In this document: in pieces, positions 1-64,000 of the stretch | Position numbering within the stretch: position 1 is the stretch's first letter | Layout of the letters: each line of letters starts with the position of its first letter | Assembly (NCBI RefSeq): GCF_020520425.1 | Contig: NC_079490.1 | Span: 121,478,715-121,542,714, forward strand | DNA from: Spinacia oleracea | Taxonomy: Eukaryota; Streptophyta; Magnoliopsida; Caryophyllales; Amaranthaceae | Reading direction: 5' to 3' | DNA: 64,000 nucleotides | Notes under the pieces: model-generated | Database searches by the model: none | What the model was told of the DNA's origin: nothing | Seen by the model: the letters and a program-made list of their open reading frames with translations, nothing else | Translations under genes and position numbers: made by a program

Positions 1-4
1 ATAC

Positions 5-300
5 TCCGGAAACGATGATATTGCCGGAAACGGAAATATAGATCGTATCGGAAATAAAAATATTATCCAAGTCGTAGATGTTACCGGAAACGGAAACATG
101 GTACGTATCGGAAAATATTATCGGAAATGGAAATATTACCGGAATCGGAAATATTACCGGAAACGGAAATATTGTCGGAATCGGAAATATTATCGGAATC
201 GAAAAATAATTCCGGAAACGGAAATATTAAATATTTGTTCGAAACGGAAATTTATTCCGGAATCGGAAATGTTAAATATTGTTCGTATCGGAAATGAATT
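5..300 (+). repeat. LTR-internal minisatellite, about 18-bp period
   Basis: The sequence alternates 'ccggaaacggaaatatt' with 'ccggaatcggaaatatt', giving a roughly 18-bp period built of GGAAAC, GGAATC and GGAAAT words. The same tract recurs in all five LTR copies of this family in the window, so it belongs to the LTR and is not a local microsatellite. Confidence 0.8.
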
Positions 301-730
301 CCGGAATCGGGAATTTAATCAGAAGCGTATCGTACGAATTAGCATCGGACGAGGCTTGCTAGACGAAGGCCCAGCACGAAGCCAGGCCGTCGCCCAGCAA
401 GCCAAGCGCAACAAACCACACGCCAAGCCTCGACCAGGCCCAGCGCAAGGCCAGGCCCAGCCAAGGCTTGTGGCGCGCGCGGAGCATTCGTGGGCTGCGA
501 CAATGGGCTGCGAGCAAGTGCAGCTCGCGTGGGCCGCGAGGCTTGCGCGGGCTGTGCTCGTGCTCATGCTCGTGTACGGTTGTGTGCAGTACGAATCCTA
601 AAGCTATTAGAATTTGTCATATGATTAAATCCTAATCCTAATAGATAAAGTTTATTTAATAGAGTCCTAGCAGGATTCTAATTAAACTAAATTAGTATTC
701 TAATAGGATTATAAGTCCTTTTCCATAACT

Positions 731-738
731 CTATAAAT
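731..738 (+). promoter_or_regulatory. TATA box of the copia LTR
   Basis: The motif 'tataaata' lies in 'ctctataaatag'. The same motif is at 47688-47695 in the plus-strand element and on the minus strand near 15263-15270, always between the GC-rich block and the LTR 3' end. That is the expected place for the retrotransposon core promoter (U3/R boundary). Confidence 0.55.
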
Positions 739-1111
739 AGGTGCCTAGGGTCACAAATTTATACATGAAATTGAAGTATTCAAAGGTAAGATGTGGAAGC
801 AAAAATCAGCCAAACACTTGCAACCATTTTAGCCGAAAATCCTAGGAACCTTAAGGGCGATTCTAGTTGGTCAAGCTTAAGGCGGATCCGGACGTGCTGT
901 GGACTATCTACGGAAGGACGACACTTGGAGTCCTAAAGACTTGTTCTTGTTCGGTTCGGGCGCAGCTAGGGAGGGCACGCTACAAAGTGTATGCAACTAA
1001 ATTATGCTAAATGATTATGTGTAAATAATATGTTTCCTGACATTAAGGTTTTTCCGCATGATTTATGTTTTGTCATATGTATCATAACTTAACAGTTCCT
1101 AGTAACAGTAG

Positions 1112-2631
1112 TGTAGGGGTGTTTTTTGTGTATTCTCCCTACGGGGTTTTGCAAGATTTTGAATGCCGAATGAGTCGCCACCAAACAATATTGAAATGCG
1201 ATATTGAAAGGTGCAATATTGAAATGCGGTATTGAAATGACGATATTGAAATGCGGTATTGAAATGACGATATTGAAATTGCGATATTAAAACTGTATTA
1301 TTGTATTTGAGATACGAATGCCAAATGACTACTCATCCCAAAGTGTCTTAGATTTGGATTATTTAATTGAACTTTGAATATTGAAATTTGAATATTGAAT
1401 CTTGAAAATTGAATCTTGAACTTAGGAGGCTAAATGTATAAAGTCCAAATCTTTTAATATGAAAAATAACTCAACTTTAATGTGCTCCATAACTTTGACA
1501 TTGATTCTAGTTTAAGGAAGTGATTACAAACAACCTTAAACATCGTAGAATACATAACTTGTATTTGAATCATAAAAGGGTTTTAATTTTGTAAAAATGG
1601 GTGATTGTGGTAAGTAACACTTTTAGAGTAAAAGTGTCAACTTTACTAATCATTTTTGAAATAAAGATTGAATCTTGTATGGCATAATGGAAGTGGTGTT
1701 TTGGACAATCATTTGGAGAGGGTTTCAAGAGTAAAACCTCCCAAAGATGACACCTTTGGCTTTTTTTTTCCTAGTTAATCAAGGGTATGAACCCTAAGGA
1801 TAACATCATAGGATTTTGGATTTAGAGAGGTAGAAGAGTAGAAAATATTGTAGATTTAAGTAGGGATTCGGAATTACCAAGTTAGGATTAGGTTGGATTT
1901 CCGATTAGTGCTCCAAATTTCTTAAATACTTGAAATTGTATAGGAATTTGTAGTTTAGAATTGGATTAGGTATTTTGATTTTAAGAGCAGATTTTGAAAT
2001 TACAACGTTGTGTTTATGATTTGCTGCCCCAAATTCTTAGGAAATGAGGGCTTAAATAGAGAATTAACCGGCTAAAATCTAAAGGCCAACTGCGCCTGGC
2101 GTAGGGACTTGCGCCTGGCGCAGGTGACGTGGCTCAGATTCCGCCAAAGCAAGGACGATGACGCCGTCCTTGCATTTGTCTCTTGTGGTTGTACCTTTGT
2201 ACGAATTGTACGAAGTTGGCACGTAGGGAATTCTTACGGATTAAGCTTGATTTGCGGTTAAAAACAAGCCATTTAGAATTTAGAATTTGTGTTTGGACTC
2301 GGTTTTAAGGGACGGGGCCATGAATGCTCGGTTTTGAGGGTCGGCGCCCGAATTTGGATTGCTTAGTGTCATTTTGACTGGAAAAGGCTTGTAAAGTCAA
2401 TGGAGAGGTCCATTGGGTAAGATTGTGTTTGGATTTTATAATTTATTTTTGGAAATTGGATTTTGTACCGAGTTCCGTAATGGGAACGGGCTCGGGGATT
2501 GGACTTTGGATTTTGGACTTTGGAATATATTTTAGCAATTGGGACTTCCACACGGAGTTGCACCAACCACCTAGCAAGGATAATCGTATCGTCATCATCC
2601 CATTAGGGGAGACACGATTTAGGTGTCTACA
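1112..2631. mobile_element. Probable solo LTR of a Ty3-gypsy (Tat/Ogre-like) element
   Basis: The segment starts TGTAGGGG and ends GTGTCTACA, giving TG...CA ends with a short inverted TGTAG/CTACA. It is flanked by AGTAG on the left and AGTAT on the right, a 4-of-5 target duplication. The phrase 'gagtcgccacca' near 1170 and the end 'aggtgtctaca' resemble plant Tat/Ogre LTRs; this is recognition from memory, not a search. Removing the segment with one duplication lets the minus-strand LINE ORF1 frame read on toward 1095. No coding domain is present. The short ORFs inside are chance. Confidence 0.5.
1180..1290. repeat. Short tandem repeat of 'gatattgaaatgc' type
   Basis: Several imperfect copies of 'tattgaaatgcg' and 'tattgaaatgac' follow one another, with more diverged 'ttgaatattgaa' copies near 1375-1420. 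The tract lies inside the presumed gypsy LTR. Confidence 0.6.
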
Positions 2632-3847
2632 AGTATGTTGCAGCTGCTTGCATCTATGCTTACTGAATCCAAGAGCTTGAGGAAACCCATAAATGTTATC
2701 CACCTTTGTTTTCTCCATTGTGGCAGTAGCCTCTTTCTCCTTAGGGTCAGTTGTGGGAGGATTGGCAGTTTTCTGCACCCACATCTTCTTTGTTTTGACC
2801 TGTCTCTTTTTGTGACATTTAGCCTGAGTATGATCGTACCCTTTACAGATGGAGCAAGTGAGTGAAATACACTCATATTACACCTATTGTTTCATGAGAA
2901 TACCCTTCTCATTCATGAACTGAATGCAGGATGGAACCTGCTGGTCTATGTCCACCTCAACCAGTACCTTGGCAAACATGAGTTTCTCCCTATGTAAAGT
3001 GGCTTGATCCACCTTCAATGCCTTCCCAACCAATCCAACAATCTTGAATAAACTCCTCTCACCCTAATATTTGACATTAAATCTAGGGAGTTTAATCTAG
3101 ATTGGAAGTTTCTTGACTGGTTCTTTAGCAATGTTAACATCAGGAGTCCATGGTCTAATGATTACAGGTTTGGAATCAAAGAATTGAACATCCCCCTTTA
3201 GTACATTGGAGCAGTTTTCCATGGTCTTGAAACGAACCATATAAATCCCTTTCCCCACCATGGCCACTTTATCAACTCCATGTTTTCCCCAAACCCTCCT
3301 CACAAAACCCTCCCAAATATTATGTGGTGGATTAGCACCAAGCACATATAACAGATGATGGCAGAGTTCCTAAAAGCAATTTCATCCTCGATATCCTCAA
3401 CATCAATTTGAACAATACCAATATTAATATTCGGGGGAATCACATTATCAACATGATTATCATCTAATGAGATTAGTATGTGATCATGATTACAGGAATT
3501 AAAATGAGTAGAGCTAACTAACCCATTCCCGCCAATGCTCTGGTTTTATTGAAATGGGTCGCACATCTTTTCCCTGTGTAAATCCATTAATCCATGCATT
3601 GAAGGTTGTTCGCACTTGAGATTTTTTTTTGCAAATCATGCAATTATGATTTCGGAGTTAGAATCTGCTCTTCAAAAGAATTTTTTTTATCAAGGTTTGT
3701 TGGTGTTTCCGGTGTGGCAATGGCCACCATCGCCTCTTTTTCCGATGAGATTGTGGTCTTCGAAGCAGCCCATGTAACCACCTTACTCGTTTGCTTCTTA
3801 TTCGATTGTCCTTTGCCTTGATTCTGCTGCTTCCGAGGTATGGCCAT
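2632..3847 (-). pseudogene. LINE (L1-type) ORF1 relic, DUF4283 plus zinc knuckle
   Basis: Plant L1 ORF1 proteins are RNA-binding nucleocapsid-like proteins with an N-terminal DUF4283 and a CCHC zinc knuckle. On the minus strand a basic N-terminus can start at 3847 (MAIPRKQQNQ). A DUF4283 segment follows at 3345-3097 (LGANPPHNIWEGFVRRVWG, then FFDSKPVIIRPW) and continues with disruptions to about 2890. A CX2CX4HX4C knuckle (CSICKGYDHTQAKC) lies near 2860-2820, then a Lys/Glu-rich tail to 2632. Stops at about 3643 and 3097 and frame changes break it. The order and wording match the LINE at 56878-58925 on the other strand. The gypsy-like solo LTR and the copia LTR both lie within its 3' side. 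Confidence 0.75.
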
Positions 3848-5143
3848 GGCGTCGAAGGAGGGAGAAGCAGCCGCCTCTTCAAAACCTCTCGAGAGCAAAA
3901 TCTTAATCTTTTGTTTTTGTCTTTCTATACGCTTACCAAGTTGCGGCTAAACTAATGTAAATCAAGGTGCATTGTAGAGAGCGTTATGATTGTAGAATCT
4001 GAATTAAGAATATGGACTTATACTGGAATGCTAAATTTGATTTCTTTCAGAAGTTTGAGATGTTGTCATTCAGGTTAAGAAACATGAGAATTGTTGTTAT
4101 GGATGATGAAAAGTTTTTAAAGTTTCTGCATGTTTGCTGGAGACCACTTCACTTGTCATCAGCCTCATGGAAAATGAAGCCAGAATTTTACCTTTTGTGT
4201 TTGGTCTTATGGTCCTAATCTAAATGATATAATTCGAGTTCCATTACGTGGTTATGTGGTTTAAATACGTCTTCTGAAAAACTACCAGAATTCACCCCCA
4301 CCCCCCTCCCCTTTTCTAAAAACAAAGGCTTCTCTTTTCCTCTCCTTAAAACCTCAAGGTTAGGAATTAGCTGTTGTTACTTGTAATGATTTCATTTTTT
4401 AGACAGCATAATAGGAGGTAATCATGTGTCTTACTGGCATTGTCGTACAATGTCAAAACATCTGCATAAATAAGGCATTGTAAGTGTAGATGTTGATCTT
4501 GAGCCAATGGTATTTTCACTACGTAGCTAGTTATTTTGTTCTGATTCATTCTGAAGAATGCCCCTAAACTCTAGCGATTATTTTTGTATTCCGATTTCAG
4601 GCAAAGCAATAGTGTTGCTGAGTGTAGATCTTTCTGGAGACGTAGTTCCTTTGTTGCTAGGATCCTTCTGCGTACTTCATTGGGAATGAAATATTTGGTA
4701 CAACTGCTGGGGCGAATTGAAATTACACAAGTGGAAAATAGGTGTGCATGGTATGATGGAGTTTGAGCCTGCAGATAATGGAGTTATCTTGAGTGTTCCG
4801 AAGGGAACTCAAGGTTCAACTACTCTTTGTTCGCAAGTAAATTTCAGATTTATTTACGTTTTATGTTAATTTAGTTAGGAAATTTTCCTAGAAGCATTAC
4901 ACTTCAAATATTGTAATTGTAATTATAAGGTCTCGAAGTTGGTGTTGGGAAGCTTCCTTGAGTGTATTGTAACTCAGACAACATATTTTTGTTCGTTTCT
5001 CGTTATTTTTAATATATTCTGATTTTTTAAACTTTTATTTTATTGTGGACTAACATATTAGGGTGAGCCAGATGCAATAAAATTTAGAGTTTCACATTTT
5101 CATAATTTAATTTGCACTATATGTATGATACTTTCAGTTTTTT
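3848..5143. other. Unassigned AT-rich stretch, possible gene-fragment debris
   Basis: No complete gene is visible. Near 4125-4220 one frame reads an exon-like run (VSACLLETTSLVISLMENEA) without interruption, and near 4750-4830 another gives MEFEPADNGVILSVPKGTQG. Neither was recognised and both end in stops. These may be fragments carried by the CACTA debris on the right. A C-rich run ('cacccccctcccc') is near 4298. Confidence 0.3.
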
Positions 5144-5391
5144 TTAAAAAAAGTCATTTGGGTCGCACATTAGGTAAAACTGCGATGTAAATGACTTCTT
5201 TGGCACCATGTTGAAAAGTCATTTGCGTCGCACGTTAGCTTAAACTGCTACGCAAATGACTTTTTTGGCATCATTCCAAAAAGTCATTTGCGTTGCACTT
5301 TAAGCTAATGTGCTGCCAGTTGCGTCGTACCAATGTGCGACAAAAATGGGCTTAAAAGACCGAAGCAAATGGACAATTTTCCAGTAGCGTG
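5144..5391. mobile_element. CACTA terminus remnant with GTCATTTGCGTCGCAC subterminal repeats
   Basis: Three or more copies of 'aaagtcatttgcgtcgcac' alternate with the inverted form 'gcaaatgacttttttggc'. The block ends 'ttttccagtagcgtg', which reads outward as a degenerate CAC..CTACTGGAAAA, close to the usual CACTACTAGAAAA end. Alternating direct and inverted short subterminal repeats next to such an end are typical of CACTA (En/Spm) elements. No transposase lies beside it and the partner end was not found. Confidence 0.55.
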
Positions 5392-5651
5392 GGGTGTTCT
5401 TTCAATTTTGTGGAATTCGGTTCATTTACTAGAATTCAATTGATTTCATTGAATTATTCGTTTTTTGTTGAATTGAGTTCATTTGATGTGGTCTTCTTAA
5501 GTTCATTAATTGAAATGTATGGGAGATGTAGGTTGGTTAGCCAGACTCTACAAGTTATTGAGTATCACAAAGTTTTTAATTCTTCCTCTTGTAAAATAGT
5601 TGTGCTGGGAATATTTTGTAAGTTTATCAACTTGAATAGAGATCTATATTT

Positions 5652-5990
5652 CACTAGTAGAAAAAACCTCAAGTGCTTGGGGTAAAATGCCATCAAGTGC
5701 TGGTGATTATGCCCCCATCACTTGAGGGTAAAGCACTTTATAATATTTTAAGTGCTTGGGGTTGACCCCAAGCACTTAACATGTTAAGCTAGTGTTTGGG
5801 GTTCCAGAAACCCCAAGCACTTGACATGTTAAGTGCTTGGGGTTTACGAAAAACCCCAAGCACTTAACTTGGGATATATGTAAAACCCCAAGAACTTGAC
5901 ATGTTAAGTGCTTGGGTTTAAGGAAAGCCTCAAGCACTTGATATTAAACATACTTTTTAAATAAAATCTGCTACTATCAAGTGCTTGAGG
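5652..5990 (+). mobile_element. CACTA left terminus with 'aagtgcttgggg' subterminal repeats
   Basis: The end is CACTAGTAGAAAAAACC, identical for its first 17 bases to the left end of the 17-kb CACTA element at 17939. It is followed by alternating 'aagtgcttggggt' and 'accccaagcactt' motifs through about 5985, a subterminal set different from that of the inner element. The copia element 6074-16316 lies immediately inside. The matching right end is not visible in the window, so the outer element is truncated, rearranged or longer than expected. Confidence 0.7.
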
Positions 5991-6073
5991 TATTAAAAAA
6001 AGTACCCCGACCACATAATATTTATTTATTTTTTGTAAATTTTGTCAGGCCCGTACCCCTCTAGCACAATATC

Positions 6074-7456
6074 TGTTAGGTTATGATACATATAAACGAA
6101 TATAAATCATGCGGAACAACCATAAATGCCAGGATTCCAAATTAATTGCCACATAACAATTAGCACAATTAGGATGCATACTCTTTGTAGCGTGCCCTCC
6201 CTTGCTGCGCCCGAACCGAACAAGAACAAGTCTTTAGGACTCCACGTGTCGTCCCTCCGTAGAAAGTCCACAGCACGTCCGGATCCGCCTTAAGATTGAC
6301 CAACTAGTATCGCCCTTAAGGTACTAATTTATTCGGCTACTATGCGCAAGTGTATGACTGAATTTTTGCTCAAATTCTTACCTTTGAATACTTTAAACTC
6401 GTTATAAATTATGAGCCTTGATCTCATATTTATAGGCCATGGAATAAGCAATCGAATCCTACTAGGATACGAATTAATTAAATTAGAATCCTAGTAGAAC
6501 CCTTATTTAATTAATTTATCTTTTAGGATTAGGAATTTAATCAATAAAAGAATCCTATTCGCTTTAGGTTTTGTATGTGAACACAAACACACACGCACGC
6601 ACAGCAGCCCACGTGGGGCGCCATGCGCACGCGTGCGCAGAGCCCAAGCAGCGACGCAGCCCACGAGGCTGCCTGCCCCTTTGGCGCGCGCTGGGCCGGC
6701 CTTGCGGTGGGCCTGGCGCAGCCTTGGGCTGGGCGTGTGTGGCGCGCTATTGCCTTGCTGGACGCGGGCCTGGCTTCGTGCTGGGCCTTTGTCTAGCAAG
6801 CTCGTCCGATGCTAATTCGTACGACGCGCTTCCGATTAATTTCCCGATTCCGGAATTCATTTCCGATACGAACAATATTTAACATTTCCGATTCCGGAAT
6901 TAATTTCTGTCTCGAACAAATATTTAATATTTCCATTTCCGGAATTATTTTCCGATTCCGATAATATTTCCGATTCTGACAATATTTCCGTTTCCGGCAA
7001 TATTTTCGATTCCGGCAATATTTCCATTTCCGATAATATTTTCCGATACATACCATGTTTCCGTTTCCGGCAACATCTACGACTTGGATAATATTTATAT
7101 TTCCGATACGATCCATATTTCCGTTTCCGGCAATATCATCGTTTCCGGAGTATTCATTTATTTGCCTTTGACGATCTCAGCTCCCACTGAAACTAAGATC
7201 CGTCGATTCCGAATATCCATTAGATAGAGTATTTAATGCCATTAAATACTTGATCCGTTTACGTACTATTTCTGTGACCCTACGGGTTCAGTCAAGAGTA
7301 AGCTGTGGATTAATATCATTAATCCCCTTGAACTGAAGCGGCCTCTAGCTAGGCATACAGATCACTTGATCTCACTGAATTATTAACTTGTATAATTAAT
7401 ACTGAACCGCATTTATTAGACTTACCATCAAATGCATACTTGGACCAAGGGCATCA
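6074..7456 (-). repeat. 3' LTR of the minus-strand copia element
   Basis: Read on the plus strand it starts 'tgttaggttatgatacat' and ends 'ccaagggcatca', then meets the complement of the polypurine tract. Compared with the element at 46651 its outer end lacks about nine bases ('aggaaatag') after TGA. It contains the GC-rich block (about 6600-6800) and the TTTCCG minisatellite (about 6835-7145). Confidence 0.88.
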
Positions 7457-7471
7457 GTCTCCCACTTGTCC
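7457..7471 (-). promoter_or_regulatory. Polypurine tract
   Basis: The minus strand reads 'ggacaagtgggagac' immediately before the 3' LTR. The same tract precedes the 3' LTR of the other family member (55408-55422). Confidence 0.85.
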
Positions 7472-8329
7472 TTAGGGACAAGTGTGCATTTCCTAATTCC
7501 TTTGTCGCTTGATGCTTGCTCTTGAACATAAGGTAAGAGTTGTCATCCTTATTATGTCCAGAGGTGTTTCTCGGTTTCAGAGTTCAACTGATCAAATAAA
7601 CAGATAATCATAGCCTATGATTGATCTGAGCACGGCCATGCATTTTACAGTTTCTAGCTCTCCGAGTGGCCTTGTACAACTTTCAGCATCTCATCCCGAT
7701 TTATGGGAGGACAATCCCAATCTTGCCATCTTGAGATTAGACTTCGTTTGATAGGTGATTACCTGAGCGTTGCCTTTATAGCCTCCTTTTACGGTGCGAC
7801 GGTTGACAACGTCAAAGTAACCAGTTCTCAAACAAGTAATCTCATGTCACTCAGGTATTGAGGATTCGTGTATAATAATTTTAATGAAATTTACTTATGA
7901 CAGATTTTCATCTCTTACAGTAAAGTTTCATAGGTCTGTCCGATACTAGTCTTCCCAAAGTAAGTATTTATACAAATGATTACGACATTGCCATGTCCAC
8001 ATAGTTCAAGAAACAAAACTACTAGTCATCTTGCATTCTAGTCGTCTAACGTTTTCTATGCGTCCATGTTTATAGAAAACTCCGACCAGGGACCATTTTC
8101 AACTTTTGACATTCAAGTTCACTTGATAGACATTTCTTAGTCACATGACTGGTCCTAACATTCTATCTTGAATATATCCTCAAATTGAAGGGACTCATCA
8201 TTTAATAAACCACAAATTAAATGGAAAAATGAATTCTATTCATTAATGTGAATTATTAACCAATAATGTTTTACAAAGTATTAAACTCTAAAACTTTAAA
8301 ACATTAAATAAGGACATCAAAGCCATTCT
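7472..8329 (-). other. 3' non-coding region of the copia element
   Basis: There is no open frame. The region matches, in reverse complement, about 54640-55405 of the other family member; for example 'acattgccatgtccacatag' near 7985 corresponds to sequence near 54890. It holds the segment between the pol end and the polypurine tract. Confidence 0.75.
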
Positions 8330-11209
8330 CCAACATGCTTGATTCCCATAGATGTAGTGTGCGAGTTGTGCTTCACCTGCGGCAGAGGTTTAGTCAATGG
8401 ATCTGAGATGTTGTCATCAGTTCCAATCTTGCTTACTCGACTCCTTTTCTTTCAACGAGCCCTCGTAGAAGGTGAAATCTATGAAGTACATGCTGGACTC
8501 TCTGGTGGTGTCTAGGCTCCTTTGCCTATGCAATAGCTCCATTATTATCACAATATAGAGCTATTGGTCCTTTAATGGAGGGGACTACACCAAGTTCACC
8601 TATGAACTTCCTTAGCCATATAGCTTCCTTTGCTGCTTCATGTGCAGCAATGTACTCCGCTTCAGTTGTAGAATCCGCAATGGTGCTTTGCTTAGCACTT
8701 TTCCAGCTTACTGCACCTCCGTTGAGGCAGAAGACAAAGCCAGACTGTGATCTGAAATCATCTTTATCGATTTGGAAACTTGCGTCCGTATAGTCTTTAA
8801 AAATTAATTCATCATCTCCACCATAGACCAGGAAGTCATCTTTGTGCCTTTTCAGGTACTTCAGAATGTTCTTGGCAGCAGTCCAATGTGCCCTCCTGGG
8901 TCTGACTGGTATCTGCTCATAGCACTGAGTGCATACGCAACATCCGGGCGTGTATATATCATAGCATACATTATTGAACCAATCAATGATGCATATGGAA
9001 TACCACTCATTCGTCTACGCTCATCTAGTGTTTTTGGGCACTGAGTCTTGCTTAGAGTCATTCCATGAGACATGGGTAGGTAGCCTCTCTTGGAGTCTGC
9101 CATTTTGAATCTTTCAAGCACCTTATTGATATAAGTGCTTTGACTAAGTCCAATCATCTTCTTAGATCTATCTCTGTAAATCTTGATGCCTAGTATGTAC
9201 TGTGCTTCTCCTAGATCCTTCATCGAAAAACATTTCCCAAGCCAAATCTCGACAGAGTTCAACATAGGAATGTCATTTCCGATAAGTAATATGTCGTCGA
9301 CATATAATACTAGAAAAGCAATTTTGCTCCCACTGACCTTCTTGTATACACAAGATTCGTCTGCCTCCTTGATGAATCCAAAGTCACTGACTGCTTCATC
9401 AAAACGTATATTCCAGCTCCTTGATGTTTGCTTCAATCCGTAGATTGATTTCTTAAGCTTGAATACCTTCTTAGCATTCTTTGGATCCTCAAAACCCTCA
9501 GGCTGTATCATAAACACAGTTTCTGTTAAAACGCCGTTTAAGAAAGCGGATTTGACATCCATCTGCCATATTTCGTAATCGTAATATGCAGCGATTGCTA
9601 ACATTATCCGAATAGACTTTAGCATTGCAACTGGTGAAAAGGTTTCATCGTAATCCACACCGTGGACTTGCCTGTAACCTTTTGCAACCAATCTAGCTTT
9701 GAAAACTTCAAGTTTCCCATCCTTGTCCTTTTTCAGTTTGAAAACCCATTTTCTTCCTATGGCTTGGTAGCCATCTGGCCAATCGACCAAATCCCAAACT
9801 TGGTTTTCAGACATGGAGTCTAATTCAGATTGCATGGCTTCTTGCCATTGCTTGGAGCTAGGGCTCGTCATAGCTTGTTTGTAAGTCGCAGGTTCATCAC
9901 TTTCAAGTAATAGAACTTCATAGCTCTCGTTCGTCAAAATACCTAAGCACCTTTCCGGTTGAGATCTATATCTCTGCGATCTACGCGGGGTTACATTTCT
10001 AGATGGTCCTTGATTCTCACCAGATACTTCTAAAGATCTCTGAGTTTCATCCTGAATGTCATCTTGAGCATTCTCTAGAGTTTGTTGTTCGACTCGAATT
10101 TCTTCGAGGTCTACTTTTCTCCCCCTTGTCATTTTGGAAATGTGATCTCTTTCCAAAAAGATACCATCTCGAGCAACAAACACCTTGTTCTCAGATGTAT
10201 TGTAGAAGTAATACCCCTTTGTTTCCTTTGGATAGCCCACAAGGATACATTTGTCAGATTTTGGATGAAGTTTGTCTGAAATTAATCGTTTGACGTATAC
10301 TTCACATCCCCAAATCTTAAGAAAAGACACTTTTGGAGGCTTTCCAAACCACAACTCATATGGAGTCTTTTCAACAGCTTTAGACGGAGCTCTATTTATA
10401 GTGAGTGCAGCTGTATTTTGTGCATGTCCCGAAAATTCTATTGGAAGTTCGGCCTGACCCATCATTGATCTAACCATGTCTAGCAAGATTCTATTCCTCC
10501 GTTCCGACACACCGTTCCATTGTGGTGTTCTAGGAGGAGTCAATTCTGATAGAATTCCACATTCTTTCAGATGGTCATCAAATTCATAGCTCAGATATTC
10601 ACCGCCTCTGTCAGACCGCAGTGCCTTAATCTTCTTGCCTAATTGATTCTCTACTTCACTATGAAATTCCTTGAATTTGTCAAAGGATTCAGACTTATGC
10701 TTCATTAGGTAGACATAACCATATCTACTTAAGTCATCAGTGAAAATGATAAAGTAGCTGAAACCACCTCTAGCATTTGTACTCATTGGTCGACATACAT
10801 CTGTAAGGATTAAACCCAATAGTTCAGTTGCTCTTTGTCCAACTTTAGAGAAAGGTTGCTTTGTCATTTTGCCAAGTAAACATGATTCGCACTTACCATA
10901 ATCCTCTAAGTCAAATGGTTCTAGAATTCCTTCCTTTTGAAGTCTTTCTATGTGTTTCAAGTTAATATGGCCTAATCGACAATGCCACAGATAGATGAGA
11001 CTTGAATCATCCTTTTTGGCCTTTTGCGTATTTATGTTATAAACTTGTTTGTCGTGATCTAATAAATAAAGTCCATTGACTAATCTAGCAGATCCATAAA
11101 ACATCTCTTTAAAATAAAACAAACAACTATTGTCTTTTCTTGAAAAGGAAAATCCCTTAGCATATAAGCAAGAAACAGAAATGATGTTTTTTAGTAAGAC
11201 TTGGAACAT
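8330..11209 (-). pseudogene. Copia pol: integrase, reverse transcriptase, RNase H (broken)
   Basis: A long open stretch (11209 to 8861) holds the integrase HHCC finger (WHCRLGHI ... CESCLLGK), the DDE core (LTDVCRPMST, FTDDLSRYG, RSDRGGEYLS, TPQWNGVSERRNR) and the C-terminal KGYYFYN module. The copia reverse transcriptase follows with KARLVAKGYRQVHGVDYDET, QMDVKSAFLNG and the catalytic YVDD at about 9305-9294. Near 8885 a one-base shift moves the reading to RNase H (HWTAAKNILKYLKR, then ADSTTEAEYIAAHEA), which meets a TAG after YCDNNGAIA near 8535 where a Gln is usual. The reading fades out near 8330 with MGIKHVGE. It would make cDNA and integrate it if intact. Confidence 0.92.
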
Positions 11210-12350
11210 AGAAACAATCTTCCAGTTCCAAAACTAGCCCAGAGGGCAACGACAAATAATAAGTTCCTACAGCTAATGCAGCAATCCGTGCTCCATTTCC
11301 CACTCGTAGGTCGACTGCACCCTTGCTTAACCTTCTACTTCTTCTTAGTCCCTGTGAATTGGAACATAAGTGTGAGCCACAACCTGTATCTAATACCCAA
11401 GAAGTTGAAATAGAAAGTACACAGTCTATAACGAAAATACCTGAAGATGGAACGACTATTCCGTTCTTCTGATCTTCCTTAAGCTTTGGACATTCTCTCT
11501 TGTAATGGCCTATTCCATCACAATAAAGACAGCTTGATGTGGACTTGTCCTGCTTTGTCTTAGCATTGCCCTTGGACTTTCCACCTTTCTTGAAGGGTCT
11601 CCCTTTAGCCTTGAGTAAATCTTTGGCTTCACAGTCGAGTACTATCTCAGCCTTTCTGACAAGGTGAACAAACTCTGCAACTGTTTCTTCTCTTGGTTCA
11701 CTTAGGTATAGTTGCTTGAAGCGACCAAACCCACTGTGCAGTGAATTGAGCAAGATAGAGACTGCCATCCTTTCGCTTATTGGTGTTCATAGAAGACTTA
11801 GGCGATCAAAATATGAAAGCATAAGCTCCACATGGAACCTCAGTAGGACGCCTACCCTCTGTTTAGTGCGAAGGAGCTGAACATGTGTTTCTTGGACCTG
11901 CATCCTATAACTCCTGTTAGGAGAACCAACCTTCAGACCAGACATTGATTCAATCAACTCATGGACATTTAGGTCCCTGTCCTCTGTGTTTCCACGACAG
12001 ATATCCCTCAGATTCTTGATGAGCGTAAAAGGTTCGTAAGCTACAAACCTTCTAGCCCATTCATCAGGGATATTGTTCAGCATGAGACTCATAACCTTTT
12101 TGAGATCCGCATCCCAGGGCGCATATCTTTCAGGGGTCATGTCTCTGGCATAGTAGCTTGGAATGGGATGTAACAGTACATACTCAAGTCCATTGAGTCT
12201 GACTACTTCAACAAGCTTAGCTTCCCATTCAAGAAAATTCGTTAGGTTCAGCTTGACCATAAGCTCAGAACCCTTGATGATGTTTTGATTGTTGTTTTCC
12301 ATAGTTAAAACTACAATTGAAAAAGAATAAACAAATAAATAATCATTCAC
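11157..12350 (-). pseudogene. Copia gag and protease region, frameshifted
   Basis: The first open part (12350 to 11787) begins near MENNNQNIIKGSELMVKLNL at about 12301 and reads a copia-type Gag core (FLEWEAKLVEVVRLNGLEYV, later DEWARRFVAYEPFTLIKNLR). The frame breaks at about 11787-11768. The next part (11768 to 11157) carries a CX2CX4HX4C zinc knuckle (CLYCDGIGHYKREC) followed by the aspartic protease active site in VLDTGCGSHLCSN and the C-terminal protease strand (LELEDCFYVPSL). The frame is lost again near 11165-11205 before pol. Gag coats the genomic RNA and the protease releases it from Gag-Pol in this family. The breaks mean that no single polyprotein is made here. Confidence 0.88.
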
Positions 12351-14899
12351 AGTTTCTCTTAATAAACTTTAAATAGCAAACATGCATAATTTATCATTTA
12401 TTAAGCATTTTATTCAAGTTATGTGTTCCGGCAGGTGTAAATAAAATGATTCCAAGACCCTTAAATCATTGAAGAATTAAGCACATTTTGTATTTAGACT
12501 CAATTCTAAAATATTTTAGGTAAGCAAAGCCTTTTGCTAATAGTCTAGAAACTACTCTTGGTTGATAGGTACGTCTAAGAACTTATTAGGTAAACCTATC
12601 GCATTTGCCACGACATAAAAGGACTCCTTACTTATACCGTTGAGTTTCACCAAAACTAACATGTACTCACAATTATTTGTGTACCTTACCCCTTTAGAAT
12701 CAATAAGTAACACCTCGCTATGGCGTAAAACTATTACTGTGATTAATGTAAAGGTTAACTAAGTAAGTGTTATTTTGGCATGGCACCTTTTAACTCAATT
12801 TTTTAGTTTGGAACATAAGGCTCTTACTATGTTGGTTAGATTTTAAGTGAACTAAAATCCTTAATCATGCAACATAATCAAGCCATAATCTCATGCATAA
12901 TTAAGACATATTTAAAGCAATAAATAACTTAAAACATGCATAAGATATAAATGTGATCTAGTATGGCCCGACTTCATCTTGAAGCTTCAACTTCAAAGTC
13001 CGTCTTGAAAATGGATTGGAAACTCCGTCTTGAATTTCACCATGGGAGGCGCCATTTTCTTCAAATAGGATGAGCTATAATTAAACTAATTACAACTATT
13101 TGATGGTACGCAGACCATATTTAAAAGCAATAAAATTTGGTACTTTTGACCAATATTACATTCAAATTAATGGTACGCAGACCATATTTTCTATCCTATT
13201 TGGGCCATACTAGTCACTTTTCAATAACCTGCAAAACAGTACATATACAATATATACCATCCACACATTCATTATCATGAATGGCCCACATAGCTGGTTA
13301 GTAGAACATGTTATGCATCACATAAATATTTGCAGCAATTAATCAAGGGCACCAATAATCTACCAATTATTCAGTCCTTATTAATTCTAATCAAGTTGTT
13401 TAACCTTAAAGGAATGTAGACCTAATCAAGAGTTTATGACTAAAATGCTCCCACTTAAACCAATAAATTCACATGCTTTACTAATTTCAAACCTAAAAAT
13501 GTATTTCCTAGTCTAACCAGAAACATACAAATTTAATGAAAATTTAAAGCTCATATAAATTTATAATTGAATCCATTTAATTTATTTTCAGTTGAATTAA
13601 ATGAATTTAAATTAATTCATGGTTTTAATTTTAGTAAAATAATTAGTATAAATTAAAATTTATAATAATTAGTTTATTCAAAATTAGATTCTGAGAAAAC
13701 AATTTAAATTACGAATTTTTTTTTAAAATTAATTAAAATCGTTTCCGAACTGAAAATTCAAAATTAAAAACAAAACGCATCAATCGTAACAAGACGAGGC
13801 ACTTGGGCTTGCTCCCAAGTCCCATCGAGTCATGAGGCATGCGCGCCCCATCAAATGATCGCATGGCATCACACGAGCAGGCCACACGCATCGCAGCCAG
13901 CCCAGGCCACGCTGCGTGCAGCCTGCCTCACTCGACGTGTCTGATTGCTTCGTTGGGCGAGGCAGCGCGCGCTGTGGTGCAGCACGCTCGCTGCCCACAC
14001 GCGACTGCTCGCCTGGCTCACGCCAATGCCCATCGCCCATCGCCTATCGCCCATGCGCATCACACACGCCCAGCACCTTGCTTCGCGTGCGCGCCATTGC
14101 ATTGTTGCTCGTTGCATTCGTACCGCACGGGCGACAAGCTCCCTTGCTCGTCGTCGCGTGCCCGCACTATACAACACCCCTTAAGGGTTACACGTAGCGT
14201 CCATTTCTTTGTGCGAGCAACTTTTATGAGCGAATTTCATAAAAATTAAAACTTTTTAATTCTAAATTAATGACAAAGTAATAAAACATATTAATTTCAT
14301 AATTTTAGGGCGAAAAATCGAAAATTTATTAATCAATTAATTTCCGATTATCATGGATTCAAATCTAGGTCATAAAAATTTAAAATTTATCATAAATTAA
14401 CAATTTTTATGGTGGTTTTTAATCATGGATACCTAATTAAATCGTCAATTAATTATGAAAATCAAATCAATTCTAAATTATTCAAATTTCAACAAATTAA
14501 TCACAATTATCAATTAGTTTTGTATAATTAACAAGCTTAGGCATTCAAATTTGTTAAACATATATAGTAGGTCAATCAAAAATTCAAGATTTAACAACAA
14601 GAATCGCAAATATTTAATTTAACATCTTAAAATTAGAAACTTTTGCGTTCGAAAAACAAAAACCTCCAAAATTCATAGTTAGGCTTCAAAATTTTAGAAT
14701 ACCTTTTACATGCGGAATTGACACAAAAATCACTCGATTTCGTTGAGTAACGAAGAAACTGCCGAAAAACTGTGTACATATAATTAAATAAACGCAATTT
14801 GCAATTAATTAACAATTACGAAAATTAATTACCCCTTTTAATTCTTTGCAAATTTGTAAAATTTAACCATGTTAAGCAATTATTATGGAATTATTTAGA
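12351..14899 (-). other. Long 5' leader of the copia element with a GC-rich island
   Basis: About 2.5 kb lie between the primer-binding site and gag with no gene. Most is AT-rich. A GC-rich island at about 13790-14210 is rich in GCGCGC, GCATCGC and CCCATCGC motifs and gives spurious Ala/Arg frames on both strands. The leader is conserved with 48065-50880 of the other family member, including 'atggcccgacttcatcttga' near 12963. Confidence 0.7.
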
Positions 14900-14912
14900 G
14901 GCTATGATACCA
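14900..14912 (-). promoter_or_regulatory. Primer-binding site (tRNA-Met type)
   Basis: On the minus strand the bases one position inside the 5' LTR read TGGTATCATAGCC, close to TGGTATCAGAGCC, the usual complement of the plant initiator tRNA-Met 3' end. This fixes the element's orientation. Confidence 0.85.
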
Positions 14913-14913
14913 C

Positions 14914-16316
14914 TGTTAGGTTATGATACATATAAACGAATATAAATCATGCGGAAAAACCATAAATGCCAGGATTCCAAATTAATTGCCACATAACAAT
15001 TAGCATAATTAGGATGCATACTCTCTGTAGCGTGCCCTCCCTTGCTGCGCCCGAACCGAACAAGAACAAGTCTTTAAGACTCCAAGTGTCGTCCCTCCGT
15101 AGAAAGTCCACAGCACGTCCGGATCCGCCTTAAGATTGACCAACTAGAATCGCCAAGGTACTAATTTATTCGGCTATTATGGGCAAGTGTATGATTGAAT
15201 TTGTGCTCAAATTCTTAGCTTTGAATACTTCAAACACGTTATAAATTATGAGCTTTGATCTCATATTTATAGGGCATGGAATAAGCAATCGAATCCTACT
15301 AGGATACGAATTAATTAAATTAGAATCCTAGTAGAACCCTTATTTAATTAATTTATCTTTTAGGATTAGGAATTTAATCATCAAACGAATCTTATTCGCT
15401 TTAGGTTTCGTATGTGAACACAAACACACACGCACGCACAGCAGCCCACGTGGGGCGCCATGCGCACGCGCGCGCAGAGCCCGAGCAGCGACGCAGCCCA
15501 CTCGGCCACGAAGCCCACGAGGCTGCCTGCCCCTTTGGCGCGCGCTGGGCCTGCCTTGCGGTGGGCCTGGAAGCAGCCTTGGGCTGGGCATGTGTGGCGC
15601 GCTATTGCCTTGCTGGACGCGGGCCTGGCTTCGTGCTGGGCCTTCGTCTAGCAAGCTCGTCCGATGCTAATTCGTACGACGCGCTTCCGATTAATTTCCC
15701 GATTCCGGAATTCATTACCGATACGAACAATATTTAACATTTCCGATTCCAGAATTAATTTCCGTATCGAACAAATATTTAATATTTCCATTTACGGAAT
15801 TATTTTCCGATTCCGATATTATTTCCGATTCTGACAATATTTCCGTTTCCGGCAATATTTCCGATTCTGGCAATATTTCCATTTCCGATAATATTTTCCG
15901 ATACGTACCATCCGTTTCCGGCAACATCTACGACTTGGATAATATTTATATTTCCGATACGATCCATATTTCCGTTTCCGGCAATATCATCGTTTTCGGA
16001 GTATTCATTTATTTGCCTTTGACGATCTCAGCTCCCACTGAAACTAAGATCCGTCGATTCCGAATATCCATTAGATAGAGTATTTAATGCCATTAAATAC
16101 TTGATCCGTTTACGTACTATTTGTGTGACCCTACGGGTTCAGTCAAGAGTAAGCTGTGGATTAATATCATTAATCCACTTGAACTGAAGCGGCCTCTAGC
16201 TAGGCATACATATCCCTTGATCTCACTGAATTATTAACTTGTATAATTAATACTGAACCGCATTTATTAGACTTACCATTAAATGCATTATTGCACCAAG
16301 GGAATTATTTTCTTCA
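14914..16316 (-). repeat. 5' LTR of the minus-strand copia element
   Basis: It starts 'tgttaggttatgatacat' on the plus strand, directly beside the primer-binding site, and ends 'attttcttca' at 16316. It differs from the partner LTR by several small indels, including a 15-20-bp difference in the GC-rich block near 15500, so this insertion is older than the one at 46651. Confidence 0.88.
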
Positions 16317-16740
16317 ATATGTTGTAGCTATAAAACCTGTACCTACACCAAATAACCTCATTCAACCACAACGTATATACTATACACCAATAAACATGCC
16401 CTTAGCTCATCCATACACCATTCAATAACACACGTGTAAAAAAAATCAAAACAACTATCAAACAACGGGTTAAAACATGTTGTACCTAAACTTATTAATG
16501 GAAAAGGTAGTGTTAGATTCATTATAAAGCTAAAAACGCGAACAACAAAAGACATTCATTAGTAATAAATCGTGCCAACTTGTCTCGAACACATTTTATT
16601 TCATCATTCATGAAGGAACACTCCCTTAGTTTGTTCATAAATACCTATAATCAAATCCAACACAAAAACACATAATAATGTAGTTAGAGACGTGAATATT
16701 GTAAAATATAATATAAACGTTATTTTAAAACAATAATTGA
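16317..16740. other. Spacer between the copia element and the 170-bp array
   Basis: AT-rich DNA with no recognisable gene. It is continuous with the sequence left of 6074 once the copia insertion is removed, so it belongs to the interior of the outer CACTA element or its host DNA. Confidence 0.4.
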
Positions 16741-17938
16741 GTTATATCAACAATTTTGAGTTAAATGGCCGTTTTCGGTTCCAAATCTTAACTAATGAAC
16801 CTAAATAAGCATTCCAAACCCTTTACACGTTTAATATAATTAATATTAGGATGATAAGATTCATTCTCATCTACTTTGGGCAACTAATGCTCATTTAAGG
16901 CTCGTTTGAACGTTATAGGACATATTTTTACTATAATTGTTGTTTTCACTCCCAACTCTCAACTAATCAACCTAAATACGTATTCTAAACCCTTTACATA
17001 TTAAATATACTTAATATTAGGATGATAAGACTAATTCTCATCTACTTTGGTCAAGTTATGCAATTTAAGACTCGTTTGATCGTTATATGTCATATTTTGA
17101 CTATAATTCTTGTTTTCGCTACCAACTCTCAACTAATGAACCTAAATACGTATTCTAATCCCTTTACATGTTAAATGTACTTAATATTAGGATGCTAAGA
17201 CTCATTCTCATCTATTTTGGTCAAGTTATGCAATTTAAGGCTCGTTTGATCGTTATATGTCATATTTTGACAATAATTGTTGTTTTTGCTCCCAACTCTC
17301 AACTAATGAAGCTAAATAGGTATTCTAAGACCTTTTAAATGTTTAATATACTTAATATTAGGATGATAAGACTCATTCTCAGCTACTTTTGTCAAGTTAT
17401 CACATTTAAGGCTCGTTTGATCATTATATGTAATATTTTGACTAAAATGGTCGTTTTCGGTTCCAACTCTTAACTAATGAACCTAAATAAGTATTCTAAA
17501 CCCTTTACACGTTTAATATACTTAGTATTAGGTTACGAAGACTCAATATCATCTACTTTGCTCAACTTATGCAGATTTAAGGCTCGTTTGAACGTTATAG
17601 GACATATTTTGACTATAATGGTTGTTTTCATTCCCAACTCTCAACTAATGAAGCTAACTAGTTATTATAAACTCTTTAAATGTGTAATATACTTAATATT
17701 TGGATGATAAGAATCATCTTAACCACTTTGGTCAAGTTCTGCAATTTAAGGCTTGTTTGATCGTTATATGGCATATTTTGAGTATAATGATCGCTTTCAC
17801 TCCCAACTCTTAACTAATGAACCTAAAGAAGTATTTTAAACCCTTTACCCATTTAATATACATATATTAGGTTGCGTAGACTCATTCTCATCTACTTTGG
17901 TGAAGTAATGCACATTTAAGGCTCGTTTGATCGTTATA
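16741..17938 (+). repeat. Tandem array, about 170-bp unit (left part)
   Basis: The phrase 'ctcgtttga' recurs at 16901, 17071, 17241, 17412, 17583, 17752 (as 'cttgtttga') and 17922, a spacing of 169-171 bp. Each unit carries 'cccaactctcaactaatgaa' and 'actcattctcatctactttg'. The array is cut exactly at 17938 by the CACTA end and resumes at 34901. The unit is related to the 161-bp satellite inside the inner CACTA element. Confidence 0.88.
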
Positions 17939-18340
17939 CACTAGTAGAAAAAACCCTTATTGCAGCGGGCTTTTAGACCCCTGTTGCAGCGTACATCGTA
18001 TGCTGCAACTGGGGGGCCTGCAACAAGTCTGAACTTGTTGCAGCGTACATGTTCGCTGCAAAAAGTGATTTGTTGCAGCGGGCTTTTAGATGTACGCTGC
18101 AACAAGTGCCAAAAAATTGGCAAAATTTTGGACTTGTTGCAGCGTACATATAAAAGCCCGCTGCAACAGACCCAACTTTTTGCAGCGTACATTTATTTGT
18201 ACGCTGCAACAAGTCTGAATTACTCAATTTTTTGCAGCGTACATTTATTTGTACGCTGCAACAAGTCTGAATTTTTGCGAAATTTTTTTCCCTTGTTGCA
18301 GCGTACAACATATATGTACGCTGCAAAAAAGCACTTTTGG
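17939..18340. repeat. Left subterminal repeats of the CACTA element
   Basis: About ten copies of 'ttgcagcgtacat' and its inverse 'atgtacgctgcaa', often paired as short hairpins (for example 'gcagcgtacatttatttgtacgctgc' around 18182-18207). CACTA subterminal repeats bind the transposon's own DNA-binding proteins. The reading frames through this block exist only because the repeat lacks stops. Confidence 0.88.
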
Positions 18341-18595
18341 CGGGAAAATTCTAATTTTGTTTAGGGATACCTAGAGTGCCTTGCACCAAATATAGAAACC
18401 TGTCAAAACAATAATAGAATAACGCAACCTGTATAACAAATATAAAAACAACAACTGGAGTTTTGTATATATCCCAAAACCAAAAGTGCACATACCGATA
18501 CATTTAAATACATTTACGTTCCAATTTCAACGTACGCATACATTTTAACATAAAAGATTGTTCTATAACATCTAAACCAACACGATCAAGCGCCA

Positions 18596-21500
18596 TCAGG
18601 TCAATAATAAATACTTGGTGGTAAAAAACTTCGCCCATTGCTCACGAACCACATCAATTTCCTCACTAGCATAAGGCGCAGTCCTCGGAGTATAGACCTT
18701 ACAAAAACAAAAAATTGATGGAGCATTAGATCGATTAAATGCAAATGAAATGTCACATTTTAACATTCAAGCAACTAATGACAATGTATTAATAGTCTAG
18801 AATACGAATCAATTAGTTACTTAATTACCTCATCTAGCCGGCCTTCATAGTCATGTTGTAACGTGACTATCTCTAACATGAACTTCATAACGTAATAGCC
18901 ACACTCAGTTCCGCCGATTTGTTGAGCACACTGATTAAGAAACATAATACTTTATCTTGCAAGGCCAATAATTAATAAAAACAAAGCAAAAAGCTAATTA
19001 AGAAACATGTTATACCTCTATATGAATGGGTTTACACGACTTAAAACTCGTTTTATTCGGACAATGCCCACCATTGCACTTGTACACTTGGTATGCCCTA
19101 GAAAATTAACGAAACATGGGTACTCATGAATATGATTTTGGCTTAGGTTTCTTAAAGACTAATGTAATTTGTAAGCAAAAGAACTTACAAACTCAAGATT
19201 CCCCATGCATAATCTGTTCGACGTGGATCTCTAGCAGAATCGAAAATATATACATAACCTCTACGTAGGTCCATCACGTATAAATTCCAATGATTTCTGT
19301 ATAATTTATAAATGATATATTAAATATTTAATAACAATAATAATTAATATTTTATATGAAACTTATATAATATAACACACTTACTCTTGATTATATGGGA
19401 TTAAAAACCAATTAGTTAGGTTAGGATTACCCATCTTCTCCTTTTCAATTTCAGCTTGGAAAATGTTTTTCAAATACATTGTTGGCGCTCCAGGGTCGGC
19501 CTTGATTCTAGTGCTTGACATAATCTCGGGACAAATGAACGAAATCCGAGACATTTCAAATGATTTGGCATGATCGTACAATAAACACCTACAAAATAAA
19601 CAAGATTACACTATTAAGATCGATAAAGAGAAAAAACTTCAAAGAAATAATAGTTTTATTAACAACAATAAAACATTTAATTACAATATGTAGACTTGGA
19701 TCGCTGAAATGTTTAAGCACGCCCCGCGAAGGAACTCTCCTATATCAGACGCAGTTATGTATGTTTCTTAATCAAAATCCGAGTGCCAAACTGAGGCCGC
19801 CAATGGGATGGTAGTATTATCATATATATCATCAGGCGCCGAAGTCATGATAAACTGCAAGTATTTGCATGACGGGCCAAGACCTTGAATTGCATCGTGT
19901 ACAAGTCCCGCTTTCTTGCTTTTGGTGGTTGATTCTTGTGTTTTACGATCACAACTACCCACGACCTCTAAGTTGGACTTAGGCTTAGAATTCGACTTCT
20001 TTGGATGCGAAAATTCCTATAACAATAGTCAATTAACATTAGTCATATAATAAGAATCAAATGAGTCCTTAGGTTCTTTAGTTCAAATTTGGGAGCGAAA
20101 ATGTCATTTCAGCTCAATATATGACCTATAACGACCCAACGAGCCTTAAATGTGCATAAATAGGTTCGAATGAGTTTTAGAAACTTAAAACTATGCATAT
20201 TAGTCGTGTAATAAGAATCAAATGAGTCCTTAGGTTCTTTAGTTCAAAGTTGGGAGCGAAAATGTCATTTTAGGTCTATATATGACCTATAACGACCCAA
20301 CGAGCCTTAAATGTGCATAATTAGGTTCGAATGAGTTTTAGAAACTTAAAACTATGCATATTAGTCATGTAATAGGATTAAAATGAGTGTTTAGGTTCTT
20401 TAGTTCAAAGTTGGGAGCGGAAATGTCATTTTAGCTCTATATATGACATATAACGACCCAACGAGCCATAAATGTGCATGAATAGGTTCGAATGAGTTTT
20501 AGAAACTTAAAACTATGCATATTAATCATGTAATAAGAATAAAATGAGTAATTAGGTTCTTTAGTTCAAATTTGGGAGCGAAAATGTCATTTTAGCTCAA
20601 TATATGACCTATAACGACCCAACGAGCCTTAAATGTGCATAAATAGGTTCGAATGAGTTTTAGAAACTTAAAACTATGCATATTAGTCATGTAATAAGAA
20701 TCAAATGAGTCCTTAGGTTCTTTAGTTCAAAGTTGGGAGCGAAAATGTCATTTTAGGTTAATATATGACCTATAACGACCCAACGAGCCTTAAATGTGCA
20801 TAATTAGGTTCGAATGAGTTTTAGAAACTTAAAACTATGCATATTAGTCGTGTAATAAGAATCAAATGAGTCCTTAGGTTCTTTAGTTCAAAGTTGGGAG
20901 CGAAAATGTCATTTTAGGTTAATATATGACCTATAACGACCCAACGAGCCTTAAATGTGCATAATTAGGTTCGAATGAGTTTTAGAAACTTAAAACTATG
21001 CATATTAGTCGTGTAATAAGAATCAAATGAGTCCTTAGGTTCTTTAGTTCAAAGTTGGGAGCGAAAATGTCATTTTAGCTCTATATATGACATATAACGA
21101 CCCAACGAGCCTTAAATGTGCATGAATAGGTTCGAATGAGTTTTAGAAACTTAAAACTATGCATATTAGTCATGTAATAAGAATAAAATGAGTCATTAGG
21201 TTCTTTAGTTCAAAGTTGGGAGCGAAAATGTCATTTTAGCTCTATATATGACCTATAACGACCCAACGAGCCATAAATGTGCATAAATAGGTTGGAATGA
21301 GTTTTAGAAACTTAAAACTATGCATATTAGTCATGTAATAGGATTAAAATGAGTGTTTAGGTTCTTTAGTTCAAAGTTGGGAGCGAAAATGTCATTTTAG
21401 CTCTATATATGACCTTTAACGACCCAACGAGCCTTAAATGTGCATAAATAGGTTGGAATGAGTTTTAGAAACTTAAAACTATGCATATTAGTCATGTAAT

Positions 21501-24500
21501 AGGATTAAAATGAGTGTTTAGGTTCTTTAGTTCAAAGTTGGGAGCGGAAATGTCATTTTAGCTCTATATATGACCTTTAACGACCCAACGAGCCTTAAAT
21601 GTGCATAAATAGGTTCGAATGAGTTTTAGAAACTTAAAACTATGCATATTAGTCATGTAATAAGAATCAAATGAGTCCTTAGGTTCTTTAGTTCAAATTT
21701 GGGAGCGAAAATGTCATTTTAGCTCAATATATGACCTATAACGACCCAACGAGCCTTAAATGTGCATAAATAGGTTCGAATGAGTTTTAGAAACTTAAAA
21801 CTATGCATATTAGTCGTGTAATAAGAATCAAATGAGTCCTTAGGTTCTTTAGTTCAAAGTTGGGAGCGAAAATGTCATTTTAGGTTAATATATGACCTAT
21901 AACGACCCAACGAGCCTTAAATGTGCATAATTAGGTTCGAATGAGTTTTAGAAACTTAAAACTATGCATATTAGTCGTGTAATAAGAATCAAATGAGTCC
22001 TTAGGTTCTTTAGTTCAAAGTTGGGAGCGAAAATGTCATTTTAGCTCTATATATGACATATAACGACCCAACGAGCCTTAAATGTGCATGAATAGGTTCG
22101 AATGAGTTTTAGAAACTTAAAACTATGCATATTAGTCATGTAATAAGAATAAAATGAGTCATTAGGTTCTTTAGTTCAAAGTTGGGAGCGAAAATGTCAT
22201 TTTAGCTCTATATATGACCTATAACGACCCAACGAGCCATAAATGTGCATAAATAGGTTGGAATGAGTTTTAGAAACTTAAAACTATGCATATTAGTCAT
22301 GTAATAGGATTAAAATGAGTGTTTAGGTTCTTTAGTTCAAAGTTGGGAGCGAAAATGTCATTTTAGCTCTATATATGACCTTTAACGACCCAACGAGCCT
22401 TAAATGTGCATAAATAGGTTGGAATGAGTTTTAGAAACTTAAAACTATGCATATTAGTCATGTAATAGGATTAAAATGAGTGTTTAGGTTCTTTAGTTCA
22501 AAGTTGGGAGCGGAAATGTCATTTTAGCTCTATATATGACCTTTAACGACCCAACGAGCCTTAAATGTGCATAAATAGGTTCGAATGAGTTTTAGAAACT
22601 TAAAACTATGCATATTAGTCATGTAATAAGAATCAAATGAGTCCTTAGGTTCTTTAGTTCAACTTTGGGAGCGAAAATGTCATTTTAGCTCAATATATGA
22701 CCTATAACGACCCAACGAGCCTTAAATGTGCATAAATAGGTTCGAATGAGTTTTAGAAACTTAAAACTATGCATATTAGTCGTGTAATAAGAATCAAATG
22801 AGTCCTTAGGTTCTTTAGTTCAAAGTTGGGAGCGAAAATGTCATTTTAGGTTAATATATGACCTATAACGACCCAACGAGCCTTAAATGTGCATAATTAG
22901 GTTCGAATGAGTTTTAGAAACTTAAAACTATGCATATTAGTCGTGTAATAAGAATCAAATGAGTCCTTAGGTTCTTTAGTTCAAAGTTGGGAGCGAAAAT
23001 GTCATTTTAGGTTCGAATGAGTTTTAGAGGGTTTACCTTGGATGGTAAGTCAGTTGTCTTCTTTTGGGCCGCTAACACCGTTGTCTTTTTCTTGGAGCTA
23101 CCATCCCTCTCTTTAGAAACATTAGACTTGGACTTCTTTTTAGGAGGTGAAATACAATCCTTTAAAATTCAACAAAAACAAGAGTAGGTAAGATGTCGAA
23201 TGTGCTTGCGTGAACATATACATTCTAAACAATAAAACATATATACCTCGCCGTCTTCGAAAATCACTAAGTGTATGGGCCATTGCACAAAACTACCCAG
23301 AGCACCGCCTAAGTTAGTGAAACCATCTCCCGTAGGTACCGGAAGAATATCATCAACATGTCCGTCGTAAACAAAATCAACTTGGACTTTATAGTGACCA
23401 GGCTTCATCGATGTAAAATGTTGGGGCAATGCACCATCTGAGGGTTGTACCATACCATCCGCCACGACAATGTTGTTGCCTGAAACTTTCTCCTCAAGGG
23501 CAAGACGACATGGAGTCCTTTCCTTCATAAACAAAGGTTTCAATGCAACTTTGTAAGTGATACAGATTATTAAGTAAATGTCAACTAAAAACATAAAAGG
23601 ATCAAGCAACTATGTTAAAAAAGAGTGACTACGTCGTACCTTTAGCTCGTGTGGTTGCGGCACTAAGATGTGACGAGTGGTTCTTGTAGCACTAACATCA
23701 AGGTCAACTCTGGCAGAATCATTTAAGTGGAGGTCATCAGGTATCGGGGTAGAAATGGAGTTTAGTTGTCCTGTTTTTAACAAGGTGCTTAGTTGCTTTT
23801 GGAGGGCCTCTGCCACCCTCTTCTCTACCCTTTTCTCTAATTCACCTTCAAACTCCTTTTTCACAGAAGCTCTGATTGATTCGTAATTTTCTGATGAAGC
23901 TTCACCATGGTCACTTCTACTATGTCGAATACACGGACCGAAAGCCTTTTTGATACCAACCATGCCACCTGTTCCCTTGACACGCCCACGATGATCTTTT
24001 TTCCCTATAGCTTTAGTGAGGGCATCCTCACCCTGTTCGAAAGAAAGATTTCCTTTTTCCTCTTCTGCGATGTACTCTAACTGCCAATTAGGAAAGTAAT
24101 ATTACTTTATATTCTCTAATCAAAGCAAGTAAATATTAATTAATTATCGCTACTTACAGCTTTTGTTGCGATTTCAACAACTTCTGTATCGTTCGGGTCA
24201 ATTTCCCACTTTCCCTCTTTATTTTGTACTTGATGGGCCAAAATCCACTCCTTTGATCTGTATTTTCTAACTCTATTAACATTTGAGGTCACTGATGAGT
24301 TCACCGAGGAGCTACTCGAGATAGGTAAAGCTGCATCTGGTGGAAGTCGTCCATCCTTTATCCAATCTAGTCGCTTTCTATTATAACCCTTTTGGCCGGT
24401 GCGATGTGGGTTCTTGTTGCATGATGCACTTTTCCTCGCCTTTTCACTACGAAGCTGTCAAAGACAACATAAAAAGATGGAAATAAATGTTTTTTCTGAT

Positions 24501-25229
24501 AACTTTTTGTCCTAGAACCAATGTCAGTTTGCTACATGAAAAACTCTTTAAGGACAAGTTAAAGAAATATTATCATTACCAATGACTCTGGCAGGAAATA
24601 ATGTTTAACAAAAGTCTTCCAATCATCCTCTGTGATATGGTTGTAGACATCCCAAGGCATCTTGTTTGTTTGATTTTTTAGCTTCTTTTCCTTCATAGTT
24701 ATCCATCGGCGCACCAACTTGCTCTTGAAACAACTAAATCGTTTCGCCACACAAGAATGAAAATATTTCTCCCTCGAATGATTAGAATCATCAGTAATGT
24801 GGAACATAAGCTGTTAATAATTAAAAAAAGTTAGATTATAAAAATAGTATTTAAATCAAATTAAATAATCCCTAAAATATACAAATCAAGTTAATATCCA
24901 ATGCTTACCTTAGTCTCCTCCCAAAACCCCTTCTTGATTTGCTCATCTACCTTTGGATATAATGGGACGTTAATATTAATTCTAGTAGCACAACTCCCAA
25001 CTTGCTTCCCGTATTCATGAGACCATTGTCCATCGGGGACATTATATACATTATACTCAAGGAACATAGGCTTAGTGACTTTAACACCTTTTGACGGACC
25101 ACGGCCTTTAATGGTCTTTGTAATCGTACTAACATCTTGTGATTCGTCACGCGTTGTGGGAGTCTTGCCACCTTCTGATTCATGCCTAACAACAATTTGG
25201 TTTTCATTCATCGTACCTATGTTGTTCAT
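18596..25229 (-). pseudogene. CACTA second gene: Ptta/En_Spm domain plus Ulp1-like protease, 12 exons, one stop
   Basis: Exons read from GT..AG sites: 25229-24909, 24810-24580, 24454-24158, 24080-23640, 23522-23247 (5' edge least sure), 23159-23037, 20016-19685, 19588-19385, 19296-19189, 19097-19016, 18930-18829, 18697-18596. Exons 1-4 give the plant transposase Ptta/En_Spm pattern: GRGPSKGVKVTK, then SCFKSKLVRRW, WDVYNHITEDDW, NPHRTGQKGYNRKRLDWI and a Lys/Glu coiled coil. Exons 8-12 give a C48 (Ulp1-like) protease with the His in HWNLYVMDL, the Asp in YVYIFDSARD and the Gln/Cys in CAQQIGGTECGYYVMKFM. All phases agree except an in-frame TAA at 19770-19768, after which the family-like reading resumes (ETYITASDIGEFL). 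Intron 6 is the 3-kb satellite. The protein is presumed to bind subterminal repeats or assist TNP2. The stop would remove the protease. Confidence 0.85.
20017..23036 (-). repeat. 161-bp satellite array forming an intron, with 966-bp higher-order period
   Basis: The phrase 'acgacccaac' recurs 18 times from 20131 to 22868, every 161 bp. Units differ at fixed sites ('agctcaatat', 'aggttaatat', 'gacatataac', 'gacctttaac', 'gcggaaat'). The order of types repeats every six units: units at 21741-22546 repeat at 22707 onward and largely match 20775-21580. The array is bounded by splice sites of the second CACTA gene: donor CAAG|GTAAAC at 23036 and acceptor TTATAG|GAATTT at 20017. Phase 0 is kept across it. 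Confidence 0.92.
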
Positions 25230-25301
25230 GCATCAAGTAAAACATACAGAAGAGTGGTTACAAAATGTGCGCGCAGCAGCAAATCAGTGCTCTAGCATAC
25301 A

Positions 25302-25737
25302 GAAGGATATCAGATCAGTGCAGATATCACAGATCAGATCAGCACTGATCAGTGCAGATCAGATCAGCACTGATCTGCACTGATCAGATCAGCACAGATC
25401 AGTGCTGATCAGATCTGCACTGATCAGTGCTGATCTGATCTGTGATATCTGCACTGATCTGTTCTGCACTGATCTGATCAGCACTGATCTGTGCTGATCT
25501 GATCTGCACTGATCAGTGCAGATCAGATCAGCACAGATCTGTGCTGATCAGATCAGCACTGATCAGTGCAGAACAGATCAGCACAGATCAGTGCAGAACA
25601 GATCAGCACAGATCAGTGCTGATCTGATCTGCACAGATCAGTGCAGAACAGATCAGCACAGATCAGTGCAGAACAGGTCAGCACAGATCAGTGCTGATCT
25701 GATCTGCACTGATCTGTGCTGACCTGATCTGCAATGT
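25302..25737. repeat. Pentamer-word array rich in GATC (left block)
   Basis: The block can be written almost entirely as 5-base words: GATCA, GATCT, GTGCA, GTGCT, GCACT, GCACA, with a few variants such as GAACA. The words are mutually complementary when shifted, so any two stretches can pair and the block is strongly self-complementary. It ends 'gatctgcaatgttc'. It lies just upstream of the second CACTA gene. Open frames in it are artefacts of the period. Confidence 0.85.
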
Positions 25738-26565
25738 TCCCCCCTTGTTGATTTTGTTCGAATTATAACAATATGACTGTTGCATCTGCAGCTTGAGACA
25801 GGTAGTCAGGTAAGTCCATTTTTTTAAAGTGAAACCATAGAGGAACAATTGACACTATTTTAACCAAATATTTGGTTAATAAAATTTCATCAAGGATTTG
25901 CAGATGCTAGTTTTATGGCAGTCATAAGAGATAAATCAAGGTCAATTTTGAAACAACAGCAACTAACAGTACCACTCCCCACCAATTTTAAGTTTCTAGT
26001 TTGTGCAAAGGGGATCATGCAAAAGAGATGGCACTAATTGAAGAATGAACGAGAAATTTAAGTGTAAATATGTCAAAGCTCAACATAATGGAAAATCAAT
26101 AAGAACAGCATAGAGAGAAAGAAATTTAGGGGCTGTTTGGTTCCCCAGACTTCCCCCTGGACTTGGATTCCCCCAAATTTCTATCAGTCTCTCATTGGTC
26201 AATGACTCAATGGTCACCACCATCATCCCAAATCAATCCACCCCACCCCACCATCACCTCACCACCACTATCACCGTCACCTCACTAGTCACCACTAAAG
26301 CAACTCTCACTTCCACCCACCATGGATACATCACCAGAAAAACCAACCTTCACATCCCTTCCTTGATCCATTTCACCCCTTTTCCCTCTTTTTATTCCTC
26401 TCCGCTTTTTGTTAGGGACCAAAACATCGCTTTACAATGTAATTGAACAATTGATAGAATACTAAGTTGACACATGCTCCGGCCTTCAAAGAATCAAATC
26501 ATATCAAAGAATTTGAACTCTATAGCAGTAACAAGCCAACAAGCATGAAAAATTATATATGTGGA
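25738..26565. other. Unique spacer between the two pentamer-word arrays
   Basis: Mostly AT-rich, with a C-rich stretch at about 26195-26330 (CACCATCAC, CACCTCAC repeats). It includes 'ggggctgtttggtt' at about 26130, a phrase often seen at ends of small plant DNA transposons, but no matching inverted end was found. No gene is recognised. Confidence 0.4.
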
Positions 26566-26868
26566 ATGCACTGATCTGTGCAGATCTGATCAGCATAGAT
26601 CAGTGCTGATCAGATCAGCACTGATCTGTGCTGATCTGTTCTGCACTGATCTGTGCTGATCTGATCTGCACAAATCAGTGCAGATCAGATCAGCACTGAT
26701 CTGTGCTGATCTGTTCTGCACTGATCAGATCTGCAGAACAGATCAGCACAGATCAGTGCTGATCTGATCTGCACTGATCTGTGCAGATCAGTGCAGAACA
26801 GATCAACACAGATCAGTGCTACCCTCATCTGATCTGCATTGATCTGTGCTGATCTGATCTGCAATGTT
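26566..26868. repeat. Pentamer-word array rich in GATC (right block)
   Basis: Same word set as 25302-25737, ending with the same phrase 'gatctgatctgcaatgttc' in the same orientation. The two blocks are therefore direct copies at their right edges even though each is internally palindromic. Confidence 0.85.
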
Positions 26869-27129
26869 CTTTGTCATTCTTGGTGTGTTTGTTGAGGCAA
26901 TATGAGAATGCAGGGCAGCTAACTCATTCTATAAACAAGTTCTATTAATCTAGTATAGTACGGAGTTGTATGTAAGTTAGATCGTAAAATGAAATTATGT
27001 AATTGAGTTTCACTTAAACTCAAGCAACAATGATTAAGAAACTTAATGAGGAAATCTGACAATCTCACTTCTCTTATATCATGAAATCATATACTCATAT
27101 GAGATAAGTCTAGAAAACACCACTTATGC
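26869..27129. other. AT-rich spacer
   Basis: I see no gene or repeat here. It links the pentamer-word block to the inverted satellite block. Confidence 0.4.
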
Positions 27130-28640
27130 TAAAATGAGGCATTTTCGCTCCCAGCTATGAACTAACGAACATAAGGACTCATTTTAACCTTTTAAATGAT
27201 TAATATGATTAATTTTAACTTTCCAAGACTCGATCCGATCTATTTATTCACATTAGAGACTTGTTTGGTCGTTGTGGTTCATATTTATGATAAAATGAGG
27301 CATTTTTGCTCCCAACTATGAACTAAAGAACCTAAGAACTCATTTTTAGGCTAATATGACACTTTCTCTCCCAACTTTGAACTAACAAACCTAAACACTC
27401 ATTTTAATCCTTTTAAATGATTAATATGATTAGTTTTAACTTTCCTAGACTCAATCCAATCAATTTATGCCATTTGAGACTTGTTTGGTCGTTATGGTTC
27501 ATATTTATGCTAAAATAAGACATTTTCGCTCCCAACTTTGAACTAACAAACCTAAACACTCATTTTAATCCTATTACATGACTAATATGCATAGTTTTAA
27601 GTTTCTAAAACTCATTCCAACCTATTTATGCACATTTAAGGCTCGTTGGGTCGTTATAGGTCATATATAGAGCTAAAATGACATTTCCGCTCCCAACTTT
27701 GAACTAAAGAACCTAAACACTCATTTTAATCCTATTACATGACTAATATGCATAGTTTTAAGTTTCTAAAACTCATTCCAACCTATTTATGCACATTTAA
27801 GGCTCGTTGGGTCGTTATAGGTCATATATAGAGCTAAAATGACATTTCCGCTCCCAACTTTGAACTAAAGAACCTAAACACTCATTTTAATCCTATTACA
27901 TGACTAATATGCATAGTTTTAAGTTTCTAAAACTCATTCCAACCTATTTATGCACATTTAAGGCTCGTTGGGTCGTTAAAGGTCATATATAGAGCTAAAA
28001 TGACATTTCCGCTCCCAACTTTGAACTAAAGAACCTAAACACTCATTTTAATCCTATTACATGACTAATATGCATAGTTTTAAGTTTCTAAAACTCATTC
28101 CAACCTATTTATGCACATTTAAGGCTCGTTGGGTCGTTAAAGGTCATATATAGAGCTAAAATGACATTTTCGCTCCCAACTTTGAACTAAAGAACCTAAA
28201 CACTCATTTTAATCCTATTACATGACTAATATGCATAGTTTTAAGTTTCTAAAACTCATTCCAACCTATTTATGCACATTTATGGCTCGTTGGGTCGTTA
28301 TAGGTCATATATAGAGCTAAAATGACATTTTCGCTCCCAACTTTGAACTAAAGAACCTAATGACTCATTTTATTCTTATTACATGACTAATATGCATAGT
28401 TTTAAGTTTCTAAAACTCATTCGAACCTATTCATGCACATTTATGGCTCGTTGGGTCGTTATATGTCATATATAGAGCTAAAATGACATTTCCGCTCCCA
28501 ACTTTGAACTAAAGAACCTAAACACTCATTTTAATCCTTTTAAATGATTAATATGATTAGTTTTAACTTACCTAGACTCAATCCAATCAATTTATGCCAT
28601 TTGAGACTTGTTTGGTAGTTATGGTTCATATTTATGCTAA
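27130..28640 (+). repeat. 161-bp satellite array, inverted relative to the intron array
   Basis: The phrase 'ggctcgttgggtcgtta' recurs near 27641, 27802, 27963, 28124, 28285 and 28446, every 161 bp. Older diverged units occupy 27130-27600 and 28550-28640. The unit is the reverse complement of the 20017-23036 repeat and has the same orientation as the 170-bp array outside the element. It lies between the end of TNP2 and the start of the second gene. Confidence 0.9.
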
Positions 28641-29110
28641 TTTAGTCAACTAAGGTCAATTTAGGTCAATTTATTCAACTAAGGTCAATTTAAGCCCGCT
28701 CGTTTTGATTTAGGTCATTCTAGCTCAAGATTAGGAGACATGTTAATTAGCGCAACACTAGGAGAAAACGCACAACTCACCAAAAGTAAATACGTGCTTT
28801 ATTTTCCGATTCTGAGAACTTCTGAAAAGACACAAATCACCGAAAGCTTCTGAAAATTTCTGACTCGGGGATCTCAAGTCATCTGCACAGAAAGTTAGAA
28901 AACTTTGGTCAGGAACAAAAGTAAGATGTGGAAGTACAGTAAGAATTAAAGAAAGCTAGAAAAGTATAATCATGAACACAATGGAAGTATAAAATAAGAA
29001 TTAAAGATGTGGAAGTACAAACTACACCTTCCTAAATGCTAGAAAAGATACATTTAATCTGATATTCAGTTAGCTAGAATTACCTATTCCCAGAAGCCAA
29101 CTCATCTTAA
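28641..29110. other. Spacer downstream of TNP2
   Basis: A short run of 'aaggtcaatttaggtcaatt' repeats sits near 28650-28690. The rest is unassigned. It should contain the TNP2 3' untranslated region, but no poly(A) signal can be chosen with confidence. Confidence 0.4.
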
Positions 29111-32100
29111 TCATTTACGGTTTACAACCCAAATTCCTTCCCTATGATCTTTACGCATATGATTAGTATTATTTGCATCTTCCTCCTCCGGTAACGGTTG
29201 AACAGCCGTTGGTAACAGGGGTGTTTCATCGTACTTGTCATACTCATCTTCATCCACAACATCATCAATACCCAGAATATTTCTCTTGCCTTGGGCAACT
29301 GCACGCCATATAGGATCAACATTGTCTACCACATAGAAAATTTGCTTAGCTTGTGATGCTAGAATGAATGGCTCGTCACTATCACTTAATCGATCAAAGT
29401 TAACCAATGTTAAACCAGGAAAAATTTCATCTTGTTTCACCCCATTATGGTTGTTGGCCCACTTGCACCGGAATACAGGGATCGTAAATTTGTTGTAATC
29501 AAGCTCCCATATTTCTTCGATAACACCATAATATGATTGTGTCGCATCAACCGGTCTTCTATCCTTGGCGCTTGCATAGACCCTAGATGCTGCAACATGC
29601 TTCACTCCACTATTCTGCACCACACTCTTTTCATCTTGTCTTCTAGTGTAGAATGTGAACCCATTGATATCATACCCTTCATAAGACAGAACACATAGTC
29701 GAGGACCTCGAGCTAACCACTGGACCATTTCAGAAACATCTAGATTTTTTTTCATTTCCTCGGCTACTTCCTTCTTAAACCAATCAACAAATGTGCGATT
29801 ATGTTCTTGCATCAACGCTCTTTCCTTCAACTTAGGATTCTTTTGTTGCAATTCTAGCAAATGCTTATCTATGTAAGGATTGACCTCGGTAAGATGCTGC
29901 AACACACAAAGATGTGCCTTATTCTTCCTTTCAGATGGAGGCGAGATCACATTTTTACCAATTACCCCATGCCCTTCAAGCCTCCCTGCATGACGAGATT
30001 TTGGAAGACCTATTTGCTCAAGCCTTGTTAAGAATTCAGCTACATATTGAGATATCTCTTCCTCAAGGACTCCCCGAATGATACTACCCTCCGGCCTTGC
30101 CCGATTCTTTGTTTTGTCCTTTAAATGCCCAAAAAATCTCTCAAAAGGATACATCCATCTTAAGAACACCGGACCACATAACTTGATTTCTCGAACTAAA
30201 TGGACAATTAAGTGCACCATAATATCAAAGAAAGATGGTGGAAAGTACATTTCAAATCGACACAAAGTTTCAACAATATCATTGTGCAAAGAATCTAATT
30301 TCTCCGGATCAATCACTTTAGCACATATAGAATTGAAAAACACACAAAGTTTTGTTATAACATGTCTCACGTGTTTCGGCAATATCCCACGAAGTGCAAT
30401 TGGCAAAAACACATTAATCATTACATGGCAATCATGAGACTTCATACCAACCAACCTAAGGTCCGAGAGAGATACTAGGCGCTTTACATTCGACGAATAT
30501 CCCGAGGGAACCTTAATTCCATGTAAGCACTCACAAAACTGCTTCTTCTCCTTTCTTGACATTGTGTAACACGCTGGAGGCAGATAAGTCTTAGTACCAC
30601 CCGCACCAGATTTTTCAACAGGCCACAAATCTGGTCGAATATTCCTCTTTTTCATATCTTTCCGCACATTCTCATTGTCCTTAGTCTTTCCAGGCATGTT
30701 TAGCAAAGTCCCAATGATAGCATCACACACATTTTTCTCAATGTGCATTACATCGAGACAATGCCTAACCGACAAATCTCTCCAGTAGGGAAGATCCCAT
30801 AATGGAGATACTTTCTTCCACAAAACACCCTTTTTAGACTTGGACTTGTAGCACTTGCCGTATTTGGTTTCAACATTTTTTATTCGTTCATAAACCTGTG
30901 ATCCTGTCAAAGGCGTACGAGCTACTCTTTCCTCGGTGAACCCATTGAATTCTTTCTTCTTCTTACGATAAGGGTGATATCGACTGAGGTGCTTCCTGAA
31001 ATCTGGGTAAACATTTTTCTTGAAATTATGCAACCATGTGGGCTTCATGTCCTCTTCACATATAGGGCATGCTTGTTCTCCTTTGGTTTTGTATCCAGAC
31101 AAGTTTCCATATGCCGGAAAATCATTTATGGTACAAAAAACCATAGCTCGCAATGTAAAGCTTGAATTGGTGTGTGCATCGAACATTGAAACACCTTCAT
31201 TCCACAATAATTTCAAATCATCTATGAGTGGAGCCAGGTACACATCTATGTCATTTCCAGGTTGCTTAGGCCCCGAGATGAGGAGTGATAACATGATATG
31301 CTTCCGCTTCATACACAGCCATGGAGGAAGATTATAAATTGCTAGAAGAACCGGCCATGTGCTATGTTGACTGCTTAGAGTTCCATATGGATTCACACCA
31401 TCTGCACATAAAGCAAGCCTTAGATTTCTAACCTCCTTACCAAATTCAGGATATTTCTTATCAATATTTCTCCATTGAACAGAATCTGCAGGATGTCGAA
31501 GGAGTCCATCTTTCTTCCTCACTTCCGCATGCCACCTTAAGTTTTTTGCTTGTTTCTTCAATGAAAACATACGCTCAAACCTAGGTATGATTGGAAGATA
31601 CCACAAAGACTTAGCAGGCGGGCCCCTCTTAGCTGAATTTGCCCCTTTGCGTTTGTAACGAGATGCGCCGCATGTTGGACACTCATCCAAATGTTCATGC
31701 TCTTTTCTGTAAAGGATACAATCATTTGGGCAAGCATCTATCTTGTCCACCTCTAAGCCTAAGGGACACATCAATTTCCTGGCATAATAGGTAGAGGTGG
31801 GGATATCATTCCCTTCCGGCAAAAATTCACCTACCCACTCCAATAAGGTGTCAAAGTGTTCATCTCTCCAACCACCTTTACATTTGAGGTTGTAAAGTAT
31901 TGACACACATTCCAACTTGCTGAATTTTGAACAACCGGGATACAATGGAGTTTCAGCAGCCTTTGATACTTGTTCGAACATCTGAGGTCGTTCGTCCAAG
32001 TGATCTTTCAGCCCATCCATCATCTCATTTATTTCATCATCTTCTTCCTCATCATCATCCGTCTCATTATTCTCATAAATATCATCATCACTCTCATTAC

Positions 32101-32383
32101 TCTGAACATCAAATTCATGGACACTAGAACTTGGACGATCAGGTATTGTTTCACCATGCCAAAACCAAACATGGTAATCTTGCTTAAACCCACGGCGAAA
32201 TAAATGATCCTCAATTTCATCAATGTCACCTAACCGCTTGATATTGTTACAATCACGGCAGGGACAATAGATTTTTTCGGCTTTTGTACTCCGTTGGTGT
32301 GCTAAAGCACATCTAATGAACTCTGCGACCCCACTCAAGTATTCTGCCGTAGTATGGTCACCATACATCCAATGACGACTCAT
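29111..32383 (-). CDS. TNP2-type CACTA transposase, intact
   Basis: This is the catalytic transposase that cuts the element ends in En/Spm-type transposition. It is one uninterrupted exon of 1090 codons from the start chosen at 32383 (MSRHWMYGD). An in-frame Met 10 codons upstream (32413) gives only a Leu run, and the family's transposase-associated domain begins at MSRHWMYG. Domains in order: transposase-associated domain (residues about 1-75, with CPCRDC), an acidic Asp/Glu patch (about 95-120), a Cys-rich CPNDCILYR ... CPTCG segment (about 215-245), the TNP2 core (about 270-500, with LPPWLCMKRKHIML and ACPICEE), DUF4218 (about 640-760, KSHDCHVMINVFLPIALRG) and DUF4216 (about 940-1030, SYYGVIEEIWELDYNKF). 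No stop or frameshift was seen. Its partner gene lies downstream on the same strand. Confidence 0.95.
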   Translation of the reverse strand: MSRHWMYGDHTTAEYLSGVAEFIRCALAHQRSTKAEKIYCPCRDCNNIKRLGDIDEIEDHLFRRGFKQDYHVWFWHGETIPDRPSSSVHEFDVQSNESDDDIYENNETDDDEEEDDEINEMMDGLKDHLDERPQMFEQVSKAAETPLYPGCSKFSKLECVSILYNLKCKGGWRDEHFDTLLEWVGEFLPEGNDIPTSTYYARKLMCPLGLEVDKIDACPNDCILYRKEHEHLDECPTCGASRYKRKGANSAKRGPPAKSLWYLPIIPRFERMFSLKKQAKNLRWHAEVRKKDGLLRHPADSVQWRNIDKKYPEFGKEVRNLRLALCADGVNPYGTLSSQHSTWPVLLAIYNLPPWLCMKRKHIMLSLLISGPKQPGNDIDVYLAPLIDDLKLLWNEGVSMFDAHTNSSFTLRAMVFCTINDFPAYGNLSGYKTKGEQACPICEEDMKPTWLHNFKKNVYPDFRKHLSRYHPYRKKKKEFNGFTEERVARTPLTGSQVYERIKNVETKYGKCYKSKSKKGVLWKKVSPLWDLPYWRDLSVRHCLDVMHIEKNVCDAIIGTLLNMPGKTKDNENVRKDMKKRNIRPDLWPVEKSGAGGTKTYLPPACYTMSRKEKKQFCECLHGIKVPSGYSSNVKRLVSLSDLRLVGMKSHDCHVMINVFLPIALRGILPKHVRHVITKLCVFFNSICAKVIDPEKLDSLHNDIVETLCRFEMYFPPSFFDIMVHLIVHLVREIKLCGPVFLRWMYPFERFFGHLKDKTKNRARPEGSIIRGVLEEEISQYVAEFLTRLEQIGLPKSRHAGRLEGHGVIGKNVISPPSERKNKAHLCVLQHLTEVNPYIDKHLLELQQKNPKLKERALMQEHNRTFVDWFKKEVAEEMKKNLDVSEMVQWLARGPRLCVLSYEGYDINGFTFYTRRQDEKSVVQNSGVKHVAASRVYASAKDRRPVDATQSYYGVIEEIWELDYNKFTIPVFRCKWANNHNGVKQDEIFPGLTLVNFDRLSDSDEPFILASQAKQIFYVVDNVDPIWRAVAQGKRNILGIDDVVDEDEYDKYDETPLLPTAVQPLPEEEDANNTNHMRKDHREGIWVVNRK

Positions 32384-32862
32384 TACTAATAACAACAACA
32401 AAAGGTTCCACACATAAACACATATATTAAGAAGTCACAAAATCATTAAGAAGTTCCGCAAATCTTTGGTTACATCATTTAAGTTTATCAATGCTTCACT
32501 GAAGTGATATTAGAAGTCCAAAAACAGTCCTAATAAGTAAAACGGAATGGATACTTAAGCATAGAATACTAATGTACACGTTTTATTATTACACTTACTA
32601 TACTTATCCAAATTTTATTTATCGTAAAAATGATATGCACTTACTGTACTATTGATTTCAACTTTCAAAAGAGGAAAAGAGAAATTTTATGAAGATAATT
32701 AGATATATCAATACCTTATGCAATTGTTGAAATTTGAACAAGCACGATGATAGATTATGCTGGCAGTACGATCATCGCCCCTCTCTTCAACCATATGCGT
32801 ATCTACCCATCTTCACAATTAACTGCAAATTAAAGAAATAATTGAAAAACAGCCAAAAAAAT

Positions 32863-32938
32863 CAAAATAAAAACGAAAATCAAAACGAAAATCAAAACGA
32901 AAATCAAAACGAAAATCAAAACGAAAATCAAACGAAAA
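32863..32938. repeat. 12-bp minisatellite 'aaaacgaaaatc' (first block)
   Basis: About six near-perfect copies in a row. The same unit recurs at 34182-34263. Confidence 0.8.
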
Positions 32939-33694
32939 TAGTTCGAGGGCCAAATTCAGATATTTCTCATAGAATGCATGTAACAGGAAATTAACTATCT
33001 ACCACATCACCACGTAGCAATCACATTATTCAAGTTATTGGCATTAACGCAGCATTCAAGTGCGGAACTAAGTGCTTACGTAACCTCGGGGAAGGAAGAA
33101 GGGTAATGCCAGAATAAAATCCTGTAACCTGGGCTGTAAGAAGCCTTTCATATATGCTGATAGGCTTCAGTCGGCAAAAATGTGGTGTTATTTATCCTTT
33201 AAACCTATTGGAATCAGATATCTCTTTTGCCTAATAATGGAGGAGGTTGAAAAATACTCTAGGAACTTCCTTTACTCCAAACAAGGCTCTAGTATTCCAG
33301 GATTTAAAAGCTATCCTAAAGTGGCAGGTGGCCGGAATGTCGCACCCACAAAGCAGCAGCCAATAAGCTGATAAAAAGTGGGGCTCAGAAGATAGCAGAC
33401 TTACAGTTAAAAATAATCTTTAATTGCTGAGATTTGACGAGTTCAGTTGGTAATGGGCACGATGTTCTGCATCACACTACTTATTTCTTTCAAGTTTATA
33501 TATGATGTTTGTGTGGCTCGTATGCTAAAGTTTCTTAGAGGAAGGTTTTGAGAGGTACAAGAGCTAGTTCATGCGCATATGTGAGAGCCTTGAAAATGTT
33601 CAACTCTTCTTTTTCAGTGTAAATACTAAATAGTCTAAATCAGTGTGGACAAAGGCCAGTGATTTCCTGAAGGTCTTGGGTTTACAACGACCAC

Positions 33695-33946
33695 TTAATG
33701 GTTTTGACTCACAACTGACTTGAGGTAAACTTGAGTCAAGCAGCCATCCCATATCGTCTGTACACAAAGGTTTGAGATCTTAAAACAGAATTTTAACCCA
33801 GATGGTTGGATAACAGAGATTATTTTGTAAGGTCCTGCAAATGAAGAGTTCCCCTTCCCAACTCTACCAAGAAGACGGGTGAATACTGATGTTTTTGAAG
33901 GGCCTGATACTACTGATCTAAGTGATGTATTCAACACTTTGAGCAT
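33695..33946 (-). pseudogene. Possible Ty3-gypsy integrase C-terminal fragment
   Basis: A minus-strand frame reads GKGNSSFAGPYKIISVIQPS, then IWDGCLTQVYLKS. This follows the wording of gypsy integrase tails (a GPYK(I/V) segment, later a W..xHLKxYY segment). It has no neighbouring integrase core. A poly(A) run lies just beyond it on the plus strand. It may equally be chance. Confidence 0.3.
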
Positions 33947-34181
33947 ACTTGGAAATTAAAAAAAAAAAAAAAAAAAAGGTAATCCAAAAGCCTCTTGGAA
34001 ATCAGCAAAATAACATCCAAACAACAGTCTGAAGGGGTGAGTAGCAGTCAGCAACAGCCTTAGGCCATTCCCCATTACTTGTTATGAGCAAGCTTAAATA
34101 GTGGCTGTGTGCTTTTTAAAGAAATAGATCTATACTCGGAAACATAGCAATCCCCATTTACTTCGTTGGGTCGTTAAGTTT

Positions 34182-34263
34182 CAAAAACGAAAATCAAAAC
34201 GAAAATCAAAACGAAAATCAAAAACGAAAATCAAAAACAATAATCAAAACGAAAATCAAAAAC
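34182..34263. repeat. 12-bp minisatellite 'aaaacgaaaatc' (second block)
   Basis: About six copies with small indels. The block is preceded at 34163 by 'tcgttgggtcgtta', a short piece of the 161-bp satellite. Confidence 0.75.
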
Positions 34264-34669
34264 TAAAATTGAACCCTAATCTGAAAACGAAAATAAAAAA
34301 CGAAAATAAAAATTGAACACACCATACCACCGGAACCACGACGCCGAGCAACCACCGGAACCACGACGCGACGGGGTGATGCTGAACCACAGAACCAAGA
34401 CAGCGACGCAGGGCTGAACCACGGAACCACGGAACCAAGACAGCGACGCAGGGCTGAACCACGACGCGACGGGGAGATGAGCAACCAACGGAACCAAGAC
34501 AGCGACGCAGGGCTGAGCAACTCTTGGGTTCGACGGCGACGCGAGCTGAGTTCGACGGCGACCTTGGATATTTGTTTAAGGGAAAAGGCTTGGAGCTATA
34601 GCAGAGAAGGAACAGAGATTGAGCGCGGTTTGTACGTTGCAACTAGGAAAGTAAAAATTTTAATTTGAA

Positions 34670-34900
34670 ACGCGGACTTGTTGCAGCGGGCATTAACATG
34701 TACGCTGCAATAACTACGGGTTGTTGCTGCGGGCTTTTATTTTGTACGCTGCAACAAACGCATTTGTTGCGAACAACTAAAATGTACGCTGCGATAACCC
34801 TTTAAAGGGTTTGACCCGCGTTGACCGACTGGTTGTTGAAGCGTATTTATACTTGTACGCTGCAACAAGGGGGCTGCAACAGGGGTTTTTTCTACTAGAT
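34670..34900. repeat. Right subterminal repeats and terminal repeat of the CACTA element
   Basis: Copies of 'ttgcagcgggcat', 'atgtacgctgcaa' and related forms lead to 'ggggctgcaacagggg' and 'ttttttctactag'. The last two bases are AT where the other end predicts TG. They lie next to the ATA duplication. Confidence 0.88.
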
Positions 34901-35432
34901 ATAGGACATATTATGACTATAATGGTTGTTTTTGCTCCAACCTCTAAACTAATGAACCTAAATATGTATTCTAAGAACTTTACATGTTTAATATAGTTAA
35001 TATTAGGATGATAAGACTCATTCTCACCTATTTTGGTCAAAGTATGCACATTTAAGGCTCGTTTGATCGTCATAGGACATATTTTGACTATAATGGTTGT
35101 TTTCGCTCCCAATTCTCAACCAATGAAGCTAAATAGGTATTCCAAGCCCTTTACATGTTTAAAAAAATCATTTTTATGTTTCTATGACTCATTCTCAGCT
35201 ACATCGGCTACGTTATGCACATTTAAGGCTCGTTTGATTGTTATATGTCATATTTTTACTAAAATAGTCATTTTTGGTCTCAACTATCAGCTAATGAACC
35301 TAAATAGGTATTCTAAACTGTTTATATGTTTTATATACTTGGTACTAGGTTGACAAGACTCATTCCCAACCATTTTGGTCAAGTTATGCACATCTAAGAC
35401 TCATTTAAGTCTCGTTTGATCATTGATGATGC
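34901..35432 (+). repeat. Tandem array, about 170-bp unit (right part)
   Basis: The array cut at 17938 continues here: 'ataggacatattatgact' completes the unit started before the CACTA insertion. 'ctcgtttga' recurs at 35058, 35229 and about 35411. The last unit is diverged. Confidence 0.85.
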
Positions 35433-36927
35433 CCACATTAGGACGCGCACAATATTTCTTTGGGGGTGTAGTTTTTACCTGCCATTACTACAACTTAAAT
35501 TAGTGTTAATCAAATTAAACACATGTCAGCATTTATGTTATTTTCTAAGTGCTACATTTACTGTTTCGGGCAAGTAGCAATGTATAATGCAAAAGAGGGC
35601 AATTAAACTATTTCCTAAAGTTGGATATATTCTTCGTTCCACCTTCATATAACTTCATGAAATTATGAAATGAAACTAATATCACTCCCTAAGTAATTCT
35701 TTTTACATCCTTGGAAAGGAAATCTCTCCTCGCCAATTACTCATTCATAATAATTCTTCTTGAGATCCCTACGTTGCTAATTGTATAAAAACAGTTAGAA
35801 CCATCAGATGGATAATATTCCATAAAGGTGAAGATGAGTCTATCTTAAAAGTAATATGTTGATCTGATTTATTGGCGAGTTGAATTATGCATGAACTTTG
35901 TTTCTTTGCTTCAACTGAGGGGGCATGCAAACATCGGGTTTTTTTCACGCTCAATAAAATACCTATATATGCCATAATATAGGGTAGATCATGGAAAAAC
36001 AATCACAAGTTAAGGAGAATATGATGTATGACTATAATAATGCTAACAATGATAGCCTTGTAGTAGACCTGGTGCCCTCTAACTAGCCTATCCTAAGTCC
36101 TACAGCTTACATTACTTCATATCACCTCAATTATCAGTGTCGGATCTACTTATAGATGCTTGACACTTCATTCGACCAGGGAACAATGGAAGCCTTTTCA
36201 CCTCTTGTTTGCCAAATTAATTTCTTTTTGCTTAATGTTTTCACCTTTAACCTTAGACTAAAGAAATCGACTCTAAATTTATATCATACTCGATTTACTG
36301 TAGAAACTCCTCGGCTTTGGAACTTTTTATGTGAGGTATGTTGAAGCTAGAGCTGGAGACTGCTAGACAACACTAGAAGTGTTTGTCTATTTTGTTTGGT
36401 TATGTAGTTAGTGTTGTGAGGAATTCGTAGTTCTGCTTTAGCGGCTTCTGTTCTGGTTCGTAGTTCTGTTTTGGTGTTGTGGTCTTCTATGTATGTTTGT
36501 TGTTTCCTCAGGTGTTGATCTCGATATAGGGCTACCTAATACAGTGGAGCATGAGAAAAGGAATGAACCACTCATTGAGACCCCTGTCTGGAATTGGACA
36601 AGCTTGGTCAATTTCTCAGGCAATTACCTTTCATTGTTATAATCTGCAGACCTTTTTTTAAGCTAGAAATGCCATATTTTTGGGGTTTTAATTTTATTTG
36701 GAACCCTAGAAAATGTGGAATTTTACCATTATGAGTAAGATTTCGTTAAATTTGCCATTTATGAATCATGGAGGAGTAAAATAATGATGCATAATGGAGT
36801 GTGATTTAATTGGTTGTACATGTCTGTGCTGCACCTTAGCTAGTTATTTGTGATTGAAATTTTCTTGTATTAATACTAGATCAAATACTAGCTTGTAACA
36901 AGGATGGCTTAGAATGGAAATTTTGAT
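35433..36927. other. Unassigned region, perhaps intronic host-gene DNA
   Basis: Low-complexity AT-rich DNA. At 36514-36620 one frame reads an exon-like run (GVDLDIGLPNTVEHEKRNEP, then ETPVWNWTSLVNFSG) preceded by 'tttcctcag', which looks like a splice acceptor. The product was not recognised. It could be an upstream exon or fragment of the gene whose bZIP exon is at 38801, but nothing proves that. Confidence 0.35.
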
Positions 36928-37205
36928 TTTAATAGCCCTCGTGATTGCTTAATGGAATTTAATATACTCTTAATAGAAACAAGATGCATCTTTCTTTTAG
37001 AGAACTCATATGCTAAGAAACTCCACAGTTAAGCGTGCATGGCTGGGAGTAATCTTACGAAGGGTACCTCCTGGGAAGTTTTCTAGGGTGCGCACGAGTG
37101 AGGACAAAATGTGCCGGAAGAACTTTGTTGGTTCTTGAGGACAGTTGTTGACCCTTGATGCGCATTGATGATTAACCCGACCCCGTCAGGGGTTGGGGTG
37201 TTACA
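36928..37205 (+). repeat. Cassandra LTR 1
   Basis: It is 278 bp and ends 'ggttggggtgttaca'. Its first bases read TTTAATAGCCCTCGTGATTG, where LTR 3 has TGTAATATCCCTCATGATTG, so the terminal G is mutated. A 5S-like part is at 37017-37095. Confidence 0.82.
37017..37095 (+). ncRNA. 5S rRNA-like segment in Cassandra LTR 1
   Basis: The segment follows plant 5S rRNA from its 'GAACTCCGCAGTTAAGCGTGC' part: here 'gaaactccacagttaagcgt', then 'acctcctgggaag'. The A-box-like AGTTAAGCGTGC is kept, but the internal GGATGG element is damaged ('cgaaggg'). In Cassandra this part acts as a Pol III promoter; activity here is not shown. Confidence 0.7.
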
Positions 37206-37207
37206 GG

Positions 37208-37220
37208 TGGTATCAGAGCC
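37208..37220 (+). promoter_or_regulatory. Cassandra primer-binding site 1
   Basis: TGGTATCAGAGCC, two bases after LTR 1, is the exact usual complement of the initiator tRNA-Met 3' end. Confidence 0.85.
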
Positions 37221-37797
37221 AAACGTTCCAAAAACTCTCTTTGAGTTGCTATAAATTTCATGAAAATTGTAGTCATTTTTAACCCATAGGGATTTTTTAT
37301 AATTTTTTTTGAAAGGCTTTTTGAAAATTTTAAAGAGAGTTATTTGGGTAACAAGTGATGGAATCCTTTGGGAATTTGTTTTAATTTCCATGGGTGCTTT
37401 TCTGCTAATTGTTAATATATTGTTTGTCTAGTTCCTTGAATATTGGTGAAACTTTCTTATCCATCCACCAAGTTTGCTAATTTTGCAGATAACCCCAAAG
37501 ATCGAAGGTTTAAGTTCTCTATCAACTAAATTTTTTTGGTTAGAGTGGCTTAGGGTAGTTGTCTATAATCTACATGATACCTATCAAGACATTATGTTGT
37601 GCCTAATTTCTAATTTCTACTATCTTTTGAAAGAGGAAACTGAAGCTTCCCAAAATTTTGATCTAAAATATTTTCTAAATACAAATGATTTTGACATTTA
37701 TACTTTCATGATATTTTATTGTCTTAAGTTTCGAGGTCGAAATTTTTTCTTAAGGGGTTAGTATTGTAACACCCCATATTTTTGGCCCTTTTTAATA

Positions 37798-37833
<36 letters not shown>

Positions 37834-37930
37834 AAGATAAAATTTAAGTTATATTTACTAGTTCTTTAATTATTTTTGGACCAACCTTTCTTTTTTCAAT
37901 TTAACAATTATTTAATTTTGTCGTTCTCAA
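37221..37930 (+). other. Enlarged first internal region of the Cassandra tandem
   Basis: The second internal region is only about 200 bp, but this one is over 700 bp. It contains 'cgaggtcgaaattttttctt' followed by TGTAACACCCC at about 37766, the usual wording where a gypsy (chromovirus-type) polypurine tract meets its LTR. A (TA)n run lies at 37797-37829. A fragment of another element was probably inserted or gained by template switching. Confidence 0.5.
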
Positions 37931-37941
37931 GTGGGGGTGTA

Positions 37942-38312
37942 TGCAATACCCCTCATGATTTCCAACTTGGGGCTGAATTTCAGTTTCCAGGCGCAACGAG
38001 GACGTTGCGATCCTAATTGGGGGTGATTCTAATCCCCATATTTTTCTTTAAAAATGATTCAATGTACTACTTATATCAGCAAGATGCATCTTTCTTTTAG
38101 GAAGCGTATGTGCTATGAAACTCCACAGTTAAACTTGCTTGCCTGAGATTAGTCTTAGGATGGGTGACCTCCTGGGAAGTTTTCCGGGGTGGGCATGAGT
38201 GAGGATAAAATGCGCTAGAAGAACTAGTGGTAGTCTGTGGGGCCAGTTGTTGGTCCAAGATGCTCATTTCGTGACAATCGGCTCCGCCCTAATTAAGGGT
38301 TGGGGAGTTACA
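37942..38312 (+). repeat. Cassandra LTR 2 (central)
   Basis: It starts TGCAATACCCCTCATGATTT and ends 'ttggggagttaca'. At 371 bp it is about 90 bp longer than the outer LTRs, because of an extra segment at about 37963-38055. That segment partly repeats internal-region phrases ('ccaggcgcaacgagg'). Confidence 0.8.
38117..38196 (+). ncRNA. 5S rRNA-like segment in Cassandra LTR 2
   Basis: It carries 'ctccacagttaaacttgct' and the best preserved core, 'taggatgggtgacctcctgg', matching the 5S internal control region (intermediate element GGATGG and C-box). Confidence 0.72.
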
Positions 38313-38314
38313 AA

Positions 38315-38326
38315 TGGTATCAGAGC
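38315..38326 (+). promoter_or_regulatory. Cassandra primer-binding site 2
   Basis: TGGTATCAGAGC, two bases after LTR 2, is the same tRNA-Met complement and shows that LTR 2 can act as a 5' LTR. Confidence 0.85.
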
Positions 38327-38512
38327 AACCCCTGGGGCCATATCACCGGGGCTACCCGAAGGCCGTTAGGCATACTAGTGCAGTCTCTAATATGTGATTA
38401 GTTTCCAGGCTGGATCTAACACTAGGGCTACCCACATGCCGTTAGGCATAATAGTGGGGTTCCTAGTCTTCCAGGCGCAACGAGGGCGTTGCCGTTCTCA
38501 AATGGGGGTGTA

Positions 38513-38791
38513 TGTAATATCCCTCATGATTGCTTAATGGAATTTAATATACTACTCATAGCAAAAATATGCATCTTTCTTTTAGAGAACCATATGCTAA
38601 GAAACTCCACAATTAAGCTTGCATGGATGGGAGTAATCTTAGGATGGGTGACCTCCTAGGAAGTTTTCCAGGGTGCGCACGAGTGAGGAAAAAATGCGCC
38701 GGAAGAACTTATGTTGGTTCTTGATGACAGTTGTTGACTCTTGATGCGCATTGGTGATTAACCCGCCTCTGTCAAGGGTTGGGGTGTTACA
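38513..38791 (+). repeat. Cassandra LTR 3
   Basis: It is 279 bp, TGTAATATCCC to 'ggttggggtgttaca', followed directly by the TTGAT duplication. A 5S-like part is at 38601-38680. Confidence 0.85.
38601..38680 (+). ncRNA. 5S rRNA-like segment in Cassandra LTR 3
   Basis: It carries 'ctccacaattaagcttgca' and 'taggatgggtgacctcctag', again the 5S A-box and C-box order with few changes. Confidence 0.72.
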
Positions 38792-38800
38792 TTGATGTAG

Positions 38801-39230
38801 GATATTGGCTAATAGGCAATCTGCTGCTCGATCAAAAGAGCGAAAGGCACGATATATGCAGGAGCTAGAGAAAAGAGTTACATCTTTGCAAACTGAAGTA
38901 ACTGCACTCTCTGTACAACTCTCAGTTTTTTAAGGTTGGTCATTTGTTTCCCCCTTAAAAACTGAATCTTCTTAGATGTTACCTTGGGAAACAAGAGATT
39001 CAGGGGGAAACCAACGTAACTAAGTCCTGTTAGATGTTACCTTGTGAAACAACTTTAAATGACGCACTCAAATAGGAATTGGGCAAGCTTGATGTTGCTA
39101 CTGGAGATGCTTCAACCATTGCAGGAACATTTGTTATGCCACTGCAGACACATTTGTTATGCCACCACAGAACAGTTCTCATCATTCATCAATTTGAGCA
39201 GCCTATCACACTTGTACGATCAAAGCCTCT
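38801..39230 (+). pseudogene. bZIP transcription factor fragment (VIP1/bZIP18-29-52 type)
   Basis: After the acceptor 'ttgatgtag' a frame reads [20 protein letters not shown], then [20 protein letters not shown], ending in TAA. This is the basic region (N-x7-R core) and start of the leucine zipper of group I bZIP proteins. After a spacer, 39041-39130 reads NDALK, a TAG, then ELGKLDVATGDAS, which corresponds to the end of the zipper (family wording ..ALKEEVxRLKxATG..), followed by a Pro/Gln/His tail. At least two in-frame stops make it a relic or a pseudogene. The Cassandra element ends 9 bp before the exon. Confidence 0.75.
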
Positions 39231-39300
39231 ACTTTTGAACTATTTTGCTGTACGTTTTTGGGTGTTTGCTTTACTTTCATTTATTCTATTTAAAAACACT

Positions 39301-39370
39301 AGCCTACTAGCTCAATGGGTAGAGCATTGTGCAAATACGCAAAAATGTGGGTTCGAATCCCACATAGGTA
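39301..39370 (+). tRNA. tRNA-like sequence (degenerate)
   Basis: A D-arm (TAGCTCAATGGGTAGAGC) and a perfect T-arm (GTGGG-TTCGAAT-CCCAC) are in tRNA spacing. The acceptor stem pairs only in its middle five positions. The anticodon stem is not proper and base 33 is not T, so this is a tRNA-derived sequence rather than a working gene. Confidence 0.5.
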
Positions 39371-39475
39371 TCTATGTAAGTGTTTGTTTTTTATTTACTT
39401 CTAAATTGAACAAAAGGAAAATTATGTCGAACCTAGCAAAGAGATAAACATTATTTACCTTTGAATAAAATTGAT

Positions 39476-39800
39476 GAAAATGTTAGTGGAAAACAGTTTC
39501 AATTTACTTTTGGAACAATTAAATTTACTTTTGGAGCAATTCCATTTACTTGTACATCATTTTCTTTACTTTTGTATTCCATGTTTTCCTTTTGAATAAG
39601 TTTTGTAACTCTTTTCTTTTTTAGTTTAATGTATACTAATTGTACATGTACTTTAAAAATATTTTGATTTACTTTTGATTTATTATGATTTACTTTTTAT
39701 TTACTTTTTATTTACCTTTTATTTATTTTTATTTACTTTAGAGTTTCTTTTATTTACTTTGGAGAATTACTTTTGAAGTTATTTTTTTAATTCGCTTTAG
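39476..39800. repeat. TTTACTTTT-rich tract
   Basis: 'tttacttttgg', 'atttactttt' and 'tttatttacttt' recur many times, with more at 39940-39975, 40458-40740 and 41222-41300. The tract fills the space between the two tRNA-like sequences and continues beyond. Confidence 0.6.
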
Positions 39801-39805
39801 AAGAA

Positions 39806-39876
39806 AACCTATGTAGGAATCGAACCTACATCCCATATGCATATGCATAGTGCTCTACTATTTAAGCTAATAGGTT
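39806..39876 (-). tRNA. tRNA-like sequence (degenerate), opposed to 39301-39370
   Basis: On the minus strand the acceptor stem AACCTAT/ATAGGTT pairs 7 of 7, with TAGCTT..GAGC as D-arm and GTAGG-TTCGATT-CCTAC as T-arm. The anticodon arm is a palindromic ATGCATATGCATAT run without a normal 7-base loop. It is related to the plus-strand copy at 39301. Confidence 0.5.
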
Positions 39877-40292
39877 TTCACAAAATATTTTAGAGAAAAT
39901 TATTATTTATTTTTCATTGTTATTTACTTATTTAGTTTACTCTTAGTGAGATACTGTTTACTTTTACAGAGATTTAGTTTTCTTTCGAAGTAACTGCTAG
40001 CCAAACTTGAAGCTCAACTGCACGGACTGCAGCAGCTAACAACCATATATAACCAAAGCTCTACACAGCAGGAAATTCCTCTAAAACCAAACACAAGTAC
40101 TTCCAGACTCATACCCTTGAGCAGAAAAGATTCCCCAATTCACATCAGATTGCATCACCATAAATCAGCATGAACGCCGTCAAACCACAATGTAGCAAAA
40201 CAGGATGTTAATTATCAGAACAAAAACATCCCAACCTAAAAATATGCCATTTACCCATTTATGGAAAAAGCTTATACAATTTCTCATTCTTG

Positions 40293-40740
40293 CACTTTAT
40301 TGTACCGGAACTCAGCCATACTTTAAGGTCCCAGGTCTTCTATAAAGTGCGAAGATTCTGAAATTACAGGCTGGTCTATGGCTGAAACACAAACGAAGAA
40401 AATTATATAAGCAGTACCAACTGCCCAGTAGCAAATAGTATCCTAATTTGCGAGCATAAGTTTTAGTTTACATTTTAAGAGATTTTATTTACTTTTAGAG
40501 GGATTATGTTTACTTTATCCTACCGAAACACAAACATACTTTAAGGTCCTAGGTCTTCTATGAAGTGCGAAGATTCTGAAATTACAACAAGATATATGGG
40601 TGAAACACAAACTAAGAAAATTATATAAGCAGTACCAACTACACAGTAGCAAATATTTTCCTACTTTGCGAGCATAAGTTTTAGTTTACATTTTGCGAGA
40701 TTTTATTTACTTTTAGAGGGATTGCATTTACTTTGTTATT
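40293..40740 (+). repeat. Tandem duplication, 218-bp offset
   Basis: 'tactttaaggtc' at 40319 and 40537 heads two copies sharing 'gtgcgaagattctgaaatta', 'ttatataagcagtaccaact' and 'gcgagcataagttttagttt'. The copies differ by scattered substitutions. No coding frame is shared. Confidence 0.85.
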
Positions 40741-42105
40741 TACACTATGACTCGAATATCTAGTGACACCACTAAAGACAGGTATACCAACAGACTTGGA
40801 AGCAGATCTGCATTGAAGATTTCTAGAAATAACACACACAACTGCAGAAAATTTAAACAACCAACCCCACCTAAAACACATACAATTGTCATAGCAATAA
40901 CACACACACATCACTGTTGATAGCGGTTATACGGACTATATCAGTTGTCCCGCAGGAATCACATCTCAACACTGGAAGAAGACCACCCATACCAATAACG
41001 AACTACTATCAAATATGACTCAAACCCCTAAAAAACAAAACAGCAAGCTACAACAATTCTACAACCATTGCAGACCAACAACAGAGTGTGCACCATCCCC
41101 TAGTCAACTAAGGCCAACAACCAGGAAGCAACTTGAATGTATTCAAAACCATTAACACAAACTCAACCTGATCAACTTCCTTCAAGTCACTTACAATACC
41201 CACCAACCAGAACCTGGCAATAATTTGTTTACTTTTGGATCATTTCTATTTACGTTTTTTAATTTTTTTCTTTACTTGTGGATCATTTAATTCAATCTTT
41301 CCTTTAATTACATCTACTTTTAACTCTTGCTAAAATTAGTTAAATCCATTTTATTTCGAGTCTGTTTTTGTTGAAGAAATCAACAGATTTAATGTCTAAT
41401 ACATAAACTGAGCATCATAGAATAAATGAATTATGTAATTTGTTAGGCTTTGAGCTCAAAATCAATTGGCAATGTTTCTCAAAATTCAAATAAATGCGTC
41501 CATAAATTATAATATCTAAGATCCGCAGAGATTTGAACAAATTCGTCACAAACTATCTGTAGATTAGAACAAAATTATAAGCAAAAAACACTAACATTGC
41601 TCAAAAATTCAGACAAAATTGAATGCGATAATATTCCTAAGAATTCATTTCGTTCACAATATCTCTGGAGTTTCGCACAAATACGAACTCCAAAGTTCAT
41701 AAAAACAAGTAATAATTACGCCAAAAAACATAAAAAATAAATTGCAACGACAGTTGTTGATTTTAGACCTAAGTTAGCTAAAAACTACTACAAAAGTTAA
41801 GAAATCGTGAGTAATATACCTCTGATTTTTTCCTAAGCATACATGAACTGCTAAAATTGTTCAATAAATACTAAATTTCGAGTGAAATTGAAACTTGACA
41901 TTAAAGAACATCGAAGAGTGTAGAGTGTTTTGGGAGTTGAGAGAGAAACTCCCTGTTTGTTTGGAAGTAGAAAGAGATTTCAAGGCAATTTTATTTTGTT
42001 AGAGAGGTGAGATGTACTTGATATTAAATCTCGTCCGCACCTTATATTTAGACCTAACGGTTTATATAGGTTCTCATTATAAGGGAGGTTCTCACCAGAA
42101 CATGG
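40741..42105. other. Unassigned AT-rich region
   Basis: No gene or repeat is recognised apart from a few TTTACTTTT-type words. Short frames here lack family resemblance. Confidence 0.35.
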
Positions 42106-44700
42106 TCTTATATATATATATATATATATACTATGTAAGCTAATAGGTGAGGTTAAAATTGTAATCACACTTTTGGTGTCCCCCATGTAAAATACTATAA
42201 TACCCCACCCCTAATTAAACCCCATCCCCATTCCAGACCCTAAAAACGTCGGCCTCTTTCATCGCATACTCTCCTCCTCTCTCTCTCTCAACTTCATCGC
42301 CCTATCTCTTCTCTTCCGATTTCTTCTATTCCCCCAAAACCTTCTCCCCGCTTCATTCTCTCCTGCCCCTCTCGCCATCACCACCACCATCACCATCACT
42401 GTGTGATATTCTCTACGTTCATCCGCCGAAGCCGTTGAAAATGCCGAAAACCGCGACGGGGGAGGTAAAAAGTGGCGACTACGATGAGTCGTCTCCATTG
42501 TTAAGGTTCTTTGAAATGACGACCTCCATAATAGGATCCTGCAGGTCAAATTCACCCTCCTCCAGGTCACTATCGTCGTTCAGTCGCCGGACACCGTATT
42601 CTTCGCTGCTTCCTTAGTGCAGCCGTCGTATTCCCTTTTCTATTCCCATCAGCAGTTCAGATCTGAAGGTAAAATCTTCCCTCATTTCCTTTACTATTTT
42701 CATGTAATTATAGTATTTGTTGTAATATGTATTCTTCAATTTGTTTATGTGAACTTCCACCATGATTAGGCGTAATTCTTCTAATTCTTCACTATTGCAG
42801 TACAATTTATTCATTTGATTCTGTTTCAGTTACACAATTTTGTAGTTTTTGCTTCCTTTTTTAAAAATGTATTGTGAAATTGTTGAGAATTTAGGGGAAT
42901 TTGTGTGAAAGTGTTAATCTGAATTGTAGAATTTTGTGAGTTTTGATAGAAGTGAAAACCCTAACCCATTATGAAAGTACTCAAACATGAAGAGGGTCCA
43001 TTAAAGGGGTTGTCGGAAGATCTGATCCTTGAATCAACCCTAAAATCATTAGGAAGGCTCAATCGAAATTCAAAGTAATTATCTCTTATTCATAATTTTC
43101 TGGGTTATATATCAGTTTTAGGGTTTTAATTCCGATTCCAATTCCAATTCCAATTTTAATTTTTTATTTCAGTAATTGGAAGCAGGGGAATAAAATATAA
43201 ATGAGTTCTTATACTCCAATTGATTTGATTCCTCTTCTTGCTAATTCTTGTGAAGACTGACCCCTCTTTCCGGTCTTAATTAGATATTTGACTCCTCTTT
43301 CTAGACTTTTGAACTAGTTCCAATTTATTCTAAAATAACAGGCACAAAGTTCAGTTTTATGGTTTTTATTCTGAGATCGTATTTTGTTGATTTATGCTCA
43401 GTTTCTTCATAAAGAGCTTCATATTCGAATTTCCCGCCAGCTATTGAACTTGATAATAAGTTATTGAATTCGGGTGAGATTTTAACAATTTTTTTATTAA
43501 GTAATCAGTTTTTTCGAATTGATTCTGAAGATTTTGTTGATTTGATGTGTTTTTTTTCCTATTTTTGTTTGAATTTCTTAACAGGCTCTTCAATAATCAA
43601 ATGGTATGACATCTTACCTAATTTCAGTTTAAAATCTAGCACCCACTATTTAGATATTATTAAATTTTTGTGTAATATTTCGTCTTTCGATAGGATTTTG
43701 AAACCTGTAATGGCATTGAGGAAGTTGCGGAATTATTAGAATCAATCAATCATTTTATTTTCTTAATGTTAGTATTTGTATAAAGTTGTTATGTTTAGTT
43801 GATTATCATTTCCTTTTTTCCAGATGGAAATTTGTATTTGATTGTTGATGATGTAATTTTGTTGTGGTTTTTTCACCATGATTTGGAGCATCCTGTGAAG
43901 ACTGACTCCTCTTTCTTGGTGATGAATAAATATTTCCTTGGTATGAATATCTTAATGTTCTGCTTTAAGGAACATATATTTAAATGTGAGTACTTCATTT
44001 TTTTAATGAAAATCAATGGTAGTTGTTGGATCACAATTTTGATGGTACATTTTGTTTTTGTTCATTGATGAGACCATTCCCTCTGTATTTTCGGGGTGTT
44101 GATATAGTTACGGAATATGTCACAATTTATATAGGTCATTTTTTCTTTGTTTTGATGTTTTTTGTGTTCAAAGTTTTTATTCATTGTTGTGTGTCCATGT
44201 CTCTTCTAATCCATTAACCCACCATTAAATAAAAATGGTTTAAATTTTGACAAATATAAAAAGAAGGGTTAGGAGTATGTAAAGTATAGTACGGAGTACA
44301 AAGTATAAAATGGTAATTAAGTGACAGTATAAAATATGAATACGTATACGGTGATAAAGTAATGTTGTTTATGTACTTTTGGGGTTTTTCGGAACAGTAT
44401 ACATGTAACACTATTTGGGAGATAAGATGCTGAAGTTGGAAATGAGGTAAAATTCAATTCATTAAACAACTAAAATCTTTTTAGGCCATTTTATCAAAAT
44501 GTAGAATTGGAGGAAAGTGATTGTTTTGAATTTGGTGGTTCACAAGTATGTAGTTTGGTCTAAAATGCAGATTTAACATGTAAACGAATGAAAGTTACAA
44601 TTATGAGCTTTGGCTTGTTACTATTTCTTTGTTGCTAACTTGGAATTCTTTTAAAAAAAAGGTTTTAAGGATGATATTGTTGTTTTTCGTTCTTAATCAG

Positions 44701-44857
44701 GTATCGATCAGTCAAGAGATAGCATCCAAGAATTTTAGCAAAGAGATATTGAATAAGTTTGTACAAGATCACTAGTCATTTTTGGGGAACAAGATTATGG
44801 CATATGATGGAAATAAGAGCATCTACACTGCAGGTCCTTTGCCTGGCCTTGTTGCAG
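44701..44857 (+). pseudogene. ARGONAUTE exon fragment
   Basis: Between the acceptor 'ttaatcag' (ending 44700) and the donor GCAG|GTAATG (44857/44858) the frame reads VSISQEIASKNFSKEILNKF, VQDH, a TAG, then SFLGNKIMAYDGNKSIYTAG and PLPG. This follows the plant AGO N-terminal domain wording (V(S/T)ISPEV...SHLGxRxPAYDGxKSxYTAGPLP). One stop interrupts it and no other AGO exon is found nearby. It is a single captured or orphan exon. Confidence 0.7.
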
Positions 44858-45694
44858 GTAATGGTTTATTCCTTATTGTATTACTACTACTGATGTTTCA
44901 CGAACCCAAGACTAAGATCGAATTTGGTATACATCATGGCATGTCTTTGTGGCTTATGTTGTTAGTTAGATGTTGTTTACTATATTTAGTATGATTAACT
45001 TATGTTGATATGTCAATGTTTTGTATTCTATATTCTAGGATTGATTGGAATCATTTTGTGTTATTGATATTGATCGTGTCCATTGGAGGTACCAAAGAAG
45101 TAACTAATTTGGATGCGTCATATGTATGTTGTTATGGTTCGCTAGAAATGATCAGAATTCAGAATCCCTTGAGTTTGCTCTGAAACATTTTTAAAATATG
45201 TGTTGTCAGTGTGAATGTGACCCTTAGAGAGAAATAGAATAGAGTGATGATGACTAGGATGCATACCGTGGCTGATATATTATGTGTGGGAAGTGGATCA
45301 ATTGTGAGATGGAAATATGTAAGCTAAATTATGCATGCTGAAATTCTATCATTTCTCATGTAAAGTACGATTGGATAAATGTATGCCGGTTTAGTTACTG
45401 TTGTGGAATGTCATTCTTTCAGGAGATTTATCATGAAAAGAACCAGAAGTACAAAGAAGGGAAATTCGATATTGATTTATCATATTTATATCATTTCGCA
45501 GCAAATTGATCTAATTTCTTTATTTTTGTACGCAGATTTAGATTATTTTTCATGTGTAGACATGATTAATCTGTTTCACTATTTAGATGTATGATTATAT
45601 AGTATAACCTTAATTTTTTTTAAATATGAACTTTGTGAACATTGTTTTATCTAATATTTATATTTAGTGGTAATAATACAATTTTAAGTTTTTA

Positions 45695-45719
45695 TATATG
45701 CACGCAACGCGTGCATATA
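45695..45719 (+). other. Terminal-type hairpin
   Basis: A perfect 11-bp inverted repeat with a 3-base loop, GC-rich at its centre (GCACGC/GCGTGC). It stands out from the AT-rich surroundings. Confidence 0.75.
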
Positions 45720-45726
45720 AGAATAG

Positions 45727-46650
45727 TTTATAATATGGAACTTGCCATCTAACTTGCAGAATTAACAAACTTAAAGCAAGTAAAGAGATAGTGCACTTTA
45801 AAAAAAAAGAAAAGGAAAGAGACAGTGCAAAAGAGATTTGCGAAAGGAAAACTTCTTATACCCAATGGGCTAGTGAAAATCCTCACCCATAAGGGACTTT
45901 TGACTCAAACATACTTCTTCACTAACACGGCCAAAGACTCTGTACAACTAATAAGAAAATCCCTTTGATGGTAGCAGCTTTCAAACTTTCCTCAAAGTTA
46001 TCTCTCTTGACTCTAAACTTCACTCATATCCTTACTCTCTCTCTCTCTCTCTTTGTCTCTTAAGCTTAATTTAAATCTCTATTCATTCTAGCTCTTGCCC
46101 ATATCTCTGATACAAGAGTTTATTCAAACCCTAAACTAACTTTTAAAATACAGGCATTCTCAACCCTTGCTCGCCTCTCAAATATGTACTACTTATATAA
46201 TAAAATGATAAAAGCTTTCTCTATAATACGTGCGGCCCTGAAAAGGTACATAATATCTTATTCCAAAGTACAAGGATACACCGTCAAAGTTACATCTATA
46301 ACCTTTAAAAAGTGGGCCTATGAATAGTGTTCACATGTCTGACTTACCACATGCGAGTGGAATGTATTTTCTTTATTCCCCCCTCCCACACCTGTCTCCT
46401 TTTGCCCCTTCTCCTTCACTCTTTAGTGAGTCACAAATTTATGAAATACATGTTCACTTTAACGGAAAATCAACAAGTCAACCCGGATAATAGTTAAACA
46501 AAAGATCTTGTACGCAAAAGGTGTTCAATACATTTATTGTACACCAGAATAACTTTTACCCAACTGTAACTTTTCGTATGTGTTGATTAACTTTTATATT
46601 ATAAAAAAAGTTCATAATTAACATTTTAAAGGATTACATGATTAATATTA
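45727..46650. other. Unassigned region with a CT microsatellite
   Basis: A (CT)n run is at about 46037-46053. No gene is seen. The last five bases, TATTA (46646-46650), are the left target duplication of the copia element that follows. Confidence 0.4.
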
Positions 46651-48049
46651 TGAAGGAAATAGTGCCCTTGGTCCAAGTATGCATATAATATTAAGTCTAA
46701 TAAATGCGGTTCAGTATTAATTAACAAGTTAATAATTCAGTGAGATCAAGTGAGCTGAATGCCTAGCTAGAGGCCGCTTCAGTTCAAGTGGAATTAATGA
46801 TATTAATCCACAGCTTACTCTTGACTGAACCCGTAGGGTCACACAAATAGTACGTAAACGGATCAAGTATTTAATGGCATTAAATACTCCATCTATGGAT
46901 ATTCGGAATCGACGGATCTTAGGTTTCAGTGGGAGCTGAGATCGTCACAGGCAAGAAATGAATGCTCCGGAAACGATGATATTGCCGGAAACGGAAATAT
47001 GGATCGTATCGGAAATATAAATATTATCCAAGTCGTAGATGTTGCCGGAAACGGAAACATGGTACGTATTGGAAAATATTATCGAAAATGGAAATATTGC
47101 CGGAATCGGAAATATTGCCGGAAACGGAAATATTGTCAGAATCGGAAATATTGTCGGAATCGGAAAATAATTCCGGAAACGGAAATATTAAATATTTGTT
47201 CGAAACGGAAATTAATTCCGGAATCGGAAATATTAAATATTGTTCGTATCGGAAATGAATTCCGGAATCGGGAAATTAATCGGAAGCGTATCGTACGAAT
47301 TAGCATTAGACGAGGCCTGCCAAACGAAGGCCCAGCACGAAGCCGGGCCATCGCCCAGCAAGCCAGCGCACCACAACGCACCAGCCAAGGCTGCGCCAGG
47401 CCCACCGCAAGGCAGGCCCAGCGCGCGCCAACGCTGCGGCAGCGTGTGGGCCTCGTGGCAATGGGCTGCGAGCTCGCGGGCTGCGCGCGCGCGCATGGCG
47501 CCCCTCGTGGGCTGCTGTGCGTGCGTGTGTGTGTTTGTGTGCTATACGAATCCTAAAGCTATCAGGTTTCGACATATAATTAAATTCCTAAACCTAAAAG
47601 GATGAATTAATTAAATAAGAATTCTATTAGGATTCTAGTTTAATTAATTCGTATCCTAATAGGATTACAATTCCCTTTCCATACCTCTATAAATAAAGGC
47701 CTAGGGTCATTATTTTGCATAGAGTATTCAAGTATTCAAAGTGATTTTTGAGAGCAAAAATTCAGTCATATAATTGCCTACATTAGCCGAAAATTCTAAG
47801 TACCTTAAGGGCGATCCTAGTTGGTCAAGCTTAAGGCGGATCCGGACGTGCTGTGGACTATCTACGGAGGGACGACACTTGGAGTCCTAAAGACTTGTTC
47901 TTGTTCGGTTCGGGTGCAGCTAGGGAGGGCACGCAACAAAGTGTATGCATCTAAACTATGCTAAATGATTATGTGTAAATAATATGCTTTCCTGGCTTTA
48001 TGGTTTTTCCGCATGATTTATGAATTATCATATGTATCATAACCTAACA
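46651..48049 (+). repeat. 5' LTR of the plus-strand copia element
   Basis: TGAAGGAAATAG at the start, 'cataacctaaca' at the end. The GGAAAT minisatellite lies at about 46965-47285, a GC-rich block at about 47320-47530 and a TATA box at 47688. Confidence 0.92.
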
Positions 48050-48050
48050 G

Positions 48051-48064
48051 TGGTATCACGAGCC
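48051..48064 (+). promoter_or_regulatory. Primer-binding site (tRNA-Met type)
   Basis: TGGTATCACGAGCC, one base after the 5' LTR. It is the tRNA-Met complement with one extra base relative to TGGTATCAGAGCC. Confidence 0.82.
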
Positions 48065-50880
48065 TCTTATTATTTTCATAATCTAAATTGCATGAACATG
48101 GTTAAATATTACAAAATTGCAAGAATTAAAAGGCGTGATTAATTTTCGTAATTGTTAATTAATTGCAAATTGCGTTTATTTAATTATACGTACGCAGTTT
48201 TTCGGCAGTTTCTTCGTTACTCATCCAAATCGAGTGATTTTTGTGTCAATTCCGCATGTAAAAGGCATTCTAAAATTTTGACAAAAAAAAAATATTTTTC
48301 GGCCGAACCCAGAATTCTGAAATTCGAAGCCTAACTATGACTTTTCGGAGGTTTTAGTTTTTCGAATGCAAAATTTCGTAAAATTAAGATGTTAAATTAA
48401 ATATTTGCGATTCTTGTTGATAAATCTTGAATTTTTGATTGACCTACTGTTTATGTTTAACAAGTTTGAATGCCTAGCCTTGTTAATTATGCAATCTAAT
48501 TTGTAATTATGATTAATTTGTTGAAAATTGGAATAATTTAGAATTAATTTGATTTTCATAATTAGTTATAATTTAATTAGATACCTATGATTAAAAACCA
48601 CCATAAAAATTGTAAATTTATGTTAAATTTTAAATTTTTATGACCTAGACTTGAATCCATGTTAATCGGAAATCAATTAAATAATAAATTTTCGATTTTT
48701 CGCCTTAAAATTATGAAATTAATATTATTTATTAATTTGTCATTAATTTTGAATATAAATTTTTAATTTTTATGCGATTCGCTCATATAACTTGCACGCA
48801 CAAAGCAATGGACGCTACGTGTTACCCTTAAGGGGTGTTGTATAGTGCGGGCATGCGATGACGAGCAAGGGAGCTCGTCGCCCATGCGGTACGAATGCAG
48901 CGAGCAAGGGCATGGTGCACGAGCACAAGGCAGCAGACCTGCCTTGTGTCGTGGGCTGTGAGCAATGGGCGCATGGGCAGGGGCGAAAGCAAGGCACGTG
49001 CAGTCGCGTGTGGGCAGCAAGCGTGCTGCGCCACAGCGCGCACTGCCTCGCGCAAGCATGCGGAGCCTCGCGCGCAGCGAGCGCAAGCTCGCGTGCCACG
49101 AGCCCTACGCACAGCGTCGATGGCTCGCGCGCAGCGAGCGCCAGCTCGCATACTGCTGCCTCGTGCGATGAGCGCAAGCTCGCGTGCGGGAAAGGCAGGC
49201 GCGCAGCGAGCGATGGCTCGCATAAATCGAGCGCTGGGGCGCGCAGCGAGCGATGGCTCGCGTGCATCGAGCGCTGGCGCGCGCAGCGAGCACCAGCTCG
49301 CGTGATGCCTTGCGGTGGTGAGCAGTAGCGATGCGACGCAGCGCATGGGCTGCGCGCACATGGCCAGCGATGGCTGTGTGCGTGTGGCCCATGGGCGTGC
49401 GTTGCGTGGGGTTGTTGCGTTGCGATTAGATCGTTTTGAAATTTTAATTTGAAATTTTCAGTTTACGTAATTTTAATTAATTTTAAAATTAATAATTTAA
49501 ATTATTTTCTTGGATTTTAATTTTGAATATTGTAATTATAATAAATTTAATTTATTCTAATTATTTTACTAAAATTAAAATCATGAATTAATTTAAATAC
49601 GACTGAAATTAAATTAAATTTTGGATTCAATTATAAATTTATATGAGCTTTAAATTTTAATTAAATTTGTATGTTTCCGGTTAGACTAGAAATACATTTT
49701 TATGTTTAAAATTAGTAAAGCATATGAATTTATTGGTTTAAGTGGGAGCTCTTTTTAGTCATATACTCTTGATTAGGTCTACAAATCCTTAAGGTTAAAA
49801 CAACTTGATTAGAATTAATAAGGACTGAATAATTTGTAGATTATTGGTGCCCTTGATTAATTGCTGCAAATGTTTATGTGATGCATAATGTGTTTTACTA
49901 ACCAGCTATGTGGGCCATTCATGATAATAAATGGGTGAATGGTATATATTGTATATGTACTGTTTTGCAGGTTATGAAGTGACTAGTATGGCCCAAATAG
50001 GATAGAAAATATGGTTTGCGAACCATTAATTTGAATGTAATTGGTCTAAAGTACCAAAGTTGTTTTTCAATTCAAATATGGTCTGCGTACCATCAAATAG
50101 TTGTAATTAGTTTTAATTATAGCTTATCCTATTTGAAGAAAATGGTGCCTCCCACGGAGATTTTCAAGACGTACTTTGAAGTTAAAACTTCAAGATGAAG
50201 TCGGGCCATACTAGATCACATTTATCTTATGCATGTTTTAAGTTATTTATTGCTTTTAAATATGTCTTAAAATGCATGAGATCAAAGCTTGATTATGTTG
50301 CATGATTAATGATTTTAGTTCACTTAAAATCTAACCAACATAGTAAGAGCCTTAAGTTCCAAATTTAAAAATTGAGTTAAAAGGTGCCATGCCAAAATAT
50401 ACACTTGCTTGGATATCCTTTACATCAATCTAGTAATAGTTTTCGCTCAGCGAGGTGTTACTTATTGGTCCTAAAGGGGCAAGGTACACAAATAATTGTG
50501 AGTACATGTTAGTTTTGGTGAAACTCAACGATATAAGTAAGGAGTCCTTTTATGTCGTGGCAAAATCGATAGGTTTACCTAATAAGTTCTTAGACGTACC
50601 TATCAACCAAGAGTAGTTTCTAGACTATTAGCAAAAGGCTTTTGCTTACCTAAAATGTTTTAGAATTGAGTCGACAAACTGTGCTTAATTCTTCAATGGT
50701 TTTAGGGTCTTGGAATCATTTTATTCACACCTGCCGGAACACATAATTCGAATAAAATGCTAATGACTTGTTTAAATGGCATGATTGCTTTAATTTTCAA
50801 GTTATTACTCATGATAAATGTTTAGACTTTGCATGCTTCAATGTATGTTTTAATTATTGTTTATAATTAAATATCTTGCA
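48065..50880 (+). other. Long leader of the copia element
   Basis: There is no gene. It is conserved in order with 12351-14899 (reverse complement): an AT-rich part, a GC-rich island at about 48780-49430, then an AT-rich part ending near 'tttagacgtacctatcaacc'. Such a long conserved leader in a member without coding capacity suggests it holds packaging or dimerisation signals; that role is inferred. Confidence 0.65.
49060..49330. repeat. GC-rich repeat 'gcgcgcagcgagcg..tggctcgc' in the leader
   Basis: Phrases such as 'gcgcagcgagcgatggctcg', 'gcgcagcgagcgccagctcg' and 'cgtgcatcgagcgctggcgc' repeat at roughly 30-60-bp spacing. Several are self-complementary (CGAGC..GCTCG). The long Ala/Arg/Ser-rich frames on both strands here are by-products. 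Confidence 0.7.
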
Positions 50881-53100
50881 CTGCAATAAATCCTTTTAGA
50901 AAGGTAACAGTAAATTTCCTTGATTGGTAATGAATCCAAGAACGATTCACGGAAATGAGAGAAAATGAGCAATTTAAATGTACGTTTCTTTTAATGACTT
51001 TTATGGTTGTTTTCGAGTATCAAAATCGAATGGCAAACCGATTGGTGCTTGTGAATTCAAAATACAATATAGTTTTGAGATCATAAAGCATTGAGTTTAA
51101 ACACTCAGCTTTACCAATGGTTAACAACCTAATATCTTTGTCCATTTAATTCTCGAATGAGTCTAGTCCCTAGACATTCGAATAGATCGATGCTTAGAGA
51201 ACTTTAGAAGCTTCTGGTAAGATCATCTAGTTGAAACAGAATATTCAACATAAATTAAAATGGTAAAGAACCTTGTTGGTGACATTGGACATGTCTAACA
51301 AAGTATAAAAGTCAACACTAGAGAATTCAATTCTTAAGACTATAAGAAAGGGTACAAGAAATAGGAAAACGAGGAACAAATGAAAGGAATTTACGATTAC
51401 GTTTCTACCTATAAGTTTATGTTTAAAGAGAAGTGACCTAGCAATCAAACTTCCTTGGTATCATATACCGCTTGAGGTTCTTACTTCGGTAATAACTCAA
51501 ACAATGGAAGCTAGGATACACTAATGGCCTACAAGTGGGGAAATGAAGCATGGCAATGCTACATTAGTTGTAGGGTCATCTAGTTTGTTTTAAGTCCTTT
51601 CAAATGCTGGAACTTAATGGCTATTTTGTTCCATAATCAACTTACCTAAATTTCTGTTTTCAAACACAGAAAGACTCACATTCAAGAAAAACAAAAACAA
51701 TGTTTGTTTGTTTATTTGAATGAAATGGTCAATTACAGGTTGAGTCAATATTCTTGATTAAAACAAACAACTCTTTAAAGAACTTTACTAGGTTCAAATC
51801 AACCCCTTGATTTGAGTTCCACTAATCTTTGGCATTGTTGCTTAGACCATATCAACAAGTTAACATTCAAAAGCTCTATTTTAATGGACTTTTGAAAGTT
51901 CATTGATTTCTAGATCAATTTAAGACGACTAGTCTTACTTGTTAAAAGTAACAAAATATATGAACTATTGTTAGAACGCCTAGACAATAGAGTTCAAAGC
52001 TAAAGAAAGATTTTATGACTTTATATGGATTTGAGTGAATATAGGTTTATTTACTCAAATGTGATATAAGTTGAATCTGTTTGACTAGTTCAAAGATTCA
52101 GAAGTATAAAATCCACTTGGCAAGAAATCATAAAGATCTAGGTTATATCATGTTGATGATTACTTGAGACCAAATATGATCATCAATGATTGTGTGTTGT
52201 AATTTCACAATCTAGGTCCATAAGATATGGCATATCTTAGTTGGAATAATCGAAGTCAATTAGTACTTGATTCGATCAATGATGAATCATAAAGACTTTT
52301 CCTATAATTTCTAAAACAAAATGCTCAACTACCACCAAACTAAACCAAATACATCAAAGCTATTGAAAAGTAATTTCAGGATATCTTTTCAATTATTTAT
52401 ATCTAAAGAGTTGCTAAACTCAGTGGGAGCTTAGTGTTTGTTATTCAACAAACTAAGGCCCAAGTCTAGATATATGTTTCATTGTGATTTATTCAAATGA
52501 GACACAAGGGTATTGTTTCTACCACGAATTTTTGAGAACATAATGTTTGTTTGCTCGAAATAATGTCCTTTTGGAGATTCGTTTCCAAAATGACAAGTGG
52601 GAGAAAATAGACTTCGAAAGTCTTCGAGGCGAACAACAAACATAAACGGACATTCCGGAGGCTTTTCGAAGTGCTTCAGAAAATCCGAACTTATTCTTTG
52701 AAGACTTCAGAAGTGGCTTTAAAGAATAGACATCTCTTAGAAGACTTTACAAGTGCTTCAAGGAGAACAGAATATTTAAAGGACTTTCAAGTGGCTATTG
52801 ATATTCTATTGTTTGATGTTCTATATCCAAGTAGGCATAGAGTTCAAATCACTGAAACTATGAGATTCTTCTATTAGATAGTAAAGAAACATAGAGTTCT
52901 GGTCAATGAAACTATGAGATTCTTCTATTAGATAGTGAAGAAACCTACAACTTGCAGTCAAACTATTATCATGTAGATTAATGAGTTTGTGACTTGTAAG
53001 AAAGCTATGACGAAACCTAGATTCCCTAAAATGGTTAGAGGCCATATATAGACTCAAATGTTTTAAATGGTTAGAGGCCATAAAACATACTCAATGTTTT
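50881..53100 (+). pseudogene. Decayed gag-pol region of the copia element
   Basis: No Gag is recognisable. Between about 52495 and 52640 frames shift among pieces matching the integrase C-terminal module of the minus-strand member: GYYFY before 52545 and SKMTSGRK plus EANN/EQQT-like wording after 52575. The rest is unassigned. Many stops and shifts are present. Confidence 0.55.
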
Positions 53101-53430
53101 GATGACAAAATTGAAATTTTGTTGATTTGCAAGAATAGTTTCACACCTATTGGTTGCAAGTTTGTTTTAAGGATTAAAACCATCAAACATGGAATTGTGT
53201 TCACACACAAAGCTAGATTAGTTGCTAAAGGTCACAAGCAAATTCATGACATGGATTGTGTTGAAACCTCATGCATAATCGTAATGCTTAAGTCTATAAT
53301 TCAAGTAATGATTGCATATTGGTACATATGGCAATTGGATGACAAAACGTATTCCTCAATCAAATGTTGGAAGAAAACTATGTACATGGCATGTCATAGG
53401 ATTTGTGGATCCAAATAAATGCTTGAAAAT
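53101..53430 (+). pseudogene. Copia reverse transcriptase fragment
   Basis: The frame 53119-53418 reads KARLVAKGHKQIHDMDCVET, then VMLKSIIQVMIAYWYIWQLD. This is the start of the copia reverse transcriptase as in KARLVAKGYRQVHGVDYDET of the other member. The catalytic aspartates are absent: QLDDKT replaces the usual QMDVKSAFLNG, and no YVDD follows. About 1.2 kb of unreadable pol remnant follows to about 54640. Confidence 0.8.
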
Positions 53431-55407
53431 GAATGCTAGCTTATAAAATCTAAGTACAGATTTAAGCAAGCAATTGGGAATTGGAATTGTATTTTAGTGA
53501 AGCTAATAAGCATTTTAGTTTCATAAAATGTACATGATTCTTATAGATATATAAGAAGTTTAGTGGGAGTACGTAAAACTTATTTGGTCCTATGTGTATC
53601 ACACATATCTCTCTATTGTGAAATAACATTCAAATGTTAATGACTTAGGTTTGAAATTATTCATCAATGATGGACCAAGGCGAAACTTAGTACATACTGG
53701 GTATTAAGATCTATTTACAAAGATCTTATATTAATGTTTTGGATTAAGTAATGGCATTTACTAAATCAAACCCGAAAGACTCCATTGGAGATATTCGATC
53801 CATATGAATAAATCTAAGTAATGAATGTTTGAACTATGTATAAGCATTTACTAAGTTAAACATCAAAGAATCTAATGAGATTCTTCACCTATATTATATG
53901 TCTAAGTAAAGATCAACTAGATTGAGATCAAGAATACTTATGGTACTTGAAAAGGTACATAGGAATAGTTCTTGATTCAAGGAAATAAAGATATGCTAAA
54001 TATTGATGCTACACGCATAAACACTGGCAAAGGATCAAGCAAGACCCTTTGGAGTTAACCATTGACAAGGCTGAGCTAAAGAGCATCGTGTTTTGAAATG
54101 GCAACATGGATTGAAGACCATGAGTTGTTGCGTGGGAAATTAAAATCATAATTTCTATGTTCTAAGATATAGTTGGAGAGTCTTCCACATATCTGTGAAC
54201 TGCTTGGATAAGTAGATCCAAACAAAGCATCACTAACAACCTATACAGTTGAAGTAAAAGTAATTATTGCCTAAGAAGCAATAAAATAGAGTTGTTTATA
54301 TGAGTTCTTCATTGAACTTGGGAAGATCACATGTCTGTTGACTTAATGGTTCTTCATTGCAAAATGCGTAGAACCACTAATGTAGCAAGAAAGACTAGAT
54401 CACAAAATAAACATACTCAAAAGTTCTTATCATCATATCTCGAAGAACATTCGATGAAAAGGATGTTAAGATTGGCAAAGCGTGATAACTAAACCTATGC
54501 AACAAGTGAGAAGCAACACTCACGTTGTAGCACTGGAAATCAAGCATAGCTTTGAATTCCATGAAATGTTTTAAAGATGGGTTAGAGGCCCATGGTTGTA
54601 AAACAATGGGGTTGAACATTTATCATATATGAAATGTATTTTCATATTCCATTTAATCTTGGTTTAGTATTAAATGATGAGTCCCTTCAATTTGACGATA
54701 TATTCAAGATAGACTGTCAGGACCAGTCCTGTGACTAAGAAATGTCTATCAAGTGAGCTTGAATGTCAAAAGTTGAAAATGGTCCCTAGTCGGAGTTTTC
54801 TATAAAATTGGACGCATAGAAAACGTTAGACGATTAGAATGCAAGATGACTAGTAGTTCTGTTTCTTGAACTATGTGGACATGGCAATGTCATAATCATT
54901 TTCATAGATACTTACTTTGGGAAGACTAGTATCGGACAAGACCTATGAAACTTTACTGTAAGAGATGAAAATCTGTCATAAGTAAATTTCATTAAAATTA
55001 TTAGACACTAAATCCTCAATACCTGAGTGATTTGAGATTACTTGTTTGAGAACTGGTTGCTTTGACGTTGACCAACCGTCGCACCGTAAAAGGAGGCTAT
55101 AAAGGCAACGCTCAGGTAATCACCTATCAAACGAAGTCTAATCTCAAGATCGCAAGATTGGGATTGTCCTCCCATAAATCGGGATGAGATGCTTAAAAGT
55201 TGTACAAGGCCACTCGGAGAGCTAGAAACTGTGAAATGCATGGCCGTGCTCGGATGAATCATAGGCTATGATTATCTGTTTATTTGATCAGTTGAACTCT
55301 GAAACCGAGGAACACCTCTGGACATAATAAGGATGACAACTTTTACCTTATGTTCAAGAGCAAGCATCGAGCGACAAAGGAATTAGGAAATGCACACTTG
55401 TCCCTAA

Positions 55408-55422
55408 GGACAAGTGGGAGAC
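55408..55422 (+). promoter_or_regulatory. Polypurine tract
   Basis: 'ggacaagtgggagac' sits directly before the 3' LTR and is identical to the tract of the minus-strand family member. Confidence 0.85.
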
Positions 55423-56820
55423 TGAAGGAAATAGTGCCCTTGGTCCAAGTATGCATATAATATTAAGTCTAATAAATGCGGTTCAGTATTAATTAACAAG
55501 TTAATAATTCAGTGAGATCAAGTGAGCTGAATGCCTAGCTAGAGGCCGCTTCAGTTCAAGTGGAATTAATGATATTAATCCACAGCTTACTCTTGACTGA
55601 ACCCGTAGGGTCACACAAATAGTACGTAAACGGATCAAGTATTTAATGGCATTAAATACTCCATCTATGGATATTAGGAATCGACGGATCTTGGTTTCAG
55701 TGGGAGCTGAGATCGTCACAGGCAAGAAATGAATGCTCCGGAAACGATGATATTGCCCGAAACGGAAATATGGATCGTATCGGAAATATAAATATTATCC
55801 AAGTCGTAGATGTTGCCGGAAACGGAAACATGGTACTTATTGGAAAATATTATCGGAAATGGAAATATTGCCGGAATCGGAAATATTGCCGGAAACGGAA
55901 ATATTGTCAGAATCGGAAATATTGTCGGAATCGGAAAATAATTCCGGAAACGGAAATATTAAATATTTGTTCGAAACGGAAATTAATTCCGGAATCGGAA
56001 ATATTAAATATTGTTCGTATCGGAAATGAATTCCGGAATCGGAAAATTAATCGGAAGCGTATCGTACGAATTAGCATCGGACGAGGCCTGCCAGACGAAG
56101 GCCCAGCACGAAGCCGGGCCATCGCCCAACAAGCCAGCGCGCCACAACGCACCAGCCAAGGCTGCGCCAGGCCCACCGCAAGGCAGGCCCAGCGCGCGCC
56201 AACGCTGCGGCAACGTGTGGGCCTCGTGGCAATGGGCTGGGAGCTCGCGGGCTGCGCGCGCGCGCATGGCGCCCCTCGTGGGATGTTGTGCGTGCGTGTG
56301 TGTGTTTGTGTGCTATACGAATCCTAAAGCTATCAGGTTTCGACATATGATTAAATTTCTAAACCTAAAAGGATGAATTAATTAAATAAGAATTCTATTA
56401 GGATTCTAGTTTAATTAATTCGTATCCTAATAGGATTACAATTCCCTTTCCATACCTCTATAAATAAAGGCCTAGGGTCATTATTTTGCATAGAGTATTC
56501 AAGTATTCAAAGTGATTTTTGAGAGCAAAAATTCAGTCATATAATTGCCTACATTAGCCGAAAATTCTAAGTACCTTAAGGGCGATCCTAGTTGGTCAAG
56601 CTTAAGGCGGATCCGGACGTGCTGTGGACTATCTACGGAGGGACGACACTTGGAGTCCTAAAGACTTGTTCTTGTTCGGTTCGGGCGCAGCTAGGGAGGG
56701 CACGCAACAAAGTGTATGCATCTAAACTATGCTAAATGATTATGTGTAAATAATATGCTTTCCTGGCTTTATGGTTTTTCCGCATGATTTATGAATTGTC
56801 ATATGTATCATAACCTAACA
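55423..56820 (+). repeat. 3' LTR of the plus-strand copia element
   Basis: The same layout as the 5' LTR, following the purine tract 'ggacaagtgggagac' and followed by the TATTA duplication. Confidence 0.92.
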
Positions 56821-56877
56821 TATTATACATTCTTAGTGATTTTAAAAATATACTTTTAGGCGACTCTCTCGACCCCC

Positions 56878-58925
56878 ATGGGAAGACCTCGCAAGGAACC
56901 TAGCCAACCCATAAATGGGAAGAAGGACAAGGATACTACAATAATGGCGCGGCCGGTGACTCGCTCACAAGCTCAGAACATCCCTGCACCATCAACGGAG
57001 GTATTGGATGATAACTCTGTTTTGACAATTTCGCACCCAGACATTGAATAATTGCTCGAAGATCAAAGTCTCTCACCCGAATCTGGTCTCCGTGATTTGC
57101 AGCAGCAATCTCAGGTGAAATCTAACTTCAATGCTTGGTTATCTGGACTTAATAGTGGCAAGAACATTTGTACCCATTTTTCTGGCTGGAATGGAACTGA
57201 ATGAAATTTGTCCTTCACCCAAGGTGCATTAATTCTAATACCAAGGTTCAGATTAATTGCGAACAATTAATTCAGTGAGATCAAGTGATCGGAACAGCTA
57301 GCTGGAGCAATGCTTCCGATCAGTGAGTTCTAATGGATATTGAACTCACAACTTACTCTTGACTGAACCTACAAGGTCACACCAATGACACGTAACAGAT
57401 CACCGGATTAAATGAATCGGAAATTCATTTAATAGCTTTTCGGGAATTAGTTGGAAACGTATTAAACGATACAACCTTTGTCGGAATCGTATATCGTATC
57501 GCGAATATTCGTAAGCTGGGCGACACGAATAAATCGTATCGTACGACGGTGATTCGTCGTATACGAACCGATAAATAATATATCGGAAATATATTAAATC
57601 GCGAATACGAAGGGCATCGGAGTTGCAGGCCCGTCGAGCCAAGCACGTAAGCGTGCAAGGCCCAACGAGCCAGCAAGCTCGCGAGCAAAGGCGAGCAAGG
57701 CCAGCCAATTGGGCGCGAGCACGCACAGCACGCAACATCACAAGCATCGCAGCGACGAGCGAGCAGGCCCACGACCCAGCTGCTCGGCGCGCGCGCTGTG
57801 GGCTTCGGCCTGCAGTGTGTCGCTGGGCGCGGGGCTGTGCGGTCCGTGGCTTGCGTGATGTGGCCGGTCAAGGCCTTTGGTTCTTGGCCGGTTACATCAT
57901 TAATACAATAGGCATATTGTATTTTCCAAAAACACACAATTCATATTACTCAAACCCTAGAGACACATAGAACCCTAATTCTCTCTGTGCCTCCAAAGTG
58001 AGTTCTTCCCAAAAGCAAAGTATCTTGATCGATTGTCTAAGCTACGATAATCAAGACGGATCTGATCGTGTCGGTGAACCAAGTAGAGGAACGACAAGTG
58101 GAGTTATTTGTTCGTGTTCGTTGACAGATTATTGTGGAAAACACGCTTAGAATGTAAGTTTGCTTAATCTGTGCTTTATACATGTTTCCTGGCTTTGGGG
58201 ATTGTTCCGCACATGTTATTATGTTTAACTGTATTCCCCTACAGGAACCATTTTTGAATCCTTAACACCCTGACTAGAAGCTGCTAATAATCAAACTAAT
58301 TTGAATAATATTGCAATTGAGAACCCTAATCTAGTTCAGATTAAATTAGAGGATGTGGAAGATGAAATCTCGTATTGGCAATCCTCTATTGTTTGTTATG
58401 TTTAAGGTGCAAACCCACCTCAGAACGTCATGATTGGGTTTGTTCATCGCATTCGGGGGAAGTATGGAATTGATAAGGTGTTGCTAGTAGGAAGGGGGGT
58501 GTTTCTCATTTGGTTTAAAACAAAAGAGAATTGTCAGAAGGTATTGCAGGGGAGCACACACTTATTTGATTCAAAGCCTGTTATGATTAAACCATGGATT
58601 GCTGATCAAAACTTTGCCAAAGACCTTATCAAATTGCTGCCTATTTGGATCAAGTTGATCAGCCTAGGTGTGAAATTTTATGGTGAAAAGAGTTTAAATA
58701 AGATTGTTGGCCTCATTGGTCGAATTATCAAGGTAGATCAAGCTACCTTGCATAGAGATAAGCTGATATATGCTAAAGTTCTAGTGGAGTTATGTGTTGA
58801 TCAGGTGTTCCCCACTGAAATCCAGTTCAAGGATGAAAAAGGGTGATTGTTCATCAAACTATGGAATATAATTGGGTTCCTACTACTTGTGGGGTGTGTA
58901 AGGGTATTGGACATAAACAATAAGT
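56878..58925 (+). pseudogene. LINE ORF1 relic, interrupted by a solo LTR
   Basis: ORF1 starts at 56878 (MGRPRKEPSQPINGKKDKD), meets a stop at 57050 and continues with disruptions to 57197, where a solo LTR is inserted. After it, 58430-58846 is an open DUF4283 region (MIGFVHRIRGKYGIDKVLLV, then HLFDSKPVMIKPW and KIVGLIGRIIKVDQATLHRD). A decayed zinc knuckle (CVRVLDINN-like) follows near 58895-58925. The same protein family is at 2632-3847. It has several stops, so it is not functional. Confidence 0.78.
57198..58243 (+). mobile_element. Solo LTR of a second copia-like family
   Basis: Starts TGAATGAAATTTGTCC and ends 'gtattcccctaca', flanked by a perfect GGAAC duplication (57193-57197 and 58244-58248). 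At 1046 bp it shares the layout of the main family (start wording, 'cagtgagatcaagtgat', 'cttgactgaacc', a GC-rich block at about 57625-57860, a 'gttcctggctttg..ttccgca' end) but is clearly diverged, so it is a related subfamily. The frames in its GC block are not genes. Confidence 0.85.
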
Positions 58926-59243
58926 TTTTTCTAGGAGGAACACTCAGACTAGAAGAAGGTGGCAACCTAAAGCAGTTCAGCCTACAAGACTCCCTCCCAC
59001 TGCTTTTGTGATCACTGAACCCATGCTATCCCTAATCACATTCCCACCTCTCCCAAGCATGATGGATTTTTAATGGCGAATGGATTTAGTAGATAGAGAT
59101 GTAATCAACTTAAGAATGTGAGTATTGGGAACAAATTCCAAGTTCTTGAAGATGTTGAGACCATGGCTGACAGCAATGAACATACTCAACCTTTAGAGGG
59201 TCTAGTAGAGGCATCAGGGAAGGGGGTGAGATCCCCTTAGCCT

Positions 59244-60125
59244 GATGGATATCATTCTTTGTTGGAATGTGAGAGGTCTGAACAAGAAAGATAACCAAAA
59301 TGTGGTGAGAGGCATGATTATGTGCTTGGAATTACAAGCAACTAGGTGAGGATAGGGTGTTCTCAAGGATAGATAGAGTGCTTGCTAATGCAGAATGGGA
59401 TGCACTACATGAAAATATGGAATCTTCTTTCCTCCCTGAAGGAGGGTTTTACCACTGCCTTATTGTCCTCTCATGCTATGTAACAAGAGCATAGAGGAAA
59501 CCTTTTAGGTTTTTTAACATGTGGACCACTGCCCCTTCCTACACTGAGTTAATTGAGAGTAACTGGAATAAATATGTCTATGGTTTCCCTATGTACAACG
59601 TCTTGTAGAGGATGAAAGGATAAAAGCTGATCTCAAAACCTTGAACAAGGAAGCTTTTAGTAATGTGGAAGCTGAAAAACACAACAGCCACAAGGCTTTC
59701 TTGGAGGCATAGGAGCATATGCATGTTGATCCCTATAGTGCTAACCTTGCCACTGAAGAAAAGACTGCTTCACAGAATTGCAGGATTGCTAATGACAGAT
59801 GCACCTCCTTTTTACAACAGACTGCAAAAGTCCATTGGTTGCAACATGGAGATGAAAACTCTAAGGCTTTTCACCAGAGTATAAAACAAAGAAGGAAGCA
59901 AAATCGAATTCACTCTATTCAAAATGAGTTTGGTGAGTGGATCAGAACAGAAGATGGGGTGCAGGCTGCTTTTGTTCAGTTTTATAATTCTGCTCAGAGA
60001 AAGAGAATAAAGTTAAGGTTCTGCCTGAGATCCTAGATAGAGAGGCAAGACTCACTGACAATCATAGGAGTAAGCTTCACTGTCAATTTTCTGCTAATGA
60101 TATCAAAAGAGTTCTTGATGACATT
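59244..60125 (+). pseudogene. LINE ORF2 relic (endonuclease and start of reverse transcriptase)
   Basis: At 59244 a frame starts MDIILCWNVRGLNKKDNQN, the N-terminus of plant L1 endonuclease. About 59330 it jumps, by internal deletion, to the end of that domain (VFSRIDRVLANAEWDAL, later PFRFFNMWTTAPSYTE). Then comes the region before the reverse transcriptase core (KVHWLQHGDENSKAFHQSIK, QRRKQNRIHSIQNEFGEW). It is cut at about 60125 by the next element. The reverse transcriptase catalytic part is missing. Confidence 0.75.
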
Positions 60126-63100
60126 CTGATAGGGAGATTTCCGGTCGTTGACGAATATCACTCAATCAAACAAAATTTATAAACTCCTAAACTAACCGAC
60201 TATATTGGTTATAGAGGCAAGCAAGGGATCGTCCCAAGAGAAGGGATATATTTGATTTTTTGAACTAATGCATTCACAAGCTAGCTCAAGCGGAAAATGT
60301 ATGTATGTATGTATGAATCTATTGAAATCAAAATGTAAATGGAATAATCTAGGGAATTGGGGATTGGCTTGGGTTCATTGGGAAAGGTCGAAGTTCAATC
60401 AATCAACATTGCAAGGAAATGATAATTAGGGGGAAAACCGACAAATATTAGATTCGCCACCTCTCCGATAGAGTGCATTGAGTTGGCTAATCCAAAGTAG
60501 AGCTCTCGCATGACCTCTACACTAGGCACCTACCAATTAGAACTAGTTCATCCCATATGCCTATACTAATCCTCGATCTTTTAAAAAATTAGCATAAAAC
60601 ATTCCAATCAACTAACTAGAATTAGTATTTGCAACTACCAATCTAATTAGACATGGAGATCCTAATCACCAAATCAAAGTTTAATCACAACATCATCATG
60701 AATTCACTTCAAAAATCCCTAATTAATCCCCAAACTTCACCCCTATTCTCTAGACTATGACTCCTCAATTAGCATGATCAAAATCAAGATTAAACTAAAA
60801 CTAATCCTAATCATGAAACTAATTGCAACAACAAAACTAATTGAATGAACAAAATTCATAAAATTCAAACATCAAAATTAAGCCAAAATTCAACAAAATT
60901 CAAAATATAAAACTAATTAAAATCAAACAATGAAATCAATGCATAAACGAATTTGATGAAGTAATTAAAGAATTAAGAACGAATTAAAGAATAGAGTTGA
61001 GAATTATACCAAATGAAGCTTGAAATTGAAATTCAAAAGTGTTGAAAAGTTGAGGAACAAAATTTGTAAATTGACATGAGAAGAGCTACGAATTTGAAGA
61101 ACAAAATAGAAATCTAGTGTTTGAATTGTGGAATCAAAGCCTAAAATCTAATTCTAATCTACTCTAATCTATTTCTCTCTCTAGGCCTAAAATAATTTTG
61201 AAAATAAATTCTAATTAATGAAATCCCTCCGGAACAATGCTGCGATTTTTGCTTTTAAACATCAGCTCCTCGTAGCTGTGCGCCCGCATAAGAGGGTATG
61301 TGCGCCAGCACAGCCCTTGTCGCACAGCCCTTGTGCGCCCACACAGCAAACCTGTGCGCACGTACAAAAGTTACAGGAACTCCTGTTGTTCATGTGCGCC
61401 CGCACATCCTGTGTTCTTGTTGTTTCATTGCTGCACTTTGTTAGCTATTGTTGATGCACTTTGCTAGCTTCTCGGCTTGCTTCATCGCTGCACATCAAAA
61501 CTCGTCGCTGCGCACAACAAACAACGCATAGCTAAGTTGTAAAATCGCCTAGCACATTTATTAAATCGCATAGCATATTATTAATTCGTATCGCATTTTT
61601 ACAAATCGTAAAATCATATTAAACTTAGTCAACCATCATGACACATTATTTAACACGTTAATACTCAAAATTACCTTTATGCAATAAGAATGCGCACAAA
61701 AGGCACGTTTAGAGAAAAAACGACTAAAATATACGCAAGATGAGAGAATATTACCATTAATGCAAAAATGCGATAAACGAACTAAAAACGATAAAACTAA
61801 GCAAAAATAATAATAAAATGCTAATAAAATGAACTAAAATTCTAAGCTAGGAGCGACATAAATGCCGCTCATCAAACTCCCCCTCGCTGAACCTTTGCTT
61901 GTCCTTAAGCAAAGCTAGAATGAGAAACGGGAAGGAGAATGAGCTTATTTATTCAAAATCAAAATTACGAAAATAAGAACTACAAGAATGCACACTACCT
62001 AACTGTTGCAGGAATCACGGTTGAATTTAAGCACATGCAACAAGCTCTTTGAACCCCACAATCGCTCATGAGGGCGAGGGGGCTCTCGCAAGGGTTTCCT
62101 AAGAGTTTACCCCATAACTCTTCCAGAAATTGGCCAAGGCGAGACCTAAAAAGGAAAACAAACCAAAAACAAGCAAAGAAAAGAGAAAAAAGAAAAACAA
62201 AACAAAACAAAACTACAAAAATCCAAGAACCGGGCTTTTATTATTGAACGAGCACAAGAGGATGCAAATATTCCAAAATCGACAAACGAGCACACGCTAA
62301 TCAATGTCTAAGGTCGAGTGAAAGATTCAAAAGTAAAGCATAGAGAACTAAGTAGTTTACACTCCTCTATCCCTCTACAACCAAGCATACCGCGTCCACT
62401 CTCTAGATAAAATCTACCATCAAAGATAGCTTCTCGTGACGCCGCGAAGGCGCCGGAAAAGACAAGAATTTCAAGAGGGGAAAGAAATCTATTCGACAAT
62501 CTCGGCATGACAATCCCGCTCTATAAGCTTGACAACTTCCTTTCTCCACAGGCAATGACTCAACTCCCTAGGGTCAAGAGGTCTTTTATGGTGTAACGTT
62601 TAGGCTAGGGGTAAGGGCGTGGATAAATATGGTATTTGGAGCTCAATCCTAAAGTGAAGCATAAAATGAACTCAACTCGAGCAACAAGATCAAAACCAAA
62701 TCATACCACTTATTTGGGACTCCCCCAAGCTTATTCAACGAATAAAATAAAACTATACTTCTATTTTGTAATTTCCTTATTTCATTTTCTCATTTTTTTT
62801 GTGTTTCAAGTGAAACTTTTCAATTTACCTTGTTTTTCTCTATTTTGGCTTTTTCTAAACTTTATGCTTTGCCTCTTTTATTCAATATTATACAACATAC
62901 TTCTCCAAACTTTCCTTTAACCAATATCCATCATTTCTCACCATTTTGCATATTCAATCAAAATCACAAAGCACAATAACACTAGGCTTCACTATCACTT
63001 CTAAGGGTGAAAATAAAACAAAGGCTAATCGGCTTGTAATGAGCTTATAAGAAATGAAGGGATAAGTCTCAAATGGCTAGCAAGGGGGAAAGTCAAATAA

Positions 63101-64000
63101 AATACAAGAGAAAAATAAAAAATTATGTCCTAATCTATAAAAAGAAAATAGTCAGCGAAAGAAATGCCTCTATCGTCCCCTAAAGTAGCTCGGTCGCGGT
63201 CTCATGAAGGAGAATTGCAAGTTCTAGATATAGGAGGGTCAATGCGAAGGATCCATGCCACTCATTCAATGTGTTTGTGAAATAGGCTAGAAAGAACAAA
63301 ATCCTCACACATAGGTAGCAAATACTATCCTCTCCGGTTTTAAATCACTAGAGAGAGCGACACCATCTTACCACAATCAAGAGTTCAAGAATTGTGCTCT
63401 CCGAAGTTCTATCGACTACCTTAATCCTAGACTCGAACAAAGACATTCAAAACCGTGCACAACTCTACCAATTAGGAGTAAAAGAATTCTAACCTACAAG
63501 TTCCAATTTTATTTTGCCCGAATCAAGAATAAATCCTCAAAACTAGAAAAACTTGCCTTGACTAAAAGGAAAAAGGAAAGAAAAAGAAAAGAAAAAGAAA
63601 AGAAAAGAAAAAGAAATGAAAGAAAGAAAAAGGAAAAAAGAAGAAAGATAACAAATAAGAAAGAAAAAAGAAAATAAAATCAATGAAACTAATCAAGAAA
63701 TATGCACAAAAGCACACAAAAGAACGCAATCTATCACATGGAGATCATAGTGGCAACCACACCATAAAATCTGCCCCCAAGCTCGAATTAGGCCATGTCC
63801 TAAAGGCCTAAAACGAAACAAGGGGAGGCACAACTACCCATCCAACCAATGCCCCAACATAAGGTATGCCCGATCCCAAAGAATGCAAAAGAGTTAGAAT
63901 GATATTACCGGAAATGTCGTGGGAGAAAGTCCCGCAAAGAACCGAAATAATGATTGAACTCTCCAATATGATTACCGGGCATGGCAATGGTAGATGAAAT
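60126..64000. mobile_element. Non-coding DNA resembling an Athila-type (Ty3-gypsy) LTR/UTR
   Basis: The LINE stops being readable at 60125 and a new sequence starts TGATAGGGAGATTTCCGGTC. Phrases 'caagcaagggatcgtcccaa' (about 60219), 'catcaaactccccctcgctg' (about 61873) and 'tttgcttgtccttaagcaaa' (about 61894), and long purine runs, are wording I associate with plant Athila LTRs; this is memory, not a search. No coding domain is seen and no second LTR copy lies in the window, so the element is partial. It also contains a GTGCGCCCGCACA-rich spot near 61278-61400. Confidence 0.35.
63563..63648 (+). repeat. Polypurine A/G tract
   Basis: Runs of 'aaaagaaaaagaaaagaaa' with almost no pyrimidines for about 85 bases. 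A shorter similar tract with 'aaacaaaacaaaac' is at about 62158-62215. Confidence 0.8.

Follow-up and report, generated by a model that had tools for sequence, protein, structure and literature searches.

It is not settled how short satellite arrays become scattered over plant genomes; one route that has been proposed is their capture by transposons. In Chenopodium quinoa, Belyayev and colleagues (2022, PMC8978399) described CACTA elements with a 171-bp satDNA array, which they propose was captured and dispersed by the element. For the Jozin CACTA element and the CficCl-61-40 satDNA, also of Chenopodium, the start monomer is traced to 40 bp of tnp2 coding sequence (PMC7320549). The Drosophila Y genes kl-3 and kl-5 have gigantic, satellite-containing introns (PMC6508621), and a survey of the exon/intron structure of CACTA transposases reports, in its accessible part, no TEs in the introns of the transposase gene (PMC4158355). 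In spinach, the satellites SolSat01-171-s, StuSat01-158-s and Spsat1-3 have been described, with no CACTA link given in the portions available (PMC7840529, PMC6337768). Satellites in CACTA elements and satellites in introns are each covered by this literature, to the extent that its text was available; no report was found on both together.

The window analysed here, a stretch of 64,000 nucleotides from Spinacia oleracea, contains a CACTA element of 16,962 bp on the minus strand (17939..34900), delimited by its ends and by a target-site duplication, TAT (minus strand; 17936..17938 on the 3' side, 34901..34903 on the 5' side). The 3' end reads ...TTTTTTCTACTAGTG at 17939; the 5' end, at 34900, reads ATCTAGTAGAAAAAACCCC, where other copies have CACTAGTAG... 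The CACTA start of the terminal inverted repeats is found as CACTAGTAGAAAAAACCC at the 5' end of four copies and as CTACTAGTG at the 3' end of the window and 15 other copies; the window copy's own 5' end, ATCTAG, has altered bases. Subterminal repeats of the GCAGCGTACA type are present in both orientations (3' at 17949..18345, 5' at 34600..34880). Duplications of 3 bp (TTT, GTT, GAG and TAT) flank four of the five copies tried, the 5' end of the fifth lying outside the stretch, and by these four the element family is mobile. A minus-strand open reading frame, stop to stop (29111..32434), has the predicted domains of a TNP2-type transposase: Transposase_21 (E 1.9e-88), DUF4218 (8.7e-35), Transpos_assoc (1.3e-19) and DUF4216 (3.3e-17). 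Between TNP2 and the second gene of the element lies an array of eight 161-bp units (27350..28631, plus strand), in the orientation opposite to the intron array described below, and the element itself sits inserted within 171-bp satellite arrays flanking both its ends (16753..17938 and 34901..35406, plus strand). This second, inverted array and the flanking arrays go beyond what the earlier note on this DNA had noticed.

We consider it probable, at about 0.86, that the second gene of this young spinach CACTA family, the Ulp1/C48 gene, has a further, 3-kb array of 161-bp units as its intron 6, and that the array is spliced out and spread by transposition. The gene 2 model has 12 exons on the minus strand (25211..18590), all joined in frame. 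Upstream of the array are exons 1 (24909..25211, with the ATG), 2 (24580..24810), 3 (24158..24454), 4 (23640..24080), 5 (23247..23522) and 6 (23037..23159, ending in LPSK). Downstream are exons 7 (19685..20016, starting with EFSHPKK), 8 (19385..19588), 9 (19189..19296), 10 (19016..19097), 11 (18829..18930) and 12 (18590..18697), the last with LLLT followed by the stop, two codons short of the end of the modelled stretch. The product of exons 7–12 matches Peptidase_C48 (PF02902, E 2e-8, 34.8 bits against a cut-off of 20.7, profile positions 87–189 of 217), with C48 sequences HWNLYV in exon 9 and ECGYY in exon 11; a relative, protein P0006, also has PF02902. As a query, this product matched two proteins, one a quinoa C48 protein and the other a weak spinach match. 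The single internal stop of the model, a TAA at codon 640 in exon 7, is CAA in all 13 other copies and hence private to the window. Because of this stop and the altered bases at the 5' end, the window's copy may be dead.

Intron 6 (20017..23036, minus strand) is 3,020 bp long, compared with 77–131 bp for the other ten introns of the gene, and its interior is filled by the array (20038..23010, minus strand). The units, all of one family, are arranged head to tail, with a period of 161, 18.5 copies, 96% matches and a score of 5323 in TRF; a 966-bp block of six units is duplicated within the array, the two copies differing at one place. On the minus strand exon 6 ends ...CCATCCAAG (23037) and the intron begins GTAAACC at 23036; it ends ...TTGTTATAG at 20017, and exon 7 begins GAATTTTCG at 20016. 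The claim of the earlier note that clean donor and acceptor sites bound some 18 units at 20017..23036 is confirmed by TRF, by the GT-AG ends and by the phase 0 junction of LPSK with EFSHPKK. Scored against a donor consensus, the annotated donor is the sole one of 112 GT sites in the intron to match at least 7 of 9 positions. The GT-AG ends, the preserved frame and a position common to relatives are those of a spliceosomal intron. The unit length of 161 bp is not divisible by 3, and every reading frame of the unit contains stops; whatever the length of the array, therefore, the frame can be kept only by splicing. From the DNA, then, intron 6 would be removed from the RNA. Removal by the spliceosome would make the array tolerable, and exons 1–6 and 7–12 would still yield one 866-aa protein; because the array would be tolerated inside a spliced intron, transposition could carry the satellite to new places.

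The quinoa elements are similar: at about 16.5 kb, they come from the same plant family and have an internal tandem array whose family recurs in several copies (PMC8978399). The quinoa satellite differs in sequence from the spinach unit (score 71, shuffle mean 55.7, s.d. 10.3), and its assignment to the same monomer family was rejected, as 23 of 300 shuffles score as well. Moreover, the quinoa array is placed near the 3' end, and an intron, an exon junction or an array-free orthologous intron goes unmentioned in the text available (PMC8978399). Jozin is likewise a CACTA element linked with a satellite; unlike the one described there, the spinach satellite does not come from the coding sequence of the element and is located in an intron (PMC7320549). 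The genes kl-3 and kl-5, with satellites in the introns of expressed genes, are a precedent for splicing across a satellite, but they are host genes with megabase introns, whereas the spinach intron is 0.8–3.3 kb long and occurs in many places within a mobile element (PMC6508621). The CACTA survey shares the subject of introns in CACTA genes, and in its accessible part treats the transposase gene rather than a C48 gene or intron satellites (PMC4158355). SolSat01-171-s, accession MN918730, and the 171-bp unit found here are of equal length, as compared by length alone from the portions available (PMC7840529, PMC6337768). Four pieces of the satellite sequence were sought in printed papers, none of which contains any of them, and no exact 25-mer of the unit was found in viral and prokaryote contigs.

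The genome-wide search for other array-filled introns that the earlier note proposed was run, and it bears out the claim that the array is an intron of a CACTA gene: intron 6 contains the array in all 33 copies measured and is nowhere short (766–3,309 bp). Two of these lengths (L025 and L043) come from sequence and 31 from exon coordinates, 31 of the 40 exon-6 places having been paired with an exon 7 and nine being unpaired. Of the coordinate lengths, 26 are exactly 2,054 plus or minus a multiple of 161; three others fall within 2 bp and two are off (2,140 and 3,309). The 14 intron sequences read, from the window and 13 other copies, are all GT-AG, with the same array and the same splice sites. 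It could be argued that a free satellite was inserted late and independently in each copy, or that the arrays are artefacts of assembly, since satellites are prone to both. This is extremely improbable: the array junctions are alike in the 14 copies read, the exception being L023, with an altered 3' edge and the last 18 bases kept; the lengths are quantised; and the copies have a common unit order (master string A B H C D F A A J E G B). On this DNA evidence the array of intron 6 has evidently been copied along with the element, gaining and losing whole 161-bp units to between about 4 and 20, a change of length that unequal exchange or slippage between units would bring about. All 25 stretches around the best satellite matches hold non-array sequence of this element, so that the satellite travels around the spinach genome inside the transposon. 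The suggestion that a mobile element spreads satellite seeds is thereby borne out as to the spreading; as to the seeds, no free satellite was seen, the sampled arrays lying within elements. The many near-identical copies form a natural series in which to ask if a satellite is sheltered by a spliced intron and if array length influences splicing.

A diverged family of relatives has an intron at the same codon and in the same phase, of 86 bp in L051 and 78 bp in L053, with ends alike in both (AAG|GTAAACC ... TTGTTAYAG|GAA). The satellite is absent from this orthologous intron in both relatives read; intron 6 is therefore, as judged from the DNA, evidently older than the satellite, which appears to have replaced the middle of an old, ordinary intron. 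The earlier note would have been contradicted by relatives that lacked an intron at this codon and had an array inserted at a non-splice position; neither relative is of that kind. Within the transposon, the site that hosts the array is thus defined to the base, as an intron, and relatives keep it in the pre-array state. In L052, the one copy read of a sister subfamily, the array precedes exon 7, which is 96.6% identical over 87 bp. The P0003-like family has about 78 exon-7 places, at 91–100%. An array that fills exactly the intron interior would fit an origin of the satellite by amplification of intron sequence on the spot, without import, but we regard such an origin as very unlikely. The relatives' introns resemble the unit no more than shuffles do (86 bp: 18, shuffles 16.7, s.d. 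2.4, 163 of 500 as good; 78 bp: 16, shuffles 16.7, 332 of 500 as good), which leaves such amplification unsupported, and a related 171-bp satellite exists outside the window's family.

The NCBI spinach models give two kinds of product. P0001 joins ...LASK to EFSHPKK exactly at the intron 6 junction; by its LASK and its TAG after CKYL it was assigned to the copy at C1:30008161-30011676, where intron 6, read at its two ends, is 2,698 bp long. Exon 7 of this copy is interrupted by a stop, and the model differs from the 12-exon one in that part of intron 4 is kept. P0002, a 566-aa model of some copy, 99% identical, runs through the donor and ends within the array. Read-through would give a 566-aa product ending nine codons beyond the donor, exactly the end of P0002 (...LPSKVNPLKLIRT). 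The outcome that the earlier note had set against its own claim, transcripts ending inside the array, may be that of P0002. If transcripts mostly terminate in the array, gene 2 would in practice encode the 566-aa protein without a protease, and exons 7–12 would be silent passengers; a 3-kb intron of 67% AT is indeed long beside introns of 77–131 bp. We consider this quite unlikely, given P0001, the constancy of donor and acceptor over a fourfold range of length, and the state of the downstream exons. The 866-codon frame (to codon 867) is open in six of the ten other copies in which every one of the 12 exons was located (one of the six, L029, has GT..AA at intron 7) and broken in L022, L023, L025 and L039. 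Between the window's family and the relative family, a single pair compared by NG86, dN/dS is 0.42 in exon 7, 0.54 in exon 4 and 0.30 in exon 5.

The presence of both kinds of product among the models also accords with a regulatory VNTR, in which the length of the array would set how much spliced product (protease) is made relative to the retained form (566 aa), or in which the two inverted arrays would pair as a hairpin RNA and so control the element. The consensus sequences of these arrays are 0.969 identical; unit identity is 0.952 between them and 0.951 within each, some intron units from half-read copies being counted in the 'other' pool. P0005, a related protein in which TNP2 is fused to the DUF8039 part, hints at a single pre-mRNA. 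PF26133 (DUF8039) is precomputed for P0001–P0005; in hmmscan runs on P0001, P0002 and P0003 the domain did not come up. At about 4 to 20 units no constraint on length is apparent, and a regulatory role of either kind is unlikely.

The 171-bp unit of the flanking arrays is related to the 161-bp unit (score 270 against a shuffle maximum of 109, none of 300 shuffles as good). It adjoins a remnant of the last exon of an older CACTA C48 gene (16522..16644, minus strand; VFMNKLREC...LLLFAFLAL and stop), which follows an acceptor ...TTGATTATAG, and the view of the 171-bp arrays as free satellite was accordingly dropped. The 3' flanks of 15 other copies of the element have no match to the 171-bp unit; the idea that the element prefers to insert into satellites was therefore rejected, and the nested insertion in the window is a single case. 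The related satellite in the older family suggests that the C48 gene has taken the satellite into its introns on more than one occasion. Tentatively, and as one joint proposal, a single satellite superfamily might find shelter again and again in the introns of CACTA C48 genes, its 161-bp form filling intron 6 in the young family and its 171-bp form the last intron in the older one. In sites that are spliced out, arrays might lengthen, shorten and move with every transposition, and together with the second, inverted array they may give the element a length-variable control of its own RNA. If so, transposon introns would be a main route by which this satellite is kept and dispersed. Near the second array there are also diverged units with a 220-bp period (27143..27566).

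The CACTA element of the window (17939..34900, - strand) has terminal repeats as well as subterminal repeats of GCAGCGTACA. It encodes a TNP2 transposase and carries a second gene (gene 2), whose 12 exons all join in frame. Exons 7–12 encode a Ulp1/C48 protease domain; a DUF8039 domain in the N-terminal part is given by the precomputed annotation of relatives, and was not reproduced by our own Pfam scan. Ten introns measure 77–131 bp and intron 6 (20017..23036, - strand) 3,020 bp. Apart from about 7 bases at its 5′ end and about 21 at its 3′ end, intron 6 is a 161-bp satellite array, and the array ends match a donor and an acceptor in phase 0. Chance is ruled out as the cause of this coincidence, because the array keeps a regularity of 96% over 18.5 units and ends at these sites between two exons of one gene. 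A six-unit block of 966 bp occurs twice in it, with one difference between the two.

The NCBI spinach model P0001 uses the junction of the earlier note, in which LPSK was joined to EFSHPKK: its end reads ...TTDLASKEFSHPKK...CKYL, and the copy at C1:30008161-30011676 has LASK ahead of the donor, TAG behind CKYL and an intron 6 of 2,698 bp; therefore the model joins the exons at the same site. P0001 retains part of intron 4, and a second model, P0002, reads through the intron 6 donor and ends after VNPLKLIRT. The array would be removed with the intron and tolerated through its splicing.

The array is inherited with the element. All 25 stretches fetched around the best-scoring matches to the unit of this array contain element sequence outside the arrays at >95% identity; since the sample consists of best matches, less similar satellite copies elsewhere may have been missed. 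Intron 6, read in the window's copy and 13 others, measures 766, 1410, 1571, 1732, 1893, 2054 (six copies), 2140, 2697 and 3020 bp. The copy of 2,140 bp (L023) lies off the 161-bp ladder, and has an altered 3′ junction between array and intron that leaves the AG and the final 18 bases intact. Exon DNA provided a test independent of the satellite: of 170 candidates for exon 6, 40 places were scored, and 31 of these could be paired with one of 65 exon-7 places, leaving nine unpaired; the pairs gave introns of 766–3,309 bp, none of them short. Lengths change by whole units, presumably through unequal exchange or slippage: 26 of the 31 are exactly 2,054 ± n × 161 bp, three fall within 2 bp and two are off. 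With L025 and L043, intron 6 was measured in 33 copies (in those placed by coordinates alone, the array is deduced from intron length), none short.

The ancestral intron was free of the array. In a relative family, whose protein P0003 shows 58% identity over 98% of the query, the equivalent intron is 86 bp (L051) or 78 bp (L053), bounded as AAG|GTAAACC...TTGTTACAG|GAA at the same codon and phase; neither of these two relatives lacks an intron here, a case which the earlier note had considered. Neither short intron contains the satellite, and no likeness was found between the satellite and their interiors. In L052, one copy from a sister subfamily, the array stands ahead of exon 7, with units 94–96% identical. 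From these observations, the satellite took over the middle of a pre-existing intron before the window's family and this sister subfamily split. dN/dS between the window and relative families (0.54, 0.30 and 0.42; NG86, one family pair) is below 1 on either side of intron 6.

The 866-codon frame is open in six of the ten other copies with all exons located (L021, L024, L027, L029, L030 and L032; in L029 the intron 7 acceptor is altered) and broken in L022, L023, L025 and L039. A TAA in exon 7 of the window's copy is CAA in each of 13 other copies. Excluding the array, the mean difference among eleven copies is 0.29% (0.09–0.47%) across ~4,249 bp, with 57 of 62 variable sites confined to single copies; at a substitution rate of 7e-9 this corresponds to about 0.2 million years.

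Of the 25 stretches, three hold internal deletion derivatives of the element (window 20037-28641 in L033, 20037-30281 in L041 and about 28590-32502 in L042), each with its junction in or at an array, and one joins the two inverted arrays. The arrays appear to act as break points, and may promote the formation of non-autonomous copies. A 25-bp palindromic unit of GATCAGATCAGCACTGATCAGTG type forms a pair of tandem arrays (25328-25733 and 26567-26865), also found in L042 and L044, which bracket ~830 bp in the interval from TNP2 to gene 2 and resemble a fold-back insert.

The insertion site of the element lies within a satellite of 171-bp units, which are related to the 161-bp unit (score 270, shuffle maximum 109, 0/300). 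In the window an acceptor and exon adjoin the 171-bp array; the exon product resembles the last C48-gene exon (53 vs a shuffle mean of 15.6, sd 3.2, 0/20,000), although the best E-value in a whole-window tblastn was no lower than 0.55. Among 33 arrays, represented by 40 rows picked from the listed matches (373 in all), 22, the window's included, have a C48-like exon piece no more than 3 kb away and oriented alike, at 192–198 bp from the matching unit in 17; the 171-bp array is therefore part of an older dispersed family. Placed from the downstream exon, it probably lies in the last intron of that family's C48 gene.

Satellite capture by CACTA elements is described in quinoa (PMC8978399), and satellites within spliced introns are described for Drosophila (PMC6508621). 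What is new is the combination of a CACTA-borne satellite with an intron location, together with relatives that preserve the intron free of the array and a repeat-number series across many copies.

In the window's copy the first bases of the 5′ terminal repeat (34898-34900) are AT, and in four other copies CA, which may affect the mobility of the window's copy. The spinach protein P0005 is a fusion of TNP2 and DUF8039 parts, hinting at a single pre-mRNA for both genes in relatives, and P0003, also from spinach, has an additional N-terminal stretch that may be thioredoxin-like. Elsewhere in the window, a Copia-type polyprotein frame (8861-11233, - strand) matches RVT_2 (E 3.2e-73), integrase core and gag_pre-integrs, and 18-bp CGGAAATATTACCGGAAACGG-type minisatellites recur at 46-318, 6839-7108, 15694-15902, 47042-47279 and 55778-56050, perhaps as parts of repeated elements.
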